Shown here: positions 1-64,000 of the stretch, one piece after another
Layout of the letters: each line of letters starts with the position of its first letter
Numbering within the stretch: the stretch's first letter is position 1
Origin: Pseudidiomarina taiwanensis
GTDB taxonomy: Bacteria > Pseudomonadota > Gammaproteobacteria > Enterobacterales > Alteromonadaceae
DNA: 64,000 bases
Assembly (NCBI RefSeq): GCF_003987435.1
Contig: NZ_PIQG01000004.1
Location: forward strand, 124,001-188,000
Direction: 5' to 3'
Made by a program: the position numbers and the translations under genes
The notes under the pieces: model-generated
The model's input: the letters and a program-made list of their open reading frames with translations, nothing else
The model's database searches: none
Told to the model about the DNA's origin: nothing

Positions 1-121
1 AGAGAGTCAGGGTGTCACCGGACAGATCCGCCTGTAACGGACGAATCCACGTATTAAAGTGTTGTGATATCAATTCACTTTGCAGTCGTTCGACGCAATG
101 TTGCCAAAGCGAATTATTCAC
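1..121 (-). CDS. dnaA: Chromosomal replication initiator DnaA, N-terminal fragment
   Basis: The minus strand opens with GTG at 121 and reads [17 protein letters not shown], then [16 protein letters not shown], which matches domain I of DnaA, the region that binds DnaB helicase and DiaA. Only about 40 codons are in the window and the gene runs off the left edge. A purine-rich AGGGAGA ribosome binding site lies just upstream of the GTG. A GTG start is usual for dnaA in gammaproteobacteria. The gene is divergent from rpmH, the standard arrangement, and DnaA boxes in the intergenic region suggest autoregulation. Confidence 0.93.
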
Positions 122-260
122 ACCGGTCTCCCTTTTTTAATTATTATAATAGGTCTCACAATAAGGCTTGAAAACCTTATATCCATTGAATTTGATTGTA
201 CTCAAAAGCAGGTTTGATCGCTAGCATTTCTGCTAAATTTCGTGACCGACTGTTGGTGAT

Positions 261-303
261 TTATCCACAGTTTGCCGCAAATCAAAAACATCAATGTGGA
301 TAG
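261..303. promoter_or_regulatory. DnaA boxes in the dnaA-rpmH intergenic region
   Basis: A perfect DnaA box TTATCCACA lies at 261-269, and TGTGGATAG (CTATCCACA on the other strand) lies at 295-303. They face each other between divergent dnaA and rpmH. Such boxes normally mediate DnaA autoregulation. Two boxes without GATC clustering or a large AT-rich unwinding segment do not make this the replication origin, which lies instead at 13231-13548. The rest of 122-385 holds no other feature I can name apart from the rpmH promoter. Confidence 0.75.
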
Positions 304-312
304 CTTTTATCG

Positions 313-341
313 TTGACTTCACCTCTAATAATCGATAGAAT
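313..341 (+). promoter_or_regulatory. rpmH operon promoter, sigma-70 type
   Basis: TTGACT (313-318) and TAGAAT (336-341) are separated by 17 bp and sit about 45 bp upstream of the rpmH start codon. This is a near-consensus sigma-70 promoter, expected to drive rpmH-rnpA-yidD-yidC-mnmE. Confidence 0.75.
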
Positions 342-385
342 TCGCGCTCTAAAATTTTAGGCAAACCGAATACGGAATTAACGTT

Positions 386-520
386 ATGAAAAGAACTTTC
401 CAACCAAGCGTATTAAAGCGCAAGCGCACTCACGGTTTCCGTGCTCGTATGGCAACGAAGAACGGTCGTCAAGTTTTGGCTCGTCGTCGTGCCAAGGGCC
501 GTAAAGTCCTGTCTGCGTAA
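386..520 (+). CDS. rpmH: 50S ribosomal protein bL34
   Basis: This 44-residue protein begins [20 protein letters not shown] and ends AKGRKVLSA, which is the full L34 sequence pattern. It is very basic, as expected for a protein buried in 23S rRNA in the large subunit. It starts at ATG 386 and stops at TAA 518-520, directly abutting the rnpA start, so the two are translationally coupled. It is the first gene of the ribosome/RNase P/YidC cluster. Confidence 0.98.
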
Positions 521-910
521 TTGAAACTGTATTCCTATGGGCGGGAGTTGCGCCTGCTAACTCCCGCGCAGTTTCAAAATGTTTTTGAAAACCCTCCGGT
601 AAAAGCCGTTACGGCTGAACTCACCGTTCTCGCAAAACCGAATCATTTAGTCAAACCTCGTGTCGGTGTCACTATTTCGAAAAAACGTGCCAAGCGTGCG
701 GTCGACAGAAATCGAATAAAACGCAAGATCCGCGAGAGTTTTCGCCTAAAACAGCATAAAATACCCCCTTTCGATATGATTGTGATTGCCAAACAAGGCA
801 TTACTGAGCTTGACCAAGAGCAATTACAACAACGGCTCGACTATTTATGGCGAACATTAAGCAAGCGTTGCGCGCAATACCTATCGGTCTCATCCGACTC
901 TACCAGCTGA
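521..910 (+). CDS. rnpA: Ribonuclease P protein component
   Basis: The 129-residue product contains the RnpA signature: [20 protein letters not shown] at about residues 48-67, where the RNR motif contacts the P RNA, followed by IRESFR. RnpA assists the catalytic RNA in removing tRNA 5' leaders. The start is a TTG (521) that follows the rpmH stop without a spacer; no in-frame ATG precedes the conserved [13 protein letters not shown] region, so TTG is the only reasonable start. The 3' end overlaps yidD by 64 bp, as is usual in this cluster. Confidence 0.96.
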
Positions 911-1137
911 TCATCAGTCCGCTGATAGGGCCGCGTTGTCGATTTTCGCCAACTTGTTCGCAGTACGCCATAGAAGCAATTCGAAAGCATGGTATTATTC
1001 GGGGCATCTGGCTCGCGAGTAAACGAATCGTAAAATGCCATCCGGGACATCCCGGCGGATACGACCCGGTTCCCGGTACTGAACCGATATCGGATAATAA
1101 CGAATCAAAGCAAACAAAAGAGACGAAGCACTTATGA
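847..1137 (+). CDS. yidD: Membrane protein insertion efficiency factor YidD
   Basis: The 96-residue protein has the YidD core: an N-terminal amphipathic helix ([19 protein letters not shown]), then [19 protein letters not shown], and a glycine-rich end [10 protein letters not shown]. YidD is a small inner-membrane-associated protein linked to YidC-dependent insertion. The start lies inside rnpA in another frame and the stop overlaps the yidC start by 4 bp (ATGA), so translation is coupled to yidC. The last 20 or so residues are polar and poorly conserved. Confidence 0.95.
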
Positions 1138-2822
1138 ATTCGCCACGTTCTATCTTGTTCATTGCATTTTTGGTAGTCACCTTCTTCCTTTATCAAAGTT
1201 GGATGATGGAGACTGCTCCGGGGACACAACCTCCTCAACAGCAAACCAATGCAGCGACCAACCCCAACTCTGACGGTATTCCAAGCGCAAGCCCTATGGC
1301 AAGCGCGGTCGGGCCGGAGCAAGCGAGCGCCGTTCCTGAAGCAACGGACAGCGCAACACCTGCGCCAACGTCAGTGACCAGCAGCACCCGCGTTCGCGTC
1401 ATAACCGATGTCCTTGATGTCTTAATCGACACTCAAGGAGGCGATGTGGTCAACGCCCAGTTGCGTGACTTCGCTCAAGAGCAAGATAGCTCAGCGCGCT
1501 TTGAACTGTTGCATGCTGATCCGAACCAACTCTATGTTGCTCAATCGGGCTTAGTTGGCGCCAATGGCACAGATTCAGCAAGCGGTCGCCCAATATTCTA
1601 TGTGGAACAGACCGAATACGAATTAACTGGCCACACCATCGAAGTCCCGCTTAGCTACATCGCCCAAGATGGGACCGAGTACGAAAAAGTTTTCGTATTC
1701 AAACGGGGTTCTTATGCGATCGATGTTCGCTATGACATCACCAACCCGACTTCTGAGCACAAGCAAATGCAGTTTTATGCTCAGCTCAAACAAGTCATGA
1801 CTGACGCTTCAGGCAGCATGATGATGCCAACTTATAAAGGTGGGGCGTACTCATGGGATGAAGATCGTTACGAGAAGTATGCTTTTGATGAGATGCGTGA
1901 TCAACGCCTCAATCGTGCCACCGATAAAGGCTGGGTTGCGATGCTTGAGCATTACTTTGTGAGTGCGTGGATCCCTCGCTCTGAAGGCACCAAGCAATTA
2001 TTCTCACGCGTCATTAATGGCGACCAAGCGATAATGGGGGTGTTATACCCTACCACTACCGTCGCTCCGAACAGCCAAGCCACGATTAACTCAACCCTAT
2101 TTGTTGGTCCTAAAGATCAAGACGCCATGGCTGCCGTTGTCGAAAATCTCGACTTAACCGTTGATTATGGTTTCTTGTGGTGGCTCGCCCAACCGATCTT
2201 CAAGCTCCTGCAATTCCTGCAAAGCTTCCTGATTAACTGGGGCTTATCGATTATCGCAGTAACCATTATTATCAAACTGCTGCTTTATCCACTGACCAAA
2301 GCACAGTACGTCTCGATGGCGAAGATGCGGATGATTCAGCCGAAACTTACCGCTTTGCGTGAGCGCTACGGTGATGATCGGCAGAAGATGTCACAAGCCA
2401 TGATGAAGCTCTACAAGGACGAGAAAGTAAACCCGCTCGGCGGCTGTTTACCTATGTTGCTACAGCTACCTATTTTCTTGAGCTTGTACTGGGTGTTGTT
2501 GGAAAGCGTCGAATTGCGCCACGCGCCATTGTTCCTCTGGATCGACGACCTGTCCGCAAAAGATCCATACTACATTTTACCGCTGTTAATGGGTGTGTCG
2601 ATGTGGTTCATGCAGAAGCTGCAACCGTCGCCAGCAACCGACCCAATGCAGCAAAAATTGCTGCAATACATGCCGGTTATCTTTACCGTGTTCTTCCTCT
2701 GGTTCCCATCAGGTCTGGTTTTATACTGGCTCAGTAACAACCTGATCACCATTGGCCAAATGCAGTGGATTTACTCAGGCCTTGAGAAAAAAGGCATGAT
2801 GGAAAAACGTAAGAAGAAATGA
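1134..2822 (+). CDS. yidC: Membrane protein insertase YidC
   Basis: The 562-residue protein has an N-terminal transmembrane anchor (residues about 5-22), a Pro/Ser/Thr/Ala-rich linker (about 28-85), a periplasmic beta domain (about 90-340) and the conserved C-terminal insertase domain with five membrane segments, including the [15 protein letters not shown] loop and [16 protein letters not shown]. It inserts membrane proteins with or without SecYEG, notably ATP synthase F0 subunits, which are also encoded in this window. It ends with a basic KKRKKK tail. The stop overlaps the mnmE start by 4 bp. Confidence 0.97.
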
Positions 2823-4204
2823 GCACCCTAGTGGAACCAACTCTCAGCAATGACACTATTGTTGCCCAAGCCACGCCTCCAGGGCGTGGTGGAGTTGGTA
2901 TCGTGCGGGTCAGTGGTCCGGCGGCAAAAACTGTCGCTGAAGCCTTACTTGGTCACTGCCCGGCGCCACGCAAAGCCGAATATTTGCCATTCAAAGATGC
3001 CCAAGGTGAATTGCTTGATGAAGGCATAGCCTTATTCTTTCAAGGACCCAATTCATTTACCGGCGAAGATGTGCTCGAACTGCAAGGCCACGGTGGCCCA
3101 GTTCTGATTGATATGATCATCAAAGCCGTACTTGATTTCCCTGGTATTCGCCCCGCTCGACCGGGTGAATTCAGTGAGCGCGCGTTTTTAAATGAGAAGC
3201 TTGATTTAACCCAAGCCGAAGCCATTGCTGATTTAATCGATACCACCTCGGAACAAGCAGCAAAAGCCGCACTGCAGAGCTTACAAGGCTCGTTTAGCTA
3301 TCAAATTGATCAACTCGTTGATGCCGTAATTCACCTGCGCATGTATGTCGAAGCGGCGATTGATTTCCCTGACGAAGAGATCGATTTTCTTAGTGATGGC
3401 AAGGTTGCGGCTGACCTTGAGGATATCATCGATCAGCTCAACCAAGTGATTCGCCAAGCAAAACAAGGCAGTCTGCTCCGCGAAGGCATGAAAATCGTCA
3501 TTGCTGGGCGTCCTAATGCTGGGAAGTCGAGCTTATTAAATGCGCTTGCCGGGCGCGAATCAGCCATAGTGACCCCCATCGCTGGAACCACTCGGGATGT
3601 TCTACGCGAACATATTCAGATTGATGGGATGCCATTACATATTATCGATACCGCGGGCTTACGTGACAGCCCAGATGAAGTGGAGCGAATCGGTATCGAA
3701 CGGGCCTGGGATGAAATTCGCCAAGCCGATCGCGTCTTGTTTATGGTCGATGCGACCGAAACAGATGCGATTCATCCTGAGGAAATTTGGCCTGAATTTT
3801 TTGCCCAATTACCAGACGATTTACCCTACACCGTGATTCGCAATAAAGTCGACCTCAACGCCGAGCCGATTCGAGTCGATTTTATTGATGATATCCCGGT
3901 AATTCACCTCTCCGCAAAAACGGGCCAAGGCATCGAGCTCCTCACCGAGCACCTTAAACATAGTGTGGGCTACCTTAGCACCAATGAAGGCACCTTCATG
4001 GCAAGGCGGCGCCATCTCGACGCGTTACAGCGTGCCCTTGATAACGTCTTAAGTGGACAAGAGCAACTTGAACAGCATCATGCCGGCGATCTTCTCGCTG
4101 AAGAGCTGCGCGTAGCCCAACAACATTTGAATGAGATTACGGGTGAATTTACCTCAGACGACCTGCTTGGTAAAATCTTTGGTAGTTTCTGTATCGGCAA
4201 ATAA
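2819..4204 (+). CDS. mnmE: tRNA modification GTPase MnmE
   Basis: The 461-residue protein has an N-terminal folate-binding domain, a helical domain, and an inserted GTPase domain with GRPNAGKSS (P loop), DTAGLRDS (G3) and NKVD (G4). It ends in the conserved CIGK, whose cysteine is characteristic of MnmE. With MnmG, encoded at 13549-15456, it installs the 5-carboxymethylaminomethyl group on wobble U34 of some tRNAs. ATG 2819 overlaps the yidC stop. It converges on the next gene with only 12 bp between stops. Confidence 0.97.
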
Positions 4205-4216
4205 CGCGCCAGCGCT

Positions 4217-4990
4217 TTAAATCATTAATTCCTCCGCAAAACGCTTGCGCATCAGGCGGTGATAGAACTTAGGTGCTACCCGGTAAAGCAGGCTTGAGAA
4301 ATAAGTAAAACGATCAGGAAATAGCCGTTGTTGGCGCTTCCCTATGGCCCTCACAATCGCCTCTACCAAGTCTTCTGCCTGACTGACTTTGCCCACCACA
4401 CTGCGCGCATGCTGAGCTCGACCGCCGTCTGCCCCAAGGGCATTTTGTTCAATCTGCGTCGCCACAAAACTTGGATAGACCATCAATACTGCAATACCTT
4501 GCGCGGCGACTTCACTGCGCAAGGTTTCGAAATACTGATGTAATGCCGCTTTTGCAGCACAATAGCCTGCTCGGCCAAGCACTGGCATCCAGCCCGCCAT
4601 AGAACTCATATTCACGATCAAGCCCTGGCTATCGCGCAACAAGGGTAACACCCCCTGAGTAAGTTGTACCGGGGCGAAGTAATCAACTTGCATGACCCTT
4701 TGTATGACCGTTAAATCGGTCACCTCAGCGCGACTACGATGGGTTATTCCGGCATTATTAATCAACAGATCAAGGCGCTCGAGTTGCTCAAGCTGGCGAA
4801 GCATTCCCGCAATTTGGTCTGGGTCGCTCAAGTCGCTCTGTAAGCTCATAACAATGCGTTCTGAGTCGAGCCCGAGCCGCTCCAGATCAAGCGGATCGCG
4901 ATCGATGAGCACCAATTGATAGTGTGGCTGCAGCTGTCGCGCCAGCTCAGCCCCCAACCCTGCAGCCGCTCCCGTAATAACGGCAATCAT
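4217..4990 (-). CDS. Short-chain dehydrogenase/reductase
   Basis: The 257-residue protein is a classical SDR. It has the nucleotide motif TGAAAGLG near residue 6, NNAG at about 89, a catalytic serine in NMSSMAG at about 137, and YCAAK at about 152. The substrate is unknown. The C-terminal extension is basic and hydrophobic (FYHRLMRKRF), which could associate with membranes. It overlaps the upstream epimerase-like gene by 4 bp and belongs to an operon-like block with a carrier and a flavin monooxygenase, suggesting lipid or hydrophobic-substrate metabolism (inference). Confidence 0.85.
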   Translation of the reverse strand: MIAVITGAAAGLGAELARQLQPHYQLVLIDRDPLDLERLGLDSERIVMSLQSDLSDPDQIAGMLRQLEQLERLDLLINNAGITHRSRAEVTDLTVIQRVMQVDYFAPVQLTQGVLPLLRDSQGLIVNMSSMAGWMPVLGRAGYCAAKAALHQYFETLRSEVAAQGIAVLMVYPSFVATQIEQNALGADGGRAQHARSVVGKVSQAEDLVEAIVRAIGKRQQRLFPDRFTYFSSLLYRVAPKFYHRLMRKRFAEELMI

Positions 4991-5952
4991 TTAGCTTGCT
5001 CCGCAGCATTTTGCTGGTGCTCGTTGTTGTGCTCTAAATAATAAGCAAAAACTTCAGCGGAGGTTTTTTGTGGGGTATACCCAAATTCCTCAATTAAAGC
5101 GCGATTACTGAGTACCGGACGATAGCGCAAAAAATCGAGTTGCTCAGGTCCGTAGCGACTTAATTTTAACGTTTTCCCCAACCACAAGGCCAAGCGCAGC
5201 AACCAAGCAGGTAGCACCAATAATGGCTTGTGCAGTTGCTTAGCGATCTGTTGAATCGTCAAAGCGCCGCCTCCGGCCAAGTTAAAACAACCCTGTTTAG
5301 AATGACGAACCCCGATAATAATGATGGCGATAACGTCTTCGTCCCAAATAAACACAAATGGCGAATCACTGCCGCGCACAGCTAAAACTTTCGGCCGTTG
5401 GAACAAGGCCGTAATCGGGTTAGATGTTGTTCTACCCAGCACTGTGCCAGGACGTAACACCAGTTGTTTTAGTTGCGGTGCGCGTTGCCGATAGTGCGCC
5501 AATAATTCCTCGATTTCGCGTTTGTGCTCGCTGTAACTAAACTTGGGGTGACCCCGCAAAGGGTCCTGTTCAGTGAGCCAGGCTGGATTATCTTTATGGT
5601 ATCCATAGGCCGCTCCACTGCTGGTGATGGTCAAATGTTCCACCGCGTGTTGAACACACGCCTCGAGCAAATTTCGAGTGCCATTTACATCAATATCATA
5701 ATCCCGCTTGGGATCATTCGAGGGCTGCAAAATACTCGCAAGATGAACCACGTGAGTGATCTGATGCGCAGCAATGACCTCAGCCAGCGCCGGTGATCGA
5801 ATATCCATTTGGTAAAACGGATAAGCCGGCGCAGTCGCCGCCCGAACATCGAGGCCGACCACCTGCTCGACTTGCGCTTCTGCAACAAAGGCGGCCATCA
5901 AACGTTGACCGATATAGCCTTCGCTACCCGTGACTAAAATACGAAGACTCAT
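4987..5952 (-). CDS. NAD-dependent epimerase/dehydratase (extended SDR)
   Basis: The 321-residue protein shows the extended-SDR signature: GSEGYIG at the N-terminus for NAD(P) binding, a Thr-Ser-Ser active-site stretch (ITSSGAAYGY), and YSEHK as the catalytic Tyr-Lys pair at about residues 159-163. Substrate is not predictable from sequence alone. The tail after about residue 305 is Gln/Asn-rich. It is tightly linked to the SDR downstream (4-bp overlap) and to the carrier gene upstream (1-bp gap), so all are probably cotranscribed. Confidence 0.83.
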   Translation of the reverse strand: MSLRILVTGSEGYIGQRLMAAFVAEAQVEQVVGLDVRAATAPAYPFYQMDIRSPALAEVIAAHQITHVVHLASILQPSNDPKRDYDIDVNGTRNLLEACVQHAVEHLTITSSGAAYGYHKDNPAWLTEQDPLRGHPKFSYSEHKREIEELLAHYRQRAPQLKQLVLRPGTVLGRTTSNPITALFQRPKVLAVRGSDSPFVFIWDEDVIAIIIIGVRHSKQGCFNLAGGGALTIQQIAKQLHKPLLVLPAWLLRLALWLGKTLKLSRYGPEQLDFLRYRPVLSNRALIEEFGYTPQKTSAEVFAYYLEHNNEHQQNAAEQAK

Positions 5953-5953
5953 A

Positions 5954-6847
5954 TCAAGGTGACTCCACCGTCGCGCTTTGACGGCGATCGCCGCGGTTCC
6001 ATAAACCGCACAGCGTCATCCCCGAAATCAAATGCCAAATACCCCAGCCCGCGGCGACAATTGCCATACCACCAAGGTCCGCAAAAAAAGTAAAAATAAT
6101 ACCCAAGCCTAATCCAGAGTTTTGCAGCCCCACTTCAAAGGTCACCGCGCGCCGATCGGCGACATCAAGCCCAACCATCCGGCTTGCACCATAGCCAAGC
6201 CCGAGCGCCAACAAGTTATGCGCAATCACCGCCCATATAAAAATCAACGCGCTGGCCTGTAACGCCTGCCAATTTTGCCAAATGGCAATGGCGACAAAGC
6301 CATACAAAGCGGCCAGCGAGGCATACCGAAAACCCGGCTCTACTTTGGCTGCCCAATCGCTTTGCCAGCGTCCGACCGCTAACCCAAGTAACAGAGGGAG
6401 CGCCAACACCAGCGCGACAATGGCGTAGATTTGCTCAGCGGGCACTGCTATTTCAGCCATTAACGGTGCGGTGACCGGATTTAAACTGCTGTAGAGGATA
6501 AAATTAAAGGGCGTGAAAAACGCCGCCAGGCTGCTGGCTAGCGCTGTCATGGTGACCGAGAGCGCAGCATTGCCGCCGGCAAGATAGGTCATAATATTGG
6601 AAAAACTTCCACCTGGACAACTGGCGACCAGTAATAATCCAAGCTCAATTTCCGCCGGTAACGGCAAGTAATACGTCGCGATAAAGGTTAACCCGGGTAG
6701 GGCAAGAAACTGGGTGATCAGCCCAACCACAACGCCTTTAGGGTAACGCACCACGCGCTGGAAATCGGCCAGTCGCAGATTCAGCGCAATACCGAACATC
6801 ATCAGTGCCAAGATGATATTCAGAGCATACAGGCTGGCATGACTCAT
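5954..6847 (-). CDS. Bile acid:sodium symporter family transporter
   Basis: The 297-residue integral membrane protein has about nine to ten hydrophobic segments and the BASS-type motif LLLVASCPGGSFSNIMTYLA (about residues 92-111), with a second conserved region EVGLQNSGLGLGI (about 238-250). Members move organic anions with sodium; the real substrate here is unknown. It overlaps the flavin monooxygenase stop-to-start by 4 bp, so the two probably act on related compounds. Confidence 0.82.
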   Translation of the reverse strand: MSHASLYALNIILALMMFGIALNLRLADFQRVVRYPKGVVVGLITQFLALPGLTFIATYYLPLPAEIELGLLLVASCPGGSFSNIMTYLAGGNAALSVTMTALASSLAAFFTPFNFILYSSLNPVTAPLMAEIAVPAEQIYAIVALVLALPLLLGLAVGRWQSDWAAKVEPGFRYASLAALYGFVAIAIWQNWQALQASALIFIWAVIAHNLLALGLGYGASRMVGLDVADRRAVTFEVGLQNSGLGLGIIFTFFADLGGMAIVAAGWGIWHLISGMTLCGLWNRGDRRQSATVESP

Positions 6848-8133
6848 ACCGGTAACGCATCCATTTCAGTGCGGAGTGCCTTCAAGTAATCGCCTTTGTG
6901 CACATAAAACGACATTCGCTCTAAAGCCAAGTAATTTAGGCCTCCATCGATACGGTCCGCGGCATGGCTGCGCACTTTCTCAAAGAATACTTGCGCGGCT
7001 TGAGGCTCGGTCTGTTGGGTTTTAATGACTTTTGCTAACAGCTGGGCTTGGTCATCACGACCTTGCCAACCAAGGCCCGCGGCTTCAACCATCCCCATCA
7101 TAAATAAATTGTCGTACTGTGGGGTAAAGATATTCAAATACAGTTGCGGCGCATAGCCTTGCCAATTCAAATGCTCTTGCGCAATAAACGGGTAATGTAA
7201 TTTATAGCCTGTCGCTTCGAGGATTAAATCGTACTCAGCAGAACTTCCGTCTTTAAACTCTGCGCCTTTCTCTAGCAGTCGTTCTAATGCCGGACGAACC
7301 TTGATATCACCATGCCCGATATGGTGCAAAAACATGGAGTTCACGACCGGGTGTGATTCATACATCTTATAATCTGGGTCAGGTAAACCAAATTGGCTCG
7401 GTTTACCCGAAATCAAACGCACCAACCAGCCATCGACAATTTGCTTGAGCTTGTTCGGCAGTTTGATTTTACCGCCTAAGGTATCTGTTGGCTTGCCCGC
7501 AACAAACTTCGGCAAGAAATAGTAACCGCGGCGCACCACCATATCGACTGATTTTGCCCGATGCACCGCATCTACTGCGATGTCACAGCCACTATTCCCG
7601 CAGCCAATAATCAAGACCCGCTTATTCGCGAAAATATCGGCGCTACGATAGTCACTCGAATGTAATTGTTCACCCTTAAACTCACCTTGAAATTGCGGTC
7701 GCTGCGGCTCATGCAAGGTTCCCGCTGCGATAATCACACCCGCAGCAGCAATTTCATGCGTGGCCCCGGCTTGACGATAGCGCACCCGCCAATCGCCCCC
7801 GTCCGGCTCGACGGCTTCAACCCAAGCCTCAAAGCGATAGCGGTCGTATAAGCCAAAATGCCGTGCATAATCTTGAAAGTAGGCTTTCATATCATCATGA
7901 CGAGGATAAGCTGCAACCTCGTCACGCATAGGAAAGTCGCTAAACTCGGTCATCCGCTTCGACGAGATCAAATGCGCTGAGTCGTACATCGTACTGGTGG
8001 GGCTATCGATATCCCACAAGCCACCAACGTCACTATGCGCTTCTAATCCGATAACCTCGATGCCCTGCTCTTGCAGGCGTCGCACCGTGCAAAGCCCTGC
8101 TGGACCTGCGCCAATCACTACATAAGGTTTCAT
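6844..8133 (-). CDS. Flavin-containing monooxygenase family protein
   Basis: The protein begins MKPYVVIGAGPAGL, an FAD-binding Rossmann motif, and has a second dinucleotide motif GCGNSGCD at about residues 177-184 for NADPH. The layout fits the FMO/Baeyer-Villiger group of cytosolic monooxygenases. An upstream in-frame start at 8181 would add 16 residues before the FAD motif and overlap the neighbouring gene; I prefer ATG 8133, which places the Rossmann strand at the N-terminus. Length is then about 429 residues. The oxidised substrate is unknown. Confidence 0.85.
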   Translation of the reverse strand: MKPYVVIGAGPAGLCTVRRLQEQGIEVIGLEAHSDVGGLWDIDSPTSTMYDSAHLISSKRMTEFSDFPMRDEVAAYPRHDDMKAYFQDYARHFGLYDRYRFEAWVEAVEPDGGDWRVRYRQAGATHEIAAAGVIIAAGTLHEPQRPQFQGEFKGEQLHSSDYRSADIFANKRVLIIGCGNSGCDIAVDAVHRAKSVDMVVRRGYYFLPKFVAGKPTDTLGGKIKLPNKLKQIVDGWLVRLISGKPSQFGLPDPDYKMYESHPVVNSMFLHHIGHGDIKVRPALERLLEKGAEFKDGSSAEYDLILEATGYKLHYPFIAQEHLNWQGYAPQLYLNIFTPQYDNLFMMGMVEAAGLGWQGRDDQAQLLAKVIKTQQTEPQAAQVFFEKVRSHAADRIDGGLNYLALERMSFYVHKGDYLKALRTEMDALPV

Positions 8134-8149
8134 ATCGTCTGTTTCGCTT

Positions 8150-9229
8150 TTAAAACAATTCAAGCCGTAATAGTTGGCCATCGGCGCGGTCAGTCAGGGC
8201 ATATAACGCTCCATCACTACCGCTTGCAACAGCGCGAAAGCGCGCATAATCGACCAACACATCATTGGCCAATTGCCAACTTGGCTCGCTGCTATCCGTC
8301 GTCCAAACGAAGCGTTGCAAGCGTTTCCCGGCGAGATGAGCCACCCATAAATCACCATTGTGGAGGGCCATATCTGCCGGTGCGAGACTCGGTGTCCACT
8401 GATATAACGGCGCTTGTACGCCGGGTAAAGTCTGAAACGGGGTGACATACGCCCCAGTATAATCAATACCATAGCTGGTCATTGGCCAGCCATAGTTAGC
8501 CCCAGCGATGATTTGATTGAGTTCATCCCCCCCTTTCGGGCCGTGTTCATGCTGCCATAGAATGTCGCGCTGCCGATCGTAGACAATCCCCTGCACATTC
8601 CGGTGTCCGTAACTGTAGATAAGCGGTGCCTGCTTATGGGTAAAGGGGTTATCCGCCGGAACCGAGCCATCGGCATTCATGCGGACTATTTTGCCTAAAT
8701 AACTATCCAAATTTTGCGCTTGTTCACGTAAGTCAAAGGCATCGCCGAGGGTTAGAATGAGGGTATCATCAGCCAGCCACGTCATGCGCCCACCGTAATG
8801 GGCAGCGCCTGCTTTCGCATAAGCATTGACAAAAATCGGTTCGATTTCGATCAACGCATCGTGACCAGGGTTTAATCGACCGCGCTTCACACAGGTGCTA
8901 TTAGCGGCTTGCGTACCACAAGCATAACTAAAATAAATCCAACCCGTGCGCTCATAATCTGGCGCTAACACAAGGTCAAACAAGCCTGCCTGGGCATTGG
9001 CAAAAAGATCCGGCAACTCCAATTCAACTTGCGTCTTTTCACCATTTTTTACGTAAATCAAGCGCCCCGGACGCTCGCTGATAAGCCACTCACCAGGGCG
9101 AACTTCAACCAATGCCCAGGCGCTGTCAAAACCATCTGCAACCACTTCATAGGTCAAAGATTTGCTGTTGGCATTTGCAGTAAGCGTGCTGAAAAGCAGT
9201 AAAAATGCACCGAAAAGACCTTTTAACAT
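8150..9229 (-). CDS. PQQ-dependent sugar dehydrogenase-like protein (glucose/sorbosone family), exported
   Basis: From ATG 9229 the product has a signal peptide MLKGLFGAFLLLFSTLTANA and then a beta-propeller of the soluble aldose dehydrogenase type, with WLISERPGRL near the N-terminus and YSYGHRNVQGI in the middle. Family members oxidise aldoses in the periplasm using PQQ, but no PQQ biosynthesis genes are visible here. A longer reading from 9313 would bury the signal peptide, so the internal start is preferred. It overlaps the upstream gene by 7 bp. Confidence 0.82.
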   Translation of the reverse strand: MLKGLFGAFLLLFSTLTANANSKSLTYEVVADGFDSAWALVEVRPGEWLISERPGRLIYVKNGEKTQVELELPDLFANAQAGLFDLVLAPDYERTGWIYFSYACGTQAANSTCVKRGRLNPGHDALIEIEPIFVNAYAKAGAAHYGGRMTWLADDTLILTLGDAFDLREQAQNLDSYLGKIVRMNADGSVPADNPFTHKQAPLIYSYGHRNVQGIVYDRQRDILWQHEHGPKGGDELNQIIAGANYGWPMTSYGIDYTGAYVTPFQTLPGVQAPLYQWTPSLAPADMALHNGDLWVAHLAGKRLQRFVWTTDSSEPSWQLANDVLVDYARFRAVASGSDGALYALTDRADGQLLRLELF

Positions 9230-9669
9230 GGGTTTTGCTCCTGCGCTGCGGGTAACCCGAGGGTCACGAATAACTGCCCAGCTAAGCCACCACATAAACA
9301 CATCAAAGCCCAACCTAATAGCTCACGATTCACCGCTAATAAGGTTGGCATTGGCGCTAAATAATCGATCAACTGAAACGCTGCCATTAAACCAACGAGC
9401 CCAGCGAGAGCAAACCAAGCGCGTTGCAAGCGGCGACGATACAGGGCATAAGCAATGGGTAACGCAACCGCTAAGGTTGCCGCCATCATCATCGCCATGG
9501 TTGGGGTAAAGTGCAGCAGATCATGCTGCGTGGCGGCCCAGCGCGTCGCGCCATCGATAGGCACGGCTAAATCAGCCAAAGCCGCTAAATTAAATTGAGT
9601 TTGGATAACAGCAGCGGCAGCACTTGCAACAAGTACTGCGACGATAAAGGCAAAAGCGATACGCAACAT
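9223..9669 (-). CDS. Small integral membrane protein of unknown function
   Basis: The 148-residue protein starts MLRIAFAFIVAVLVASAAAA and has four predicted membrane segments separated by short loops; one loop carries TQHDLLHFTPTM. I do not recognise the family. ATG 9669 follows an AGAGGGA ribosome binding site at good spacing, which favours it over the upstream in-frame start at 9702. It sits between an exported sugar dehydrogenase and an exported protein of the DUF6702 type, so an envelope role is likely. Confidence 0.72.
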   Translation of the reverse strand: MLRIAFAFIVAVLVASAAAAVIQTQFNLAALADLAVPIDGATRWAATQHDLLHFTPTMAMMMAATLAVALPIAYALYRRRLQRAWFALAGLVGLMAAFQLIDYLAPMPTLLAVNRELLGWALMCLCGGLAGQLFVTLGLPAAQEQNPC

Positions 9670-9680
9670 CGGCTTCCCTC

Positions 9681-10175
9681 TTAGAATTGAACGCTTTGCC
9701 ACTCACTTTCAGCAGTAAATGCCAAGCTTTGTAGTGGCCCGTGACCCTCTACATTTAGCAGGTTTTGCTGGCTGCGCCAAATCTCTTGTAGGGCATTATG
9801 GCGAAATTCCAAGCCTTTGAGATCAGCAACAATCGGGGTTTCTTGATACACCCAAAACCACGCCCCATCGATTTGATAGCCAACGGTGGTCAGCTCTAAC
9901 GGCTGTTGCGAGAGATCTCGAATGGCAAAATGCTCGAGCACGTAGTCCGCAAATTGCTGCTGCGTTGCTGCGCTTTTATGCATATCTGCGGTCTTATCAA
10001 ACAGGACCTGAACGGCATGCTCTGCATCATGCAACGAAAACCGATGCATCACTTCAATATTGCCGGTGCGGTCATTGAATAACACCGTTGTCACCGCAGT
10101 TTTGAGCTGATGCGCGGCAGCAGTTGCGCTACTGCCAAGCATCACTATCAGCAATAAAAACCGTACGCTACGCAT
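9681..10175 (-). CDS. DUF6702-like exported protein
   Basis: The 164-residue protein has a signal peptide (MRSVRFLLLIVMLGSSATAAA) followed by HQLKTAVTTVLFNDRTGNIE and VMHRFSLHDAEHAV, the pattern of the DUF6702 family often found beside M1-type peptidases. Its ATG shares one base with the stop of the metallopeptidase gene (TAATG), so the pair is translationally coupled. Function is unknown; a periplasmic partner role to the peptidase is an inference from context. Confidence 0.75.
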   Translation of the reverse strand: MRSVRFLLLIVMLGSSATAAAHQLKTAVTTVLFNDRTGNIEVMHRFSLHDAEHAVQVLFDKTADMHKSAATQQQFADYVLEHFAIRDLSQQPLELTTVGYQIDGAWFWVYQETPIVADLKGLEFRHNALQEIWRSQQNLLNVEGHGPLQSLAFTAESEWQSVQF

Positions 10176-12619
10176 TAATTTTGCTCCTGCGCCTCGTCCT
10201 TAGTTTTAAGCTCTGTTTTGCTATCTTGCATTAAATCGCGGCGAATATGATCCATGCTTCGCTCAAACTTAAATGCCTCGATCCGAGATGGAATAATGCG
10301 ACGTGGATAGTAGTTATTGGAAATATCCACATCCGCTGTTTCCCAGTTTGGATCGACGCTAAACTGCACCACTTCTTTATCAGTGACGATAAGTTTATTC
10401 ACCTGCTTCGCATTACGACGCCAAATTTCAGCGGCGATGTACATGTCTTCGCTGGTGCCATCGGCATAGGTCATATGCAACAAGATCGGCATCACCAAAC
10501 CACCGACGTTTTCAAACTCTAACACGTAGTAATTTTTGTCTTCGGCCACCGCGCGCTCAAATACCCGGCGCTCCCATGGTTCGAGCTTTTCAAGGAAGCT
10601 TTGATAAGCGTTACGCTGCTTGTTGGTCACTGTGAAACGATCATTTTCATCGTGGAAGTCACGAATATCAGGGTTTAACTCAACCCAAGTTTTACGCCCT
10701 TCTGCTTGATTACGTTGCACGAATAACGAAGTTGGCTTGTTCGCCTCTTCTTCACGACGACGTTGCCAATCAATATCTGGATTCTCGGTATCCATGCGCA
10801 ACTTGTAGACCCGCTCAAGGCTGATATCAACATGATCCGTTGAATAGAACCAGCCGCGCCAGAACCAATCTAAATCAATCCCTGACGCCTCTTCCATGGT
10901 GCGGAAGAAGTCTGCTGGAGTCGGACGTTTGAACATCCAGCGCTGCGCATATTCGCGGAACGCATAATCAAACAACTCACGTCCCATAATTACTTCGCGC
11001 AATATATTCAGTGCAACCGCAGGTTTGGTATAAGCATTCGGGCCCAAATTCAAGACACTATCAGATTGCGTCATAATGGGGACCTGATTGGTCGACTTCA
11101 TATAGTCGATAATGCCACGCGCTTCGACGCCCCATGGAATGTTTGGATCCCACTCACGTCCAGCAACACCGTCTAAGAAGCTATTTAAGCCCTCATCCAT
11201 CCAAGTCCACTGACGCTCATCTGAGTTCACGATCATCGGGAAATAAATGTGCCCGATTTCATGGATGACGACACCAATCAAAAAGCGCTTTTCCGCCAAC
11301 GAGTAAGTCCGAGTGCCATCTTCTTGTAGCTCAGTCCGCGGGCCATTGAAGGTAATCATTGGATACTCCATCCCACCGACTGGGCCGTTTACCGACTGTG
11401 AGGTTGGGTAGGGGTAGTCAAACGAGAAGCGCGAATAAACTTCCATGGTGTGAATCACCGAGGCAGTCGAGTACTTCTGCCACAAGTCACCGCCTTCTTT
11501 GGGGTAGAAAGACATCGCCATAACTTCAGGCTGGATTTCACCACCTTGCTGATAACCTTGCGCATCCCAAATAAACTTACGCGATGATGCCCAAGCAAAG
11601 TCGCGGACATTTTCAGCTTCAAAACGCCAGGTTTTTACCTTATTCGTGCCCTCTTTCTCATTTTCGAGAGCTTCTTCTGGGGTAACCACAAAGACCGGAC
11701 GGTCCGCTTTGCGAGCTTGTTCCAAACGATCACGCTGAGTGCGCGTTAAAACATCACGAGGATTTTGCAAAACGCCCGTTGCAGAAACGATGTGGTCGGC
11801 CGGAACGGTGATTTCAACCTCAAAATCACCGAATTCCATGGTGAATTCACCACGTCCTAAGAATTCTTTATTGGTCCAAGCTTCATAATCTGTGTAAGCC
11901 GTAACCCGTGGATACCACTGCGCCAACAAGAAAATATCATTGCCGCCTTCGCGTGCATCATCAGGGAAGTGTTCATAACCTGAACGTGCATTGACGGCAT
12001 CTTCTTCGACGATGTTAAAACCGAAATCGATCCCAAATTCAAGCCGTTCACCCGATTTAAGAGCCTCGGGTAAATCAATTCGCATCTTGGTGCCAACCAC
12101 CACAAAGTCGAGCTTGCGCCCTTTGCTATCGGTGACTTGCTTAATTTCAAAGCCAAGTTCGTTGTCGCTAATAAATTGCTGACGACGCAATTGATTCAGC
12201 GAAATCCGAGCAGGACGATCAATTCCATCTAAATCAATATTGGGTGTTGAAGAAAAGGTCGCGGTGCGCTCTGCCATTGAATCTTGTTTGAAGATGTTTT
12301 GATCCAGCTGAACCCAAATAAACTTCAACCGATAAGGCGAGTTATTGTGGTAAACAATGGTTTGCTCAGCATCGAGCCGGCGTTTTTTTTCATCTAAGCG
12401 AACCTTAATCTGATAATCCGCACGCTGCTGCCAGTAGCGCTCGCCCGGTTCACCGCCGGCTGTTCGATAGACATTTGGGGTTGGGAGGGTTTCATCTAGC
12501 TGACGGAATTTATCCTCAAATGTACCTTTGGTTTGCTGAATTGCACTCGTTGCGTTAGCAGGCGATCCTTGCGCCAATACAAGGATACTGACAATCAGTA
12601 ACAGGACGAGTTTTTTCAT
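10175..12619 (-). CDS. M1 family metallopeptidase, exported
   Basis: The product (about 814 residues from ATG 12619) has a signal peptide MKKLVLLLIVSILVLAQG and a gluzincin zinc site HEIGH at about residue 453 followed by the distal glutamate in WMDEGLNSF. The upstream region contains GGMEYP, an M1-like exopeptidase motif related to GAMEN. It is expected to be a periplasmic or secreted zinc peptidase. A GTG four codons upstream (12631) is possible but adds nothing to the signal peptide. It is the first gene of the operon running leftwards to the DUF6702 gene. Confidence 0.88.
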   Translation of the reverse strand: MKKLVLLLIVSILVLAQGSPANATSAIQQTKGTFEDKFRQLDETLPTPNVYRTAGGEPGERYWQQRADYQIKVRLDEKKRRLDAEQTIVYHNNSPYRLKFIWVQLDQNIFKQDSMAERTATFSSTPNIDLDGIDRPARISLNQLRRQQFISDNELGFEIKQVTDSKGRKLDFVVVGTKMRIDLPEALKSGERLEFGIDFGFNIVEEDAVNARSGYEHFPDDAREGGNDIFLLAQWYPRVTAYTDYEAWTNKEFLGRGEFTMEFGDFEVEITVPADHIVSATGVLQNPRDVLTRTQRDRLEQARKADRPVFVVTPEEALENEKEGTNKVKTWRFEAENVRDFAWASSRKFIWDAQGYQQGGEIQPEVMAMSFYPKEGGDLWQKYSTASVIHTMEVYSRFSFDYPYPTSQSVNGPVGGMEYPMITFNGPRTELQEDGTRTYSLAEKRFLIGVVIHEIGHIYFPMIVNSDERQWTWMDEGLNSFLDGVAGREWDPNIPWGVEARGIIDYMKSTNQVPIMTQSDSVLNLGPNAYTKPAVALNILREVIMGRELFDYAFREYAQRWMFKRPTPADFFRTMEEASGIDLDWFWRGWFYSTDHVDISLERVYKLRMDTENPDIDWQRRREEEANKPTSLFVQRNQAEGRKTWVELNPDIRDFHDENDRFTVTNKQRNAYQSFLEKLEPWERRVFERAVAEDKNYYVLEFENVGGLVMPILLHMTYADGTSEDMYIAAEIWRRNAKQVNKLIVTDKEVVQFSVDPNWETADVDISNNYYPRRIIPSRIEAFKFERSMDHIRRDLMQDSKTELKTKDEAQEQN

Positions 12620-12786
12620 TACGGATCTCACTAGTTAAGACGGTTCTAAAATAATCGGTTGAGCATAACAAGCTGGTGAATGATATGCCATTACATTGGT
12701 CAATAAAATCAGACATCTTGTCGCGTAATGATTAGACTGTCGAGTACACTATCAGGGCATCAATTCCGGCAAAGAGAGCATGCGAT

Positions 12787-13230
12787 ATGGCAACTTTCGA
12801 TATTTTAATTGGGACGACCTCGGGTAATACCGAATATTTAGCACTTGAACTCGCCGATTATCTCAAGCAAAAAGGCCATCACTGCGAGATCCATGATGAG
12901 CCTGATTTTGACTCATTAGCTGAGCAAGCAGGGACCCACTCAACCTGGATTGCGTGTGTCGCAAGTCACGGCGCCGGCGACTACGCAGACAGTATGCTCG
13001 AGTTTGGTGAACAGTTAGCAGCTTTTGAAGGTCACCTGAACCAACAACCTTATCTCGTCATTGCGATCGGCGATAGCTGCTACGATACCTATTGTGCTGC
13101 CGGCCGTGATTGTGATGAACGGCTTGAAAAAGCTGGGGCTAAGCGCCTCGCTGAACGGCTTGAAATTGATATGAGCCAAGATGATCCTGAAGAAAAACTA
13201 TTCACTTGGTTAGAAAACATACAACTATAA
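12787..13230 (+). CDS. mioC: Flavodoxin-like protein MioC
   Basis: The 147-residue protein is a flavodoxin fold with the FMN phosphate loop GTTSGNTEYLA at residues about 8-18 and acidic surfaces. MioC carries FMN and has been linked to biotin synthase reduction in E. coli. Its position immediately left of oriC and of mnmG is the classical gammaproteobacterial arrangement, and its transcription runs into oriC. The 155 bp between the divergent peptidase gene and mioC contain only promoter-scale sequence. Confidence 0.93.
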   Translation: MATFDILIGTTSGNTEYLALELADYLKQKGHHCEIHDEPDFDSLAEQAGTHSTWIACVASHGAGDYADSMLEFGEQLAAFEGHLNQQPYLVIAIGDSCYDTYCAAGRDCDERLEKAGAKRLAERLEIDMSQDDPEEKLFTWLENIQL

Positions 13231-13548
13231 ATGTGAATAACTTCGGCATAAGATCCATTTAGATCTGTTTAATTCCCAAGGATAACTCTGTGTATAACTA
13301 GGGATGTGGATAACACACTAAGTTATCCACCGCTTGATCACCGTTTCGATCGTGATCTGATCACACCTATTGTGATCGCTACGATCCTTATCTGATATGG
13401 GCTAGATCGAGTTTTCCACAGCTCAGTGTCGCACTAAGAATAACAATAATAAAAAGATCAAAAAGATCTTCTATTTTTTTCTTTGATCAAAACAAGCTAA
13501 AATAGTCAGCCCAATTGAATCGCAACACTAGACAAGGTTTTTTAAGCC
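13231..13548. other. oriC: Chromosomal replication origin oriC
   Basis: This 318-bp gap between mioC and mnmG holds DnaA boxes TGTGGATAA (13305-13313, perfect), TTATCCACC (13323-13331), TTTTCCACA (13412-13420) and weaker TGTGAATAA (13232-13240) and TGTGTATAA (13289-13297). I count twelve GATC Dam/SeqA sites between 13252 and 13488. On the mnmG side lies an AT-rich run with GATC 13-mer-like repeats (13439-13500), the expected duplex-unwinding element. Gene context, DnaA boxes, GATC density and AT-rich element all agree. Confidence 0.95.
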
Positions 13549-15456
13549 ATGAGCAGAATCGGATCGCATCACTTTCATGAACACTATGACGTTATCGTCA
13601 TTGGTGGAGGTCATGCTGGTACTGAAGCAGCACTCGCTTCTGCACGCATGGGCGTTAAAACCCTATTGCTGACGCACAACATCGAAACCTTAGGCCAAAT
13701 GTCATGTAACCCAGCAATTGGCGGCATTGGCAAAGGTCATTTAGTCAAAGAAATCGATGCACTTGGTGGCGCGATGGCAATCGCAGCAGATCGTGGCGGC
13801 ATTCAATTTAGACGCCTTAATTCATCTAAAGGCCCAGCGGTTAGAGCAACGCGAGCCCAAGCAGATCGGGTTTTATACAAAGCAGCGATTCGAGAAATGC
13901 TTGAGAACCAACCTAATCTGCATTTGTTCCAACAAGCGTGTGATGATTTGATTGTTGAGCAGGATCGCGTCATCGGTGTAGTGACCCAAATGGGGTTAAA
14001 ATTTGCAGCGAAAACTGTCGTCCTTACAGTTGGAACTTTCTTAGGCGGTCAAATTCATATTGGCTTAGAAAATTACCAAGGCGGGCGCGCAGGCGATCCA
14101 CCAGCGAATAACCTGGCCAAACGTTTACGCGAACTACCATTACGCGTTGATCGATTAAAAACCGGTACCCCACCAAGAATCGATGCTCGCTCGATTGATT
14201 TTAGCGTATTACAGGAACAACCCGGTGACACTCCAACACCTATCTTCTCGTTTATGGGAGACGGCTCGGATCATCCACAACAAATTTCGTGTTGGATCAC
14301 TCATACGAACGAGCAAACCCATGAAATCATTCAAGGTGGATTAGATCGTTCACCCATGTATTCTGGGGTAATCGAGGGTGTTGGACCACGTTACTGTCCA
14401 TCGATCGAAGACAAAGTGATGCGCTTTGCAGATAAAAATTCGCATCAAATATTTGTTGAACCAGAAGGTTTAACAACCCATGAAGTGTATCCAAACGGTA
14501 TTTCAACCAGCCTTCCATTTGATGTGCAAGTGCAATTGGTGCGCTCCATCCGTGGCTTTGAAAATGCCCATATCACCCGTCCGGGTTATGCGATTGAGTA
14601 TGACTTTTTTGATCCACGTGACTTAAAGCAAAGCCTCGAAACCAAGCACATTGAAGGCTTATTCTTTGCCGGTCAGATCAACGGCACCACAGGCTATGAA
14701 GAAGCGGGCGCACAAGGGTTAGTTGCCGGTTTGAATGCAGCATTACAGGTGCAAGGCAAAGAGGCTTGGGCACCGCGTCGTGATCAAGCGTATATGGGCG
14801 TGTTAATCGACGATTTATCAACCCTTGGGACCAAAGAGCCTTATCGTATGTTTACCTCACGCGCTGAATATCGTTTATTGTTGCGTGAAGATAACGCCGA
14901 TATTCGTTTAACTGAGCAAGGCCGTAAACTGGGCTTAGTCGATGATGCTCGCTGGCAGCGTTTTAATGAAAAAATGGAAGCGATTGCCCAAGAACAGCAG
15001 CGCTTGCGCTCTACTTGGATCCATAAAGATCATGCCGCCGTTGATGCTGTAAATGAATTGGTGAAAACGCCAATTACGCGTGAAGTCAGTGCCGAAGATT
15101 TACTCCGTCGGCCAGAAATTAGCTATGCAGAATTAATGAAAATAGACGCATTAGGGCCTGCATTGAATGACCCACAAGCGGCAGAACAAGTTGAAATTCA
15201 AACTAAATACGCAGGTTATATTGCGCGTCAACAAGATGAAATTGCCAAACAACAGCGCCACGAGCAAACCAAACTGCCGATTCCATTTGATTACGCCACT
15301 ATTAAAGGTCTTTCTAATGAAGTCGTGGCCAAGTTAAATGCTCATCAACCGGAAACGGTTGGGAAAGCAGCGCGGATTTCAGGGATTACTCCAGCTGCTA
15401 TTTCGATGTTGCTGGTGCATCTCAAAAAGCAAGGTTTATTGCGCAAGAGTGCGTAA
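13549..15456 (+). CDS. mnmG: tRNA uridine-5-carboxymethylaminomethyl(34) synthesis enzyme MnmG
   Basis: The 635-residue protein has the FAD-binding [10 protein letters not shown] near residue 19, the family signature [16 protein letters not shown] and the second signature [16 protein letters not shown] at about residue 375. It works with MnmE to modify tRNA wobble uridines, using FAD and methylenetetrahydrofolate. The start is ATG 13549; the start [20 protein letters not shown] is a little longer than in E. coli. Transcription leaves oriC, as in E. coli. Confidence 0.97.
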
Positions 15457-15477
15457 GTTAATAGAGAGAAATGCGTT

Positions 15478-16119
15478 ATGACCTTGCACAGCAAGTTAGA
15501 GGTTCTGTTAGAACAGGCGAACATCGAAGCAGAACCGGCCCAAATCGAGCAGTGGGTCAAGCTGGTCGAACAGCTCAACAAGTGGAATAAAGCTTATAAT
15601 CTGACCTCGGTGCGAGATCCACAGCAAATGTTGAGTCGTCATATTATCGATAGCTTAGTTGTGGGACCCTATTTACAAGGCTCGCGCTTTATCGACGTCG
15701 GCACGGGTCCAGGATTACCCGGTTTGCCCCTTGCAATTCTTAAACCAGAATGCGAATTTGTACTGCTCGATAGTTTGGGCAAACGGATCCGATTTATTCG
15801 CCAAGTCTGTCACGAATTAAAAATTACCAATGTGGTTGCGGTACAAAGCCGGGTTGAAGAATATTTAGACCAAGCAACGCCAGAAACTGACAAGTTTGAT
15901 GGTGTCATCAGTAGAGCCTTTGCCTCGCTTAGTGATATGCTGACTTGGTGCGCACATTTACCGCGCGAAAATGGGGCTTTTTATGCGTTAAAAGGTCAGT
16001 ATCCAGATACTGAGCTGGTCGAGTTACCGCCAGAATTTACCCTTGTTGAGAGTCATGCCCTAGCAGTGCCAGGTGTCGACGCAGAACGACATCTCATTAT
16101 TATAAAAAAACGAGGTTAA
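15478..16119 (+). CDS. rsmG: 16S rRNA (guanine-527-N7)-methyltransferase RsmG
   Basis: The 213-residue protein has the GidB fold, with [14 protein letters not shown] upstream of the SAM-binding motif [10 protein letters not shown] at about residue 78. It methylates G527 of 16S rRNA, and loss confers low-level streptomycin resistance in known species. It lies 21 bp after mnmG with a purine-rich site (AGAGAGAAA) before ATG 15478 and leads into parA, the usual gidB-parA order. Confidence 0.96.
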
Positions 16120-16124
16120 TTGCC

Positions 16125-16928
16125 GTGGGACGAATTATTGCCATCGCCAATCAAAAAGGTGGGGTTGGGAAAACCACTACCGCCGTGAATCTTGCTGCAT
16201 CAATGGCAGCAACGCGGCGCAAAGTGTTGTTGATCGATCTCGACCCTCAAGGCAATGCCACCATGGGCAGTGGGATCGATAAATATGATGTCGATAATAC
16301 CGCCTATGAGCTTTTAGTTGAGCAAAAACCCGCCACAGAAGTCATTATTACCGACACCAATGGTAAGTATCATTTAATTGCTGCGAACGGCGATACCACC
16401 GCAGCTGACGTCAAATTAATGGAAGAATTTGCGCGGGAGCAGCGCTTAGCAAATGCGTTAAAACCAATCCAAGATAAATACGATTTTATTTTTATCGACT
16501 GCCCGCCTTCACTCAGCATGTTAACGGTTAACGCGATGGCTGCTGCTGATTCGGTGCTGGTGCCGATGCAGTGCGAGTATTACGCTTTAGAAGGGTTAAC
16601 CGCATTGATGGATACCATTGAGCGACTCGCGGAAGCAGTCAATCCGCGGCTCTCTATCGAGGGGATTTTGCGGACCATGTATGACCCGCGCAATCGCTTA
16701 GCCAATGATGTGTCGGAGCAACTCAAAGCGCATTTCGGCGATAAAGTTTATCGAACTGTGATTCCACGGAACGTGCGTTTAGCTGAGGCGCCAAGTTTTG
16801 GTGCTCCAGCCATGTATTATGATAAATCATCAACAGGGGCTCGCGCCTATCTATCACTCGCTGGTGAGCTGATTCGGCGCGCGGGTAAATCTCAAGCAGC
16901 TGAACCTGCTCGGCAAGCGGAAGGATAA
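16125..16928 (+). CDS. parA: Chromosome partitioning ATPase ParA
   Basis: The 267-residue protein begins [20 protein letters not shown], the deviant Walker A motif of ParA/Soj, with DLDPQGNAT (Walker A' region) and FIDCPPSLS (Walker B). It segregates the origin region together with ParB. The start is GTG 16125, five bases after the rsmG stop. There is no N-terminal HTH, so it is the chromosomal, not the plasmid, type. Confidence 0.96.
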
Positions 16929-16936
16929 TCAACACC

Positions 16937-17833
16937 ATGTCTGCGAAAAAACGAGGCCTCGGCCGTGGCTTAGATGCGCTTCTTACAACCAGCAAGCATG
17001 CGCGTGAGAACACGCCGGAACAGCCACAAAACACCGTACCCGAGACACCTGGAGAATTACATAAACTGCCCATTGAGTGGTTGCAACCGGGTAAGTATCA
17101 GCCGCGTAAAGATATGTCGCCAGAAGCGCTGGAAGATCTCGCTGCATCCGTGAAAGCGCAGGGGATTATTCAGCCGATTGTGGTGCGTCCAATTGGTCCT
17201 GACCAGTATGAAATTATTGCCGGTGAGCGCCGTTGGCGTGCAGCCCAAATGGCGCGGCTTGATGAAGTCCCTGTCGTGGTCAAAGATGTACCTGACGAAG
17301 CCGCTGTGGCGATGGCGCTGATTGAAAACATTCAGCGCGAAGACCTCAATCCGATGGAAGAAGCGCTGGCATTGCAGCGTTTGTTAGAAGAATTCCAACT
17401 GACGCATCAAGAAGTTGCGGATGCCGTCGGTAAATCACGCGCGACGGTCACCAATTTATTGCGCTTGAATAATCTTGAAGCTGAAACTAAAACACTGCTC
17501 GAACGGGGTGATATCGAACTCGGTCATGCAAAGTTACTGCTTGCGCTAAGTGCCGATGCACAAGTCGATGGAGCGAGATTGATTGCTGCTAAAGGGATGA
17601 CGGTACGCGAGGCCGAGAAATTAGTCCGGCGCTTGCTTGAACCCGCTCCTGAAAAAGCCAAACCCGCGAAGCCAGATGCTGATATTCAGCGCCTCGAACA
17701 GCGCATCAGTGAACGCCTCGGCGCACCGGTGGCCATTAATCATGGGCGCAAAGGGAAAGGGAAAGTTGTAATAAATTACAGTAGTTTGGATGAACTTGAT
17801 GGAATTTTAGGCAAATTTATTGAGGCTGAATAA
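16937..17833 (+). CDS. parB: Chromosome partitioning protein ParB
   Basis: The 298-residue protein starts with the typical KKRGLGRGLDALL, has the CTP-binding NTPase core with ENIQREDLNPMEEA, followed by an HTH (LTHQEVADAVGKSRATVTNLLRL) and a C-terminal dimerisation domain that binds parS DNA. It follows parA by 8 bp. I did not find a canonical parS sequence within the window. Confidence 0.96.
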   Translation: MSAKKRGLGRGLDALLTTSKHARENTPEQPQNTVPETPGELHKLPIEWLQPGKYQPRKDMSPEALEDLAASVKAQGIIQPIVVRPIGPDQYEIIAGERRWRAAQMARLDEVPVVVKDVPDEAAVAMALIENIQREDLNPMEEALALQRLLEEFQLTHQEVADAVGKSRATVTNLLRLNNLEAETKTLLERGDIELGHAKLLLALSADAQVDGARLIAAKGMTVREAEKLVRRLLEPAPEKAKPAKPDADIQRLEQRISERLGAPVAINHGRKGKGKVVINYSSLDELDGILGKFIEAE

Positions 17834-17878
17834 GTCCAAATCAGCGATCGATTTCGTACCGAAACCGACCGCATTTTG

Positions 17879-17906
17879 TTGCAAACTGGTGGTAAATCTT
17901 TATACT
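17879..17906 (+). promoter_or_regulatory. Candidate atp operon promoter
   Basis: TTGCAA (17879-17884) and TATACT (17901-17906) are separated by 16 bp and lie 30 bp upstream of atpI. Nothing else in the 103-bp parB-atpI gap looks like a promoter. Confidence 0.6.
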
Positions 17907-17936
17907 ACCGCCGAATTTGACTGAGGCTTTTAAAGT

Positions 17937-19197
<1,261 letters not shown>

Positions 19198-19211
19198 TAC
19201 GTGTTTTTTAA

Positions 19212-19487
<276 letters not shown>

Positions 19488-19534
19488 GACTCGATACACG
19501 CTTACGAATCAACGAACGATAGGAGGGTGGGTCT

Positions 19535-20005
19535 ATGAGTCTTACTATGACCCTGATCGGAGAATTAATCGCGTTCATCGTCTTCGTACTGTTTTGTATG
19601 AAGTTCGTATGGCCTCCGCTAAATAATGCGATTGAAGCTCGTCAACAAAAAATTGCTGATGGTCTTGCAGCCGGTGAACGTGCTGAAAAAGACCTTGAGC
19701 TCGCGCAAGCGAAAATTGCTGATGAGTTAAAAGATGCCAAAGCACAAGCAGCTGAAATCATTGCCCAAGCGAAGAAACGCGCTGAGCAAACGATTGAAGA
19801 AAGCAAGCAACGTGGCGAATCTGAGCGGGAAGCTATTATTGCAGCGGGACACGCTGAAGTAGAAGCGGAACGTAATCGGTTACGTGAAGAGTTGCGCAAG
19901 CAAGTTGCCGTTCTTGCGGTTGCGGGTGCAAGCAAAATTATCGAGCGTGAAATTGATAAAAACGCTCACAGTGACATTGTTGAAAAACTGGTCGCTGAAC
20001 TCTAA
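19535..20005 (+). CDS. atpF: F0F1 ATP synthase subunit b
   Basis: The 156-residue protein has one N-terminal membrane helix ([20 protein letters not shown]) and a long Ala/Glu/Lys-rich coiled-coil stalk, the peripheral stator that ties F1 to F0. A strong AGGAGG ribosome binding site precedes ATG 19535, consistent with two copies of b per complex. Length equals that of E. coli b (156). Confidence 0.97.
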
Positions 20006-20023
20006 CGATAGGGGTTTAAGCAA

Positions 20024-20557
20024 ATGTCAGAATTGACTACGGTTGCTCGCCCCTATGCAAAAGCAGCTTTTGATTTTGCAGTAGAGCAGAGCGCCATCGA
20101 AAAATGGCACGAGATGATCACATTCGCAGCAGCTGTTGCCGCGGATGCGACCATGGCCAGTTTTTTGAGCGGCGCCGAAACGCTAGACAAAAAAGTTGAA
20201 GTGTTCGTGGCAGTGTGCGGCGATGAGCTTGATGAAAAAGCTCAGAATTTCGTTCGTATCATGGCTGAAAACGATCGCTTCAAAGCCTTACCTGCGGTCG
20301 CCAAACTCTTTGCTGAGTTACGCGCTGAGTATGAGAAGGAAATTGCTGTAGATGTCACGTCAGCTGTTAAGTTGACCAAGAAGCAGCAAACTGAACTAGC
20401 GAAGACGTTAGAGAAACGTTTTTCACGCAAAGTTAAGCTGAATTGCACTGTCGATGAGAGCATTGTCAGCGGTTTATATATTAAAGCCGACGATACAGTC
20501 ATTGACGGTACGGTGCGCGGTAAGCTAAATCGGCTTGCCCATGCGCTGCAATCCTAA
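20024..20557 (+). CDS. atpH: F0F1 ATP synthase subunit delta
   Basis: The 177-residue cytosolic protein starts [19 protein letters not shown], the OSCP/delta signature, and ends with a beta-rich tail [22 protein letters not shown]. It links the top of the F1 alpha/beta hexamer to the b stalk. It follows atpF by 18 bp with ATAGGGG as a ribosome binding site. Confidence 0.97.
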
Positions 20558-20571
20558 TTGGGGAATTGAGC

Positions 20572-22113
20572 ATGCAACTGAATTCAAATGAAATCGCAGA
20601 ACTGATCAAAAAACGAATTGAACAGTTCGAAGTGGTCAGTGAAGCTCGGAACGAAGGGACCATCGTATCGGTCACCGACGGGATCATCCGCATTCACGGT
20701 CTAGCCGACTGTATGCAGGGTGAGATGATTGAGCTTCCTGGCAATCGTTACGCTATCGCATTGAACCTTGAGCGCGACTCTGTTGGTGCGGTTGTTATGG
20801 GTCCATATGCTGACCTACAAGAAGGCGTAAAAGTTAAGTCAACCGGACGTATCCTTGAAGTTCCAGTCGGCCGCGCATTGCTCGGTCGTGTTGTGAACAC
20901 CTTGGGTATGCCAATCGACGGTAAAGGTCCAATTGAAGCGGATGGCTATGAGCCAGTCGAGAAAATCGCACCGGGCGTAATCGAGCGTCAATCGGTCGAC
21001 CAGCCAATTCAAACCGGCTATAAGTCAATCGATGCGATGATTCCAGTTGGTCGTGGTCAGCGTGAGTTGATCATCGGTGACCGTCAGACCGGTAAAACCG
21101 CATTAGCCGTTGACGCGATCATCAACCAGAAAAACTCTGGTGTATTCAGCGTTTACGTTGCCATCGGTCAGAAAGCGTCAACCATCGCTTCTGTTGTGCG
21201 TAAGCTTGAAGAGCACGGCGCGTTGGAAAACACCATCGTGGTTGCGGCATCTGCTTCTGAATCTGCTGCATTGCAGTACTTGGCAGCTTACGCCGGTTGT
21301 ACCATGGGTGAATACTTCCGTGACCGCGGTGAAGACGCATTAATCGTATATGATGATTTGTCGAAGCAAGCCGTTGCTTATCGTCAAATTTCATTGCTAT
21401 TACGTCGTCCGCCAGGCCGTGAAGCTTACCCAGGTGACGTATTCTATCTCCATTCACGTCTACTTGAGCGTGCCGCTCGCGTGAATGCAGACTATGTTGA
21501 GAAGTTCACCAACGGTGAAGTGAAAGGCAAAACCGGTTCATTGACTGCGTTGCCGATCATCGAAACCCAAGCGGGTGACGTATCAGCATTCGTACCAACC
21601 AACGTGATTTCAATCACTGACGGTCAGATCTTCCTAGAAACTGACTTGTTCAACGCCGGTATCCGCCCTGCTGTAAACGCAGGTATCTCGGTATCGCGGG
21701 TTGGTGGTGCAGCACAAACTAAGATCATCAAGAAACTTGGTGGTGGTATTCGTCTTGCGTTGGCACAGTATCGTGAATTGGCGGCATTCGCTCAGTTCGC
21801 ATCTGACCTCGACGAAGCGACACGTGCCCAGCTTGAGCACGGTCAGCGCGTTACCGAGTTGATGAAACAGAACCAATATGAGCCAATGAGCGTTGCGGAT
21901 ATGGCCGTATCAATCTTCTCAGCCGAAAAAGGCTATTTGAAAGATGTGGCGCAAGACAAGATCCTCGACTTCGAAAGTGCGTTAATTTCGTACATGCGTA
22001 GCGAGCACGCTGACCTGATGGCTGATATTGATGGAACTGGCAACTATAACGACGACATCGAAGCGAAGCTGCACGAAGGTCTGAAAGCCTTCAAGAACAC
22101 GCAGTCTTGGTAA
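20572..22113 (+). CDS. atpA: F0F1 ATP synthase subunit alpha
   Basis: The 513-residue protein has the P loop GDRQTGKTA at about residue 169 and the ATPase alpha/beta signature in [21 protein letters not shown] with its family-specific catalytic arginine. It carries the regulatory nucleotide site in the F1 hexamer. ATG 20572 with upstream GGGG is preferred over a TTG two codons earlier. Length matches E. coli alpha (513). Confidence 0.97.
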
Positions 22114-22168
22114 ACATGGGTGGCTACTTTCAAGTAGCCACACGTCGTTGAGTTAACAGGAGAATATC

Positions 22169-23035
22169 ATGGCCGGCGGGAAAGAGATAAAAACCAAGAT
22201 CGGGAGTATTAACAATACTCAGAAGATCACCTCTGCAATGGAAATGGTTGCAGCGTCGAAGATGAAGAAGGCACAAGAACGGATGGCTTCAAGCCGCCCG
22301 TATGCCGATAGCATCTACAAGGTGATCGGCCATGTTGCCCATGCCAACCTCGAATATCGTCACCCGTATCTTACGGAACGCGATGTGAAGCGTGTTGGTT
22401 ATATCGTGATTTCAACCGACCGCGGATTGTGTGGTGGTTTGAACAGCAACGAATTCAAAGCAGTTGTTAAACATGCGAAAGCACAAAAAGACAACGGTGT
22501 TGAAGTCGATTTTGCCGCGATTGGTAACAAGGCAACCGGTTTCTTTAAACGCTTTGGTGGCCGTTTACTGGCACAAACTTCTGGCCTTGGTGATAAGCCA
22601 AGTGTGAATGATGTGCTCGGGACTGTACAAGTCATGTTGGATGCTTTCGATGAAGGCAAAATCGACCGCTTGTACTTGGTGTATAACAAGTTTGTGAACA
22701 CCATGAAGCAAGAGCCAACGATAGCCCAGTTGCTACCGTTGCCGAAAGCTGAGTCTCGTGATGAGCTGCAAGCAGGTAGCTGGGACTACTTGTATGAGCC
22801 AGATCCAAAACCAATTCTTGAAACATTGATTCGTCGCTTCGTTGAGAGCACGGTGTATCAAGGGGTTGTGGACAACATCGCCAGTGAACAGGCAGCGCGG
22901 ATGGTAGCCATGAAGGCTGCTACCGACAACGCCGAAGACCTGATTGATCAATTGCAGTTGGTGTACAACAAAGCACGTCAGGCTGCGATTACCCAGGAAA
23001 TTTCGGAAATTGTATCGGGCGCCGAAGCGGTATAA
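22169..23035 (+). CDS. atpG: F0F1 ATP synthase subunit gamma
   Basis: The 288-residue protein begins [20 protein letters not shown] and has a C-terminal helix with [15 protein letters not shown], both typical of gamma. The two helices form the central rotor shaft. ATG 22169 is preceded by AACAGGAGAA. Between atpA and atpG a short hairpin GTGGCTACTTTCAAGTAGCCAC (written as two arms GTGGCTACTT and AAGTAGCCAC, 22121-22142) could attenuate or stabilise the message. Confidence 0.97.
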
Positions 23036-24460
<1,425 letters not shown>

Positions 24461-24476
24461 AAACCGGGAGGTTTAA

Positions 24477-24893
24477 ATGGCAGCTAAAACTGTACAGCTT
24501 GACGTGGTCAGCGCCGAAGAACGTTTGTTCTCTGGTGCGGTTGAGACCGTGCAAGTGACCGGTAGCGAAGGTGAGCTGGGGATCTACCCTGGCCACGCCC
24601 CGCTTCTGACCACGATCAAACCAGGTATGGTGCGGGTCGTCAAAGAAGATGGCGAAGAAGAGATCATCTACGTTGCTGGGGGTGTGCTAGAAGTGCAGCC
24701 GCATAATGTCTCGGTTCTTGCTGATACAGCAATTCGTGGTGAAGAGCTTGATGAACAGAAAGCTCTTGAAGCGATGAAGCAAGCTGAAGCAGCAATTGCA
24801 GACCAAAGTTCTGACCTCAGCTATGCAGAAGCTGCAGCAGAATTGGCTCGAGCAATGGCGCAGTTGCAGATTATTCGCAAAATCCGCAAATAA
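24477..24893 (+). CDS. atpC: F0F1 ATP synthase subunit epsilon
   Basis: The 138-residue protein has the N-terminal beta sandwich with SAEERLFSG and [12 protein letters not shown] and the C-terminal helical hairpin ([15 protein letters not shown] onward) that can inhibit ATP hydrolysis. It is the last gene of the operon and is followed by a strong terminator. Confidence 0.97.
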
Positions 24894-24920
24894 TCACAGC
24901 AACCCTAAAAAAATTGAAAA

Positions 24921-24953
24921 GGCCCGTAAGTTCTTGCTTGCGGGCCTTTTTTT
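24921..24953 (+). terminator. Rho-independent terminator of the atp operon
   Basis: GGCCCGTAAG and CTTGCGGGCC form a 10-bp stem with one G-U pair around a 6-nt loop, followed by seven Ts. It lies 28 bp after atpC. Confidence 0.92.
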
Positions 24954-25046
24954 ACCCTGTTAATTTTCTGTGAACTGGGTAAAATAGAGCCCTATCATTT
25001 ATACGATATTGTTTCGTTATATTTTTTGGAAAAACGGATTATACCC

Positions 25047-26420
25047 ATGTCATTACAAGTCGTCGTCTTAGCTGCAGGTAAAGGCACACGGATGCGTTCA
25101 GCGCTCCCTAAAGTGCTCCACCCGGTTGCGCATAAACCTATGGTGCAACACGTTATTGATACGGCCCAGCAGCTCGAGCCGAGCCAGATCCATGTTATTT
25201 ACGGACATGGCGGCGACCAATTGCAAGCTGCGCTGGATGCGCAAGGGCTGCAATTTGTCGAACAAGCAGAACAACTTGGTACCGGGCACGCGGTGCAGCA
25301 AGTGGTCCCTCATTTAACGCGTAACAGCGATGAGCGAGTGCTGATTTTATATGGCGATGTGCCACTGACGCGCGTTGAAACACTCAAACAATTGCTGCGT
25401 GCGGGCGAGCAAGCCGATCTTGCGTTATTAACTGTGAAGCTTGCGAACCCGACCGGTTATGGCCGGATCGTCCGCAACGATCAAGGGCAAGTGGTCGGAA
25501 TCGTTGAGCAAAAAGACGCATCAGCGGAACAATTGCGGATTCAAGAGGCCAACACCGGGATGATGTTGGTGCAAAGCCAAGCGCTTCAGCGCTGGCTAAA
25601 AGCGCTTTCGAATGACAATGCACAAGGCGAGTATTACCTCACGGATATCGTCGCCATGGCCGCCGCCGAAGGTGTCAGTATTGCCACTGCCCACCCCCAT
25701 GACGAAATTGAAGTCGAAGGCGCGAACAACCGGGTGCAACTTGCTGCATTAGAGCGCGCGTTTCAACAGCGCCAAGCAGAGAAACTAATGCTCGATGGCG
25801 CCACTTTAATGGACCCAGCCCGCGTTGATGTGCGCGGTAACGTCTGGATTGAAAATGACGTGGTGATCGATGCGAACGTTATTTTCGAAGGTGATGTCGA
25901 GCTTGGTGAAGGCGTGATTATCGAGAGCAACTGTGTGTTGCGCGATTGCAAAATTGGTAAAGGCTCGCGGGTAAAATCACACAGTGTGATTGAAGGCGCG
26001 GAATTGGCTGAGAATTGTTCAGTTGGACCCTTTGCCCGACTCCGACCGGGCGCCAAACTTGAACATGGCGCTGCGATTGGTAACTTTGTAGAAATGAAAA
26101 ACTCAATCATGGGGCCGGGTGCAAAAGCCGGTCACCTCACCTACCTTGGTGATGCGCATGTCGGCGCGAAAGCCAATGTCGGGGCAGGCACGATTACCTG
26201 TAACTATGACGGGGCCAATAAATCGAAAACCCATATTGGCGCCGGGGCCTTTATTGGTTCAAATAGCGCTTTGGTTGCACCAGTGCACATTGGCGATAAC
26301 GCCACCGTGGGTGCCGGTTCAACCATTACTAAAGATGTTGCGGCGGATGAGTTAGCGATTGGCCGTGGCAAACAACGGAATATTTCAGGCTGGCAACGGC
26401 CACAGAAAAACAAGGATTAA
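25047..26420 (+). CDS. glmU: Bifunctional UDP-N-acetylglucosamine pyrophosphorylase / glucosamine-1-phosphate N-acetyltransferase
   Basis: The 457-residue enzyme has the N-terminal uridyltransferase motif [12 protein letters not shown] and a C-terminal left-handed beta-helix of hexapeptide repeats, including GNFVEMKN and [20 protein letters not shown]. It makes UDP-GlcNAc for peptidoglycan and LPS. ATG 25047 gives a length almost equal to E. coli GlmU (456); an in-frame TTG at 25026 would add seven residues without conservation. glmS follows after 5 bp. Confidence 0.97.
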
Positions 26421-26425
26421 GCAGT

Positions 26426-28258
26426 ATGTGTGGAATTGTAGGGGCAACTTCAGAACGCCGTATCAGCAGCATCTTGCTCGAAGGTTTAAAGCGCCTTGAG
26501 TACCGTGGCTACGATTCAGCAGGGCTTGCGGTGCTCACTGATGACGGCAAAATCGAAAGCATGCGCCGCACGGGTAAAGTGCAAGCCTTAAAAGACGCTG
26601 TCGGCGAGCAGCCACTCGCGGGCACCACAGGGATTGCCCATACCCGCTGGGCGACTCATGGTGGCGTCACTGAAGCCAATGCCCACCCACATATTTCCGA
26701 AGACTGTATTGCCGTGGTGCATAACGGCATTATTGAGAACCACGATAAGCTTCGCGCTGAACTCAAGGGCTTAGGCTATACCTTTAATTCGGATACCGAC
26801 ACCGAAGTTATTTGTCACTTGGTGCACCATGAACGCAAAACCGAAAGCGACTTATTCCTCGCCGTACAAGCCGCTGTGCGCAAGCTTGAAGGCGCATACG
26901 GCACTGTGGTGATGGATTGTCGCGAGCCGGGTCGGTTAGTTGTTGCGCGCTCCGGTAGCCCGCTCGTAATCGGTTTAGGTATCGGCGAGAACTTTATCGC
27001 CTCTGATCAGTTGGCCTTGTTACCGGTCACCCACACCTTCATGTACCTCGAAGAAGGTGATATGGCCGATATCACCCGTGAACAGGTCAAGGTTTACGAC
27101 GTTAACGGTGAGCGTGTTGAGCGTGAAGTACATGAGTCGGATGGCCAATATGATGCCGGCGGTAAAGGCCACTACCGCCACTTTATGCTCAAAGAAACAC
27201 ATGAACAGCCCGTTGCTGTGCGTAATGCCCTAGAAGGACGTTTGATCAATGGTCAATTGGCTGACGACGTATTTGGTAAGGGCGCGCTCGATGTCTTGCA
27301 AACGATTGAGCATGTCCAAATTGTTGCCTGTGGTACCAGTTACCACGCGGGTATGGTTGCGCGGTACTGGCTCGAGAGCATGGCCGGCGTATCATGTAAC
27401 GTCGAAATTGCCTCTGAGTTCCGTTACCGTAAATCAGTCGTCCATCCAAATAGCTTGTTAGTCACCATCTCGCAATCGGGCGAAACGGCAGACACCCTCG
27501 CCGCTTTGCGCTTGGCGAAAGAGCTGGGATACACCTCAAGCCTGACGATCTGTAATGTTGCCACCTCGTCGATGGTGCGCGAATCAGACTTTGCCTACAT
27601 GACGCGCGCGGGGACCGAAATTGGCGTTGCCTCCACCAAAGCTTTCACCACCCAATTGGTTGGCTTTTTAATGTTGGTCCTGGCGATTGGTGACAAGCGA
27701 GGGCTTGGTGAAGAATGTCGCCAGGCTATCGTTAATGGCTTACAAGCGCTCCCAAGTAAACTTGAAGAAGCCTTGTTACTCAGTGATGAAATTGAAGCCC
27801 TCGCCCCTGAATTTGCCGATAAACATCACAGCTTATTCTTAGGTCGTGGTGCCCAGTATCCGATTGCAATGGAAGGTGCGTTAAAGCTAAAAGAGATTTC
27901 ATACATCCATGCCGAGGCTTATGCCGCAGGTGAGCTTAAACACGGTCCACTGGCCCTGATTGACGAAGATATGCCAGTGATCGTGGTTGCCCCGAACGAT
28001 GAGTTACTTGAGAAGTTGAAATCAAACGTCGAAGAAGTACGCGCGCGTGGCGGCATTATGTATGTGTTTGCCGATAAAGACGCACACTTCGCAAGCGACG
28101 ATACCATGCGCGTGATCAACGTCAGCCACTGTGACGAAGTGATCGCCCCAATCGTCTATACCATCCCATTACAGCTCTTGTCGTACTTCGTCGCCTTAAT
28201 CAAAGGCACCGACGTTGACCAACCACGTAACTTAGCAAAATCGGTAACGGTGGAATAG
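26426..28258 (+). CDS. glmS: Glutamine-fructose-6-phosphate aminotransferase (isomerizing)
   Basis: The 610-residue enzyme starts MCGIVGA with the catalytic Cys1 of the glutaminase domain, has two SIS domains (SQSGETADT at about residue 350) and ends LAKSVTVE. It makes glucosamine-6-phosphate. The 3' coding end is the recognition region for TnsD of Tn7-like transposons. Here the last codons ACG GTG GAA TAG are supplied in part by the integrated island: the crossover is placed at AC 28247-28248, and the native end ACA GTG GAA TAA lies at 40878-40889. The protein sequence is unchanged by the integration. Confidence 0.97.
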
Positions 28259-28270
28259 ATTTCGCCATAT
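28225..28270 (+). other. attL of the serine-integrase island, within the glmS 3' end
   Basis: The left junction reads glmS up to AC (28247-28248), then the island half GGTGGAATAG and ATTTCGCCATAT (28259-28270). The 8-mer GTGGAATA (28250-28257) recurs at 40881-40888 at the right junction. The arm ATTTCGCCATAT is the inverted counterpart of ATATAGCGAAAT at 40856-40867. Boundaries are inferred from these symmetries, not from an empty-site comparison. Confidence 0.72.
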
Positions 28271-28279
28271 AAAAAATGA

Positions 28280-28324
28280 AGGCGTTGACTATGGTTTTGA
28301 TATAAAAATCATTACTCAACGCCT
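28280..28324. repeat. 9-bp inverted repeat next to attL
   Basis: AGGCGTTGA (28280-28288) and TCAACGCCT (28316-28324) are perfect inverted repeats around a 27-nt AT-rich loop. There is no T tract, so it is a poor terminator for glmS. Its position beside the attP arm suggests an accessory protein site or a structural element (inference). Confidence 0.5.
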
Positions 28325-28355
28325 AACATTAAAAGACTTACCAAACGATCAGTTG

Positions 28356-28574
28356 ATGAGACTAGAACTCATTGCGCGTTTATACAACCGTGGTTATAAC
28401 TCTGTTGAAATTTCAAAAAAGTTGAACGATAGCGGAATCAGAACACCAACGGGTTTATGTTACACGCCTAAACTGGTTTGGGTGACTCAAAGCAAGTATC
28501 AAAAAAGAAAAGAGCGTGAATTAAAAACTTTAGTGTCTGTCGATCAAGATTATTTTTACATCAGACGTAATTAA
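28356..28574 (+). CDS. Small recombinase-domain-like protein or split C-terminal segment
   Basis: The 72-residue reading frame contains ARLYNRGYNSVEISKKLN followed by SGIRTPTG, resembling the helix-turn-helix part of serine-recombinase C-terminal domains, then a basic tail. There is no convincing ribosome binding site. The frame stays open leftwards to 28248, and in a circularised island it would stay open across attP back to 40759 near the end of the large recombinase gene. It may therefore be the 3' part of a gene split by integration and not a free-standing gene. Function is not assigned. Confidence 0.45.
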   Translation: MRLELIARLYNRGYNSVEISKKLNDSGIRTPTGLCYTPKLVWVTQSKYQKRKERELKTLVSVDQDYFYIRRN

Positions 28575-28601
28575 ATGTTTTTGCCAAAATACCTAAGGTG
28601 A

Positions 28602-29168
28602 CTAACTAGATTTTTGCTCTGCGCTCGCTTTAACTCGAGTAACTGTTGATAGTGATCGACCAGTCATAGACGCGACCTTTCTCATTGAGTGACCTTCGGC
28701 AAGTAGTTTTAGGATTTCTTCCCTGTTAACAGTTGGTTTTCGCCCTTTAAATTTACCCTTCAATTTTGCTTTTGCTATTCCTTCGCGCTGTCGTTCTAAC
28801 ATCATTGACCGTTCAAACTGGTAAACGGAACCAAGCAAGGACAGTAAAAGTTCCTCGATTGGATTAGTTTTGTCCCCCGTAAACGTCAAGTTTTCTTTTA
28901 TAAAGTGCAACTTAACCTTCTTTCCTGTGATTTCTCGAACTATTTCTAATAGGTGTTGAAGGTTTCGAGCGCAACGTGAGATATCGTGTATGAAAACTTC
29001 ATCGCCTTCACGTATGTGTTCTAGTAATAATTCAAGTTGCTTTCGTTCTTTTGTGCTGCCCGATACGTAATCCACGAACTCTTTATCGAAGGTCATACCA
29101 TCAAGTTGTCGATCAATATTTTGTGAGACAGTACTTACCCGTTTATAAGCAATTTTTTGACCAGTCAT
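28602..29168 (-). CDS. Serine recombinase of the resolvase/invertase family
   Basis: The 188-residue protein has YKRVSTVSQN with the nucleophilic serine at residue 12, GSTKERKQL, DISRCARN with the active-site arginine region (about residues 60-67), FERSMMLERQREGIAKAK (helix E region) and a C-terminal HTH (HSMRKVASMTGRSLSTVTR). This is the small resolvase/invertase architecture that recombines short res or inversion sites. It is complete, including the Arg-rich catalytic region. The region just upstream holds repeats that could be its target (29169-29300). Confidence 0.9.
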   Translation of the reverse strand: MTGQKIAYKRVSTVSQNIDRQLDGMTFDKEFVDYVSGSTKERKQLELLLEHIREGDEVFIHDISRCARNLQHLLEIVREITGKKVKLHFIKENLTFTGDKTNPIEELLLSLLGSVYQFERSMMLERQREGIAKAKLKGKFKGRKPTVNREEILKLLAEGHSMRKVASMTGRSLSTVTRVKASAEQKSS

Positions 29169-29300
29169 AGTTCACCTTGTATTCTTTTAACTCATAGAGT
29201 CAATAGTAACGCAGTATTCTTAATGGTCAACCGATTTAAATGACTACGATTTAGTGGGTTGTTGGGTCGTATTCTTTTGACCGTAGTCATAGGGAATAGA
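29169..29300. promoter_or_regulatory. Putative res/regulatory region upstream of the resolvase
   Basis: Three copies of GTATTCTT or GTATTCTTTT occur at 29179-29188, 29214-29221 and 29269-29278, and ATGACTACG (29240-29248) is inverted as CGTAGTCAT (29282-29290). GGTCAA (29225) is likewise inverted as TTGACC (29277). Repeated and inverted motifs directly upstream of a resolvase gene are where res subsites and the autoregulated promoter usually lie. I cannot define subsites precisely. The remaining sequence to 29433 shows nothing further. Confidence 0.4.
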
Positions 29301-29433
29301 TGAAGTACCAGAGATTACTATTTTTACTAGAAACGGGCATTACTGCCGGAGGTTCGACAAATCGGCGGTGAGATTCAATAACGAGTCGCAGTAAATTATT
29401 AAGACCAGGATGATCGTTGTTGAAAAGGGGTGC

Positions 29434-30354
29434 TTAACACCCCTTGTACTCTTTCGCAACGCACTCTCGAGCGAGTTTCTGCGCTTCGGCGAGTTGCTCT
29501 GGAGTCAGTTTTTTTGCAATTATATCTCTCGCTTCTGTACCATTTGTATTTCCGTTTGCAATAGAGATGTTAATCCACATGTGAGCATAGACGTAGTCCT
29601 CTAAAACACCTTTTCCAAGGTAATACATGATTCCGAGGCGAAGTTGAGCACTTTCGTCATTTTGTTCTGCTGCCAGCGTATACCACTTGACTGCTGTTTG
29701 ATAATCTTGAACGACACCGAGTCCACGGTCATACATCAAACCAAGATTGAATTGAGCAAGAGGATTTCCTTTTTCTGCTGCCAACGTGTACCATTTTACT
29801 GCTGCCTTATAATCCTGAGTGACTCCTGCCCCATTTTGAAACATGGACGCAAGATTAACTTGGGCGCGAGGATTACCCTGCTCTGCTGCTAGCGTGTACC
29901 ACTTCATTGCTTCTTTGTAATCCTGAGCAACCCCTTCCCCTTTGCGATACATCAAACCAAGATTGAATTGAGCAAGAGGGTTTCCTTTTTTTGCTGCTCG
30001 TATGAACCATTTAATTGCGGCGTTATAATCTTGAGTGACACCGAATCCTTCGGCATAAAAAACTCCTAGTTCGTATTCAGCATCAGCGTGACCTTGTTCC
30101 GCTGCGAGCATGTAATATTCGAACGCTACATTTAAATCTTGAGTAACGCCCATTCCCTCGGCATAAATTGCGCCAAGATAGAAATAAGCATTTTTATCAC
30201 CGCTGTCTGCTGCCAAGTTGAACCACTTGATTCCTTCTTCATGTTGTCCGGATTTAAACGCTGAAAACCCTTTAACAATATACTCGTTAGCGGTGTCTGC
30301 GACTGCAATTGTGGATCCAAGGAACAGCAGCAAAACAACTAAAAACCTTTTCAT
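29434..30354 (-). CDS. Sel1-like tetratricopeptide repeat protein, exported
   Basis: The 306-residue protein has a signal peptide (MKRFLVVLLLFLGSTIAVAD) followed by about seven tandem 36-residue Sel1-like repeats of the form AAEQGNPRAQVNLASMFQNG and GVTQDYKAAVKWYTL. Such repeats form alpha solenoids that bind proteins or peptidoglycan fragments in the periplasm. The DNA shows the matching imperfect 108-bp period. A single cysteine-containing tail (ECVAKEYKGC) ends the protein. The target is unknown; it is in the island with restriction genes and may be cargo affecting the host envelope. Confidence 0.85.
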   Translation of the reverse strand: MKRFLVVLLLFLGSTIAVADTANEYIVKGFSAFKSGQHEEGIKWFNLAADSGDKNAYFYLGAIYAEGMGVTQDLNVAFEYYMLAAEQGHADAEYELGVFYAEGFGVTQDYNAAIKWFIRAAKKGNPLAQFNLGLMYRKGEGVAQDYKEAMKWYTLAAEQGNPRAQVNLASMFQNGAGVTQDYKAAVKWYTLAAEKGNPLAQFNLGLMYDRGLGVVQDYQTAVKWYTLAAEQNDESAQLRLGIMYYLGKGVLEDYVYAHMWINISIANGNTNGTEARDIIAKKLTPEQLAEAQKLARECVAKEYKGC

Positions 30355-30666
30355 AAATCACCATAGAACCGAGTCAGATATACTTCTAATATATCTGAAT
30401 TGATACAAAAATAATACATCTAACCGGTTTTAAGCATTTCTAGAGGATTGCTTCATGCCGCAAGAAAATAGTGCGCAGTTCAAGGAGCAAGATAAACCAC
30501 CAACTAAGTTAATAGTTTCATCAAAAAGACATTTCACAGCAAAAATAATGAGATCACGACAGACTGAGGTTTTAGGGTTAGTTGGTTTTTTACGAATAAT
30601 CGTCTGCTTACACCTAACAAAAATAAATGCATTTATTTTTGACCCTTTATCGTCAAAATTTTTGGT
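30355..30666. other. AT-rich gap with a perfect palindrome, no supported gene
   Basis: This 312-bp stretch has no coding frame I would defend. A plus-strand frame beginning at 30455 runs into the coding region of the opposite-strand gene and has no family resemblance. At 30619-30640 there is a perfect 22-bp palindrome made of AAAAATAAATG and its complement, which could terminate the small minus-strand gene at 30667-30870. Confidence 0.5.
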
Positions 30667-30870
30667 TCAACTTTGCCAGGCGATTTGCTCTTCAAACGCA
30701 AAACGAGCGCAGTTGATGTAATCGCGTTCTTCGTCCGTCATCAGGTGAAGGTAAATGCTGCAGGAGCACAGTTGCTCGTAAAATTGAGTTGGTTTTTCGA
30801 GGTGCTTTTGTGCTTTTAAAGACTTTTCTAAGGCATTTAGTTTGCTTTGAATTTTTTCAGTCGTGCTCAA
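30667..30870 (-). CDS. Small hypothetical protein
   Basis: The 67-residue product begins STTEKIQSKLNALEKSLKAQ, is rich in Lys, Glu and Gln and likely helical, and contains LMTDEERDYINCARFAFEEQ. I do not recognise it. The start would be a TTG at 30870. Charged composition and a downstream palindrome support it as a real gene, but weakly. Confidence 0.45.
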   Translation of the reverse strand: MSTTEKIQSKLNALEKSLKAQKHLEKPTQFYEQLCSCSIYLHLMTDEERDYINCARFAFEEQIAWQS

Positions 30871-31091
30871 TAGGAAATCCAGTCGAAATTGAATTAAACA
30901 ACTGTTTTAAATGAGATTATTTTACTTTTTGTGTTTGTTATTATAATATTAAACTGTAGGTCCGGTGATATATAGAGGTCTATATTGCCTAGTAATCCCC
31001 TTCAATCATCATTGTTCCCTCAATCAATAACTACCACTTCGATGGTGAAACAACCCACCGACACCCGCCAATCAATCGTTAGGCAATCAAC

Positions 31092-31448
31092 ATGAAAAAA
31101 ATTGAACAAGCAGAACGGGATGAGAGTTTAAAGCGTCTTCACCAGTTTTTAGTCAATCGTCCTTTTGGGGTGATAAAAAGTCAACGAAACACGAAAGTTG
31201 AAAGTGAAATTTTGCGTGCAGGATTCGGATGTTTGAGTTTAAAAAGTTTCAGTGAAGCAGAGGAGCACCATGGTTACTTAGTGATAGATTCAGAGGGCAA
31301 TAAGGATGCGCGGTTGAGAGCGTTTTTGCGGCGACAGGGTGAAGTGTCTGAAACGAGTTTGGAAGAATTTTTATTGAATTGTAAGGGTGCTTGTTACACA
31401 GCAAAAGGTTTTTCAGTCGACAAGACAGTTTGTTTTAAGGGTTTGTAA
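31092..31448 (+). CDS. Hypothetical protein of the island
   Basis: The 118-residue soluble protein begins MKKIEQAERDESLKRLHQFL and has a central EEHHGYLVIDSEGNKDARLR segment and three cysteines near the end (LLNCKGACYTAKG, TVCFKGL). AGGCAATCAAC precedes the ATG. No family is recognised. It is the only plus-strand gene in the middle of the island, with an inverted pair ATTGCCTA (30984) and TAGGCAAT (31080) upstream that may be regulatory. Confidence 0.55.
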   Translation: MKKIEQAERDESLKRLHQFLVNRPFGVIKSQRNTKVESEILRAGFGCLSLKSFSEAEEHHGYLVIDSEGNKDARLRAFLRRQGEVSETSLEEFLLNCKGACYTAKGFSVDKTVCFKGL

Positions 31449-31630
31449 AACGTCAATGTGGTCGAACATCCTTGTCCTAATAATGACGTTTAATAATTGC
31501 ATTACACAACCTGATGGGTTCAGATTGCCTTCAAAAAGTAACATAAGACCTCAGAAGATTCATAGTGACCCATTTCTGACTTTTTTGTGAGACTTTGCTT
31601 ACGTTAATCGTTGTTGTAACGTCTTAACGA

Positions 31631-31813
31631 CTAACGATCCACTTCAAGAATCAAAATCGAAAGGTCTTTATTCAACAGTAATTTCTCAAGTGACTTAATG
31701 AAATCTTGTTTGTTACCTCGATTTAAATCCCATACTTCAATTTGAGACTTTCTATAACCTTGAAGGTGTTTTATCACTCGTTGTTTAGTTTGTTTTTCGT
31801 TGTTAGAAGTCAT
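31631..31813 (-). CDS. Small hypothetical protein, basic N-terminus
   Basis: The 60-residue protein reads MTSNNEKQTKQRVIKHLQGY and then SQIEVWDLNRGNKQDF. It is Lys/Gln-rich and has no recognised domain. A GGATC sequence precedes the ATG. It lies just downstream of the HUH Rep-like gene on the same strand and could be an accessory of that gene. Confidence 0.45.
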   Translation of the reverse strand: MTSNNEKQTKQRVIKHLQGYRKSQIEVWDLNRGNKQDFIKSLEKLLLNKDLSILILEVDR

Positions 31814-31907
31814 TAGTTGATCCTTAATTTATTGTTAGACACACTTAAAAACTAAAGCAGCACGACTGCTTTAGTTTGCCTACATCGCTCAGTTCACAAG
31901 GGCATTA

Positions 31908-32444
31908 TTACCGACAAGTGGTTTGTTCTAATCGACGGTTTGGTAAGTGGCAATTACTCAGATCAATGGCGTCAAGAACACCATCAGTCTTCGTTCTATT
32001 TTTAAGTAAGTATGATATCCAACCAGAGTCGTTTATTGCTCGCACATCAATATTTCTATAACCGAATTGCGTTGACGTCCAATACTCTTGGATTAAAACA
32101 GTAAATTCGTCTAGGGATAGGTGCTGTGGTTTTTCAAGTATTAAGTGAGCATGAAAACGAGTGAGTTCATCATGTTCAAATACAGGAACTGAAATTAGTC
32201 GATGATTGAATCGTCGAAACCGCTTACCAAGGATACGTTGATTCAATATGTTCAAAAAATGACGTAAATTCTGCTCCGCCTTTTCGCGGTCTAATCTAAC
32301 GAATGCAGCGCCAGCAGATTCACTGATTTTAATACCTTGTTTGAAGGTTAATGTCACAGCGACTAAGTCTTGTTGATGAGCGGTTAGACTCTCATTTAAC
32401 CAGTTAAAAACTTCGGTTTTGAGGTTAACCGTATCGATATTCAT
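31908..32444 (-). CDS. HUH endonuclease-like replication protein
   Basis: The 178-residue protein shows the three rolling-circle Rep motifs in order: motif I VAVTLTF at about residues 28-34, motif II FHAHLIL with the metal-binding HxH at residues 98-100, and motif III YLLK (YxxK) with the candidate nucleophilic tyrosine at 145. Such proteins nick one strand at a hairpin-associated origin and start rolling-circle replication or transfer. No helicase domain is present. A perfect 11-bp hairpin and direct repeats lie immediately upstream (32451-32565). A relaxase or transposase role is possible; motifs fit a Rep best. Confidence 0.65.
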   Translation of the reverse strand: MNIDTVNLKTEVFNWLNESLTAHQQDLVAVTLTFKQGIKISESAGAAFVRLDREKAEQNLRHFLNILNQRILGKRFRRFNHRLISVPVFEHDELTRFHAHLILEKPQHLSLDEFTVLIQEYWTSTQFGYRNIDVRAINDSGWISYLLKNRTKTDGVLDAIDLSNCHLPNRRLEQTTCR

Positions 32445-32450
32445 GATGCA

Positions 32451-32483
32451 TAAATACTCCTTTTTGGTGTTCAGGAGTATTTA
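32451..32483. repeat. Perfect 11-bp inverted repeat upstream of the HUH gene
   Basis: TAAATACTCCT (32451-32461) and AGGAGTATTTA (32473-32483) are perfect inverted repeats around the 11-nt loop TTTTGGTGTTC. It begins 7 bp upstream of the HUH protein start codon. In rolling-circle replicons a Rep-gene-proximal hairpin is the usual double-strand origin; it could instead be an autorepressor operator or a translational control hairpin. Confidence 0.65.
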
Positions 32484-32512
32484 TAAGACTTAGATCACGA
32501 AAATTGCGATGC

Positions 32513-32565
32513 TATACAACTTTTTGCGTTTTTATATACAACTTTTTCCGGCGCTTTTCCGGTGC
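32513..32565. repeat. Iteron-like direct repeats near the HUH gene
   Basis: TATACAACTTTTT occurs at 32513-32525 and 32535-32547, two helical turns apart (22 bp). TTTTCCGGCGC (32544-32554) is directly followed by TTTTCCGGTGC (32555-32565). Phased direct repeats beside a Rep-like gene resemble Rep-binding sites or operators. Confidence 0.55.
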
Positions 32566-32656
32566 ATTTCGGCGTCAATACAAAGGTGGAATATTTCACC
32601 TATTAGAAGTATGTGAAGGTCGATTTGGTAAAGGGTATATTTGACGTGTTTGTTGA

Positions 32657-33253
32657 CTAGTCAACTCTTCTACCTTCGCCTAACCATTCCCAGAACTCTT
32701 CGGGCATCATTTCTTCAACCATCTTTAGACTGCGAGTGTTGACGGTTGAATGACAACCTATTAATGGAACAATTAAAAACTTATCAGGAACAATCCAGTC
32801 AACTCTTAGATAACGTTTTCCTGTTCTCCTTGACTCTTCAAGTAATCTTACTTTTCCATGTCCAGATAACATCATGGTTTCGCCAAATTTCTCACGTTTC
32901 TTAGTAACGATAATATCCCCCACTTGAATATCATAAAACCGTTTCATTTGAACTGGGTCTGATACCCAGTCAAACTCACAAATACCATCTGCATACCACA
33001 ATTCATCTTGTCTATTTTCTAATGTTGCACCGGGACAGAATCCCATAAACACGTATTCTTGTTGTAGTGGAGGAACTTCGATTGATTTGTATGCGTAAAT
33101 TATTCGTTTTGCTCTTTCAACGTCGATATTTTTTTTTAATCTCTTCGTTGCATTGTCATAAACTTGCTTCCTATCTGTTCGACTAAACTCACCCTTCACC
33201 ATTTTCTGTATTATGGGGTCTGGATCATTAATAAGATCATCATAATCAATCAT
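32657..33253 (-). CDS. Unknown protein encoded in the type I restriction operon
   Basis: The 198-residue protein overlaps the hsdR stop by 8 bp and must be translated with the restriction genes. Its C-terminal half has a beta-rich stretch ([19 protein letters not shown], then [11 protein letters not shown] and [12 protein letters not shown]) reminiscent of small PUA/EVE-like barrels, ending in [12 protein letters not shown]. The N-terminal half is helical and basic. I do not recognise a family. Position suggests a modulator of HsdR or a companion nucleic-acid-binding factor (inference). Confidence 0.7.
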
Positions 33254-36200
33254 ACAAAACGTCCTCTGAAATCACTTCTGCTTGTCTAAGAACAGTCTCA
33301 ATAGCATATTTTTGTTGGTCTGGCGGATATTTGTATTTTTTGAGTAGTGTTCTAATGATTATTCTCAACCTTGCTCTAACACTATCCTTTACTGCCCAGT
33401 CTACAGTTAAGTTTGCTCTTAATTTTTTCGAGACTTCACGTGCCATCTCGACTAACACTTCTTCGCCCATTAACTCTGATGCTGAATCATTTTGAGCAAG
33501 AGCATCGTAAAATGCTTCTTCTTCAACACTCAAGTTATGACGTTCTCGCCTCAATAAATCTTCTTGAAACTGTTTTGCCATCGCAATCAGTTCTTCTATG
33601 ACTTGTGCTGCTTCGACTGCTCTGTTGGCATATTTGCCAAGTGATTTTTCTAGTAACTCACTAAATTTATGTTGTTTGACAACATTAGTCTTAAACTTGG
33701 TTTTCACCTCTTCCTTGATAAGTCGTTGAAGTAGTTCCACCGCAAGGTTCTTATGAGGCATCTTCATAACTTCTCTGAGAAAGTCATCAGAAAGGATAGA
33801 GATATCGGGTGACTCTAGACCTGCAAGTTTGAATACGTCCGCCACACCCTCGCCTACGACTGCCTGTGAGACCAATTGACGCAGTTCGTAATCAACATTC
33901 TTCTTCGGTCTGTCTGGATTACCACCTTTGATCAGCGGTGCACGAATCGCTTGATGGAAGGCGACTTCCGGAGAGAGTTCAAGTGCTTCGTCTAACGTCC
34001 CACAGAGTGCGAATGCCTTGGTCATCTGCAGAACGGTATCGGCATATCTACGCTTACCGTCTTCTTGTTCAAGCACGTGATCTAGACACTCAGGAATTAG
34101 TTGCAGTGCTTTCGTTCTAAACTCACTCCAATCCAAGGGATGTAAAAGGTCTCGTGCAACCTGAATCTTCTCCTTGAGTATTCGTAGCGCCTCACTGGAA
34201 TCGATTGTGGGTCTACCTTTCCCTTGTGCGGCACTGTAGGTAGCAAGTGCTTCCTTGAGTTGCGGTGCGATACCGATGTAATCGACCACCAATCCGCCGG
34301 GTTTGTCCTTGAAGACACGATTCACTCTAGCGATTGCTTGAGCAAGGTTTGCGCCCTGCATCGGTTTGTCGATGTACATAGTGGCGAGACAAGGTGCATC
34401 GAACCCCGTTAACCACATGTCCCTGACGATGACGATCTTCAACGGGTCTTCTGGATCTTTGAACCGTTTCTCTAGGTCTTTCTTCTGTGCTTTGTTGGTG
34501 TGATGGGGTTGGAGATACGCCTTGTCTGATGCTGATGCAGTCATCACCACCTTGATGGCACCTGACATGTGGTCATCTGAGTGCCACTCAGGTCGAATCT
34601 CAACAATCTTGTCGTACAGACGAACACAGATGTCCCGTGACATCGTGACGATCATCGCTTTACCCAACTGGGTTTCGTTGCGTTTTTCGTAGTGGGTGAT
34701 TAGGTCTTCGGCAACCTCTTGAAGACGGGCATCGGTACCGACAATCGCCTCTAGCGCAGACCACTGACTTTTCGCTTTTTCCTTCTCTCGTTCGTCTGCA
34801 GTCTCATCATCAAGGATGGTCTCTACTTCCTCATCCACATTGGGAAGAACTGACTGATCTAGGTTTATCTTGGCGAGACGAGACTCGTAATAGATCGGGA
34901 CAGTCGCACCGTCTTCCACTGCTTGCTGTATGTCATAAACCGAAACGTATTCACCAAAGACTGCTTGTGTGTCCCTGTCGTCCTGAGAGATAGGTGTTCC
35001 GGTAAATGCTAGGAAGGTAGCGTTAGGTAGACCATCTCTGAGTGATTTGGCGAGACCGTACTTGATGGTTCCACTCTCACTGTCGATCTTTGCCTTGAAC
35101 CCGTACTGAGTCCGATGCGCTTCGTCTGCAATTACCACGATGTTGTGGCGATCTGTCAGTACAGGGAACTTGTCCTCGTCTGCATCCAGTCCGAACTTCT
35201 GAATGGTGGTGAAGATGATTCCGCCCGAGGGACGGTTCATCAGATGTTCTCTTAACTCAGCACGAGAATTTGCTTGCTTCGGTGTCTCACCTAGAAGATC
35301 GCCTGCACCCGCAAAGACGCCAAACAACTGACCATCTAGGTCTTGTCTGTCGGTCACCATTACTAGGGTAGGGTTCTCAAGGCGAGGTTCAGCGATCAGG
35401 CGACCTGCCAGACACGCCATTTCGATAGATTTACCTGCCCCTTGCGTGTGCCATACCACCCCGCCTTTCTTCGTGCCTGAGACGCCTGAGGCGTTCACAA
35501 CACTCTCTACCGCTGCTTGCACTGCATGGAACTGGTGGTAACCCGCAATCTTCTTTATGACGGTCTTATCGTCCTCAAAGATGCAGAAGTAGCGCAGGTA
35601 ACTGAGGAAGACCTCTTTGTTAAACAGTCCCTTGATCAGTGTCTCCAGTTCACGGTGCTGACCCAATGGGTCTACCTCTACTCCATCAATTGTTCTCCAC
35701 CGCATGAACCGTTCTTCATTGGCAGACAGCGACCCCAGACGTGCATAGATACCGTCTGAGATGACCAGACAGGTGTTGTAGTTGAAGAGGTCTGGGATGT
35801 CGTTCTTGTAGGTCTGTAACTGGTTGTATGCTGCCCAGATGTCTGCGTGTTCATCAGCGGCATTCTTGAGTTCGATCACGGACAACGGAAGACCGTTGAG
35901 GAAGACCAACACATCAGGTCTACGGTTCTGTTTTTGACCGTGGATAGTGAACTGATTCACCACCAACCAATCGTTGTTCTCAGGGTTTTCAAAGTCGATG
36001 ACCACTAGTTGCTTGCCAACGGTCTCGTTACCTTCCTGATAGGTGACCTTTACCCCCTTGGTTAACCACGAATGCACCTGACGATTGCACGACATGAGAG
36101 CAGGGATGTTGGGGTTCATCAGTTGAGATAGCGCAGTTTCTATCGCTGACTTAGGAATATCTGGATTCATGCGGGTCAGCGCAGAGAGGAGTCGATCTTT

Positions 36201-36341
36201 GAGAACTACAGATCGGTAATCCGTGCGCTCCGGTGTCTCACCATCAACCGCAATGTCATATCCACAGACATACTGGTAACCGAGGTCTTTAAACCAATCG
36301 ATACTTTGTAGTTCGACCTGATCTTCGGTTACCAACGCCAT
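33246..36341 (-). CDS. hsdR: Type I restriction enzyme, R subunit
   Basis: The 1031-residue protein has an N-terminal nuclease domain with [19 protein letters not shown], matching the PD-(D/E)xK core, then superfamily II motor motifs HTQGAGKS (Walker A), [12 protein letters not shown] (DEAH box) and FTGTPI (motif III), and a helical C-terminal region that docks on the methyltransferase. It translocates DNA and cleaves away from unmethylated sites. It is intact. Gene order on the minus strand is hsdM-hsdS-hsdR followed by an unknown gene, with starts and stops overlapping. Confidence 0.95.
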
Positions 36342-37504
36342 TAGATACCCGCCTCTTCAAGAAACTTCTCTGCGTCAGGGATGCGGAGTTCACCGGAGAT
36401 GAGTTTGGGCAGGAGTGTGTCTCTCAGTTCAGCGAGGACTTCAATCTCCGCATTTGCAGTGGATTGGCGATTTTTGATCAGGTCAAAAAGTCCTTTGTAC
36501 TCTTGCAAGAGACTGTCCGAGGGTGCGACCAAATTTAGATTTTTGATGTCCTTGCCGGTCACCAGTGGTTGTGTTGATCCAACATTAAGAGCGGTCAGAT
36601 CAACTGACTGCAGAACGTAGAAGACCAGCGGTGAGTAGACACCCGCATCGCAAATGAGGATTGAGTTATCTGAAACCCAACAATCGTCTGTTAGATAGAA
36701 AACTTTCCCGAGTGTTCCCACCCTGCCAGTGATGATCGCCGGTTTGGTGAAGTTAAGCGGTTCACTACAGAATGCCATCGGTCCGGCACCGCCATAAACG
36801 GCATATTGGCATGTCTCACTTTGGACGCTTTCCTTTTCCGGTGGTCTTTTACCACTGGTAACCTTGGCAACATCTTCAATGGTTTTTACTTCCCACCCTT
36901 TCGGAATCTCCCCTATCTCTGAATCCACCAACTCATCAGGAAACAGATCACTGATTTCAGGGGGAAGACCTATGGGGCGACCCTTTGCCTTCGCTCGCAC
37001 AGGGTCAAAATCCACAAACCATGATTTGAAGATTGCCTTGGCGATCTCCTCGAGGGTTTGATTCATCTTTTGGTTGAGTTCGATCTTATCGTCTAGGGTG
37101 CCAAGGATGTGGGCGATTGCTTTTTGGTCAGCAAAACTTCGTTCGGGTACCTCAAGGGATTTAAGACTTGTTTGATTGATCAGGGGTTGTCCTGAACCAC
37201 CTCTCAACGAATGCAAATCCCTCGTCAACAATAAGTAGTAACAGTAGCGAGCATCAGCACCAGTCTTTGCAGTGCCTTTGATTGCATTATCAGTAACCCA
37301 ACATTGTTCTGGACTGTAATGCACCGAACCACAGTAAGACCCGACACGACCTATGATTATTGTTCCAGCGGGATTATTGAATTCATCGCAGTGACCAATA
37401 ACTCCGTTGGAACCAAACACATTGAAGGTTCCACCTCCTTCATCGGCAGGGCGCTTCTTCCCGTTTCCAAAGTTAAGGTAAGTGTCAACAGGAACTAAGC
37501 GCAC
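36341..37504 (-). CDS. hsdS: Type I restriction enzyme, specificity subunit
   Basis: The 387-residue protein has two target-recognition domains. The first contains [17 protein letters not shown] and the second [16 protein letters not shown], each followed by a conserved helical spacer ([20 protein letters not shown] and [13 protein letters not shown]). The spacers set the distance between the two half-sites; recognised bases cannot be read from sequence. The GTG start shares a base with the hsdM stop. The N-terminus is slightly shorter than many HsdS proteins but starts just before the first domain. Confidence 0.93.
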
Positions 37505-39051
37505 TACACATCCTCAAACATAGATAGGTTTGAAACAATCTCTTGGTCTAACTTCGAAGACGCATCCTGCAGAGCATGCAGTGACTCAGATAATTTTTTA
37601 ATCTTTTGCGTAAACGCCTCTGTGTCCATCGATGTTTCTTCTGCTCCTACATACCTACCGGGCGTCAGAATAAAACTATTCTTTTCAATCTCTTCCAGAG
37701 ACGCTGACTTACAGAATCCTGCTACGTCCTCGTAATCTTCCCCCGTCTTCCACGATTGCACGGTCTCTTGAATCCTTGCAATGTCCTCATCGGTAAACAC
37801 CTTGAGAACACGGGTTTCCATGGTTCCCAACTGACGGGCATCAATGAAGAGAGTCTCGCCTCTGCGGTCTCTTCCGTTCATGGTCTTGTCGTTTGTGAGG
37901 AACCACAGACACACAGGAATTTGCGTGTTCAAGAACAACTGACCGGGCAGTGCGACCATGACCTCAACTACGTCCCCTCGCACCATTGCTTCTCTTATCT
38001 GACCTTCACCACCGGTGTTAGAACTCATCGAACCGTTAGCGAGGACAACCCCTGCCTGACCGCCCGGGCGCAACTTCCACAACATGTGCTGTAACCATGC
38101 GTAGTTCGCATTACCTATTGGGGGTCTGCCGAACTGCCAACGAGGGTCACTCTCGTATTTCTCGCCACCCCAGTCAGAGATGTTGAAGGGTGGATTCGCC
38201 ATGATGTAGTCGAACTTCACATCCGGAAACTGGTCACGGGCAAAGGTATCTGCAGGTTCTTTACCCAAGTCAGCGGCAAAACCACGAATCGCTAGGTTCA
38301 TCGCCGCTAACCGCCATGTGGTGGGGTTACTTTCTTGTCCATATATAGAAATGTCATCCACACGACCACCGTGCGCTTTTACAAATTCCTCACTTTGAAC
38401 GAACATTCCGCCTGAACCACAACATGGATCGTACACTCGTCCAGAGTGAGGCGAGAGCACTGCGACTAGAGTTTTTACAACATGGGAAGGCGTGTAGAAC
38501 TGTCCACCTTTTTTACCTTCGGCAGATGCGAATTGACCCAAGAAGTATTCATAAACTTCACCAAGTAAGTCTGAAGAGTCGTATTTATCAGCAAAACCAA
38601 TCGTAGAAATGAGGTCGATTAATTCACCCAAAACGCCCTGTCCCAATTGTGCCCGACCAAAACGTTTGTCCAACTTTCCACGTAACGAGGGGTTCTCGTT
38701 TTCAATCGCGGTCATGGCACCATCAATTAGAGAACCTATGTCAGGTTGTTTTGCCTTTGACCGCAATGTTTCCCATCGCGCCTGTTGAGGAACCCAGAAA
38801 ACGTTATCTTGCGTGTAATAATCACGCTCTTCGAGTTCTTCAGCATATTCAGTGGGGTCTTCACTTATAAAGTAGTCGGAGGATGGATCGCTCAGCGTTT
38901 TCTCGACTTTATCCTGCTGTTTTACGAACGTGTCTGAAATGTACTTGAGGAAAATCAAACCCAGAACGATGTGCTTGTACTCAGCAGCATCCATTTGTGC
39001 CCTGAGTTTATCTGCTGCTTTCCATAGCGTTTGCTTAAAGTCTTTTGACAT
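37504..39051 (-). CDS. hsdM: Type I restriction enzyme, methyltransferase subunit
   Basis: The 515-residue protein starts with the HsdM helical domain (WKAADKLRAQMDAAEYKHIV), has the SAM-binding motif DPCCGSGGMF at about residue 200 and the catalytic NPPF motif (IMANPPFNISDWGG) at about residue 280, as for N6-adenine methylation. It acts as an M2S1 complex with HsdS. It is the first gene of the restriction operon; the 139-bp gap to the divergent recombinase must contain both promoters. Confidence 0.95.
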   Translation of the reverse strand: MSKDFKQTLWKAADKLRAQMDAAEYKHIVLGLIFLKYISDTFVKQQDKVEKTLSDPSSDYFISEDPTEYAEELEERDYYTQDNVFWVPQQARWETLRSKAKQPDIGSLIDGAMTAIENENPSLRGKLDKRFGRAQLGQGVLGELIDLISTIGFADKYDSSDLLGEVYEYFLGQFASAEGKKGGQFYTPSHVVKTLVAVLSPHSGRVYDPCCGSGGMFVQSEEFVKAHGGRVDDISIYGQESNPTTWRLAAMNLAIRGFAADLGKEPADTFARDQFPDVKFDYIMANPPFNISDWGGEKYESDPRWQFGRPPIGNANYAWLQHMLWKLRPGGQAGVVLANGSMSSNTGGEGQIREAMVRGDVVEVMVALPGQLFLNTQIPVCLWFLTNDKTMNGRDRRGETLFIDARQLGTMETRVLKVFTDEDIARIQETVQSWKTGEDYEDVAGFCKSASLEEIEKNSFILTPGRYVGAEETSMDTEAFTQKIKKLSESLHALQDASSKLDQEIVSNLSMFEDV

Positions 39052-39190
39052 TACTCATTACTCTATCCAAATGATTTTACAATTTATCAAACTATTTTAG
39101 GAATTCCTACTGGGTGTTTGTTGTAGACTGATTTTTATCTGGCGAAATCTATACCATTTAACTTTCTGAGAGTTGCTTTATACTATCCTA

Positions 39191-40831
39191 ATGAAAAATA
39201 CCCTGCATATTTACACTCGCGTTTCCACAACCTCTCAGGAAGAGGAAGGCACATCATTAGAAACTCAACTGGAGTTCGGAATTAAGTGCGCGCAAAAATT
39301 GGGTGTGGACTACAAGGTTTGGAACGAAGGCGCACGTTCATCTTCCAAAGATGATTTGAGTAATAGACCTGTTCTTAGTGAATTGCTACAGCAAGTTGAT
39401 GAAGGCATTGTTCAGCACCTTTATGTGTGGAATACCGATCGCCTGTCGAGAAACATCAATACTTGGGGAATGATCCGATTTAAGTTGATAGAGAATGAAG
39501 TTACTCTTCACACTCCAACCGGCAAGCAGATTTTATCAGACCCACAAACCAATTTGATGCTGGGGATTTTAAGCGAAATCTCTCAGTATGATAACCAGTT
39601 GAGAATGGAGCGGTTTCGTCTCGGCAAATTAAAGCGTATTCGTCAAGGGAACTGGATGGGTGGACCGCCCCCTTATGGTTACATGATTGAAAATCACAAA
39701 CTCATACCGAATGAAGATGAACGCCTATGGGTAAAGTTTATCTATGAAAATTACCGAGATGGAGCATCGATTGACGAGATAAGAACAAAATTACTTCAAA
39801 ATGGCGTTGAAACGCGTCGGGGTAATGCCGTTTGGTCCCATGGGTCAATCGATAAATTACTGACTAACACGCACTATGAGGGGTATTACAATTACACCGA
39901 CAAAAAATCTGGTGAGACGATACGAGTTTTATGCCCCAGTCTACTTGAAGCACCATTGGTTAAGGCGGTTCGTGAGTTACGCGAAAAACGTTCTTATGGG
40001 AAGTTAGGAAACAAAAGAGCAAAAACAAGTAATCAGAAATATACATACTTACTTTCGGGACTTTTGTATTGCGGTCATTGTGGTGCGCGTTATGGCGGCA
40101 ACTATAAGACGAAACAGACGTCATATTACTCCTGTCTTCAAAAAACCAATAAATTCAAAACGAAGTTCACAGATCGCCATGTAATTTGCGGTTCAAATAG
40201 AAACATTAGAATTGATAGAACTGATGAGGTTGTATGGGAAACTGTCGTATCAGTTCTTTCCAATTCACATCAATTTAAAGAAGACATAAAAACTCAAGTT
40301 TTAGGGCAAAGATCGCACAAAAAGTCATCGTTAGAACTGAAAAAAATTGAGGTCAGAAAGAAAAAACTTCAAAAGGAATTGAAAGACGTAGTTGAAGCAA
40401 TCGTAAATTTTGAAAGTTTAGTTTTGCTCGGCAAAAGGAATAAAACAGAAACCGCAGGAATCATCAAAAGACTAGAACAACACCGTCTTGACCTAGAGGC
40501 AGAACTTAAAGAAATCGCCCAATCGTCAATCGAAGAACAAAAACAAAAGCAGTGGGCGGACTGGGTGAAGGAATTTGCCAAACAAATTGATAAATTTAGA
40601 GACCCTAATTTCTCGCTAGAAGATCGCAAAAAATTACTAGAGGGAATAGTCAGTAAAATAGTTGTGACTAACAACGACTTACGAGAGCACGAATTACTGA
40701 TCGAGTTTAGGTTACCATATGTTGATGATAGATTCGTGTATACGGACCCAATGGATAAATCGAAGGGATACACTATAAAAAAAGGTCGAGTAACCAAAAG
40801 ATTGCGAGCGAACTTATTAAAAAAATCATAG
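39191..40831 (+). CDS. Large serine recombinase (island integrase)
   Basis: The 546-residue protein has the resolvase catalytic domain with YTRVSTTSQ (serine 12), DRLSRN and the recombinase domain GGPPPYGYM followed by an HTH-like GASIDEIRTKLLQNGVETRRG. A zinc ribbon follows (LYCGHCGARYGGNY to CLQK and HVICG), then a long Lys/Glu-rich coiled coil typical of integrase directionality control. ATG 39191 is preferred to an upstream TTG at 39173. The gene ends 25 bp before the attP arm. Its last codons are TTA AAA AAA TCA TAG, a run of seven As in the phase of a -1 slippery heptamer. Confidence 0.92.
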   Translation: MKNTLHIYTRVSTTSQEEEGTSLETQLEFGIKCAQKLGVDYKVWNEGARSSSKDDLSNRPVLSELLQQVDEGIVQHLYVWNTDRLSRNINTWGMIRFKLIENEVTLHTPTGKQILSDPQTNLMLGILSEISQYDNQLRMERFRLGKLKRIRQGNWMGGPPPYGYMIENHKLIPNEDERLWVKFIYENYRDGASIDEIRTKLLQNGVETRRGNAVWSHGSIDKLLTNTHYEGYYNYTDKKSGETIRVLCPSLLEAPLVKAVRELREKRSYGKLGNKRAKTSNQKYTYLLSGLLYCGHCGARYGGNYKTKQTSYYSCLQKTNKFKTKFTDRHVICGSNRNIRIDRTDEVVWETVVSVLSNSHQFKEDIKTQVLGQRSHKKSSLELKKIEVRKKKLQKELKDVVEAIVNFESLVLLGKRNKTETAGIIKRLEQHRLDLEAELKEIAQSSIEEQKQKQWADWVKEFAKQIDKFRDPNFSLEDRKKLLEGIVSKIVVTNNDLREHELLIEFRLPYVDDRFVYTDPMDKSKGYTIKKGRVTKRLRANLLKKS

Positions 40832-40855
40832 GGTTAAAGCAAAACCAATCCAATT

Positions 40856-40901
40856 ATATAGCGAAATTTACTCCAAAACAGTGGAATAATCTGTAGTGGC
40901 A
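40856..40901 (+). other. attR of the island with the native glmS 3' end
   Basis: The island arm ATATAGCGAAAT (40856-40867) is followed by the crossover dinucleotide AC (40878-40879) and then AGTGGAATAA, which in the restored gene encodes the end of glmS (T V E stop, TAA 40887-40889). Only the AC and GTGGAATA core is shared with attL, as expected for a serine integrase. The 25 bases after TAA lead to the Tn7-like end at 40915. Confidence 0.72.
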
Positions 40902-40914
40902 GACTAAACCCGAA

Positions 40915-41000
40915 TGTGAATTAGGAATAAAGTCGATGACTCAGGAATAAAGTCGGTGACTTAGGAATAAAGTTAGTGACTTAGGAATAAAGTCGGTGAC
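40915..41000 (+). mobile_element. Right end of a Tn7-like transposon with four TnsB-type sites
   Basis: The end begins TGTGAA at 40915, and four tandem 20-bp repeats follow at 40921-40940, 40941-40960, 40961-40980 and 40981-41000. Their common form is TTAGGAATAAAGTCGGTGAC, with one to three differences per copy. Tn7 ends start with TGT and the right end carries four TnsB sites, so this matches. tnsA lies just inside. A 5-bp duplication candidate CCGAA (40910-40914) cannot be checked because the left end is outside the window. Palindromes at 40991-41005 and 41001-41015 adjoin the repeats. Confidence 0.85.
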
Positions 41001-41063
41001 CGACTTATTAAGTCGCCGGCTAAACAAGGTTAACTATATTACCGACCTATAAAGGACAACGTA

Positions 41064-41141
41064 GTGAGAGAAATACATCAGGGCCAAAGCGGCTCTTGTG
41101 GTGCATGTTCTGAACACTACTGTTTTTTAGGTTTTCCGTAG
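41064..41141 (+). CDS. Possible 25-residue Cys-rich micro-ORF
   Basis: GTG 41064 follows AAAGGAC at good spacing and reads MREIHQGQSGSCGACSEHYC then FLGFP before TAG. The C-x2-C-x4-C cluster recalls the N-terminal cysteines of FNR-type regulators (which have C-x2-C-x5-C), and the frame after the stop continues KLKMDNFLTKKK, loosely like the following FNR segment. It may be a decayed fragment of an fnr-like gene, a real micro-ORF or chance. I give it low confidence. Confidence 0.25.
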   Translation: MREIHQGQSGSCGACSEHYCFLGFP

Positions 41142-41162
41142 AAGCTGAAAATGGACAATTTC

Positions 41163-41191
41163 TTGACAAAAAAAAACTAAGATCGTATTAA
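41163..41191 (+). promoter_or_regulatory. Candidate tnsA promoter
   Basis: TTGACA (41163-41168) and TATTAA (41186-41191) are spaced by 17 bp, a near-consensus sigma-70 promoter about 105 bp upstream of tnsA and just inside the TnsB repeats, so TnsB could repress it as in Tn7. Confidence 0.65.
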
Positions 41192-41295
41192 TAATATTGT
41201 CTGGCATAGAGCAATGCCTGAAATCACCTCTTACTGCTGTAGTCCACACGGCAGTTAAGGGTGAATTTTGGATAGTATGCTCATGGTAGACAAGA

Positions 41296-42105
41296 ATGAC
41301 TTCAAAACACTCCGCAAATCTTCTCGACAAATACAATCTTTGGTCAGCGCAATCTGAAGCTAGTTATGAACCTTGGTTGAAAGTTCACGATGTGTCATCC
41401 AAAGGTGTATCTTCTATTGTTCTTGGTCGAACAACCGGTAGAAATCATCATTTTCTTTCATTGATTGAACTATCAGCGTTCCTCTTACTTGATTGGAATG
41501 AGGACGTAATTGATATAAAAGAGCAGTTTGCTCTGGATCCCATACAATCGAATCTTCTTGCTGACGAAACAGGCATCAAGCACCCCGCAGTACGAGGTAA
41601 ATTGATTGTCATGACAACCGATTTATTGATCAAGTTGCGTAAGCAGAGCATGTTGATCGCTATTCAAATCAAACCGAGTGAACAACTTGACGACCCGCGA
41701 GTTATTGAGAAACTCGAACTTGAAAGACGCTATTGGGCGAGAAAAAAAGTTACCTTCCTTATATTAACTGAGAAGGATATTCCCAAGTCTGTTGTTGAAA
41801 ACGTTCAATGGTTACAACCGATGTTAGCTGAGTCACTAACCACTTCGGAACTTGAACACAAGTTACAGCTATACAGGCATATCGCTACCCAATGCTTGGT
41901 AACAATGCCTATAAGAATGCTTTCACAACAAATTGATACTGCATATGACTTGCCTATGGGGGAATCCCTGAAAGATCTTCGGAAGCTCGTTGCACACAGA
42001 TATATCAGCGTAGATCTTGCACATCCATTCTATGAATTGACGGTAAAAGACATTTTAGATGGCAGTGACACATCGCGAGGACAAGTGTATGCAATTACTC
42101 GTTAA
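41296..42105 (+). CDS. tnsA: Tn7-like transposase subunit TnsA (endonuclease)
   Basis: The 269-residue protein aligns by eye with Tn7 TnsA (273 residues) throughout: GRTTGRNHHFLSLIELSAFL, IKEQFALDP, GIKHPAVRG and KLELERRYWARKK. The restriction-enzyme-like catalytic residues are present as Glu58, Asp109 (MTTD) and Lys126 (IQIK), corresponding to Tn7 Glu63, Asp114 and Lys132. TnsA cuts the 5' ends of the element. The gene is intact and overlaps tnsB by 17 bp. With tnsB broken it is presumably inactive in transposition. Confidence 0.92.
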   Translation: MTSKHSANLLDKYNLWSAQSEASYEPWLKVHDVSSKGVSSIVLGRTTGRNHHFLSLIELSAFLLLDWNEDVIDIKEQFALDPIQSNLLADETGIKHPAVRGKLIVMTTDLLIKLRKQSMLIAIQIKPSEQLDDPRVIEKLELERRYWARKKVTFLILTEKDIPKSVVENVQWLQPMLAESLTTSELEHKLQLYRHIATQCLVTMPIRMLSQQIDTAYDLPMGESLKDLRKLVAHRYISVDLAHPFYELTVKDILDGSDTSRGQVYAITR

Positions 42106-42739
42106 CGAAGTATTCAGATTTCAAGGCAGATCACTGCGGGTGCTTCATACGGCTGATGGTGTTGCTACCTGCATTGATATAGACCTTGATAAGAAAAGTT
42201 TTCCTTTCAGGATTATGTATTCACAAATCGAAGAGGCTTTTTTTGATGAGACTGCAATGAGAATAAAAGACCCTTTTCTTCTGGGGCTGCATGGTATTAA
42301 AGAAGAACATATTAAGGTTGCGAGAAACCGATATGAAAATATCGAGCCCTTACTTGGTGAAGAAGGCCTGTTTTACAAAAGTGAACGTTTTAAAATTATT
42401 GAACGTTGCTCAGAACAGACAGGCATCCATAAGCATAGTCTGTATAAATGGCTTATATTGTACTGGCAGCGAGGAATGTCTTTGTATGCGTTGCTACCTA
42501 ATTTTCAACATTGTGGCGGGAAAGGGAAACCCAGAGAAACGAGCGTTAAGAAAGGTAGAACGAGGAAAAATGCTCCTGGACAAGCCCCCGTCGTGACGGA
42601 TGAAATAAAGCGCATTTTTCGGCGAGTAACTGATAAGTACATACTGACTAACAAGAAATATACACTAGCCTATGCGGCCCGAAGAGTTCAATCAATTTTT
42701 CTACAGTTGAACCCCAACACTCCAGAAGAAGAGCTGCCT
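42089..42739 (+). pseudogene. tnsB: Tn7-like transposase TnsB, truncated by an IS element
   Basis: The remaining 217 codons begin MQLLVNEVFRFQGRSLRVLH and match the N-terminal DNA-binding half of TnsB (KHSLYKWLILYWQRGMSLYA is an HTH; then IKRIFRRVTDKYIL and NPNTPEEELP). The whole RNase H-like DDE core is missing, because the IS3-family element interrupts after codon CCT. On the far side of the IS only about 20 codons stay open before a stop and they do not carry the core, so the rest of tnsB and tnsC onward have been deleted. Confidence 0.9.
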
Positions 42740-42810
42740 TGTAATCCCCCCGAAAAATCGGAGCAGTTATAAGTAGAAAATTCCGTTAAACTAAAACGAA
42801 GGAGTTTTCT

Positions 42811-43077
42811 ATGCGCAAATCACGATACACAGACAGTCAGATCTTAGCGATTCTGAAACAAAACGAGAACGGTGTACCCGTTCCGGAGCTTTGCCGTGAA
42901 CACGGCATGAGCTCGGCTCAATTTTATAAATGGCGCGCCAAGTTTGGCGGCATGGACGCATCCATGATGAAACGCCTTAAAGAGCTTGAAGATGAGAATA
43001 AACGCCTCAAGAAAATGTATGCCGAAGAGCGACTCAAGGCTGAGATCCGCAAGGAAGCCCTTGAGGGAAAGCTGTAA
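42811..43077 (+). CDS. IS3-family transposase OrfA
   Basis: The 88-residue protein has an HTH ([20 protein letters not shown] then [20 protein letters not shown]) and a leucine-zipper-like tail ([20 protein letters not shown]). It binds the IS ends. Its end GAG GGA AAG CTG TAA contains G GGA AAG (43065-43071) in the phase of a -1 slippery heptamer, which would fuse it to OrfB. Confidence 0.95.
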
Positions 43078-43097
43078 AGCCATCTCAGCGCAAAGAG

Positions 43098-43898
43098 ATG
43101 GCGCAAGCTGCCATTCAACGTCATGGTATTAGCGTTCGTTTTGCCTGTGTTTGTATGGGTATTAGCGAGAGCTGTTACCACTACCAAAGCAAACTCAGCG
43201 ATGAAAACGCTGTGATTGCTGACTGGTTGCTGCGCTTAACCACCGCGCACAAGCGCTGGGGTTTTGGTTTATGCTTTTTGCACTTGCGTAACGTGAAAGG
43301 GTTTCCATGGAACCACAAACGCGTGTATCGCATTTACCGAGAGCTAGAGCTGAACTTACGAATTAAACCTAAGCGTCGCCTGCGACGCGACAAACCGGAC
43401 GCTTTAAGCGTACCAACAGCAATGAATCAAGTTTGGTCAATGGATTTTATGTCCGACAGCTTGGCTGATGGGCGTCTACTTCGAACATTTAACGTTATTG
43501 ATGATTACAACCGCGAAGGGTTAACCATTGAAGTTGATTTATCATTGCCAAGTGCTCGCGTTATTCGTGCATTAGAGCAAGTCATTGAATGGCGAGGAAA
43601 ACCTGCGGCGATTCGCTGCGACAATGGCCCAGAATATTTGTCAAGCGAGCTGATTAACTGGGCTGAAAAACATCAAATTACGATGCTCTACATTCAACCA
43701 GGTAAACCGACTCAGAATGCCTATGTTGAACGATTTAATCGAACAGTTCGTCATGAATGGCTCGATTTACACCTGTTCGATAGCGTTGAGCATGCACAAG
43801 AACTTGCCACTCAGTGGCTTTGGCTTTATAACAACGAGCGGCCTAACACCGCCATCGGAGGCATTCCGCCCAAACAATTAACGCAAGCGGTTCATTAA
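43098..43898 (+). CDS. IS3-family transposase OrfB (DDE integrase)
   Basis: The reading frame from ATG 43098 encodes 266 residues with the DDE triad as Asp116 (WSMDFMSD), Asp175 (CDNGPEYL) and Glu211 ([14 protein letters not shown]), the last two in D35E spacing. The frame is open from 43065 and is -1 relative to orfA, so the active enzyme is probably the OrfAB frameshift product. It appears intact. Confidence 0.95.
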
Positions 43899-43953
43899 TT
43901 CTACGAATAACTGCTGCTTAAAATGGGGGGATTACACCTGCGTGTATAAAAAT

Positions 43954-43969
43954 ACACTATATATTGTTC
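43954..43969 (+). promoter_or_regulatory. Candidate NrdR box upstream of nrdGD
   Basis: ACACTATATATTGTTC matches the NrdR consensus acaCwAtATaTwGtgt at 14 of 16 positions and lies 14 bp before the nrdG start. NrdR boxes usually come in pairs about 31-32 bp apart; the partner position falls inside the IS right end (43922 onward), so it may have been removed. A second dyad GTGTAT AAAA ATACAC overlaps at 43942-43957. Confidence 0.6.
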
Positions 43970-43982
43970 TGGGGACTTTCAA

Positions 43983-44459
43983 ATGCAGCCCCTTTTTAAC
44001 TCACTGGAACCTCAAGTTCTCTTCCAGGAAGTGCCTGATGAAGTGTCACTCGGTTTTACGATAACCGGTTGTAAACTGCGTTGTGAACGCTGCCATAGCC
44101 AAGATATCTGGGACAGCAATTTGGGAGCGCCGCTTACCAATGAACTGTTTGCTACTTACTTAGATAAATATGAGGGTTTCATAACGTGCGTGCTCTTTTT
44201 TGGTGGTGAATGGCATGCAGAGGCGCTAAGAGAAAAACTCCTTATAGCTAGGCAAACCCAGCTGAAGACCTGTCTCTACACCGGACTCCCTAGAGTATCT
44301 CCAAAAATCCAAGAGTTATTGTCATTCCTGAAAACCGGTAAGTGGGTATTTTCACTTGGCGGACTCGACTCTCCGTCGACCAATCAAAAACTAATAAACG
44401 TCTATACAGGCGAATCACTAAACCACAAATTTTGGGAGAATACGTGTGCTAACACTTGA
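43983..44459 (+). CDS. nrdG: Anaerobic ribonucleotide reductase activating enzyme NrdG
   Basis: The 158-residue protein is a radical SAM enzyme with the CxxxCxxC cluster in GCKLRCERCHSQD (about residues 30-42) and FFGGEWHAEAL, the short activase glycine motif. It generates the glycyl radical of NrdD. It overlaps nrdD by 14 bp. The order nrdG-nrdD is reversed from E. coli. The IS right end is only 46 bp upstream, so transcription may now start within or beyond the IS. Confidence 0.9.
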   Translation: MQPLFNSLEPQVLFQEVPDEVSLGFTITGCKLRCERCHSQDIWDSNLGAPLTNELFATYLDKYEGFITCVLFFGGEWHAEALREKLLIARQTQLKTCLYTGLPRVSPKIQELLSFLKTGKWVFSLGGLDSPSTNQKLINVYTGESLNHKFWENTCANT

Positions 44460-46230
44460 TGATAAACATATAAAACAAAAACTGCAGTTTATCGATAGTT
44501 ATTTAAATGCTGAAACAGCTGCTGATGGCGCGAAGTTGGACGCTAACGCGAATGTGACAAACAAAAACATTGCCACACTCGAAGCAGAACTAATGAAAGA
44601 CTATTTTATTCAGGTAAACCGAGCACTGGTGAGTAATAAGATTAAGGAACTGTTTGGTCAAGAACTAGCCCTTGAGTACCAGCGGCAAATCGAGTCACAT
44701 GAGATCTATGTGCATGATGAAACCAGCCTAAAGCCATATTGCACCTCAATAACAATGTACCCATTTCTCCTAAATGGGTTGACTGAACTTGGTGGTGAAT
44801 CCAGAGCTCCTCAACACATAGAGTCTTTCTGCGGTAGTTTTGTTAACTTGGTTTTTGCTATCAGCGCGCAATTTGCAGGTGCCATCGCCACTGTCGAGTT
44901 CTTGATTTACTTCGATCATTTTGCGCGTCGAGATTATGGTGAAAATTATCTCAGTACACATGCCAAAGAAGTAGCAAACCATCTACAGCATGTAGTTTAT
45001 GCGCTCAACCAACCTGCGGCTGCGCGCGGCTACCAGAGCGTGTTTTGGAACATATCGCTGTATGACAAATTCTACTTTGACTCGATGTTTGGTGAGTTTG
45101 TATTTCCTGACATGAGCAAACCCGAATGGAAGAATATTGAATCGCTTCAGGCTTTTTTTCTGGATTGGTTTAACAATGAACGTAAGCGGGCAGTACTCAC
45201 GTTCCCTGTGGTGACAGCGGCAATGCTGACAAAGAACGGGGCAGTCAAAGATGTCAATTTCGCAGCGACATGCGCTAAAGCGATGAGTGAAGGTAACTCA
45301 TTTTTTGTTTACCAATCTGAGAGTGCCGATTCATTAGCCTCTTGTTGCCGATTGCGCAACGAGATCACCGACAATACGTTTTCATATAGCTTAGGTGCAG
45401 GCGGCGTATCGACAGGCTCCATTAATGTCATCACCATAAATATGAACCGATTAATTCAGGATGGCAGAGATTTAAGCAGTGAAGTTCAGAAGATACACAA
45501 GTATCAAGTCGCTTATCGTCGACTCATCGAGGAGTATAAAGCAGCTGGAGCATTGCCTGTTTATGACGCAGGCTTCATTAGCCTGGATAAGCAATTTTTA
45601 ACGCTGGGAGTCAACGGACTAGCAGAAGCTGCTGAGTTTTTAGGTATTGAAGTCGGTAATAATCGGAAATACAAAGATTTTGTTAGGGCGCAATTGCAAG
45701 TCATTTACGAACAAAACCGGACTGCATCAAAGCATTTCAACTGTCAGTTCAATACTGAATTTGTGCCTGCTGAAAACTTAGGCGTCAAAAACGCCAAATG
45801 GGATAAACAAGATGGATACGTTGTTAACAGAGACTGCTACAACAGTTATCTGTATCTTGTAGAGAATACGAGTACCACCCATATTGACAAGTTTATCCTG
45901 CATGGCAAGGAACTAAATCAATACCTTGATGGTGGTTCAGCACTTCACCTCAATCTTGAGGAAACATTAACCTATAAAAACGCATTAAATCTTCTAAATA
46001 TCGCGGCGAAAGCAGGTTGTAACTATTTTTGCGTTAACGTAAAAATTACGATCTGCAATACCTGTGAAACTATTGATAAACGCACTTTACCTGCTTGTCC
46101 ATCGTGTGGCTCTGAAGATATCGATCATGGAACTCGCGTAATTGGATACTTAAAACGTGTCTCTGCTTTTTCTAAAGGTCGGAGGAATGAGCATGCCCTT
46201 CGACACTACCACACTCACACTCGGGGTTAG
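44446..46230 (+). CDS. nrdD: Anaerobic ribonucleoside-triphosphate reductase NrdD
   Basis: The 594-residue protein has the class III core with CNYFCVNVKITICNTC, a C-terminal zinc site (CNTC and CPSC pairs) and the glycyl-radical motif RVIGYLKRVSAF near the C-terminus. It lacks the N-terminal ATP-cone present in E. coli NrdD (712 residues), which fits its shorter length. It reduces ribonucleotides without oxygen. GTG 44446 is the start within the nrdG overlap. Confidence 0.9.
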   Translation: MLTLDDKHIKQKLQFIDSYLNAETAADGAKLDANANVTNKNIATLEAELMKDYFIQVNRALVSNKIKELFGQELALEYQRQIESHEIYVHDETSLKPYCTSITMYPFLLNGLTELGGESRAPQHIESFCGSFVNLVFAISAQFAGAIATVEFLIYFDHFARRDYGENYLSTHAKEVANHLQHVVYALNQPAAARGYQSVFWNISLYDKFYFDSMFGEFVFPDMSKPEWKNIESLQAFFLDWFNNERKRAVLTFPVVTAAMLTKNGAVKDVNFAATCAKAMSEGNSFFVYQSESADSLASCCRLRNEITDNTFSYSLGAGGVSTGSINVITINMNRLIQDGRDLSSEVQKIHKYQVAYRRLIEEYKAAGALPVYDAGFISLDKQFLTLGVNGLAEAAEFLGIEVGNNRKYKDFVRAQLQVIYEQNRTASKHFNCQFNTEFVPAENLGVKNAKWDKQDGYVVNRDCYNSYLYLVENTSTTHIDKFILHGKELNQYLDGGSALHLNLEETLTYKNALNLLNIAAKAGCNYFCVNVKITICNTCETIDKRTLPACPSCGSEDIDHGTRVIGYLKRVSAFSKGRRNEHALRHYHTHTRG

Positions 46231-46253
46231 AAGTAAGCTGGTGTAGTGTTTTT

Positions 46254-46283
46254 TACCTAATAAGGGGTAGTTCAATACCCCTT
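46254..46283. promoter_or_regulatory. NarL-type 7-2-7 site overlapping a hairpin
   Basis: TACCTAA-TA-AGGGGTA (46254-46269) fits the NarL/NarP inverted heptamer arrangement TACYYMT-N2-AKRRGTA with one mismatch. The second half overlaps a perfect hairpin AAGGGGTA GTTCAA TACCCCTT (46262-46283). There is no T tract after it on the plus strand. It may act as a NarL operator for the gene at 46352, as a weak nrdD transcript end, or both. Confidence 0.5.
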
Positions 46284-46351
46284 GTGCACAATGGTATTGA
46301 GGGAAAACGATGTGTACGCTTAAGTTAGCAATTTCTTAGGAACCTTTTGTT

Positions 46352-46744
46352 ATGTCTGGTATGTTTTCCGACCTTCTATCTAAAGCACAAGAGCAAAGCG
46401 AAAAGCAGCGTTTGTTATTCTTGTTCGCAAAAACTGACGAGACAAATAAAAGCAAAAAACGAGAGGATAAAAAGGGTTCTATTGAGCCTAAAATGGTAGT
46501 TGATAAATTGCCAGATGAGTTATCTGAATTTTCTGCTTTAGTGAAGGAAGCGGACAGCATAAATAAGGATTGGGATTTTGTGTTTATCGCCAGCCTTGGG
46601 GGGGATGCAAACACTCCTCCCACTACAGAGGCTGCAGAACCCTATCTAAACAAAATGACTAACGATGTGATGACAGGTAACAATATTTTTCGCTACGTGG
46701 TGTTTGACAGGAACGAAAACCCGATAGAAATCACTGCCAATTAG
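46352..46744 (+). CDS. Small conserved protein often misnamed ribonucleotide reductase subunit alpha
   Basis: The 130-residue soluble protein begins MSGMFSDLLSKAQEQSEKQR, then LLFLFAKTD, has a middle DKLPDELSEFSALVKEADSI and VFIASLGGD, and ends FDRNENPIEI. It resembles a small proteobacterial family that databases label with this nrd-like name though it lacks any reductase motif. Its position after nrdGD and before a nitroreductase-like gene suggests a role in anaerobic metabolism. Identification is from memory of that family. Confidence 0.55.
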   Translation: MSGMFSDLLSKAQEQSEKQRLLFLFAKTDETNKSKKREDKKGSIEPKMVVDKLPDELSEFSALVKEADSINKDWDFVFIASLGGDANTPPTTEAAEPYLNKMTNDVMTGNNIFRYVVFDRNENPIEITAN

Positions 46745-46804
46745 TAAAAGGGAAAACCTAGCTCCTACGAGCTATACTTTTAACTATTCTGACGGCTAAA
46801 ACCC

Positions 46805-47821
46805 ATGGTCGCTAACGTACGAGAAATTAAAGATGGCTTGTTCCCATTTAATGGTGACGAGCTACATCAGCTCACGTTTTTATTGAATTATGCGATCCTG
46901 GCTCCATCTCATTATAACGCCCAACCTTGGCGCTTCCGGCTATCCGACAGCGGATTGGATATTATTCTAGACAAACATAGAGTGTCCCGGTTTGTCGACC
47001 CTCATTCTCGCGAGGCAATTATCAGTTGTGGCGCAGCGATAGGCATGATCGAAGTTGCTGCTCACTATTTTGGCTCTTCGGTCAACATAAATTATGAAAA
47101 TACGACTGACAGAGACTTGCTGGCGCATATCAACCTAACTGGAACCTACGATCCGATTGAAAATGACATTGCATGGTTTCATGCTATCAAACACAGGCAA
47201 ACGAACCGTAAGTATTTTGATGATACTGAACCACCCAACCAAGCAATCGAAAGTGTTCAGGGCTACGCTAATGCTCTTGATGTACAACTGTCACTAGCAA
47301 GAGATATCGGCGCGATTGTCAAGTTTTCAGATTTGGTCGAAAGAGCAGTGAAGCGTCAGTTTGCTAGGCCCTGGTTTCGATTTGAGTTCACTTCTTGGCA
47401 GCGGTCTATGCTGAGCTTAAAACCAGATGGATTAACTGGGCATGGTTTTTATCATACTTCATTGCCAAATCTATTGTCTAAACCGATGTTGAACTGGTTC
47501 AATTGGGGCAGCAGCATTGGCAAGTACAACGTCGATAAGTGCCGTCACGGAAGTCCGACGTTTGCAGTGATTGCCACCGCCAATGATAATAGAACCGACT
47601 GGTTGAATACCGGCCGAATATTAACGATTTTCTTGCTTGAGCTTGCCCATCAAGGCTTGTCCGTGTCTTACATCAATCAAGCGATTCAGGAGAAAGACCT
47701 CAGAAAACAGCTTCCACCGATTTTTCAATCAATGCTATATCCACAACTTATACTGAGAGTAGGTAAAGCATCACCAGTGCAGTTTACGCCTCGGCGATCT
47801 GTTGAGCAAACACTGCTGTGA
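46805..47821 (+). CDS. Acg-like nitroreductase family protein
   Basis: The 338-residue protein has the nitroreductase-type entry motif NYAILAPSHYNAQPWRF (about residues 29-45), HAIKHRQTNRKYF (about 129-141) and a duplicated second half, resembling the Acg/Rv2032-like group. In nitrate-respiring bacteria such genes sit beside nar and universal stress genes. FMN binding and nitro/quinone reduction are inferred from the family. It stands alone on the plus strand and converges with the hemerythrin gene (13 bp). Confidence 0.7.
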   Translation: MVANVREIKDGLFPFNGDELHQLTFLLNYAILAPSHYNAQPWRFRLSDSGLDIILDKHRVSRFVDPHSREAIISCGAAIGMIEVAAHYFGSSVNINYENTTDRDLLAHINLTGTYDPIENDIAWFHAIKHRQTNRKYFDDTEPPNQAIESVQGYANALDVQLSLARDIGAIVKFSDLVERAVKRQFARPWFRFEFTSWQRSMLSLKPDGLTGHGFYHTSLPNLLSKPMLNWFNWGSSIGKYNVDKCRHGSPTFAVIATANDNRTDWLNTGRILTIFLLELAHQGLSVSYINQAIQEKDLRKQLPPIFQSMLYPQLILRVGKASPVQFTPRRSVEQTLL

Positions 47822-47834
47822 GAGTATGGCCTAC

Positions 47835-48275
47835 TTACATTTCCAAAAATAGCGTAAGCAACTGTTCATCAGTTAGTGACCGGTCACATTGAACGTAAAG
47901 CACTTGTTCCTCTTTTTCGTTGTGCAGCAGAAGCAGTTCTAACAGGGCATTTTCCAGTGCTTCTGAATGGTCGTCATTTTTTAAGCCTTCACCAATTTCC
48001 TCCAGTATTGCTTCAATTTGATCGTGCTCTTGGCGCATCACCATTGTTGGGCCAGCACCTTTTAAACCGTTGGCTTTTTCAAACATGGGAAACAGCAATT
48101 CTTCTTCCCAGCGAATGTGTCGTTTTAACCCTTCACTAAACTTATCGAACAGCAAGACAGCCTTGTAGCGCTGGTTTTGTTTGTTTTCCCGGTACATGCG
48201 AAACAGAAAATCAAGTCGTTCGTGATCAACACTAAAAAATTGGGTTACCAGATTTTGCATTACTGTCGACTCCAT
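47835..48275 (-). CDS. Hemerythrin-like di-iron protein
   Basis: From ATG 48275 the product has 146 residues in a four-helix bundle with the hemerythrin His/Glu spacing: VDHERLDFLF, HIRWEEELLFPMFE, RQEHDQIEAI and LLLHNEKEEQVLYVQ. These bind O2, NO or repair iron-sulfur centres. AGGATAACTGCT precedes the ATG; an upstream start at 48353 would overlap the kinase gene. It is directly downstream of the phosphatase/kinase gene (5 bp). Confidence 0.8.
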   Translation of the reverse strand: MESTVMQNLVTQFFSVDHERLDFLFRMYRENKQNQRYKAVLLFDKFSEGLKRHIRWEEELLFPMFEKANGLKGAGPTMVMRQEHDQIEAILEEIGEGLKNDDHSEALENALLELLLLHNEKEEQVLYVQCDRSLTDEQLLTLFLEM

Positions 48276-48280
48276 AGCAG

Positions 48281-50041
48281 TTATCCTGTGGTCGAAAACA
48301 AAATGACAACCAGTATCAGCATGGCAACCCAAAAGGCCGACATCATCTGCCAAAAAAGCAAACCTTTGCTGTTATCGATTGCGGGATCATCTTTTAAAAA
48401 TTCGGGGTTAGGCCGAGTGACATCATCGACAAAGTCTTGTAGACGTTTGTAACGTTTTGGTATGTCAAGCGTCACACCTTTTTCCAATGCACGGTCAAAC
48501 CATAACGGAATGATGGGGTTGTGGTCAGTGGCGCTAATATACCGAAGCTTGTCAAAGTCATGGCTATTCACGTATTGCTCTATCTTTTCGCCATAGGGCA
48601 GTTCGCCGGTAAACAATTCGTAGGTGATAGTGGCTAGCGCATAAATGTCGCCTTGAATGCCTGTATTTCTGCCTTGTAAGTAATAAGGGTCAGAATAGGT
48701 AGCCGTACCCAGTGCGCCAAGATGCTCAATGGGGATAAAAATCTCAGCGATACCTGCGACAAAGACAGATCCAAAATCAATCACCTTAATCTTCATTGCA
48801 TCATCAACAATAATGTTGGCGGGTTTAAGATCCTGGTGAATCGTTTCTGTGTTATGAAAAGCTTTAAGCGCAGCAGCGATTTGTTTGACTAACGTGATAG
48901 CCTTCTTGGGAGAGGGTAACGGGTGGTCGATCATCCATTTATCAAGTGAAATACCTGGAACATACTCCATCAGGTAATACAAACAGGTTCTTGGTCGATT
49001 CTGGGTTATGATCTTAACCACATATTCGCTGTTTATACGTTTCCCTATCCACTCTTCCTGAATAAAGCGGTCAATGTAATGCACGTCATCCTGAAAGTTG
49101 AGCGACGGCGTTTTCATCACCATTTGCTCATCAGTTTCCAAGTCAGTGACGAGATAAACCTGACTGCGACTGCTGGCAAACAAAGCCTGATCAATTCGGT
49201 AACCATCCAGTTTCATTCCGGGTTCAAGATCGGGAGGGAACGGCAGTCGAGTTAATTTGGTATTAAAATCATCACGACTTTCAGCGGGCAGTTTTTCGAC
49301 TTTAGCAATCGCGCAGCTGATATTATCGTCGCTGTTGGCCATTTTGGCTTCAGCCACTATGCGCTCACACTGTTTCTGAGGTTCGCGTTTTTCACTCAGG
49401 AACTCAGTCAGTTTCTCCTCATCGATAAAATCGTGAACCCCGTCAGTTGTCAGAAGAAAAACATCTCCTTCTTCTAAAACCGATTTCCCGTAATCAACTT
49501 GTAAGACGTTGTCCATTCCCACGGCTCTGGCGAGAATGTTTTTGCCACCACCGATGTTGATTGAATGATCACGCGTCAATTGCGTGATAGCACCCTCCCG
49601 ATAGCGGTAGATCCTGGAATCGCCGGCGTGGAAGAAGTGGGCGGTTCTCGATTTGAGCACAAGACCACTAAATGTGCATAGATAGCCTTTTTCCTGGTGA
49701 GTGAACTCGTGACTTTGCTTGAATAGGTTTAAATTAATCGTAGTTAGTGTTTTTTGGCCTGCTTGTTTCGCTGACCACGTATCAGGCGTGCGGAAATATT
49801 CTTCGATAAAATGTTTTACCGCGTAGTCACTAGCCTCTCTGCCCGCTTCAGCACTGCTAACACCGTCAGCAATGACAACGGCTGTGCCCTTTGATGACAA
49901 GGCGTGTCGGTCAGTCGGAGTATGCACAGCGACGGCATCTTCGTTGACCGGCTTAACGCCTGCAACTGAAGCACAACCCGTAGCCACAACAAGCGTTGCG
50001 TCGTTTGTGATGTTGTCTTTTTCAGTGTGCTCTGATTGCAT
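48281..50041 (-). CDS. Fused PP2C phosphatase / Ser-Thr protein kinase with C-terminal membrane anchor
   Basis: The 586-residue protein has an N-terminal PP2C-type domain (ADGVSSAEAGREAS, FHAGDSRIYRY, TTDGVHDF at about residues 58-210) and a C-terminal kinase domain with MVMKTP (lysine), HQDLKPANIIVDD (catalytic loop with HQD in place of HRD) and VIDFGSV (DFG). One hydrophobic segment at the end (FWVAMLILVVILFSTTG) anchors it to the membrane. A combined phosphatase and kinase on one chain beside NarK genes is known in some nitrate loci. Targets are unknown. Confidence 0.85.
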   Translation of the reverse strand: MQSEHTEKDNITNDATLVVATGCASVAGVKPVNEDAVAVHTPTDRHALSSKGTAVVIADGVSSAEAGREASDYAVKHFIEEYFRTPDTWSAKQAGQKTLTTINLNLFKQSHEFTHQEKGYLCTFSGLVLKSRTAHFFHAGDSRIYRYREGAITQLTRDHSINIGGGKNILARAVGMDNVLQVDYGKSVLEEGDVFLLTTDGVHDFIDEEKLTEFLSEKREPQKQCERIVAEAKMANSDDNISCAIAKVEKLPAESRDDFNTKLTRLPFPPDLEPGMKLDGYRIDQALFASSRSQVYLVTDLETDEQMVMKTPSLNFQDDVHYIDRFIQEEWIGKRINSEYVVKIITQNRPRTCLYYLMEYVPGISLDKWMIDHPLPSPKKAITLVKQIAAALKAFHNTETIHQDLKPANIIVDDAMKIKVIDFGSVFVAGIAEIFIPIEHLGALGTATYSDPYYLQGRNTGIQGDIYALATITYELFTGELPYGEKIEQYVNSHDFDKLRYISATDHNPIIPLWFDRALEKGVTLDIPKRYKRLQDFVDDVTRPNPEFLKDDPAIDNSKGLLFWQMMSAFWVAMLILVVILFSTTG

Positions 50042-50061
50042 TGAATTAGTCTAAGTTAGTG

Positions 50062-50095
50062 AAAAAGGCATCCCTGTTTTAGAGATGCCTTTTTC
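50062..50095. terminator. Bidirectional Rho-independent terminator
   Basis: AAAAAGGCATC and GATGCCTTTTT form a perfect 11-bp stem around a 12-nt loop, with A and T runs at both ends. It lies between the 3' end of the narK gene and the start of the kinase gene, both on the minus strand, and should end the narK transcript. Confidence 0.88.
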
Positions 50096-50108
50096 TGACG
50101 CATTATTA

Positions 50109-51575
50109 TTAACTTACATCGATCATATGAACGGTGCCATCTTCAGCAATCTCTGCGATTTGACCGCGTGGTTCATCCATAAATATTAGCGTGAATAAAC
50201 CAACCAATGCAGTTGCCGCAATGACGTAGAAAAACGTACTGTAATCGACAAAAGAAAGCACTGTTAAGAATGTCACTGCACCAACATTACCGTAAGCACC
50301 TGTCATACCGGCAATTTGCCCAGTCATTCTGCGCTTAATCAGCGGAACTACTGCAAATACTGCACCTTCACCAGATTGCACAAAGAATGAACATCCCATA
50401 GCAATGACGACTGCTAGCCATAGTGGCCATGTGCCATCGACTAAGCCCATTAGGGCATACCCAGCTGCCAGTCCTGCGGTTAATATCATCAGCGTGGATT
50501 TACGGCCAAATTTGTCAGATATCCAACCGCCTGCGGGGCGTGACATCAGATTCATAAAGGCGTAGGCACCTGCTACCAGACCAGCTAAAACTGGGTCAAG
50601 ACTGAATGTTTCAGCGAAGAAAAGTGGCAACATTGAAACTACGGCAAGCTCTGAACCAAAATTAGTAAAATAGAGAATATCCAACACAGCCACTTGTTTG
50701 AAATTGTAGCGGTGTAACTCTGGTACCTCTTTGCTGAAGATCTCTTTGTTGACCTGCCAGACTTTATAAACTTCAAGCAAATACAAAACAAACAATCCAA
50801 CATAAATCGAGTTCACAATGGTTTGGCTAAGAATGTCCACACCACTTGGAGAAAGTTTCCAGGCCAGCAGGGCAATGGCTGCATACATAGGCACTTTCAT
50901 CAGCAGAAGTAAGAAGAAGTCACCTTTAGACGTCACTTCCATCGCGCCCAAATTTTTGGGTTTAAAGTATGTTGAACCTTTTGGTGTATTGGTCACATTT
51001 GCGTAGTAAACAAAAGCAAAAACCAAGCTAATTACACCTGTTAAGCCAATCGCATATCGCCATCCATCTTCACCGCCGAATAACACGGCGACGGTTGGTA
51101 AGGTAAATGCAGCTGCGGCAGAACCAAAATTACCCCAACCACCATAAATACCTTCTGCAGTACCCAGCTCGTTGTGGGGGAACCACTCAGACACCATTCT
51201 GATGCCAATGACGAAGCCAGCACCTATGAAACCAAGTAAGAAGCGCGCAATCGCAGCCTGTACAAAGCTATCTGCGAAAGCAAACATGAAACAGGGTATA
51301 GAACAGATGGCCAACAAAGCCGAGTAAACTAACCTCGGCCCGTATTTGTCTGTCAACATACCGATAATCACTCGGGCCGGTATGGTTAGCGCTACGTTCA
51401 GAATGAGTAAAGTCTTAACCTGATCTGTCGTTAGCCCTAAAGTCTCTTTTACCGCTTGGAGTAGCGGCGCAAAGTTGAACCAAACCAGAAAGCTAATAAA
51501 GAACGCCATCCAAGACAGATGGAGTATTTTCATCTTGCCAGTAAATTTAAAAATATTGAATTTTTCAGTTGTCAT
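50109..51575 (-). CDS. narK: Nitrate/nitrite MFS transporter, NarK type (NarK2-like)
   Basis: The protein from ATG 51575 has about 488 residues with twelve membrane segments. It shows two-signature NarK features: GIRMVSEWFPHNELGTAEGIYGGWG (nitrate signature region, here written in parts GIRMVSEWF and EGIYGGWGN) and GNVGAVTFL in the C-terminal half. It exchanges nitrate for nitrite or imports nitrate. GTGGAG provides the ribosome site for ATG 51575. A strong FNR-like box lies upstream. Confidence 0.85.
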   Translation of the reverse strand: MTTEKFNIFKFTGKMKILHLSWMAFFISFLVWFNFAPLLQAVKETLGLTTDQVKTLLILNVALTIPARVIIGMLTDKYGPRLVYSALLAICSIPCFMFAFADSFVQAAIARFLLGFIGAGFVIGIRMVSEWFPHNELGTAEGIYGGWGNFGSAAAAFTLPTVAVLFGGEDGWRYAIGLTGVISLVFAFVYYANVTNTPKGSTYFKPKNLGAMEVTSKGDFFLLLLMKVPMYAAIALLAWKLSPSGVDILSQTIVNSIYVGLFVLYLLEVYKVWQVNKEIFSKEVPELHRYNFKQVAVLDILYFTNFGSELAVVSMLPLFFAETFSLDPVLAGLVAGAYAFMNLMSRPAGGWISDKFGRKSTLMILTAGLAAGYALMGLVDGTWPLWLAVVIAMGCSFFVQSGEGAVFAVVPLIKRRMTGQIAGMTGAYGNVGAVTFLTVLSFVDYSTFFYVIAATALVGLFTLIFMDEPRGQIAEIAEDGTVHMIDVS

Positions 51576-51636
51576 GGGAATCTCCACATGGATTTGTTAT
51601 CTGCGACTAATTATTAGCTCTCTGGGCTCGTGGTCT

Positions 51637-51650
51637 TTGACCTGAATCAA
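51637..51650 (-). promoter_or_regulatory. FNR/ANR-type box for the minus-strand narK
   Basis: TTGAC-CTGA-ATCAA differs from the FNR consensus TTGAT-N4-ATCAA at one base. It is centred about 68 bp upstream of ATG 51575, a reasonable position for activation, with the remaining distance as a leader. The region 51588-52051 between divergent narK genes holds no supported gene. Confidence 0.7.
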
Positions 51651-51684
51651 TAAAAAATAGCCAGTAATTACAATGCTTTACGGA

Positions 51685-51700
51685 TACCTATTAGGTGGTA
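51685..51700. promoter_or_regulatory. Candidate NarL site (degenerate)
   Basis: TACCTAT-TA-GGTGGTA has one heptamer that matches TACYYMT and a second half with two mismatches to AKRRGTA. It lies between the FNR-like box and the second site at 51934. Confidence 0.4.
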
Positions 51701-51933
51701 TTCGGTGATGCTTAAGGTGGCAAATTTTGTCACCTTTATACCGTTAACTTGATCAGCAATAACTCGTTTGCCCTTATTACAAGCGTAAATGAAGCCGCTT
51801 TTATTCCTATTGCATCTAGGCGGTAAGTTTGAAGTTTTTGTGGGTAGGTAAACTTCCAAAAGTTGCTAACACATTTTTTGTTTCTAGGTAGGGTTAACTT
51901 AATAAAAACAGTAGGTTGAAGGCTTTTAGCAAC

Positions 51934-51949
51934 TACCTACTTAGAGGTA
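51934..51949. promoter_or_regulatory. Candidate NarL 7-2-7 site upstream of the second narK
   Basis: TACCTAC-TT-AGAGGTA has a second half that fits AKRRGTA exactly and a first half with one mismatch. It lies about 100 bp upstream of the TTG start of the plus-strand transporter, in the divergent promoter region. Confidence 0.55.
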
Positions 51950-52051
51950 ATTAGTGGTTCATACGATAGTTGTGCAAACGTCCCCGTTTATAGAGTTGCC
52001 GCCTTGTGAGCGCTATAGTGAATACTGGTTTTAGATTTATCGGGTAGGTTT

Positions 52052-53326
52052 TTGACGGCTTCACACTCCAGGCAGGCGACGCGAGCTTTAGTATTGGCAA
52101 CGCTCGTGTTTGCTATCAACTTCTCAGTTTGGACGCTTTATGCAGTAATGAGCGTTGAATTGAAACAGGTGCTTGAATTATCCAGTACTCAGGTTGGTAT
52201 TCTGCTTTCGGCACCCATCATCACAGGCGCGTTGTTAAGGTTGCCCGCGGGTATTTTGTGTGAGCGATACTCGCCAAAGATGATACTGATCCTGCAGATG
52301 CTCATTACCGTGCCACCTTTAGTTTTGTTACCCAGTATCGATAGTTTTTCTGGCTACGTGATCGTTGGGTTACTGATTGGAATCTCAGGTGTCTCTTTTA
52401 GCATCGGTATTCGCTATCTCACGGATTGGTTTGACAGTAAAGAGCAAGGTACGGCAATGGGAGTATTCGGTGCAGGTAACGCTGGAGCAGCATTAAGCCT
52501 TATTATTGTGCCCTATATACGCGATGTTTGGAATTGGAATACCATTGGGCCAACCTATAGTGCGATGGTTTTGATCACCTGTTTTGCATTTTGGTTAGCC
52601 GCTCCATCACCGCCGAAATTCAAGCAGCAGAATAAACAAAAACCGCTGGCGTTTTTTGTTAAGCCATTGGCTCACGCACGAGTCTGGAGATTTGGGCTGT
52701 ACTACTATTTTGTTTTTGGCAGTTTTTTAGCGCTGTTGCTATGGCTGCCACAGTACTACGTGAATGCGTACGCCTTGCCTTTCAACCAGGCAATGGCACT
52801 GACATTACTGTTCGTCATCAGCTCCAGCATGGCGCGTGCTGCCGGAGGATGGTTTGCCGACCGATTCGGTGCACGGAATGTCAATTGGGGGGTGTTCTGG
52901 ATTTGTTTAGTGTGTCTTTTCTTTTTGAGTTATCCACCAACGACCATGACAATCCATGGCGTAGACAGAGATGTAGAGCTTTACATTGAACTGAATGTTT
53001 GGGTATTTACCGTTTTGCTCTTGTTGATTGGATTAGCACAAGGGTTTGGACGTGCAAGCGTGTATAAGATCATTAACGACTATTATCCGGAACAAATGGG
53101 CAGTGTCGGCGGCATGGTCGCCATGCTCGGCGCATTGGGAGGTTGCACGCTCCCTATTATTTTTGGGCTGGCGGTCGACATCGCCGGTGTCTACAGTGCG
53201 TGTTTTATGATTCTCTACGGCTTATTAGCGGTCTGTATGCTTTTAATGCATTTGGCCATAAAGCGCGAACGTTATAAAAGCCGAGTGTTAGAAGCCCAGC
53301 AACATAATTTTCTCGAACAGGATTAA
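52052..53326 (+). CDS. MFS nitrate/nitrite transporter, NarK1-like
   Basis: The 424-residue protein has twelve membrane segments, with GIRYLTDWFDSKEQGTAMGV then FGAGNAG in the first half and MGSVGGMVAMLGALGG in the second, both NarK-type nitrate signature regions. NarK1-type carriers import nitrate with protons. The start is TTG 52052 preceded by GGGTAGG; no ATG lies near the conserved N-terminus. It is followed by nnrS after 5 bp. Confidence 0.85.
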   Translation: MTASHSRQATRALVLATLVFAINFSVWTLYAVMSVELKQVLELSSTQVGILLSAPIITGALLRLPAGILCERYSPKMILILQMLITVPPLVLLPSIDSFSGYVIVGLLIGISGVSFSIGIRYLTDWFDSKEQGTAMGVFGAGNAGAALSLIIVPYIRDVWNWNTIGPTYSAMVLITCFAFWLAAPSPPKFKQQNKQKPLAFFVKPLAHARVWRFGLYYYFVFGSFLALLLWLPQYYVNAYALPFNQAMALTLLFVISSSMARAAGGWFADRFGARNVNWGVFWICLVCLFFLSYPPTTMTIHGVDRDVELYIELNVWVFTVLLLLIGLAQGFGRASVYKIINDYYPEQMGSVGGMVAMLGALGGCTLPIIFGLAVDIAGVYSACFMILYGLLAVCMLLMHLAIKRERYKSRVLEAQQHNFLEQD

Positions 53327-53331
53327 CAGGC

Positions 53332-54534
53332 ATGTTAAACATCGTGGATAATCAACAGGAGCAAAAAATTGCACCCTTACTTCGTTTAGGGTTTCGGCCG
53401 TTTTTTTTATTTGGCAGTCTTTTCGCAACCTTATCCATGGCATTGTGGTTGCTGACCTTAAAGGGCGTTGTTTCGATAGAGCCACTTAACGGTATGCTTT
53501 GGTGGCATAGCCATGAAATGCTGTTTGGCTTCACGGCAGCGATAATTGCAGGCTTTTTGCTCACTGCTGTCCAAACCTGGACGAATATCCCAAGTATCAA
53601 GGGAGGGCAACTGCTGCTGTTGGTTTGCTTATGGTTTCTGGCACGGCTGTTGATACTGTCTGGCTCGACGTCGGCGCTGCCATTGGCAATGATTGCCGAC
53701 TTGATGTTCTTACCGTTAACAGCATTTTTTGTTGGTCAACGAGTGGTCAAAATACGCCAGTATCGAAATCTGATTTTTATTCCCGTACTAGTACTCATGT
53801 CGGTGATGAACCTTTTTACCTATCTACCCAGCTTAGGTTTTGATGCAGCTTGGCAGTCTCGCGGTATGCAGGGTATGACGTTGTTAGTCACCTTTCTTGT
53901 GGCTTTTTTAGGCGGCAGAGTCATTCCGATGTTTACCGCAAATGGTACAAAAACGACCAAAGTATTACCTATAAAGTGGTTGGAAATGTCAGCCTTAGCC
54001 AGTCTTGTGTTTGTGTTGGTTTTATTGCTGCTCAAAGATGTTGCTGATATTACGATGTTGACGGCCATTGTATGCCTGACAGCAGCGGTGCTTCATACAA
54101 TACGCCAGTGGAGGTGGCGAATCTGGGTCACGTTAAATGTGCCATTAGTGTGGTCTTTGCATTTTACTATGCTGTTTATCCCGATTGGCTTAGGCTTGCT
54201 AAGCCTGCATTTCTTTGGTGCGAGTATTACTTTAAGCACCGCAATCCACAGCTTAACCGTTGGCGTTATCGGTGGAATGATTTTAGCCATGATGTCTCGC
54301 GTTTCACTTGGGCATACCGGCAGGATGTTACACGTTGGAAAGCTAATGAGCTTCGCTTTTTTTGCTGTTGTGATAAGTGCGATAGTGCGGTCTATTGCAG
54401 TAGCGATATGGCCACAGTGGTCGATCCAATTTTGGGTATTTGCAGGTTGTCTATGGTGTGTAGCATTCGGTTTGTTTTTCTTCAAATACTTGCCTGTACT
54501 GTCGGCACCCAGAGTAGACGGCAGGCCAGGGTAA
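53332..54534 (+). CDS. nnrS: NnrS family heme/copper membrane protein
   Basis: The 400-residue protein has about twelve membrane segments and the NnrS pattern: LLRLGFRPFFLFGSLFA, WHSHEMLFGFTAAIIAGFLL, GGRVIPMFTANG and MSRVSLGHTGR, with conserved His/Met/Cys-type heme-binding positions. NnrS counters nitrosative stress and iron nitrosylation in denitrifiers. It is in the same transcript as the narK1-like gene and ends next to the convergent sirB2-like gene. Confidence 0.9.
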   Translation: MLNIVDNQQEQKIAPLLRLGFRPFFLFGSLFATLSMALWLLTLKGVVSIEPLNGMLWWHSHEMLFGFTAAIIAGFLLTAVQTWTNIPSIKGGQLLLLVCLWFLARLLILSGSTSALPLAMIADLMFLPLTAFFVGQRVVKIRQYRNLIFIPVLVLMSVMNLFTYLPSLGFDAAWQSRGMQGMTLLVTFLVAFLGGRVIPMFTANGTKTTKVLPIKWLEMSALASLVFVLVLLLLKDVADITMLTAIVCLTAAVLHTIRQWRWRIWVTLNVPLVWSLHFTMLFIPIGLGLLSLHFFGASITLSTAIHSLTVGVIGGMILAMMSRVSLGHTGRMLHVGKLMSFAFFAVVISAIVRSIAVAIWPQWSIQFWVFAGCLWCVAFGLFFFKYLPVLSAPRVDGRPG

Positions 54535-54540
54535 CTGTGC

Positions 54541-54912
54541 TTACAACATAAATTTGCTGAGCGCAGACTTAAAAATCAAACCAATGCATATTAGCGCGGC
54601 GATAAACGCAACAATCCGTTGCGATTTCGTTTTACCGCGCTTTAATGCAATCGTTCCGAACACAATATACAACAGGAGCAACAGTATTTTTGCGGCTACC
54701 CAGTCGAAAACCCAAGGATAAAAGCCTGCCATTACCATCAGGGCTAAAGCGGAACTGAGTAAAAGCGTATCAATAATGTGGGGGATAGTTTTCACCCATC
54801 TGTGCTGCAGCAAGCTTGAATCAGTGATCATCCAATATCCACGAATGATGAAGCTTAATAGCGTAGTTACTGCTAACACTATGTGTGCTTGTTTTAACAG
54901 TATGTAATCCAT
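54541..54912 (-). CDS. SirB2 family membrane protein
   Basis: The 123-residue protein has four membrane helices and the family features QAHIVLAVTTLLSFIIRGYW and HIIDTLLL. SirB2-family proteins have no settled function but are often near nitrate or NnrS genes. It is followed on the minus strand only by the convergent nnrS and preceded by moeB, 12 bp away. Confidence 0.75.
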   Translation of the reverse strand: MDYILLKQAHIVLAVTTLLSFIIRGYWMITDSSLLQHRWVKTIPHIIDTLLLSSALALMVMAGFYPWVFDWVAAKILLLLLYIVFGTIALKRGKTKSQRIVAFIAALICIGLIFKSALSKFML

Positions 54913-54924
54913 CAGTTTCTGACC

Positions 54925-55683
54925 TTACCTAGTATGTCCGCAAACTTTGCATTCTTGGTGTGGAACTACATTCACGGTACGCCAACTGTGATCCATTGCA
55001 TCAAAAAGCTTGAGCTGATCGTAAAACGGCTCTCCATAATGCGTGAGGATCTTGATGGCCTCAAGCGCTTGACTGGTGCCGATAACTCCTACTAATGGCG
55101 ACATTACTCCCGATTCAACACAACTGAGATTTTGTTCACCAAAGTAATGACTGTAACAGGCATAACAGGCACTTTTCTTGTCAGGCAGAACGCTAAATAG
55201 TTGACCTTCCATACGTATCGCCGCACCCGACACCAAAGGTGTATTCGACTGATAACACACTAAATTGATTTGATTTCTACTGCTCAGGTTGTCTGTACAG
55301 TCTACGACTAAATCATGCTCAGCAACCAACGATGGAAGTTCATTTGAAGAGAGTCGTTGATTAACCGTTCTAATGCTTATCTCGCTGTTGATTTGCACCA
55401 ACATTTGTTCTGCGGAGCTCACTTTCGGTTTTCCGATATTCTTTTCTAAATGCAGCACTTGTCGCTGAAGGTTGGTCAACTCAACCTTGTCGTCGTCAAC
55501 CAGCGTTAATGCGCCGACACCACTTGCGGCTAAATACTGGCAAACAGCACACCCCAACCCGCCAACGCCCAGTATCAAGACCTTGCTGTTTATCAGGATC
55601 TCCTGTTTATCCAAGTCAAAGCCAGATAGTAGGACATGGCGGCTATACCGCATTGCTTGTTTTGTGGTGAGCTCTTTTTTCAT
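54925..55683 (-). CDS. moeB: Molybdopterin-synthase adenylyltransferase MoeB
   Basis: The 252-residue protein has the E1-like core: ILGVGGLGCAVCQYLAASG with GxGxxG (about residues 34-52), LVDDDKVELTNLQRQVLH (about 58-75), and zinc-binding CYACYSHYFG and CKVCG. It adenylates the MoaD C-terminus. There is no rhodanese domain. ATG 55683 is favoured because an upstream start at 55722 adds only a non-conserved tract. It runs away from the other mo genes but supplies the same pathway. Confidence 0.85.
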   Translation of the reverse strand: MKKELTTKQAMRYSRHVLLSGFDLDKQEILINSKVLILGVGGLGCAVCQYLAASGVGALTLVDDDKVELTNLQRQVLHLEKNIGKPKVSSAEQMLVQINSEISIRTVNQRLSSNELPSLVAEHDLVVDCTDNLSSRNQINLVCYQSNTPLVSGAAIRMEGQLFSVLPDKKSACYACYSHYFGEQNLSCVESGVMSPLVGVIGTSQALEAIKILTHYGEPFYDQLKLFDAMDHSWRTVNVVPHQECKVCGHTR

Positions 55684-55838
55684 TATGTATTCCACAGCTA
55701 TTGCTGCATTTCTTTTTACCACTCAAGCCTTAGAGCAACAATTCCCCAAAAGAGGTAGTCGTCGTACCTCAATTATCAAATATCGAGTAAGAGTAGGTAT
55801 CCATATGATTTTTAATGGTTTTATTTTTATTGAGGCGT

Positions 55839-55872
55839 AGTATTCCTAGCAGCATTTAGTGAGGAGAATACT
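55839..55872 (+). promoter_or_regulatory. Leader hairpin around the porin ribosome binding site
   Basis: AGTATTC (55839-55845) pairs with GAATACT (55866-55872), with CCT/AGG able to extend it, enclosing the ribosome site GAGGAG (55861-55866) and ending at the ATG. This stem could limit translation initiation of the porin gene. Confidence 0.45.
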
Positions 55873-57069
55873 ATGAAAACACGACTAGCAACGACTATCG
55901 CTAGCATATGTGCAGCGGGTTTATTAATGCCAAATGTTTCTGTCGCAACCGGTTTCGCAGACTTTCAACAAGCGATCACTGATGGAGACGCAAACGTCAA
56001 ACTGCGCTACCGATACGAGCGAGTTGACCAGGATAATATTGATAAAGAGGCCAATGCTTCAACCTTGCTCACCCGACTAAGTTACAAAAGTGCCGATTTT
56101 GGTGGCTTTTACACACAACTAGAGTTCGATAACGTTACCGCATTGGGCAACGAAAATTTTAATAGTACCGTCAATGGCAACACCAACTATCCCGTGGTTG
56201 CAGATCCGATTGGTTCAGATTTCAACCAAGCTTATGTGGGTTATAAAACTGAGTCACTGCATTTCACCGCCGGTCGTCAGCGCATCAATCATAATGACCA
56301 AAGATTCGTGGGTGGTGTGGGTTGGCGGCAAAACGAGCAAACCTATGATGGTTACCGCCTGAGATACGACAATCAGTCTGGCCTGAATGTTGACTACAGC
56401 TACATACACAACGTTAATCGTATTTTTGGCACGGACAGTCCAAATTCTGATTTAGGTGGCAATATACATCTACTGAACGTCATGTATAAAATCAATGCTG
56501 ACCACAAGGTAGCGGGTTTTGCCTATGAGCTGGACTTTGATACCGCTAACGCAATCGCAACCCGCACACTTGGGGTGAGTTACGATGGCAAGATTTCTGC
56601 CATAAACATTCACGCTGCCTATGCACGTCAAAATGAAACTGGTGATAATCCAACAGACTTTTCCACAGATTACCTGGCCTTAGAGTTAAGCACTAAATTG
56701 TCAGCAGTGAATTTTGGTATAGGTTACGAATCACTTGGCAGCGATAACGGCAAAGGATTCACAACGCCTTTAGCCACTCTACATAAGTTTCAGGGCTTCG
56801 CTGACAAGTTTCTCGCCACGCCTGGACAGGGGATTAACGATCTATACATTAAAGCGTCTGGCAGTATTGGAAAGCTGAAACTGTTGGGTGTCTGGCACCA
56901 ATTTGAATCAGATGTAGGTTCAGTAGATTACGGCAATGAGTTTAATTTCAATGCCACTTATCCGGTATACAAGAACACTAACTTTTTATTGCGTTATGCA
57001 AATTACAGTGCCGATGATTTCGCAGTTGATACCAATAAATTATGGGCAATGATGACTTTTACTTTCTAG
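55873..57069 (+). CDS. Outer-membrane porin of the alginate-export-like type
   Basis: The 398-residue protein has a signal peptide (MKTRLATTIASICAAGLLMP), then an all-beta sequence rich in aromatic and polar alternation (TAGRQRINHNDQRFVGGVGW, NVDYSYIHNVNRIFG) and ends with phenylalanine (MMTFTF), the outer-membrane insertion signal. It is an AlgE/porin-like beta barrel. In this setting it may let nitrate or other anions in. Substrate is not predicted. Confidence 0.82.
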   Translation: MKTRLATTIASICAAGLLMPNVSVATGFADFQQAITDGDANVKLRYRYERVDQDNIDKEANASTLLTRLSYKSADFGGFYTQLEFDNVTALGNENFNSTVNGNTNYPVVADPIGSDFNQAYVGYKTESLHFTAGRQRINHNDQRFVGGVGWRQNEQTYDGYRLRYDNQSGLNVDYSYIHNVNRIFGTDSPNSDLGGNIHLLNVMYKINADHKVAGFAYELDFDTANAIATRTLGVSYDGKISAINIHAAYARQNETGDNPTDFSTDYLALELSTKLSAVNFGIGYESLGSDNGKGFTTPLATLHKFQGFADKFLATPGQGINDLYIKASGSIGKLKLLGVWHQFESDVGSVDYGNEFNFNATYPVYKNTNFLLRYANYSADDFAVDTNKLWAMMTFTF

Positions 57070-57111
57070 GGATTTGCTCGTAACTTCCATAACGTCCTCC
57101 ACGCGTTATTT

Positions 57112-57138
57112 GCCGACTCAATTTGGGTCGGCTTTTTT
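57112..57138 (+). terminator. Rho-independent terminator of the porin gene
   Basis: GCCGAC (57112-57117) and GTCGGC (57127-57132) form a stem followed by six Ts, 43 bp downstream of the porin stop. Confidence 0.9.
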
Positions 57139-57139
57139 A

Positions 57140-57155
57140 TACCCCCTTGTGAGTA
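57140..57155. promoter_or_regulatory. Candidate NarL site upstream of moaA
   Basis: TACCCCC-TT-GTGAGTA resembles the 7-2-7 NarL dyad with one mismatch in each half. It sits just after the porin terminator, in the promoter region of the mo operon. Confidence 0.4.
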
Positions 57156-57204
57156 TTCCTTCAGCGGAATAACAAAAACCACACTTTTACGCCAAACTTA
57201 GGGT

Positions 57205-57335
57205 AACTAAAACTCCGAGCTCTAGTGCCTAAGGTGCTAACAACTATGGTACTGGAGCCGCAGCTGAGAAGTTGCCCGGTAGTCAGAGAAATCAACCTGC
57301 CGCCCACGAGCTGTAATGCTCGATATTTGGAAAGG
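57205..57335 (+). ncRNA. Putative molybdenum cofactor riboswitch upstream of moaA
   Basis: The leader just before moaA contains the Moco-motif hallmark GCCGCCCACG (57299-57308) followed by a small hairpin CGAGC TGTAAT GCTCG (57307-57322). Upstream elements are CTCCGAGCTCTAG (57213-57225), GCCTAAGG and GGAGCCGCAG. Moco RNAs lie at this position and shut off moa expression when the cofactor is abundant. I have not folded the sequence; limits are approximate. Confidence 0.7.
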
Positions 57336-57341
57336 TGTTAG

Positions 57342-58316
57342 ATGAACTTACAAGACTCATTCGGAAGAAGATTCAATTATCTGAGACTCTCAGTAACTGA
57401 GCTGTGCAACTTCCGCTGTAACTACTGTCTTCCGGATGGCAACGACTGCAACACACCCAAACGCGGTTTGTCCGTAAACGAAATTCAAACCTTGGTTAGA
57501 GCTTTTGCTGGCCTGGGTACAACCAAAGTGCGTATTACTGGCGGCGAGCCAGCACTGCGCAAAGATTTGTGTGAGATCATCGAAACCTGCAAGAAAGTTG
57601 ACGGGATAAAAAAGGTCGCCTTGACGACAAACGGATTCAAACTCAATCAGGATATCGAAAGGTATAAACGGGCTGGTCTTGATGCGATAAATGTCAGTGC
57701 CGATAGCCTTGACCCACGCATGTTTGCTGCAATCACCGGCAAACAAAAGCTGGAAGAAATTTTGTTGGGTGTTGAACGAGCAGCGCAGTTAGGCATCAGC
57801 AGTATCAAGCTAAATACAGTCATGCTCAAGCAATTCAACTACAAAGAGTTAGACGCATTTTTTGACTACTTGCGCTCCAACAAGGTTACCTGGCGATTCA
57901 TTGAGCTTATGCAGACCGGCGACAACAAGAGCTTTTTTGATAAAAACCATGTCGCTGGCCAAACGATCAAAGATCGACTCCTTGAACAAGGGTGGCAGCG
58001 CATTATTCGAGAAACCGATGCAGGGCCTGCAGAGGAGTTCATGCATCCCGAATTTGCAGGGAATATCGGCCTGATCATGCCTTACAGCAAAGACTTCTGT
58101 GAATCATGCAATCGTTTGCGTATTTCCGCACAAGGCAAACTGCATCTGTGTCTGTTTGCAGAACAAGGCATCAGTATCCGTTCATTTCTGTTAGCAGGTG
58201 ATGTTTCGGGTGCTCAGCAAGCTATTGTTTCTCATCTTCAACAAAAACACAGTCAGCATTTTCTGCATCAAGGATTTACGGGTGCAACGAAACAACTGGC
58301 TATGCTAGGAGGGTAA
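57342..58316 (+). CDS. moaA: GTP 3',8-cyclase MoaA
   Basis: The 324-residue radical SAM protein has CNFRCNYC near residue 22 for the N-terminal 4Fe-4S cluster, RITGGEPALR, and the C-terminal cluster motif CESCNRLRISAQGKLHLC (about residues 251-268). It ends in GG, as conserved in MoaA. It makes 3',8-cyclo-H2GTP, the first step of molybdopterin synthesis. It heads a tightly packed operon moaA-mobA-moaB-moaC-moaD-moaE. Confidence 0.96.
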   Translation: MNLQDSFGRRFNYLRLSVTELCNFRCNYCLPDGNDCNTPKRGLSVNEIQTLVRAFAGLGTTKVRITGGEPALRKDLCEIIETCKKVDGIKKVALTTNGFKLNQDIERYKRAGLDAINVSADSLDPRMFAAITGKQKLEEILLGVERAAQLGISSIKLNTVMLKQFNYKELDAFFDYLRSNKVTWRFIELMQTGDNKSFFDKNHVAGQTIKDRLLEQGWQRIIRETDAGPAEEFMHPEFAGNIGLIMPYSKDFCESCNRLRISAQGKLHLCLFAEQGISIRSFLLAGDVSGAQQAIVSHLQQKHSQHFLHQGFTGATKQLAMLGG

Positions 58317-58317
58317 C

Positions 58318-58911
58318 ATGAACACAATTGGCGTCATTTTAGCCGGCGGTGCTTCTCGCCGCATGGGCCAAGACAAAGCTTTACTTACGATTTCGCAATC
58401 AACCATGTTAACCAGAACTTACAAGCTGTTACTTGAAACATCGGTTAGCAAAGTTGTTATCAGTCGCAATGACGGCGAAGCTGGGCATTTTCCAGATCTG
58501 TACCCAGGTAAAGGGCCTTTGTCTGGTATCCACAGTGCTGCTATGCGCTTTCCAAACAAAAATCTATTGATACTGCCGATCGACCTTCCGCTAATAGATG
58601 TTTCCACAATACAACGCTTGTTAGATAGCGGCGAAAAGTTTTCGAGGAATGTCAGATTTGGTGAACATAGTTTGCCGCTTTACTTGCGTAACACCGAGAC
58701 GACCCGCCAAACCCTGGATTACACACTGCGGTGTACAAACAGTTTTTCTGTTGATCGCTTTTGCACGCATTTCCCTTTAATGAAGCTGCAACTGCGCCAG
58801 CAGTCACCCCTTTTCAATTCAAACACACCAGAACAATGGCGTTTTGCCATGCAACACTTCGAAACATCCGAATGTTCTGTACCAACTGAGGTTCGCCATG
58901 GGACATGCTAA
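58318..58911 (+). CDS. mobA: Molybdenum cofactor guanylyltransferase MobA
   Basis: The 197-residue protein has GVILAGGASRRMGQDKALL (about residues 5-23), the GTP-binding start of MobA, and PGKGPLSGIHSA. It links GMP to Mo-molybdopterin to give the bis-MGD form used by nitrate reductase. It starts one base after the moaA stop and overlaps moaB by 14 bp. Confidence 0.93.
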   Translation: MNTIGVILAGGASRRMGQDKALLTISQSTMLTRTYKLLLETSVSKVVISRNDGEAGHFPDLYPGKGPLSGIHSAAMRFPNKNLLILPIDLPLIDVSTIQRLLDSGEKFSRNVRFGEHSLPLYLRNTETTRQTLDYTLRCTNSFSVDRFCTHFPLMKLQLRQQSPLFNSNTPEQWRFAMQHFETSECSVPTEVRHGTC

Positions 58912-59443
58912 CAAACAATTTGAATCACTTGGTGTCGCCGTTCTGACAGTGTCAGACACGCGTGATAGAAGCACAGATACCTCTGGCGAGTATCTGGCCG
59001 TGAATGCGACTGAATCGGGTCATCAGGTGATTAAGCGAGAGATTGTTATTGATGACATTTATCTGATCCGAGCGTGCGTTTCTGCTTATATCGCAGATCC
59101 AGCCATACAAGCCGTAATCGTGACTGGAGGTACCGGATTTACTTCAAGAGATTCCACACCTGAAGCGGTAAAACCCTTGTTTGACAAAGAAGTTGAGGGA
59201 TTCGGTGAATTATTTCGATATTTGTCATTTAAGGAAATAGGTACTTCAACAATCCAATCAAGGGCTATATCTGGATTAGCAAACAACACTGTTATATTTT
59301 GTCTACCTGGGTCTACCAATGCTTGCAAAACCGCTTGGGCGGGTATCATTGAAGCGCAACTAAATGGCGCTCATGGTCCGTGTAACTTCGTACCGCATTT
59401 ACAAACCAATGAAGCACTTCAATGCGCGAGTAGACCGATATGA
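58898..59443 (+). CDS. moaB: Molybdopterin adenylyltransferase-type protein MoaB
   Basis: The 181-residue protein has [19 protein letters not shown] near the start and [17 protein letters not shown], the MoaB/Mog fold with the substrate-binding GGTG motif. It handles molybdopterin before Mo insertion. ATG 58898 is preferred: an upstream in-frame start at 58844 lies deep in mobA and adds non-conserved residues. It overlaps moaC by 4 bp. Confidence 0.92.
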
Positions 59444-59934
59444 CTGGGCTAACTAATTCTGAGCTTAGCCATATTGATAATCATGGCAAAGCGAACATGG
59501 TCGATGTGAGCGAAAAAGCCACATCGACTCGCGTAGCAAAAGCGGAAGCCTATGTCAGTGTTTCAGATATTGCGCTTGAGCAAATAATACAAAACCAGTT
59601 GGCGAAAGGTGATGTCTTTAGTGTCGCAAGAGTGGCAGGCATTCAAGCGGCAAAACAATGTGCCAATCTGGTGCCGCTATGTCATCCACTGTTACTCAGC
59701 AAAGTAGACGTGGATTTTGAAACTGACGAGTTATCCAAGCAAATAAAGATAACCTGTCAATGTAAATTAAATGGTAACACTGGCGTTGAAATGGAGGCGC
59801 TTACTGGCGTTTCTGTGGCTGCGCTGACGCTTTTTGATATGTGTAAAGCTGTTGACCCAGAAATGGTTATTCATGGCTTAAAAGTCATTGAAAAAAGCGG
59901 TGGTAAAACTGGACTGTGGAGGCGCTCTGCATGA
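59440..59934 (+). CDS. moaC: Cyclic pyranopterin monophosphate synthase MoaC
   Basis: The 164-residue protein has [38 protein letters not shown] and [20 protein letters not shown] with the lysine of the KAVD segment, all MoaC hallmarks. It converts the MoaA product to cyclic pyranopterin monophosphate. It overlaps moaB and moaD by 4 bp each. Confidence 0.97.
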
Positions 59935-60176
59935 TACAGATAAAATTTTTCGCAAGTCTTCGTGAAAGGTTAGGTACATCGTCTTTGAATCTTCAGTATG
60001 CGGGTGAAAACACTGTCGCCGATGTCGCACATGAGCTCGTCGAGCGTGGAGAGGAGTGGCGCTTCCTCGAAGAACGAGATGTGTTATGTGCGGTCAATCA
60101 AACGCTTTGTGGAAAAGACGCAAAAATAAATGATGGCGACGAAATTGCGTTTTTCCCGCCGGTGACAGGAGGCTAA
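59931..60176 (+). CDS. moaD: Molybdopterin synthase sulfur carrier subunit MoaD
   Basis: The 81-residue ubiquitin-like protein ends FFPPVTGG, the C-terminal Gly-Gly that is thiocarboxylated. ATG 59931 overlaps the moaC stop (ATGA), preferable to the GTG/ATG further upstream inside moaC. It forms the small subunit of molybdopterin synthase. Confidence 0.95.
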
Positions 60177-60178
60177 CA

Positions 60179-60643
60179 ATGATTAGTGTTCAGCGTGACG
60201 ACTTTGATCACTGTGAACAATACCTTGCCCTTAAGGAAGAGGCGGATGGAGACGGCGCTGTAGTCACTTTTACGGGTTTGGTACGAGATTTCAATGTTCA
60301 GGGGGCCGTGTCGGGCATTCACATAGAGCATTACCCAGGTATGACCGAAAAATCCCTGATGCGTATCTGTAGTGAAGCTCGAAAACGTTGGCAGTTAGGA
60401 CAAATAAGAGTCATCCACCGAGTGGGGAGGATTGGGCCTCAGGAGCAGATTGTGTTTGTTGGCGTAACATCCAAGCATCGCAAAAATGCATTTGACGCGT
60501 GTGAATTCATTATTGATTACCTTAAAACCAGCGCTCCTTTATGGAAACAAGAAGGTACATCAGAAGGCATGAAGTGGGTCGCCAGTCGGTTGTCGGACAA
60601 GGAAGCAATGGATCGCTGGCTTAATACAACCAACCTGTCTTGA
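60179..60643 (+). CDS. moaE: Molybdopterin synthase catalytic subunit MoaE
   Basis: The 154-residue protein has GAVVTFTGLVRDFN, LRIEHYPGM-like IHIEHYPGMTEKSL, IGPQEQIVFVGV and the catalytic-lysine region IIDYLKTSAPLWKQE. It adds two sulfurs to the pterin precursor. Its 3' end overlaps the opposite-strand CopD-like gene by 23 bp, an end-to-end convergent overlap. Confidence 0.96.
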   Translation: MISVQRDDFDHCEQYLALKEEADGDGAVVTFTGLVRDFNVQGAVSGIHIEHYPGMTEKSLMRICSEARKRWQLGQIRVIHRVGRIGPQEQIVFVGVTSKHRKNAFDACEFIIDYLKTSAPLWKQEGTSEGMKWVASRLSDKEAMDRWLNTTNLS

Positions 60644-61064
60644 ACGATACGCCGACGATTACGAAAATTATCGAAAGCAGGGTTACGGCAATAATATGCA
60701 GGGCCATATCCCATAAATTCTGCTGCGATAATTTAGGTAAGACTCTTAGTTTAGCGTCAACAGCTAATAAAATAGTTAACGTAAGTAGTATAAACTTTAT
60801 GGCAATCACCCTTGAGATTGGGTTACTCCAATCCAGCCATAGTGAAATGTCGGGCAACAATCGATGTGCTAACAGCAAACCGGTGACTATTTGGATTAGC
60901 ATGGCCGGTTTACCAATACGCTCAAACGCTGATTCAAACTCCAGCAAACGTTGGGGTGACTTCTCTTTCAATACTCTGGGTAATACAGCAAGCGCCAACA
61001 CGATATGGCCGCCTGTCCATACTGTTGCTCCTAAAATGTGAGCGAGTATCAAATAACCATACAT
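60621..61064 (-). CDS. CopD-like integral membrane protein
   Basis: The 147-residue protein has four membrane segments and HILGATVWTGGHIVLALAVLP near the N-terminus, resembling small CopD/YphA-like membrane proteins with a conserved His in the first helix. It may bind heme or copper. It is nine bases downstream of the DUF454 gene, and both follow moeA. Confidence 0.7.
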   Translation of the reverse strand: MYGYLILAHILGATVWTGGHIVLALAVLPRVLKEKSPQRLLEFESAFERIGKPAMLIQIVTGLLLAHRLLPDISLWLDWSNPISRVIAIKFILLTLTILLAVDAKLRVLPKLSQQNLWDMALHIIAVTLLSIIFVIVGVSFKTGWLY

Positions 61065-61073
61065 AGTATAATG

Positions 61074-61448
61074 TCAAACCTGACTGGGTCTGCTCCATAT
61101 AAAGCTTAAAACGAGAATGGATACAGTGGTTACCGAAGCAATTGTCCAATAAGCGTAATCGCCAATTAATAACGCAGCGGCTACCATCGCAATCAAGCTA
61201 GTGCAAGCAATGACTTTGGTCTTAAGTGCAATTACGCCTGCTTGTTCCCAGTCGTTAATTACGCCTCCGAGCAATGGCTGCGATAATAGCCATTGATGTA
61301 GCGTATTCGAGCTTTTAGAAAAACAAAAGGCAGACAAGAGTAGAAAGGGTGTAGTTGGAACCAAAGGTAATACGACGCCAATAATGCCGCAAAGACAGGC
61401 CACTAAGCCTGCAATTATGAACATCGAACGACGAAGTTGATTACCCAT
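61074..61448 (-). CDS. YbaN-like DUF454 membrane protein
   Basis: The 124-residue protein has GIIGVVLPLVPTTPFLLLSA then FCFSKSS and HQWLLSQPLLGGVINDWE, the DUF454 signature, with several short hydrophobic segments. The function is unknown; members often occur beside nitrate/denitrification or heme genes. It is 7 bp downstream of moeA, likely in the same transcript. Confidence 0.85.
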   Translation of the reverse strand: MGNQLRRSMFIIAGLVACLCGIIGVVLPLVPTTPFLLLSAFCFSKSSNTLHQWLLSQPLLGGVINDWEQAGVIALKTKVIACTSLIAMVAAALLIGDYAYWTIASVTTVSILVLSFIWSRPSQV

Positions 61449-61455
61449 TGCTTAT

Positions 61456-62691
61456 TTATCTCAAAACCGAATCAAACCATTGCACATTCACCGTTTCTCC
61501 AGGTTCTATCATTCCGCGACTGTTCTCAAGCACTGCATAACAATTGCTCGTAGTAAAACAAGAAAGCACGCCTGAGCTTTGAGAACCGCCAGAGTCGACT
61601 ATCAGTTGACCATTGTCCTCGCGGTAACAGACTGCGCGTTGATAGTCAGTTCTTCCTGGTTTCTTTCTAAACCTATTCTTTGCGATGGCTCTAATGGCGA
61701 CATTTTCCTTAGGTGTGCAGCCCGCTAATAGTGATAATGACGGTGCGGCAATTTGGTCAAAGGTGACTGCCGCTGATACTGGATTACCGGGGAGACCAAA
61801 AAACAAACTTTTGTTTAATCTGCCGAACGCGAGTGGTTTGCCAGGTTTGATTGCCAGCTTCCAAAAGTCTACTTGGCCAATCTCCTCGAGGATTTCACGT
61901 GTATAATCAGCTTCACCCACCGACACGCCGCCAGAAGTGATTACGCAATCTGAATTTGCATCTGCTTGGGTAAAGGCATCACGGATTTTTTCCGGATCAT
62001 CTTCTATCACACCCAAGTCCAGAACCTCAGCGCCAAGACGCTTTAACATTGCGCGAAGCATGGGCCGATTGCTGTCAAAGATTTTGCCCTGTTGAGGAGT
62101 GTCTCCAGGCTGTAAAAGCTCATCACCGGTTGAAAACAATGCCACTTTAAGCTTGCGGAAAACTGATGCCTTATCGATACCAATAGACGCGAGGAGCCCA
62201 ATATCAATTGCAGTCAGCCTCTTTCCTTTAGACAGCACGACGGATTTTTTTGCGATATCACTACCTGCGATGCGTATCGCTTCACCTAGCTTAACAGTGT
62301 GAGTGACTGTTATTTCCTTACCATTTGCAACGGTGTTTTCTTGCATAACCACCGCATCCGCACCTGATGGGATTTGTGCACCGGTCATAATACGCACGCA
62401 CTGATGCTTGCCGATCTCGCCGCTGAATGGATTGCCAGCAAAGCTCTTACCAACCAGACTAAAAGTAGTACCAGAAGACAGATCCTGATGGCGAATGGCG
62501 TAGCCGTCCATTGCGGAGTTATCAAAACCCGGGACGTTAATGGGAGAAATCACATCGTCGGCCAATACTCTATCCAATGCCGAATCAAGACTGCAATGCT
62601 CAACTTCAACAATCGGAGAGATAGTGTCCCAGATGATCTGTTTTGCTTCCTCTATCGGCATAAGGCCTTTTGCATCGCAACCACATCCCAT
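61456..62691 (-). CDS. moeA: Molybdopterin molybdenumtransferase MoeA
   Basis: The 411-residue protein has FDNSAMDGYAI (about residues 61-71), the MoeA catalytic segment MTGAQIPSGADAVV, SGGVSVGEADY and LFFGLPGNPVSAAVTF. It inserts molybdate into adenylated molybdopterin. ATG 62691 follows AAGGAGC at ideal spacing; an upstream start at 62724 would lie inside narL. The N-terminus MGCGCDAKGL carries two cysteines two residues apart, unusual for the family. Confidence 0.93.
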   Translation of the reverse strand: MGCGCDAKGLMPIEEAKQIIWDTISPIVEVEHCSLDSALDRVLADDVISPINVPGFDNSAMDGYAIRHQDLSSGTTFSLVGKSFAGNPFSGEIGKHQCVRIMTGAQIPSGADAVVMQENTVANGKEITVTHTVKLGEAIRIAGSDIAKKSVVLSKGKRLTAIDIGLLASIGIDKASVFRKLKVALFSTGDELLQPGDTPQQGKIFDSNRPMLRAMLKRLGAEVLDLGVIEDDPEKIRDAFTQADANSDCVITSGGVSVGEADYTREILEEIGQVDFWKLAIKPGKPLAFGRLNKSLFFGLPGNPVSAAVTFDQIAAPSLSLLAGCTPKENVAIRAIAKNRFRKKPGRTDYQRAVCYREDNGQLIVDSGGSQSSGVLSCFTTSNCYAVLENSRGMIEPGETVNVQWFDSVLR

Positions 62692-62693
62692 GA

Positions 62694-63347
62694 TTAAGCT
62701 CCTTTTTGGTGGTTCACCATCCACACTGCTGCTTCTACACGAGAGCGTAGATTCAGTTTTTTAAGAAAATGCTTCACATGGACTTTGACCGTGCCATCTG
62801 AAATATCCAGTTCTCGTGCAATAAGCTTGTTGCTCATACCTTTCGCGATGAGTTTGAGGATCTCCAATTCACGACTGGTCAGGCTGGCCAATGCTCGACT
62901 TCCAGCCCTTTCGGGCTTGCGTAGCGCAGTAGCCAGTACCTCAGTCAGCTTTGCGCTCATTACCATTTTGCCGAGCGCGGCTTCACGGAGTTTGTCGACA
63001 ATATTTTCTGGATCCATGTCTTTTAGCAGATAACCATCGGCACCTGAGCGAACGGCTTCAACAACATCTTCATCGTTGTCAGATACCGTCAACATGATGA
63101 TGCGCGAATCAACACCTTTATCCCGCAGATGCTTTAGCGTTTCCAATCCATCCATACCTTGCATGTTCAAATCCAGCGTGATCAGGTCTGGCTCCAATTG
63201 CATCGCCATTTCGATGGCTTCTTTTCCTGAACTCGCCTCTCCAACGACTTCTAGATCATCTTCAAATTCGATAAGTTGGTTTAATCCTTTACGCAACAAA
63301 GGATGGTCGTCGACCATCATAATAGTGGCGGGTTTGTCTTCGAACAT
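62694..63347 (-). CDS. narL: NarL-type response regulator
   Basis: The 217-residue protein has a receiver domain with acidic pair Asp13-Asp14, phospho-acceptor Asp59 (LDLNMQGMDG) and KDMDPEN, and a LuxR-type HTH (LTSRELEILKLIAKGMSNKL then DGTVKVHVKHFLKKLNLRSR). The match with NarL is in both domains and in context. No sensor kinase (NarX) is visible in the window. It is co-transcribed with moeA and divergent from the last narK. Confidence 0.88.
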   Translation of the reverse strand: MFEDKPATIMMVDDHPLLRKGLNQLIEFEDDLEVVGEASSGKEAIEMAMQLEPDLITLDLNMQGMDGLETLKHLRDKGVDSRIIMLTVSDNDEDVVEAVRSGADGYLLKDMDPENIVDKLREAALGKMVMSAKLTEVLATALRKPERAGSRALASLTSRELEILKLIAKGMSNKLIARELDISDGTVKVHVKHFLKKLNLRSRVEAAVWMVNHQKGA

Positions 63348-63655
63348 GTATGCCTCCTTACAAACGCTGAGTCATTCGTTTAGTTTAACTATACACGAAC
63401 TGGTGAACTTCTCTTAAATTACTGGAGGTAAGCCAGCTACCACTTATGGGGTAGCAAAACACATTTTTTGAAACCCTTTAAATATAGGGAATACAACAAG
63501 ATAGCTGTACCTCTTTCAGCACTCAATGTGTCAAAAATCGTTAGTTTTGTTACCACAATGCTTCGCCTAGCTACCTACTGAAGCAGATTGTTAGCTCTGC
63601 CTGCGTGGACCATAGTGTGACCAAATAAATGTCATTCTATGTTGGAGTAAGCGTT
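63348..63655. promoter_or_regulatory. Divergent narL / narK promoter region with NarL-type motifs
   Basis: This 308-bp gap contains no gene. It has TACCACT-TA-TGGGGTA (63438-63453), a dyad resembling a NarL 7-2-7 site, a perfect single heptamer TACCTCT (63508-63514) and further TACC motifs at 63551 and 63572. The pattern suggests autoregulation of narL and nitrate control of narK. I could not find a clear FNR box. Confidence 0.5.
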
Positions 63656-64000
63656 ATGTCTGATCTGCACAAGTGGGATCCAGAAGACCCTGATTTCTGG
63701 GAGAAAGAGGGAAAGAAAATAGCGAATCGCAACCTATGGATATCCATTCCTAGCTTGCTAGCTGGCTTCGCTGTTTGGCTCTATTGGGGAATCATAACCG
63801 TTCAAATGCTAAATCTGGGATTCCCCTTTGCAAAGGCTGAACTCTTTACCTTGATGGCGATTGCTGGATTGACCGGCGCAACACTGAGAATTCCAAGCAG
63901 TTTCTTCATTCGATTGTGCGGAGGGAGGAACACCATTTTCTTCACGACAGCACTGCTAATGATACCAGCGGTAGGAGCAGGATTTGCACTGCAAAATCCT
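63656..64000 (+). CDS. NarK-type nitrate/nitrite transporter, N-terminal fragment
   Basis: The gene opens MSDLHKWDPEDPDFWEKEGK after GTTGGAGTAAGCG and continues into hydrophobic helices (WISIPSLLAGFAVWLYWGII) and TGATLRIPSSFFI. This long charged N-terminus and the RIPSS motif fit the NarK/NarU type with the extended cytosolic leader. The window ends after 115 codons. In related operons narGHJI follows, which I cannot see. Confidence 0.82.
   Translation, partial: MSDLHKWDPEDPDFWEKEGKKIANRNLWISIPSLLAGFAVWLYWGIITVQMLNLGFPFAKAELFTLMAIAGLTGATLRIPSSFFIRLCGGRNTIFFTTALLMIPAVGAGFALQNP

Follow-up and report, generated by a model that had tools for sequence, protein, structure and literature searches.

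A degraded Tn7-like element with unequal flanks behind glmS of Pseudidiomarina taiwanensis points to two joining events at one attTn7 site

Results

Layout of the locus behind glmS

The DNA under study is a stretch of 64,000 nucleotides (G000:C5:124001-188000; hereafter the window), beyond which the contig runs on for 55.7 kb. Behind glmS lie an island with a large serine recombinase gene, a displaced tail of the native glmS gene, the terminus of an insertion sequence (IS), and the right end of a Tn7-like element with tnsA, a truncated tnsB, a second IS and cargo genes that continue past the window (Table 1). Among the cargo genes, nrdG, nrdD and narH scored above the cut-off of a family model, and the remaining names were assigned by reading the open reading frames (ORFs).

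Table 1 Features of the glmS locus. Plain numbers are positions in the window; those headed L062 lie outside it.
Feature	Position	Strand	Basis or remark
glmS	26426..28258	+	last codons and stop GGTGGAATAG probably from the island's attP half
AC crossover dinucleotide, glmS side (putative)	28247..28248		centre of attP dyad
Serine-recombinase island, 12.6 kb	28249..40879		attP dyad centre; Pfam
Type I restriction-modification genes hsdR, hsdS, hsdM	33246-39051	-	in island
Large serine recombinase of island	39188..40831	+	Pfam Resolvase, Recombinase, Zn_ribbon_recom
AC crossover dinucleotide, right side of island (putative)	40878..40879		centre of attP dyad
Displaced native glmS tail AGTGGAATAA	40880..40889	+	
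First 23 bp of IS3-type element	40892..40914	+	starts 2 bp past native glmS stop
Right end of Tn7-like element	40915..41000	+	TGTG and four TnsB-type sites, 20-bp spacing
tnsA	41296..42105	+	Pfam TnsA N and C domains; points away from glmS
tnsB, N-terminal 217 codons only, cut at IS	42089..42739	+	match to TnsB-like ORF in G024
Second IS3-type IS, different from spacer IS	42740..43936	+	
Cargo in window	43983..64000		nrdG, nrdD, narK-like transporters, NnrS-like protein, moeB, moaABCE, mobA, moeA, narL
Cargo beyond window	L062, up to left end		modABC, narX, narGHJI
Left end of Tn7-like element	L062:15959-16095		
Integron integrase (intI)	L062:16080-17060	-	beside left end

A Tn7-type right end lies 25 bp past the native glmS stop

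The initial annotation had placed the native glmS stop exactly 25 bp before a Tn7-like right end made of TGTGAA and four 20-bp TnsB-type repeats, and this observation is confirmed. Read directly, 40881-40889 spells GTGGAATAA and ends in the native stop, TAA (40887-40889); with the island left out, 25 bases (40890-40914) separate this stop from TGTGAATTAGG at 40915, where the element begins TGTGAATTAGGAATAAAGTCGATGAC, with TGTGAA as its terminus. Four 26-bp TnsB-type sites start at 40915, 40935, 40955 and 40975. In the 119.7 kb of contig examined, the pattern AGGAATAAAGTC, allowing up to one mismatch, occurs on the plus strand only at these four sites, and on the minus strand at two of the three left-end sites described below and at one other place. 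One right end was located in the whole genome. As also claimed, the right end is the one nearest glmS, and tnsA points away from that gene; its product matches the Tn7 TnsA structures 1f1z and 1t0f (E = 1.1e-48). The best long TnsA matches have no more than ~41-45% identity, and genome_contigs contains no close relatives. A right end that faces glmS from ~25 bp downstream of its stop has the position that marks an attTn7 insertion; for Tn7 itself, the accessible part of one study puts insertion ~20 bp past the stop (PMC2918618).

The left end adjoins an integron integrase gene

A left end had been expected further to the right, together with a second copy of the 5-bp sequence CCGAA that precedes the right end. 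The left end is there, outside the window and 39.2 kb from the right end, which gives an element of ~39.2 kb (40915 in the window to L062:16095); the CCGAA duplication was looked for at that end and is absent, with CTGAT in its place. Three inverted sites of the same type as those of the right end lie there, with distances of 0, 66 and 111 bp between terminus and site start; the middle site carries 4 mismatches, and the outermost finishes ...CCACA at L062:16095. A genome search for left ends found no other. Both ends thus share one TnsB-like site type, four adjoining copies on the right and three spaced copies on the left, and the element has the clustered repeats in opposite orientation at its two ends and the TGT terminus of Tn7-like transposons.

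Immediately outside the left end, CTGAT is followed by the 3’ end of an integron integrase gene, whose product scores above the cut-off of family TIGR02249. The left end replaces the last intI codons, so that SNQ (as in G014) becomes SVARE. Full-length glmS was present in 23 of 25 genus siblings (all except G001 and G016), and counts of sibling glmS loci therefore refer to 23. In five of them (G012, G013, G014, G015 and G020) intI lies directly behind glmS; its alignment is complete in G013 and G014 and broken by internal gaps in G012, G015 and G020. The left flank aligns from exactly +21 after the glmS stop in all five (51-56 of 60 bases; next best offset 21/60). Because duplication of +21 to +25 on insertion gives the observed left junction, the left end, too, stands in the 25-bp register. 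The intI DNA is ~86-90% identical to the aligned parts of the sibling copies and glmS merely 72-77%; intI may have moved between species.

The DNA beside the right end is an IS terminus

The 5-bp flanks of the element are unequal, CCGAA at the right end and CTGAT at the left, as opposed to the identical duplication at both ends that marks an attTn7 insertion; the accessible part of the literature gives 5 bp as the length of Tn7 target duplications (PMC2918618). Since the flanks differ, we do not class the element as one simple insertion. A left end with a different duplication is, taken literally, what the initial annotation had named as a refutation, and its picture of a single clean insertion with a CCGAA duplication is not supported. 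The flanks are unequal because 23 of the 25 bp next to the right end (40892-40914) are the terminus of an IS, rather than the ordinary glmS-downstream DNA for which this spacer had been taken; the last 5 bp of that terminus, CCGAA at 40910-40914, provide the target bases of the right end.

When 395 family genomes were searched for the 25 bases that adjoin the right end, allowing as many as 3 mismatches, 27 matched, G000 included, several of them with multiple copies; the reversed control pattern gave one match among those shown. Among the matches listed, the first two bases vary in most rows, and the constant part, TGTAGTGGCAGACTAAACCCGAA, is the IS terminus (23/23 bases). Complete copies of this IS measure 1241 and 1256 bp. 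The copy on contig C1 of G000 differs by one mismatch in the 23 bp, and HTH_Tnp_1 and rve domains occur in the transposase pair that it encodes; we class the IS as IS3-type. Behind glmS, the 25-mer is absent from all 23 siblings, the matches within the genus sitting on contigs other than that of glmS, and the rest of the IS is absent beside the left end. At a distance of 25 bp from the native stop, the right end thus joined an IS that began 2 bp past this stop.

The element is degraded and carries nitrate-respiration genes

The tnsB remnant is 33% identical (72/218) to residues 19-234 of a 707-aa TnsB-like ORF beside tnsA in G024. Another copy of the second IS, at L062:8113-9309, splits narG and is flanked by 4-bp duplications (CTTA). 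Around the tnsB copy no such duplication is present, the two sides sharing just CCT, in keeping with loss of the remainder of the operon at the IS. The tnsC- and tnsD-sized ORFs of two elements in relatives, G053 and G031, match nothing in the 119.7 kb of contig, in which the tnsA and tnsB of the same elements do find matches; whole-genome searches with the Tn7_TnsC_Int and TniQ families were empty, but their controls were silent too, and we do not take them as evidence of absence. With tnsA intact, tnsB cut and no tnsC match in the 119.7 kb, the tnsABC operon is incomplete, and we therefore class the Tn7-like element as a remnant. The element looks immobile.

The cargo forms an anaerobic set of nrdDG, nar genes, and molybdenum cofactor and transport genes. 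Nine of the 25 siblings also have NarH, at 80-81% identity (E up to 1e-80), and in all eight of those with a located glmS it is on a different contig from that gene.

Comparison elements in relatives

Four elements with tnsA beside glmS were examined, in G024, G031, G039 and G053. They lie 25 bp (G024, G039) or 24 bp (G053, G031) behind glmS and encode a TnsA homologous to the one described here, a homologous TnsB being seen among relatives’ elements as well; their repeat sequences differ from ours, and the elements of G031 and G053 retain tnsC- and tnsD-sized ORFs. Flanks were sought in G021, G031, G039 and G053. CAGAT stands at both ends in G053 (5/5 match), no matching flanks were found in G021 or G031, and G039 has a suggestive flank only, TGATA near an inverted repeat cluster with an exact left terminus that is undefined. 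About 4.9 kb behind glmS in G039 (L114), a TGATA copy occurs with more TnsB-like repeats, which suggests two Tn7-like elements or remnants in a row. TGTG with repeat-like motifs follows the glmS stop at 25 bp in G010 (L023) and G021 (L025) and at 24 bp in G022 (L024). These three genomes have no TnsA match and were excluded as tnsA-bearing comparisons; the sites are possible remnant ends.

A serine-recombinase island separates glmS from its native tail

The island boundary had been proposed beforehand and is supported by the attP dyad. This dyad is centred on AC, with symmetry at 15 of its 20 arm positions against 10 for the next best centre, and the recombinase would cross over at this dinucleotide. 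Together with the three domains of the protein, the dyad with its central non-palindromic dinucleotide marks the island as a large serine recombinase element. The attP half would supply the codons after AC, so that glmS keeps Thr-Val-Glu-stop. An 8-bp repeat, GTGGAATA (28250-28257 and 40881-40888), was considered as the crossover itself and rejected in favour of the AC dyad centre, because the sites of both G000 and G181 are symmetric about AC, with equal dyad scores.

G181 belongs to another family of the same order; there, too, an island of this kind sits at the end of glmS, with 75% identity across the initial 104 bp and a recombinase 54% identical to that of G000. On the glmS side of the island (region 28249-28700), a short frame extends to about 28574 and by eye resembles its counterpart in G181; a small serine resolvase gene follows it, in opposite orientations in the two genomes. 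To the right of the G181 recombinase gene, L073:2836-2900 shows both attP-like arms, as if a similar island had once stood there and left them behind, the glmS end having been used repeatedly.

Matches to the recombinase were found in 2 of 294 relatives, self included (E up to 1e-40), and in 1 of 369 genomes of the class sample, self only (E up to 1e-60). Among plasmids, 193 of 72,556 records match, with 22-26% identity in the ten matches listed; genome_contigs and viral_contigs contained no close relatives. The best NCBIfam profile is CcrB, the recombinase of SCC elements, at a score of 91.6 against a cut-off of 900, so that we do not class the protein as Ccr; its target here is glmS. SCC enters the 3’ end of its target gene and leaves that gene intact, and the present island does likewise. 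No description of a large serine recombinase island that targets glmS emerged from the accessible open-access literature; BCEGI-1 of Bacillus cereus is placed behind glmS in the accessible part of its description (PMC2359905).

The TnsD footprint in E. coli spans +23 to +58, according to the accessible part of PMC2918618, and by that measure the stretch that a TnsD-type selector needs to place the right end is 40854-40889, of which 40854-40877 is now island DNA. The putative crossover at 40878-40879 lies inside this stretch, and it is therefore hard to see how the right end could have been placed after the island arrived. The order proposed by the initial annotation, Tn7-like insertion before island, is thereby upheld: the right end would predate the island, unless the whole arrangement was imported.

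Discussion

By alignment, each end of the element falls in a TnsD-type register, though against different targets, the left end against glmS-intI and the right end against glmS-IS. The mismatch of the flanks therefore points to two joinings at one attTn7, later fused or re-anchored, rather than to misidentified ends. We consider it probable that the locus holds a degraded Tn7-like transposon of ~39.2 kb at attTn7 that is a hybrid of two insertions and received the serine-recombinase island later. The element, or two copies of it, would have joined attTn7 twice, once at the original glmS-intI site, which left the present left end, and once at a glmS with the IS 2 bp past its stop, which left the right end. 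The present form would have come from homologous recombination of two such insertions, either within a single chromosome or between an imported and a resident allele, and the glmS-targeting island would then have entered between glmS and the right end, an order suggested by the anatomy of the locus. Tn7 target immunity should hinder a second copy in one chromosome, which counts against a hybrid, as does the fact that matching flanks were shown in just one (G053) of the four comparison elements in which they were sought. No strain with either parental insertion appeared among the 23 siblings or in the family search for the 25-mer. A sliding comparison of glmS with the 23 siblings showed no mosaic break and no clear switch to an imported 3’ end; at 72-77% nucleotide identity this test has low power, and window-by-window comparison of glmS cannot separate a hybrid from re-anchoring. 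In the glmS tree, G000 groups with G014, an intI carrier (support 0.958). The open-access literature, as far as its text was accessible, contained no account of hybrid or nested Tn7 junctions of such a kind, with one mention of “tandem Tn7”.

Re-anchoring of one end accounts for both observed junctions exactly, with a single element and in one step, and agrees with the one right end and one left end in the genome and with the missing IS remainder beside the left end. An IS landing 2 bp behind glmS in a glmS-intI insertion would have pushed the right end ~1.25 kb off and re-formed an empty attTn7 inside the IS; the right end alone would then have attacked the new site in cis, with deletion of the intervening DNA, the left end staying where it was. 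Against this stand the lack of a precedent for Tn7 in the accessible open-access literature, the absence of an intermediate strain from our genomes and the self-immunity near the element’s own end, which should oppose such an attack, and we hold this course of events to be unlikely. That Tn7-like elements can re-anchor as a capacity, a freed right end re-attacking a re-formed attTn7 in cis and deleting the intruder, strikes us as a little more doubtful still; if true, it would amount to self-repair of the glmS-proximal position. Chance offers another route, in which one insertion beside intI and an IS behind glmS were followed by an unrelated deletion that began after base 23 of the IS and stopped exactly where the right end starts. 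The terminus of an IS of this type stands alone in at least one other place (G762), but complete copies have the lengths given above, and both the flush end against TGTG and the 25-bp spacing would have to be luck, which makes this explanation very improbable. Hardly credible is the single insertion with a CCGAA duplication in ordinary glmS-downstream DNA: the right end, its spacing and its orientation fit it, but the left flank is CTGAT, the 25 bp are almost entirely IS terminus, 5-mers can match perfectly, as they do in G053, and a second left end would be needed where the genome search found just one. The interpretation first given to the locus is, overall, partly supported.

The element has much in common with Tn7: it lies 25 bp behind glmS with its right end towards that gene, tnsA is the gene closest to this end, and TnsA is homologous to the solved one. 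Tn7 has four adjoining TnsB sites in its right end and three spaced ones in its left, the same layout as here. The element differs from Tn7 in its unequal flanks, its truncated tnsB, a tnsC and tnsD that were not found in 119.7 kb, and its nitrate-respiration cargo. Such cargo (narGHJI) is also carried by a CRISPR-associated Tn7-like transposon of Shewanella sp. C32, described in the accessible part of its report as a type I-F3 CAST (PMC12452197); the site here is attTn7, and no cas genes were noticed on reading the element’s listed ORFs.

What the locus displays is ordinary Tn7 biology with an unusual composite history. Unmatched 5-bp flanks need not mean wrong ends, as each end can be checked separately against empty sites in relatives. 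A glmS-targeting recombinase, known here from two families, restores the gene end that it cuts, and the att site of its island overlaps the TnsD footprint. The locus is thus one of layered competition, among an integron, a Tn7-like element, an IS and a recombinase island, for a single safe site behind an essential gene.
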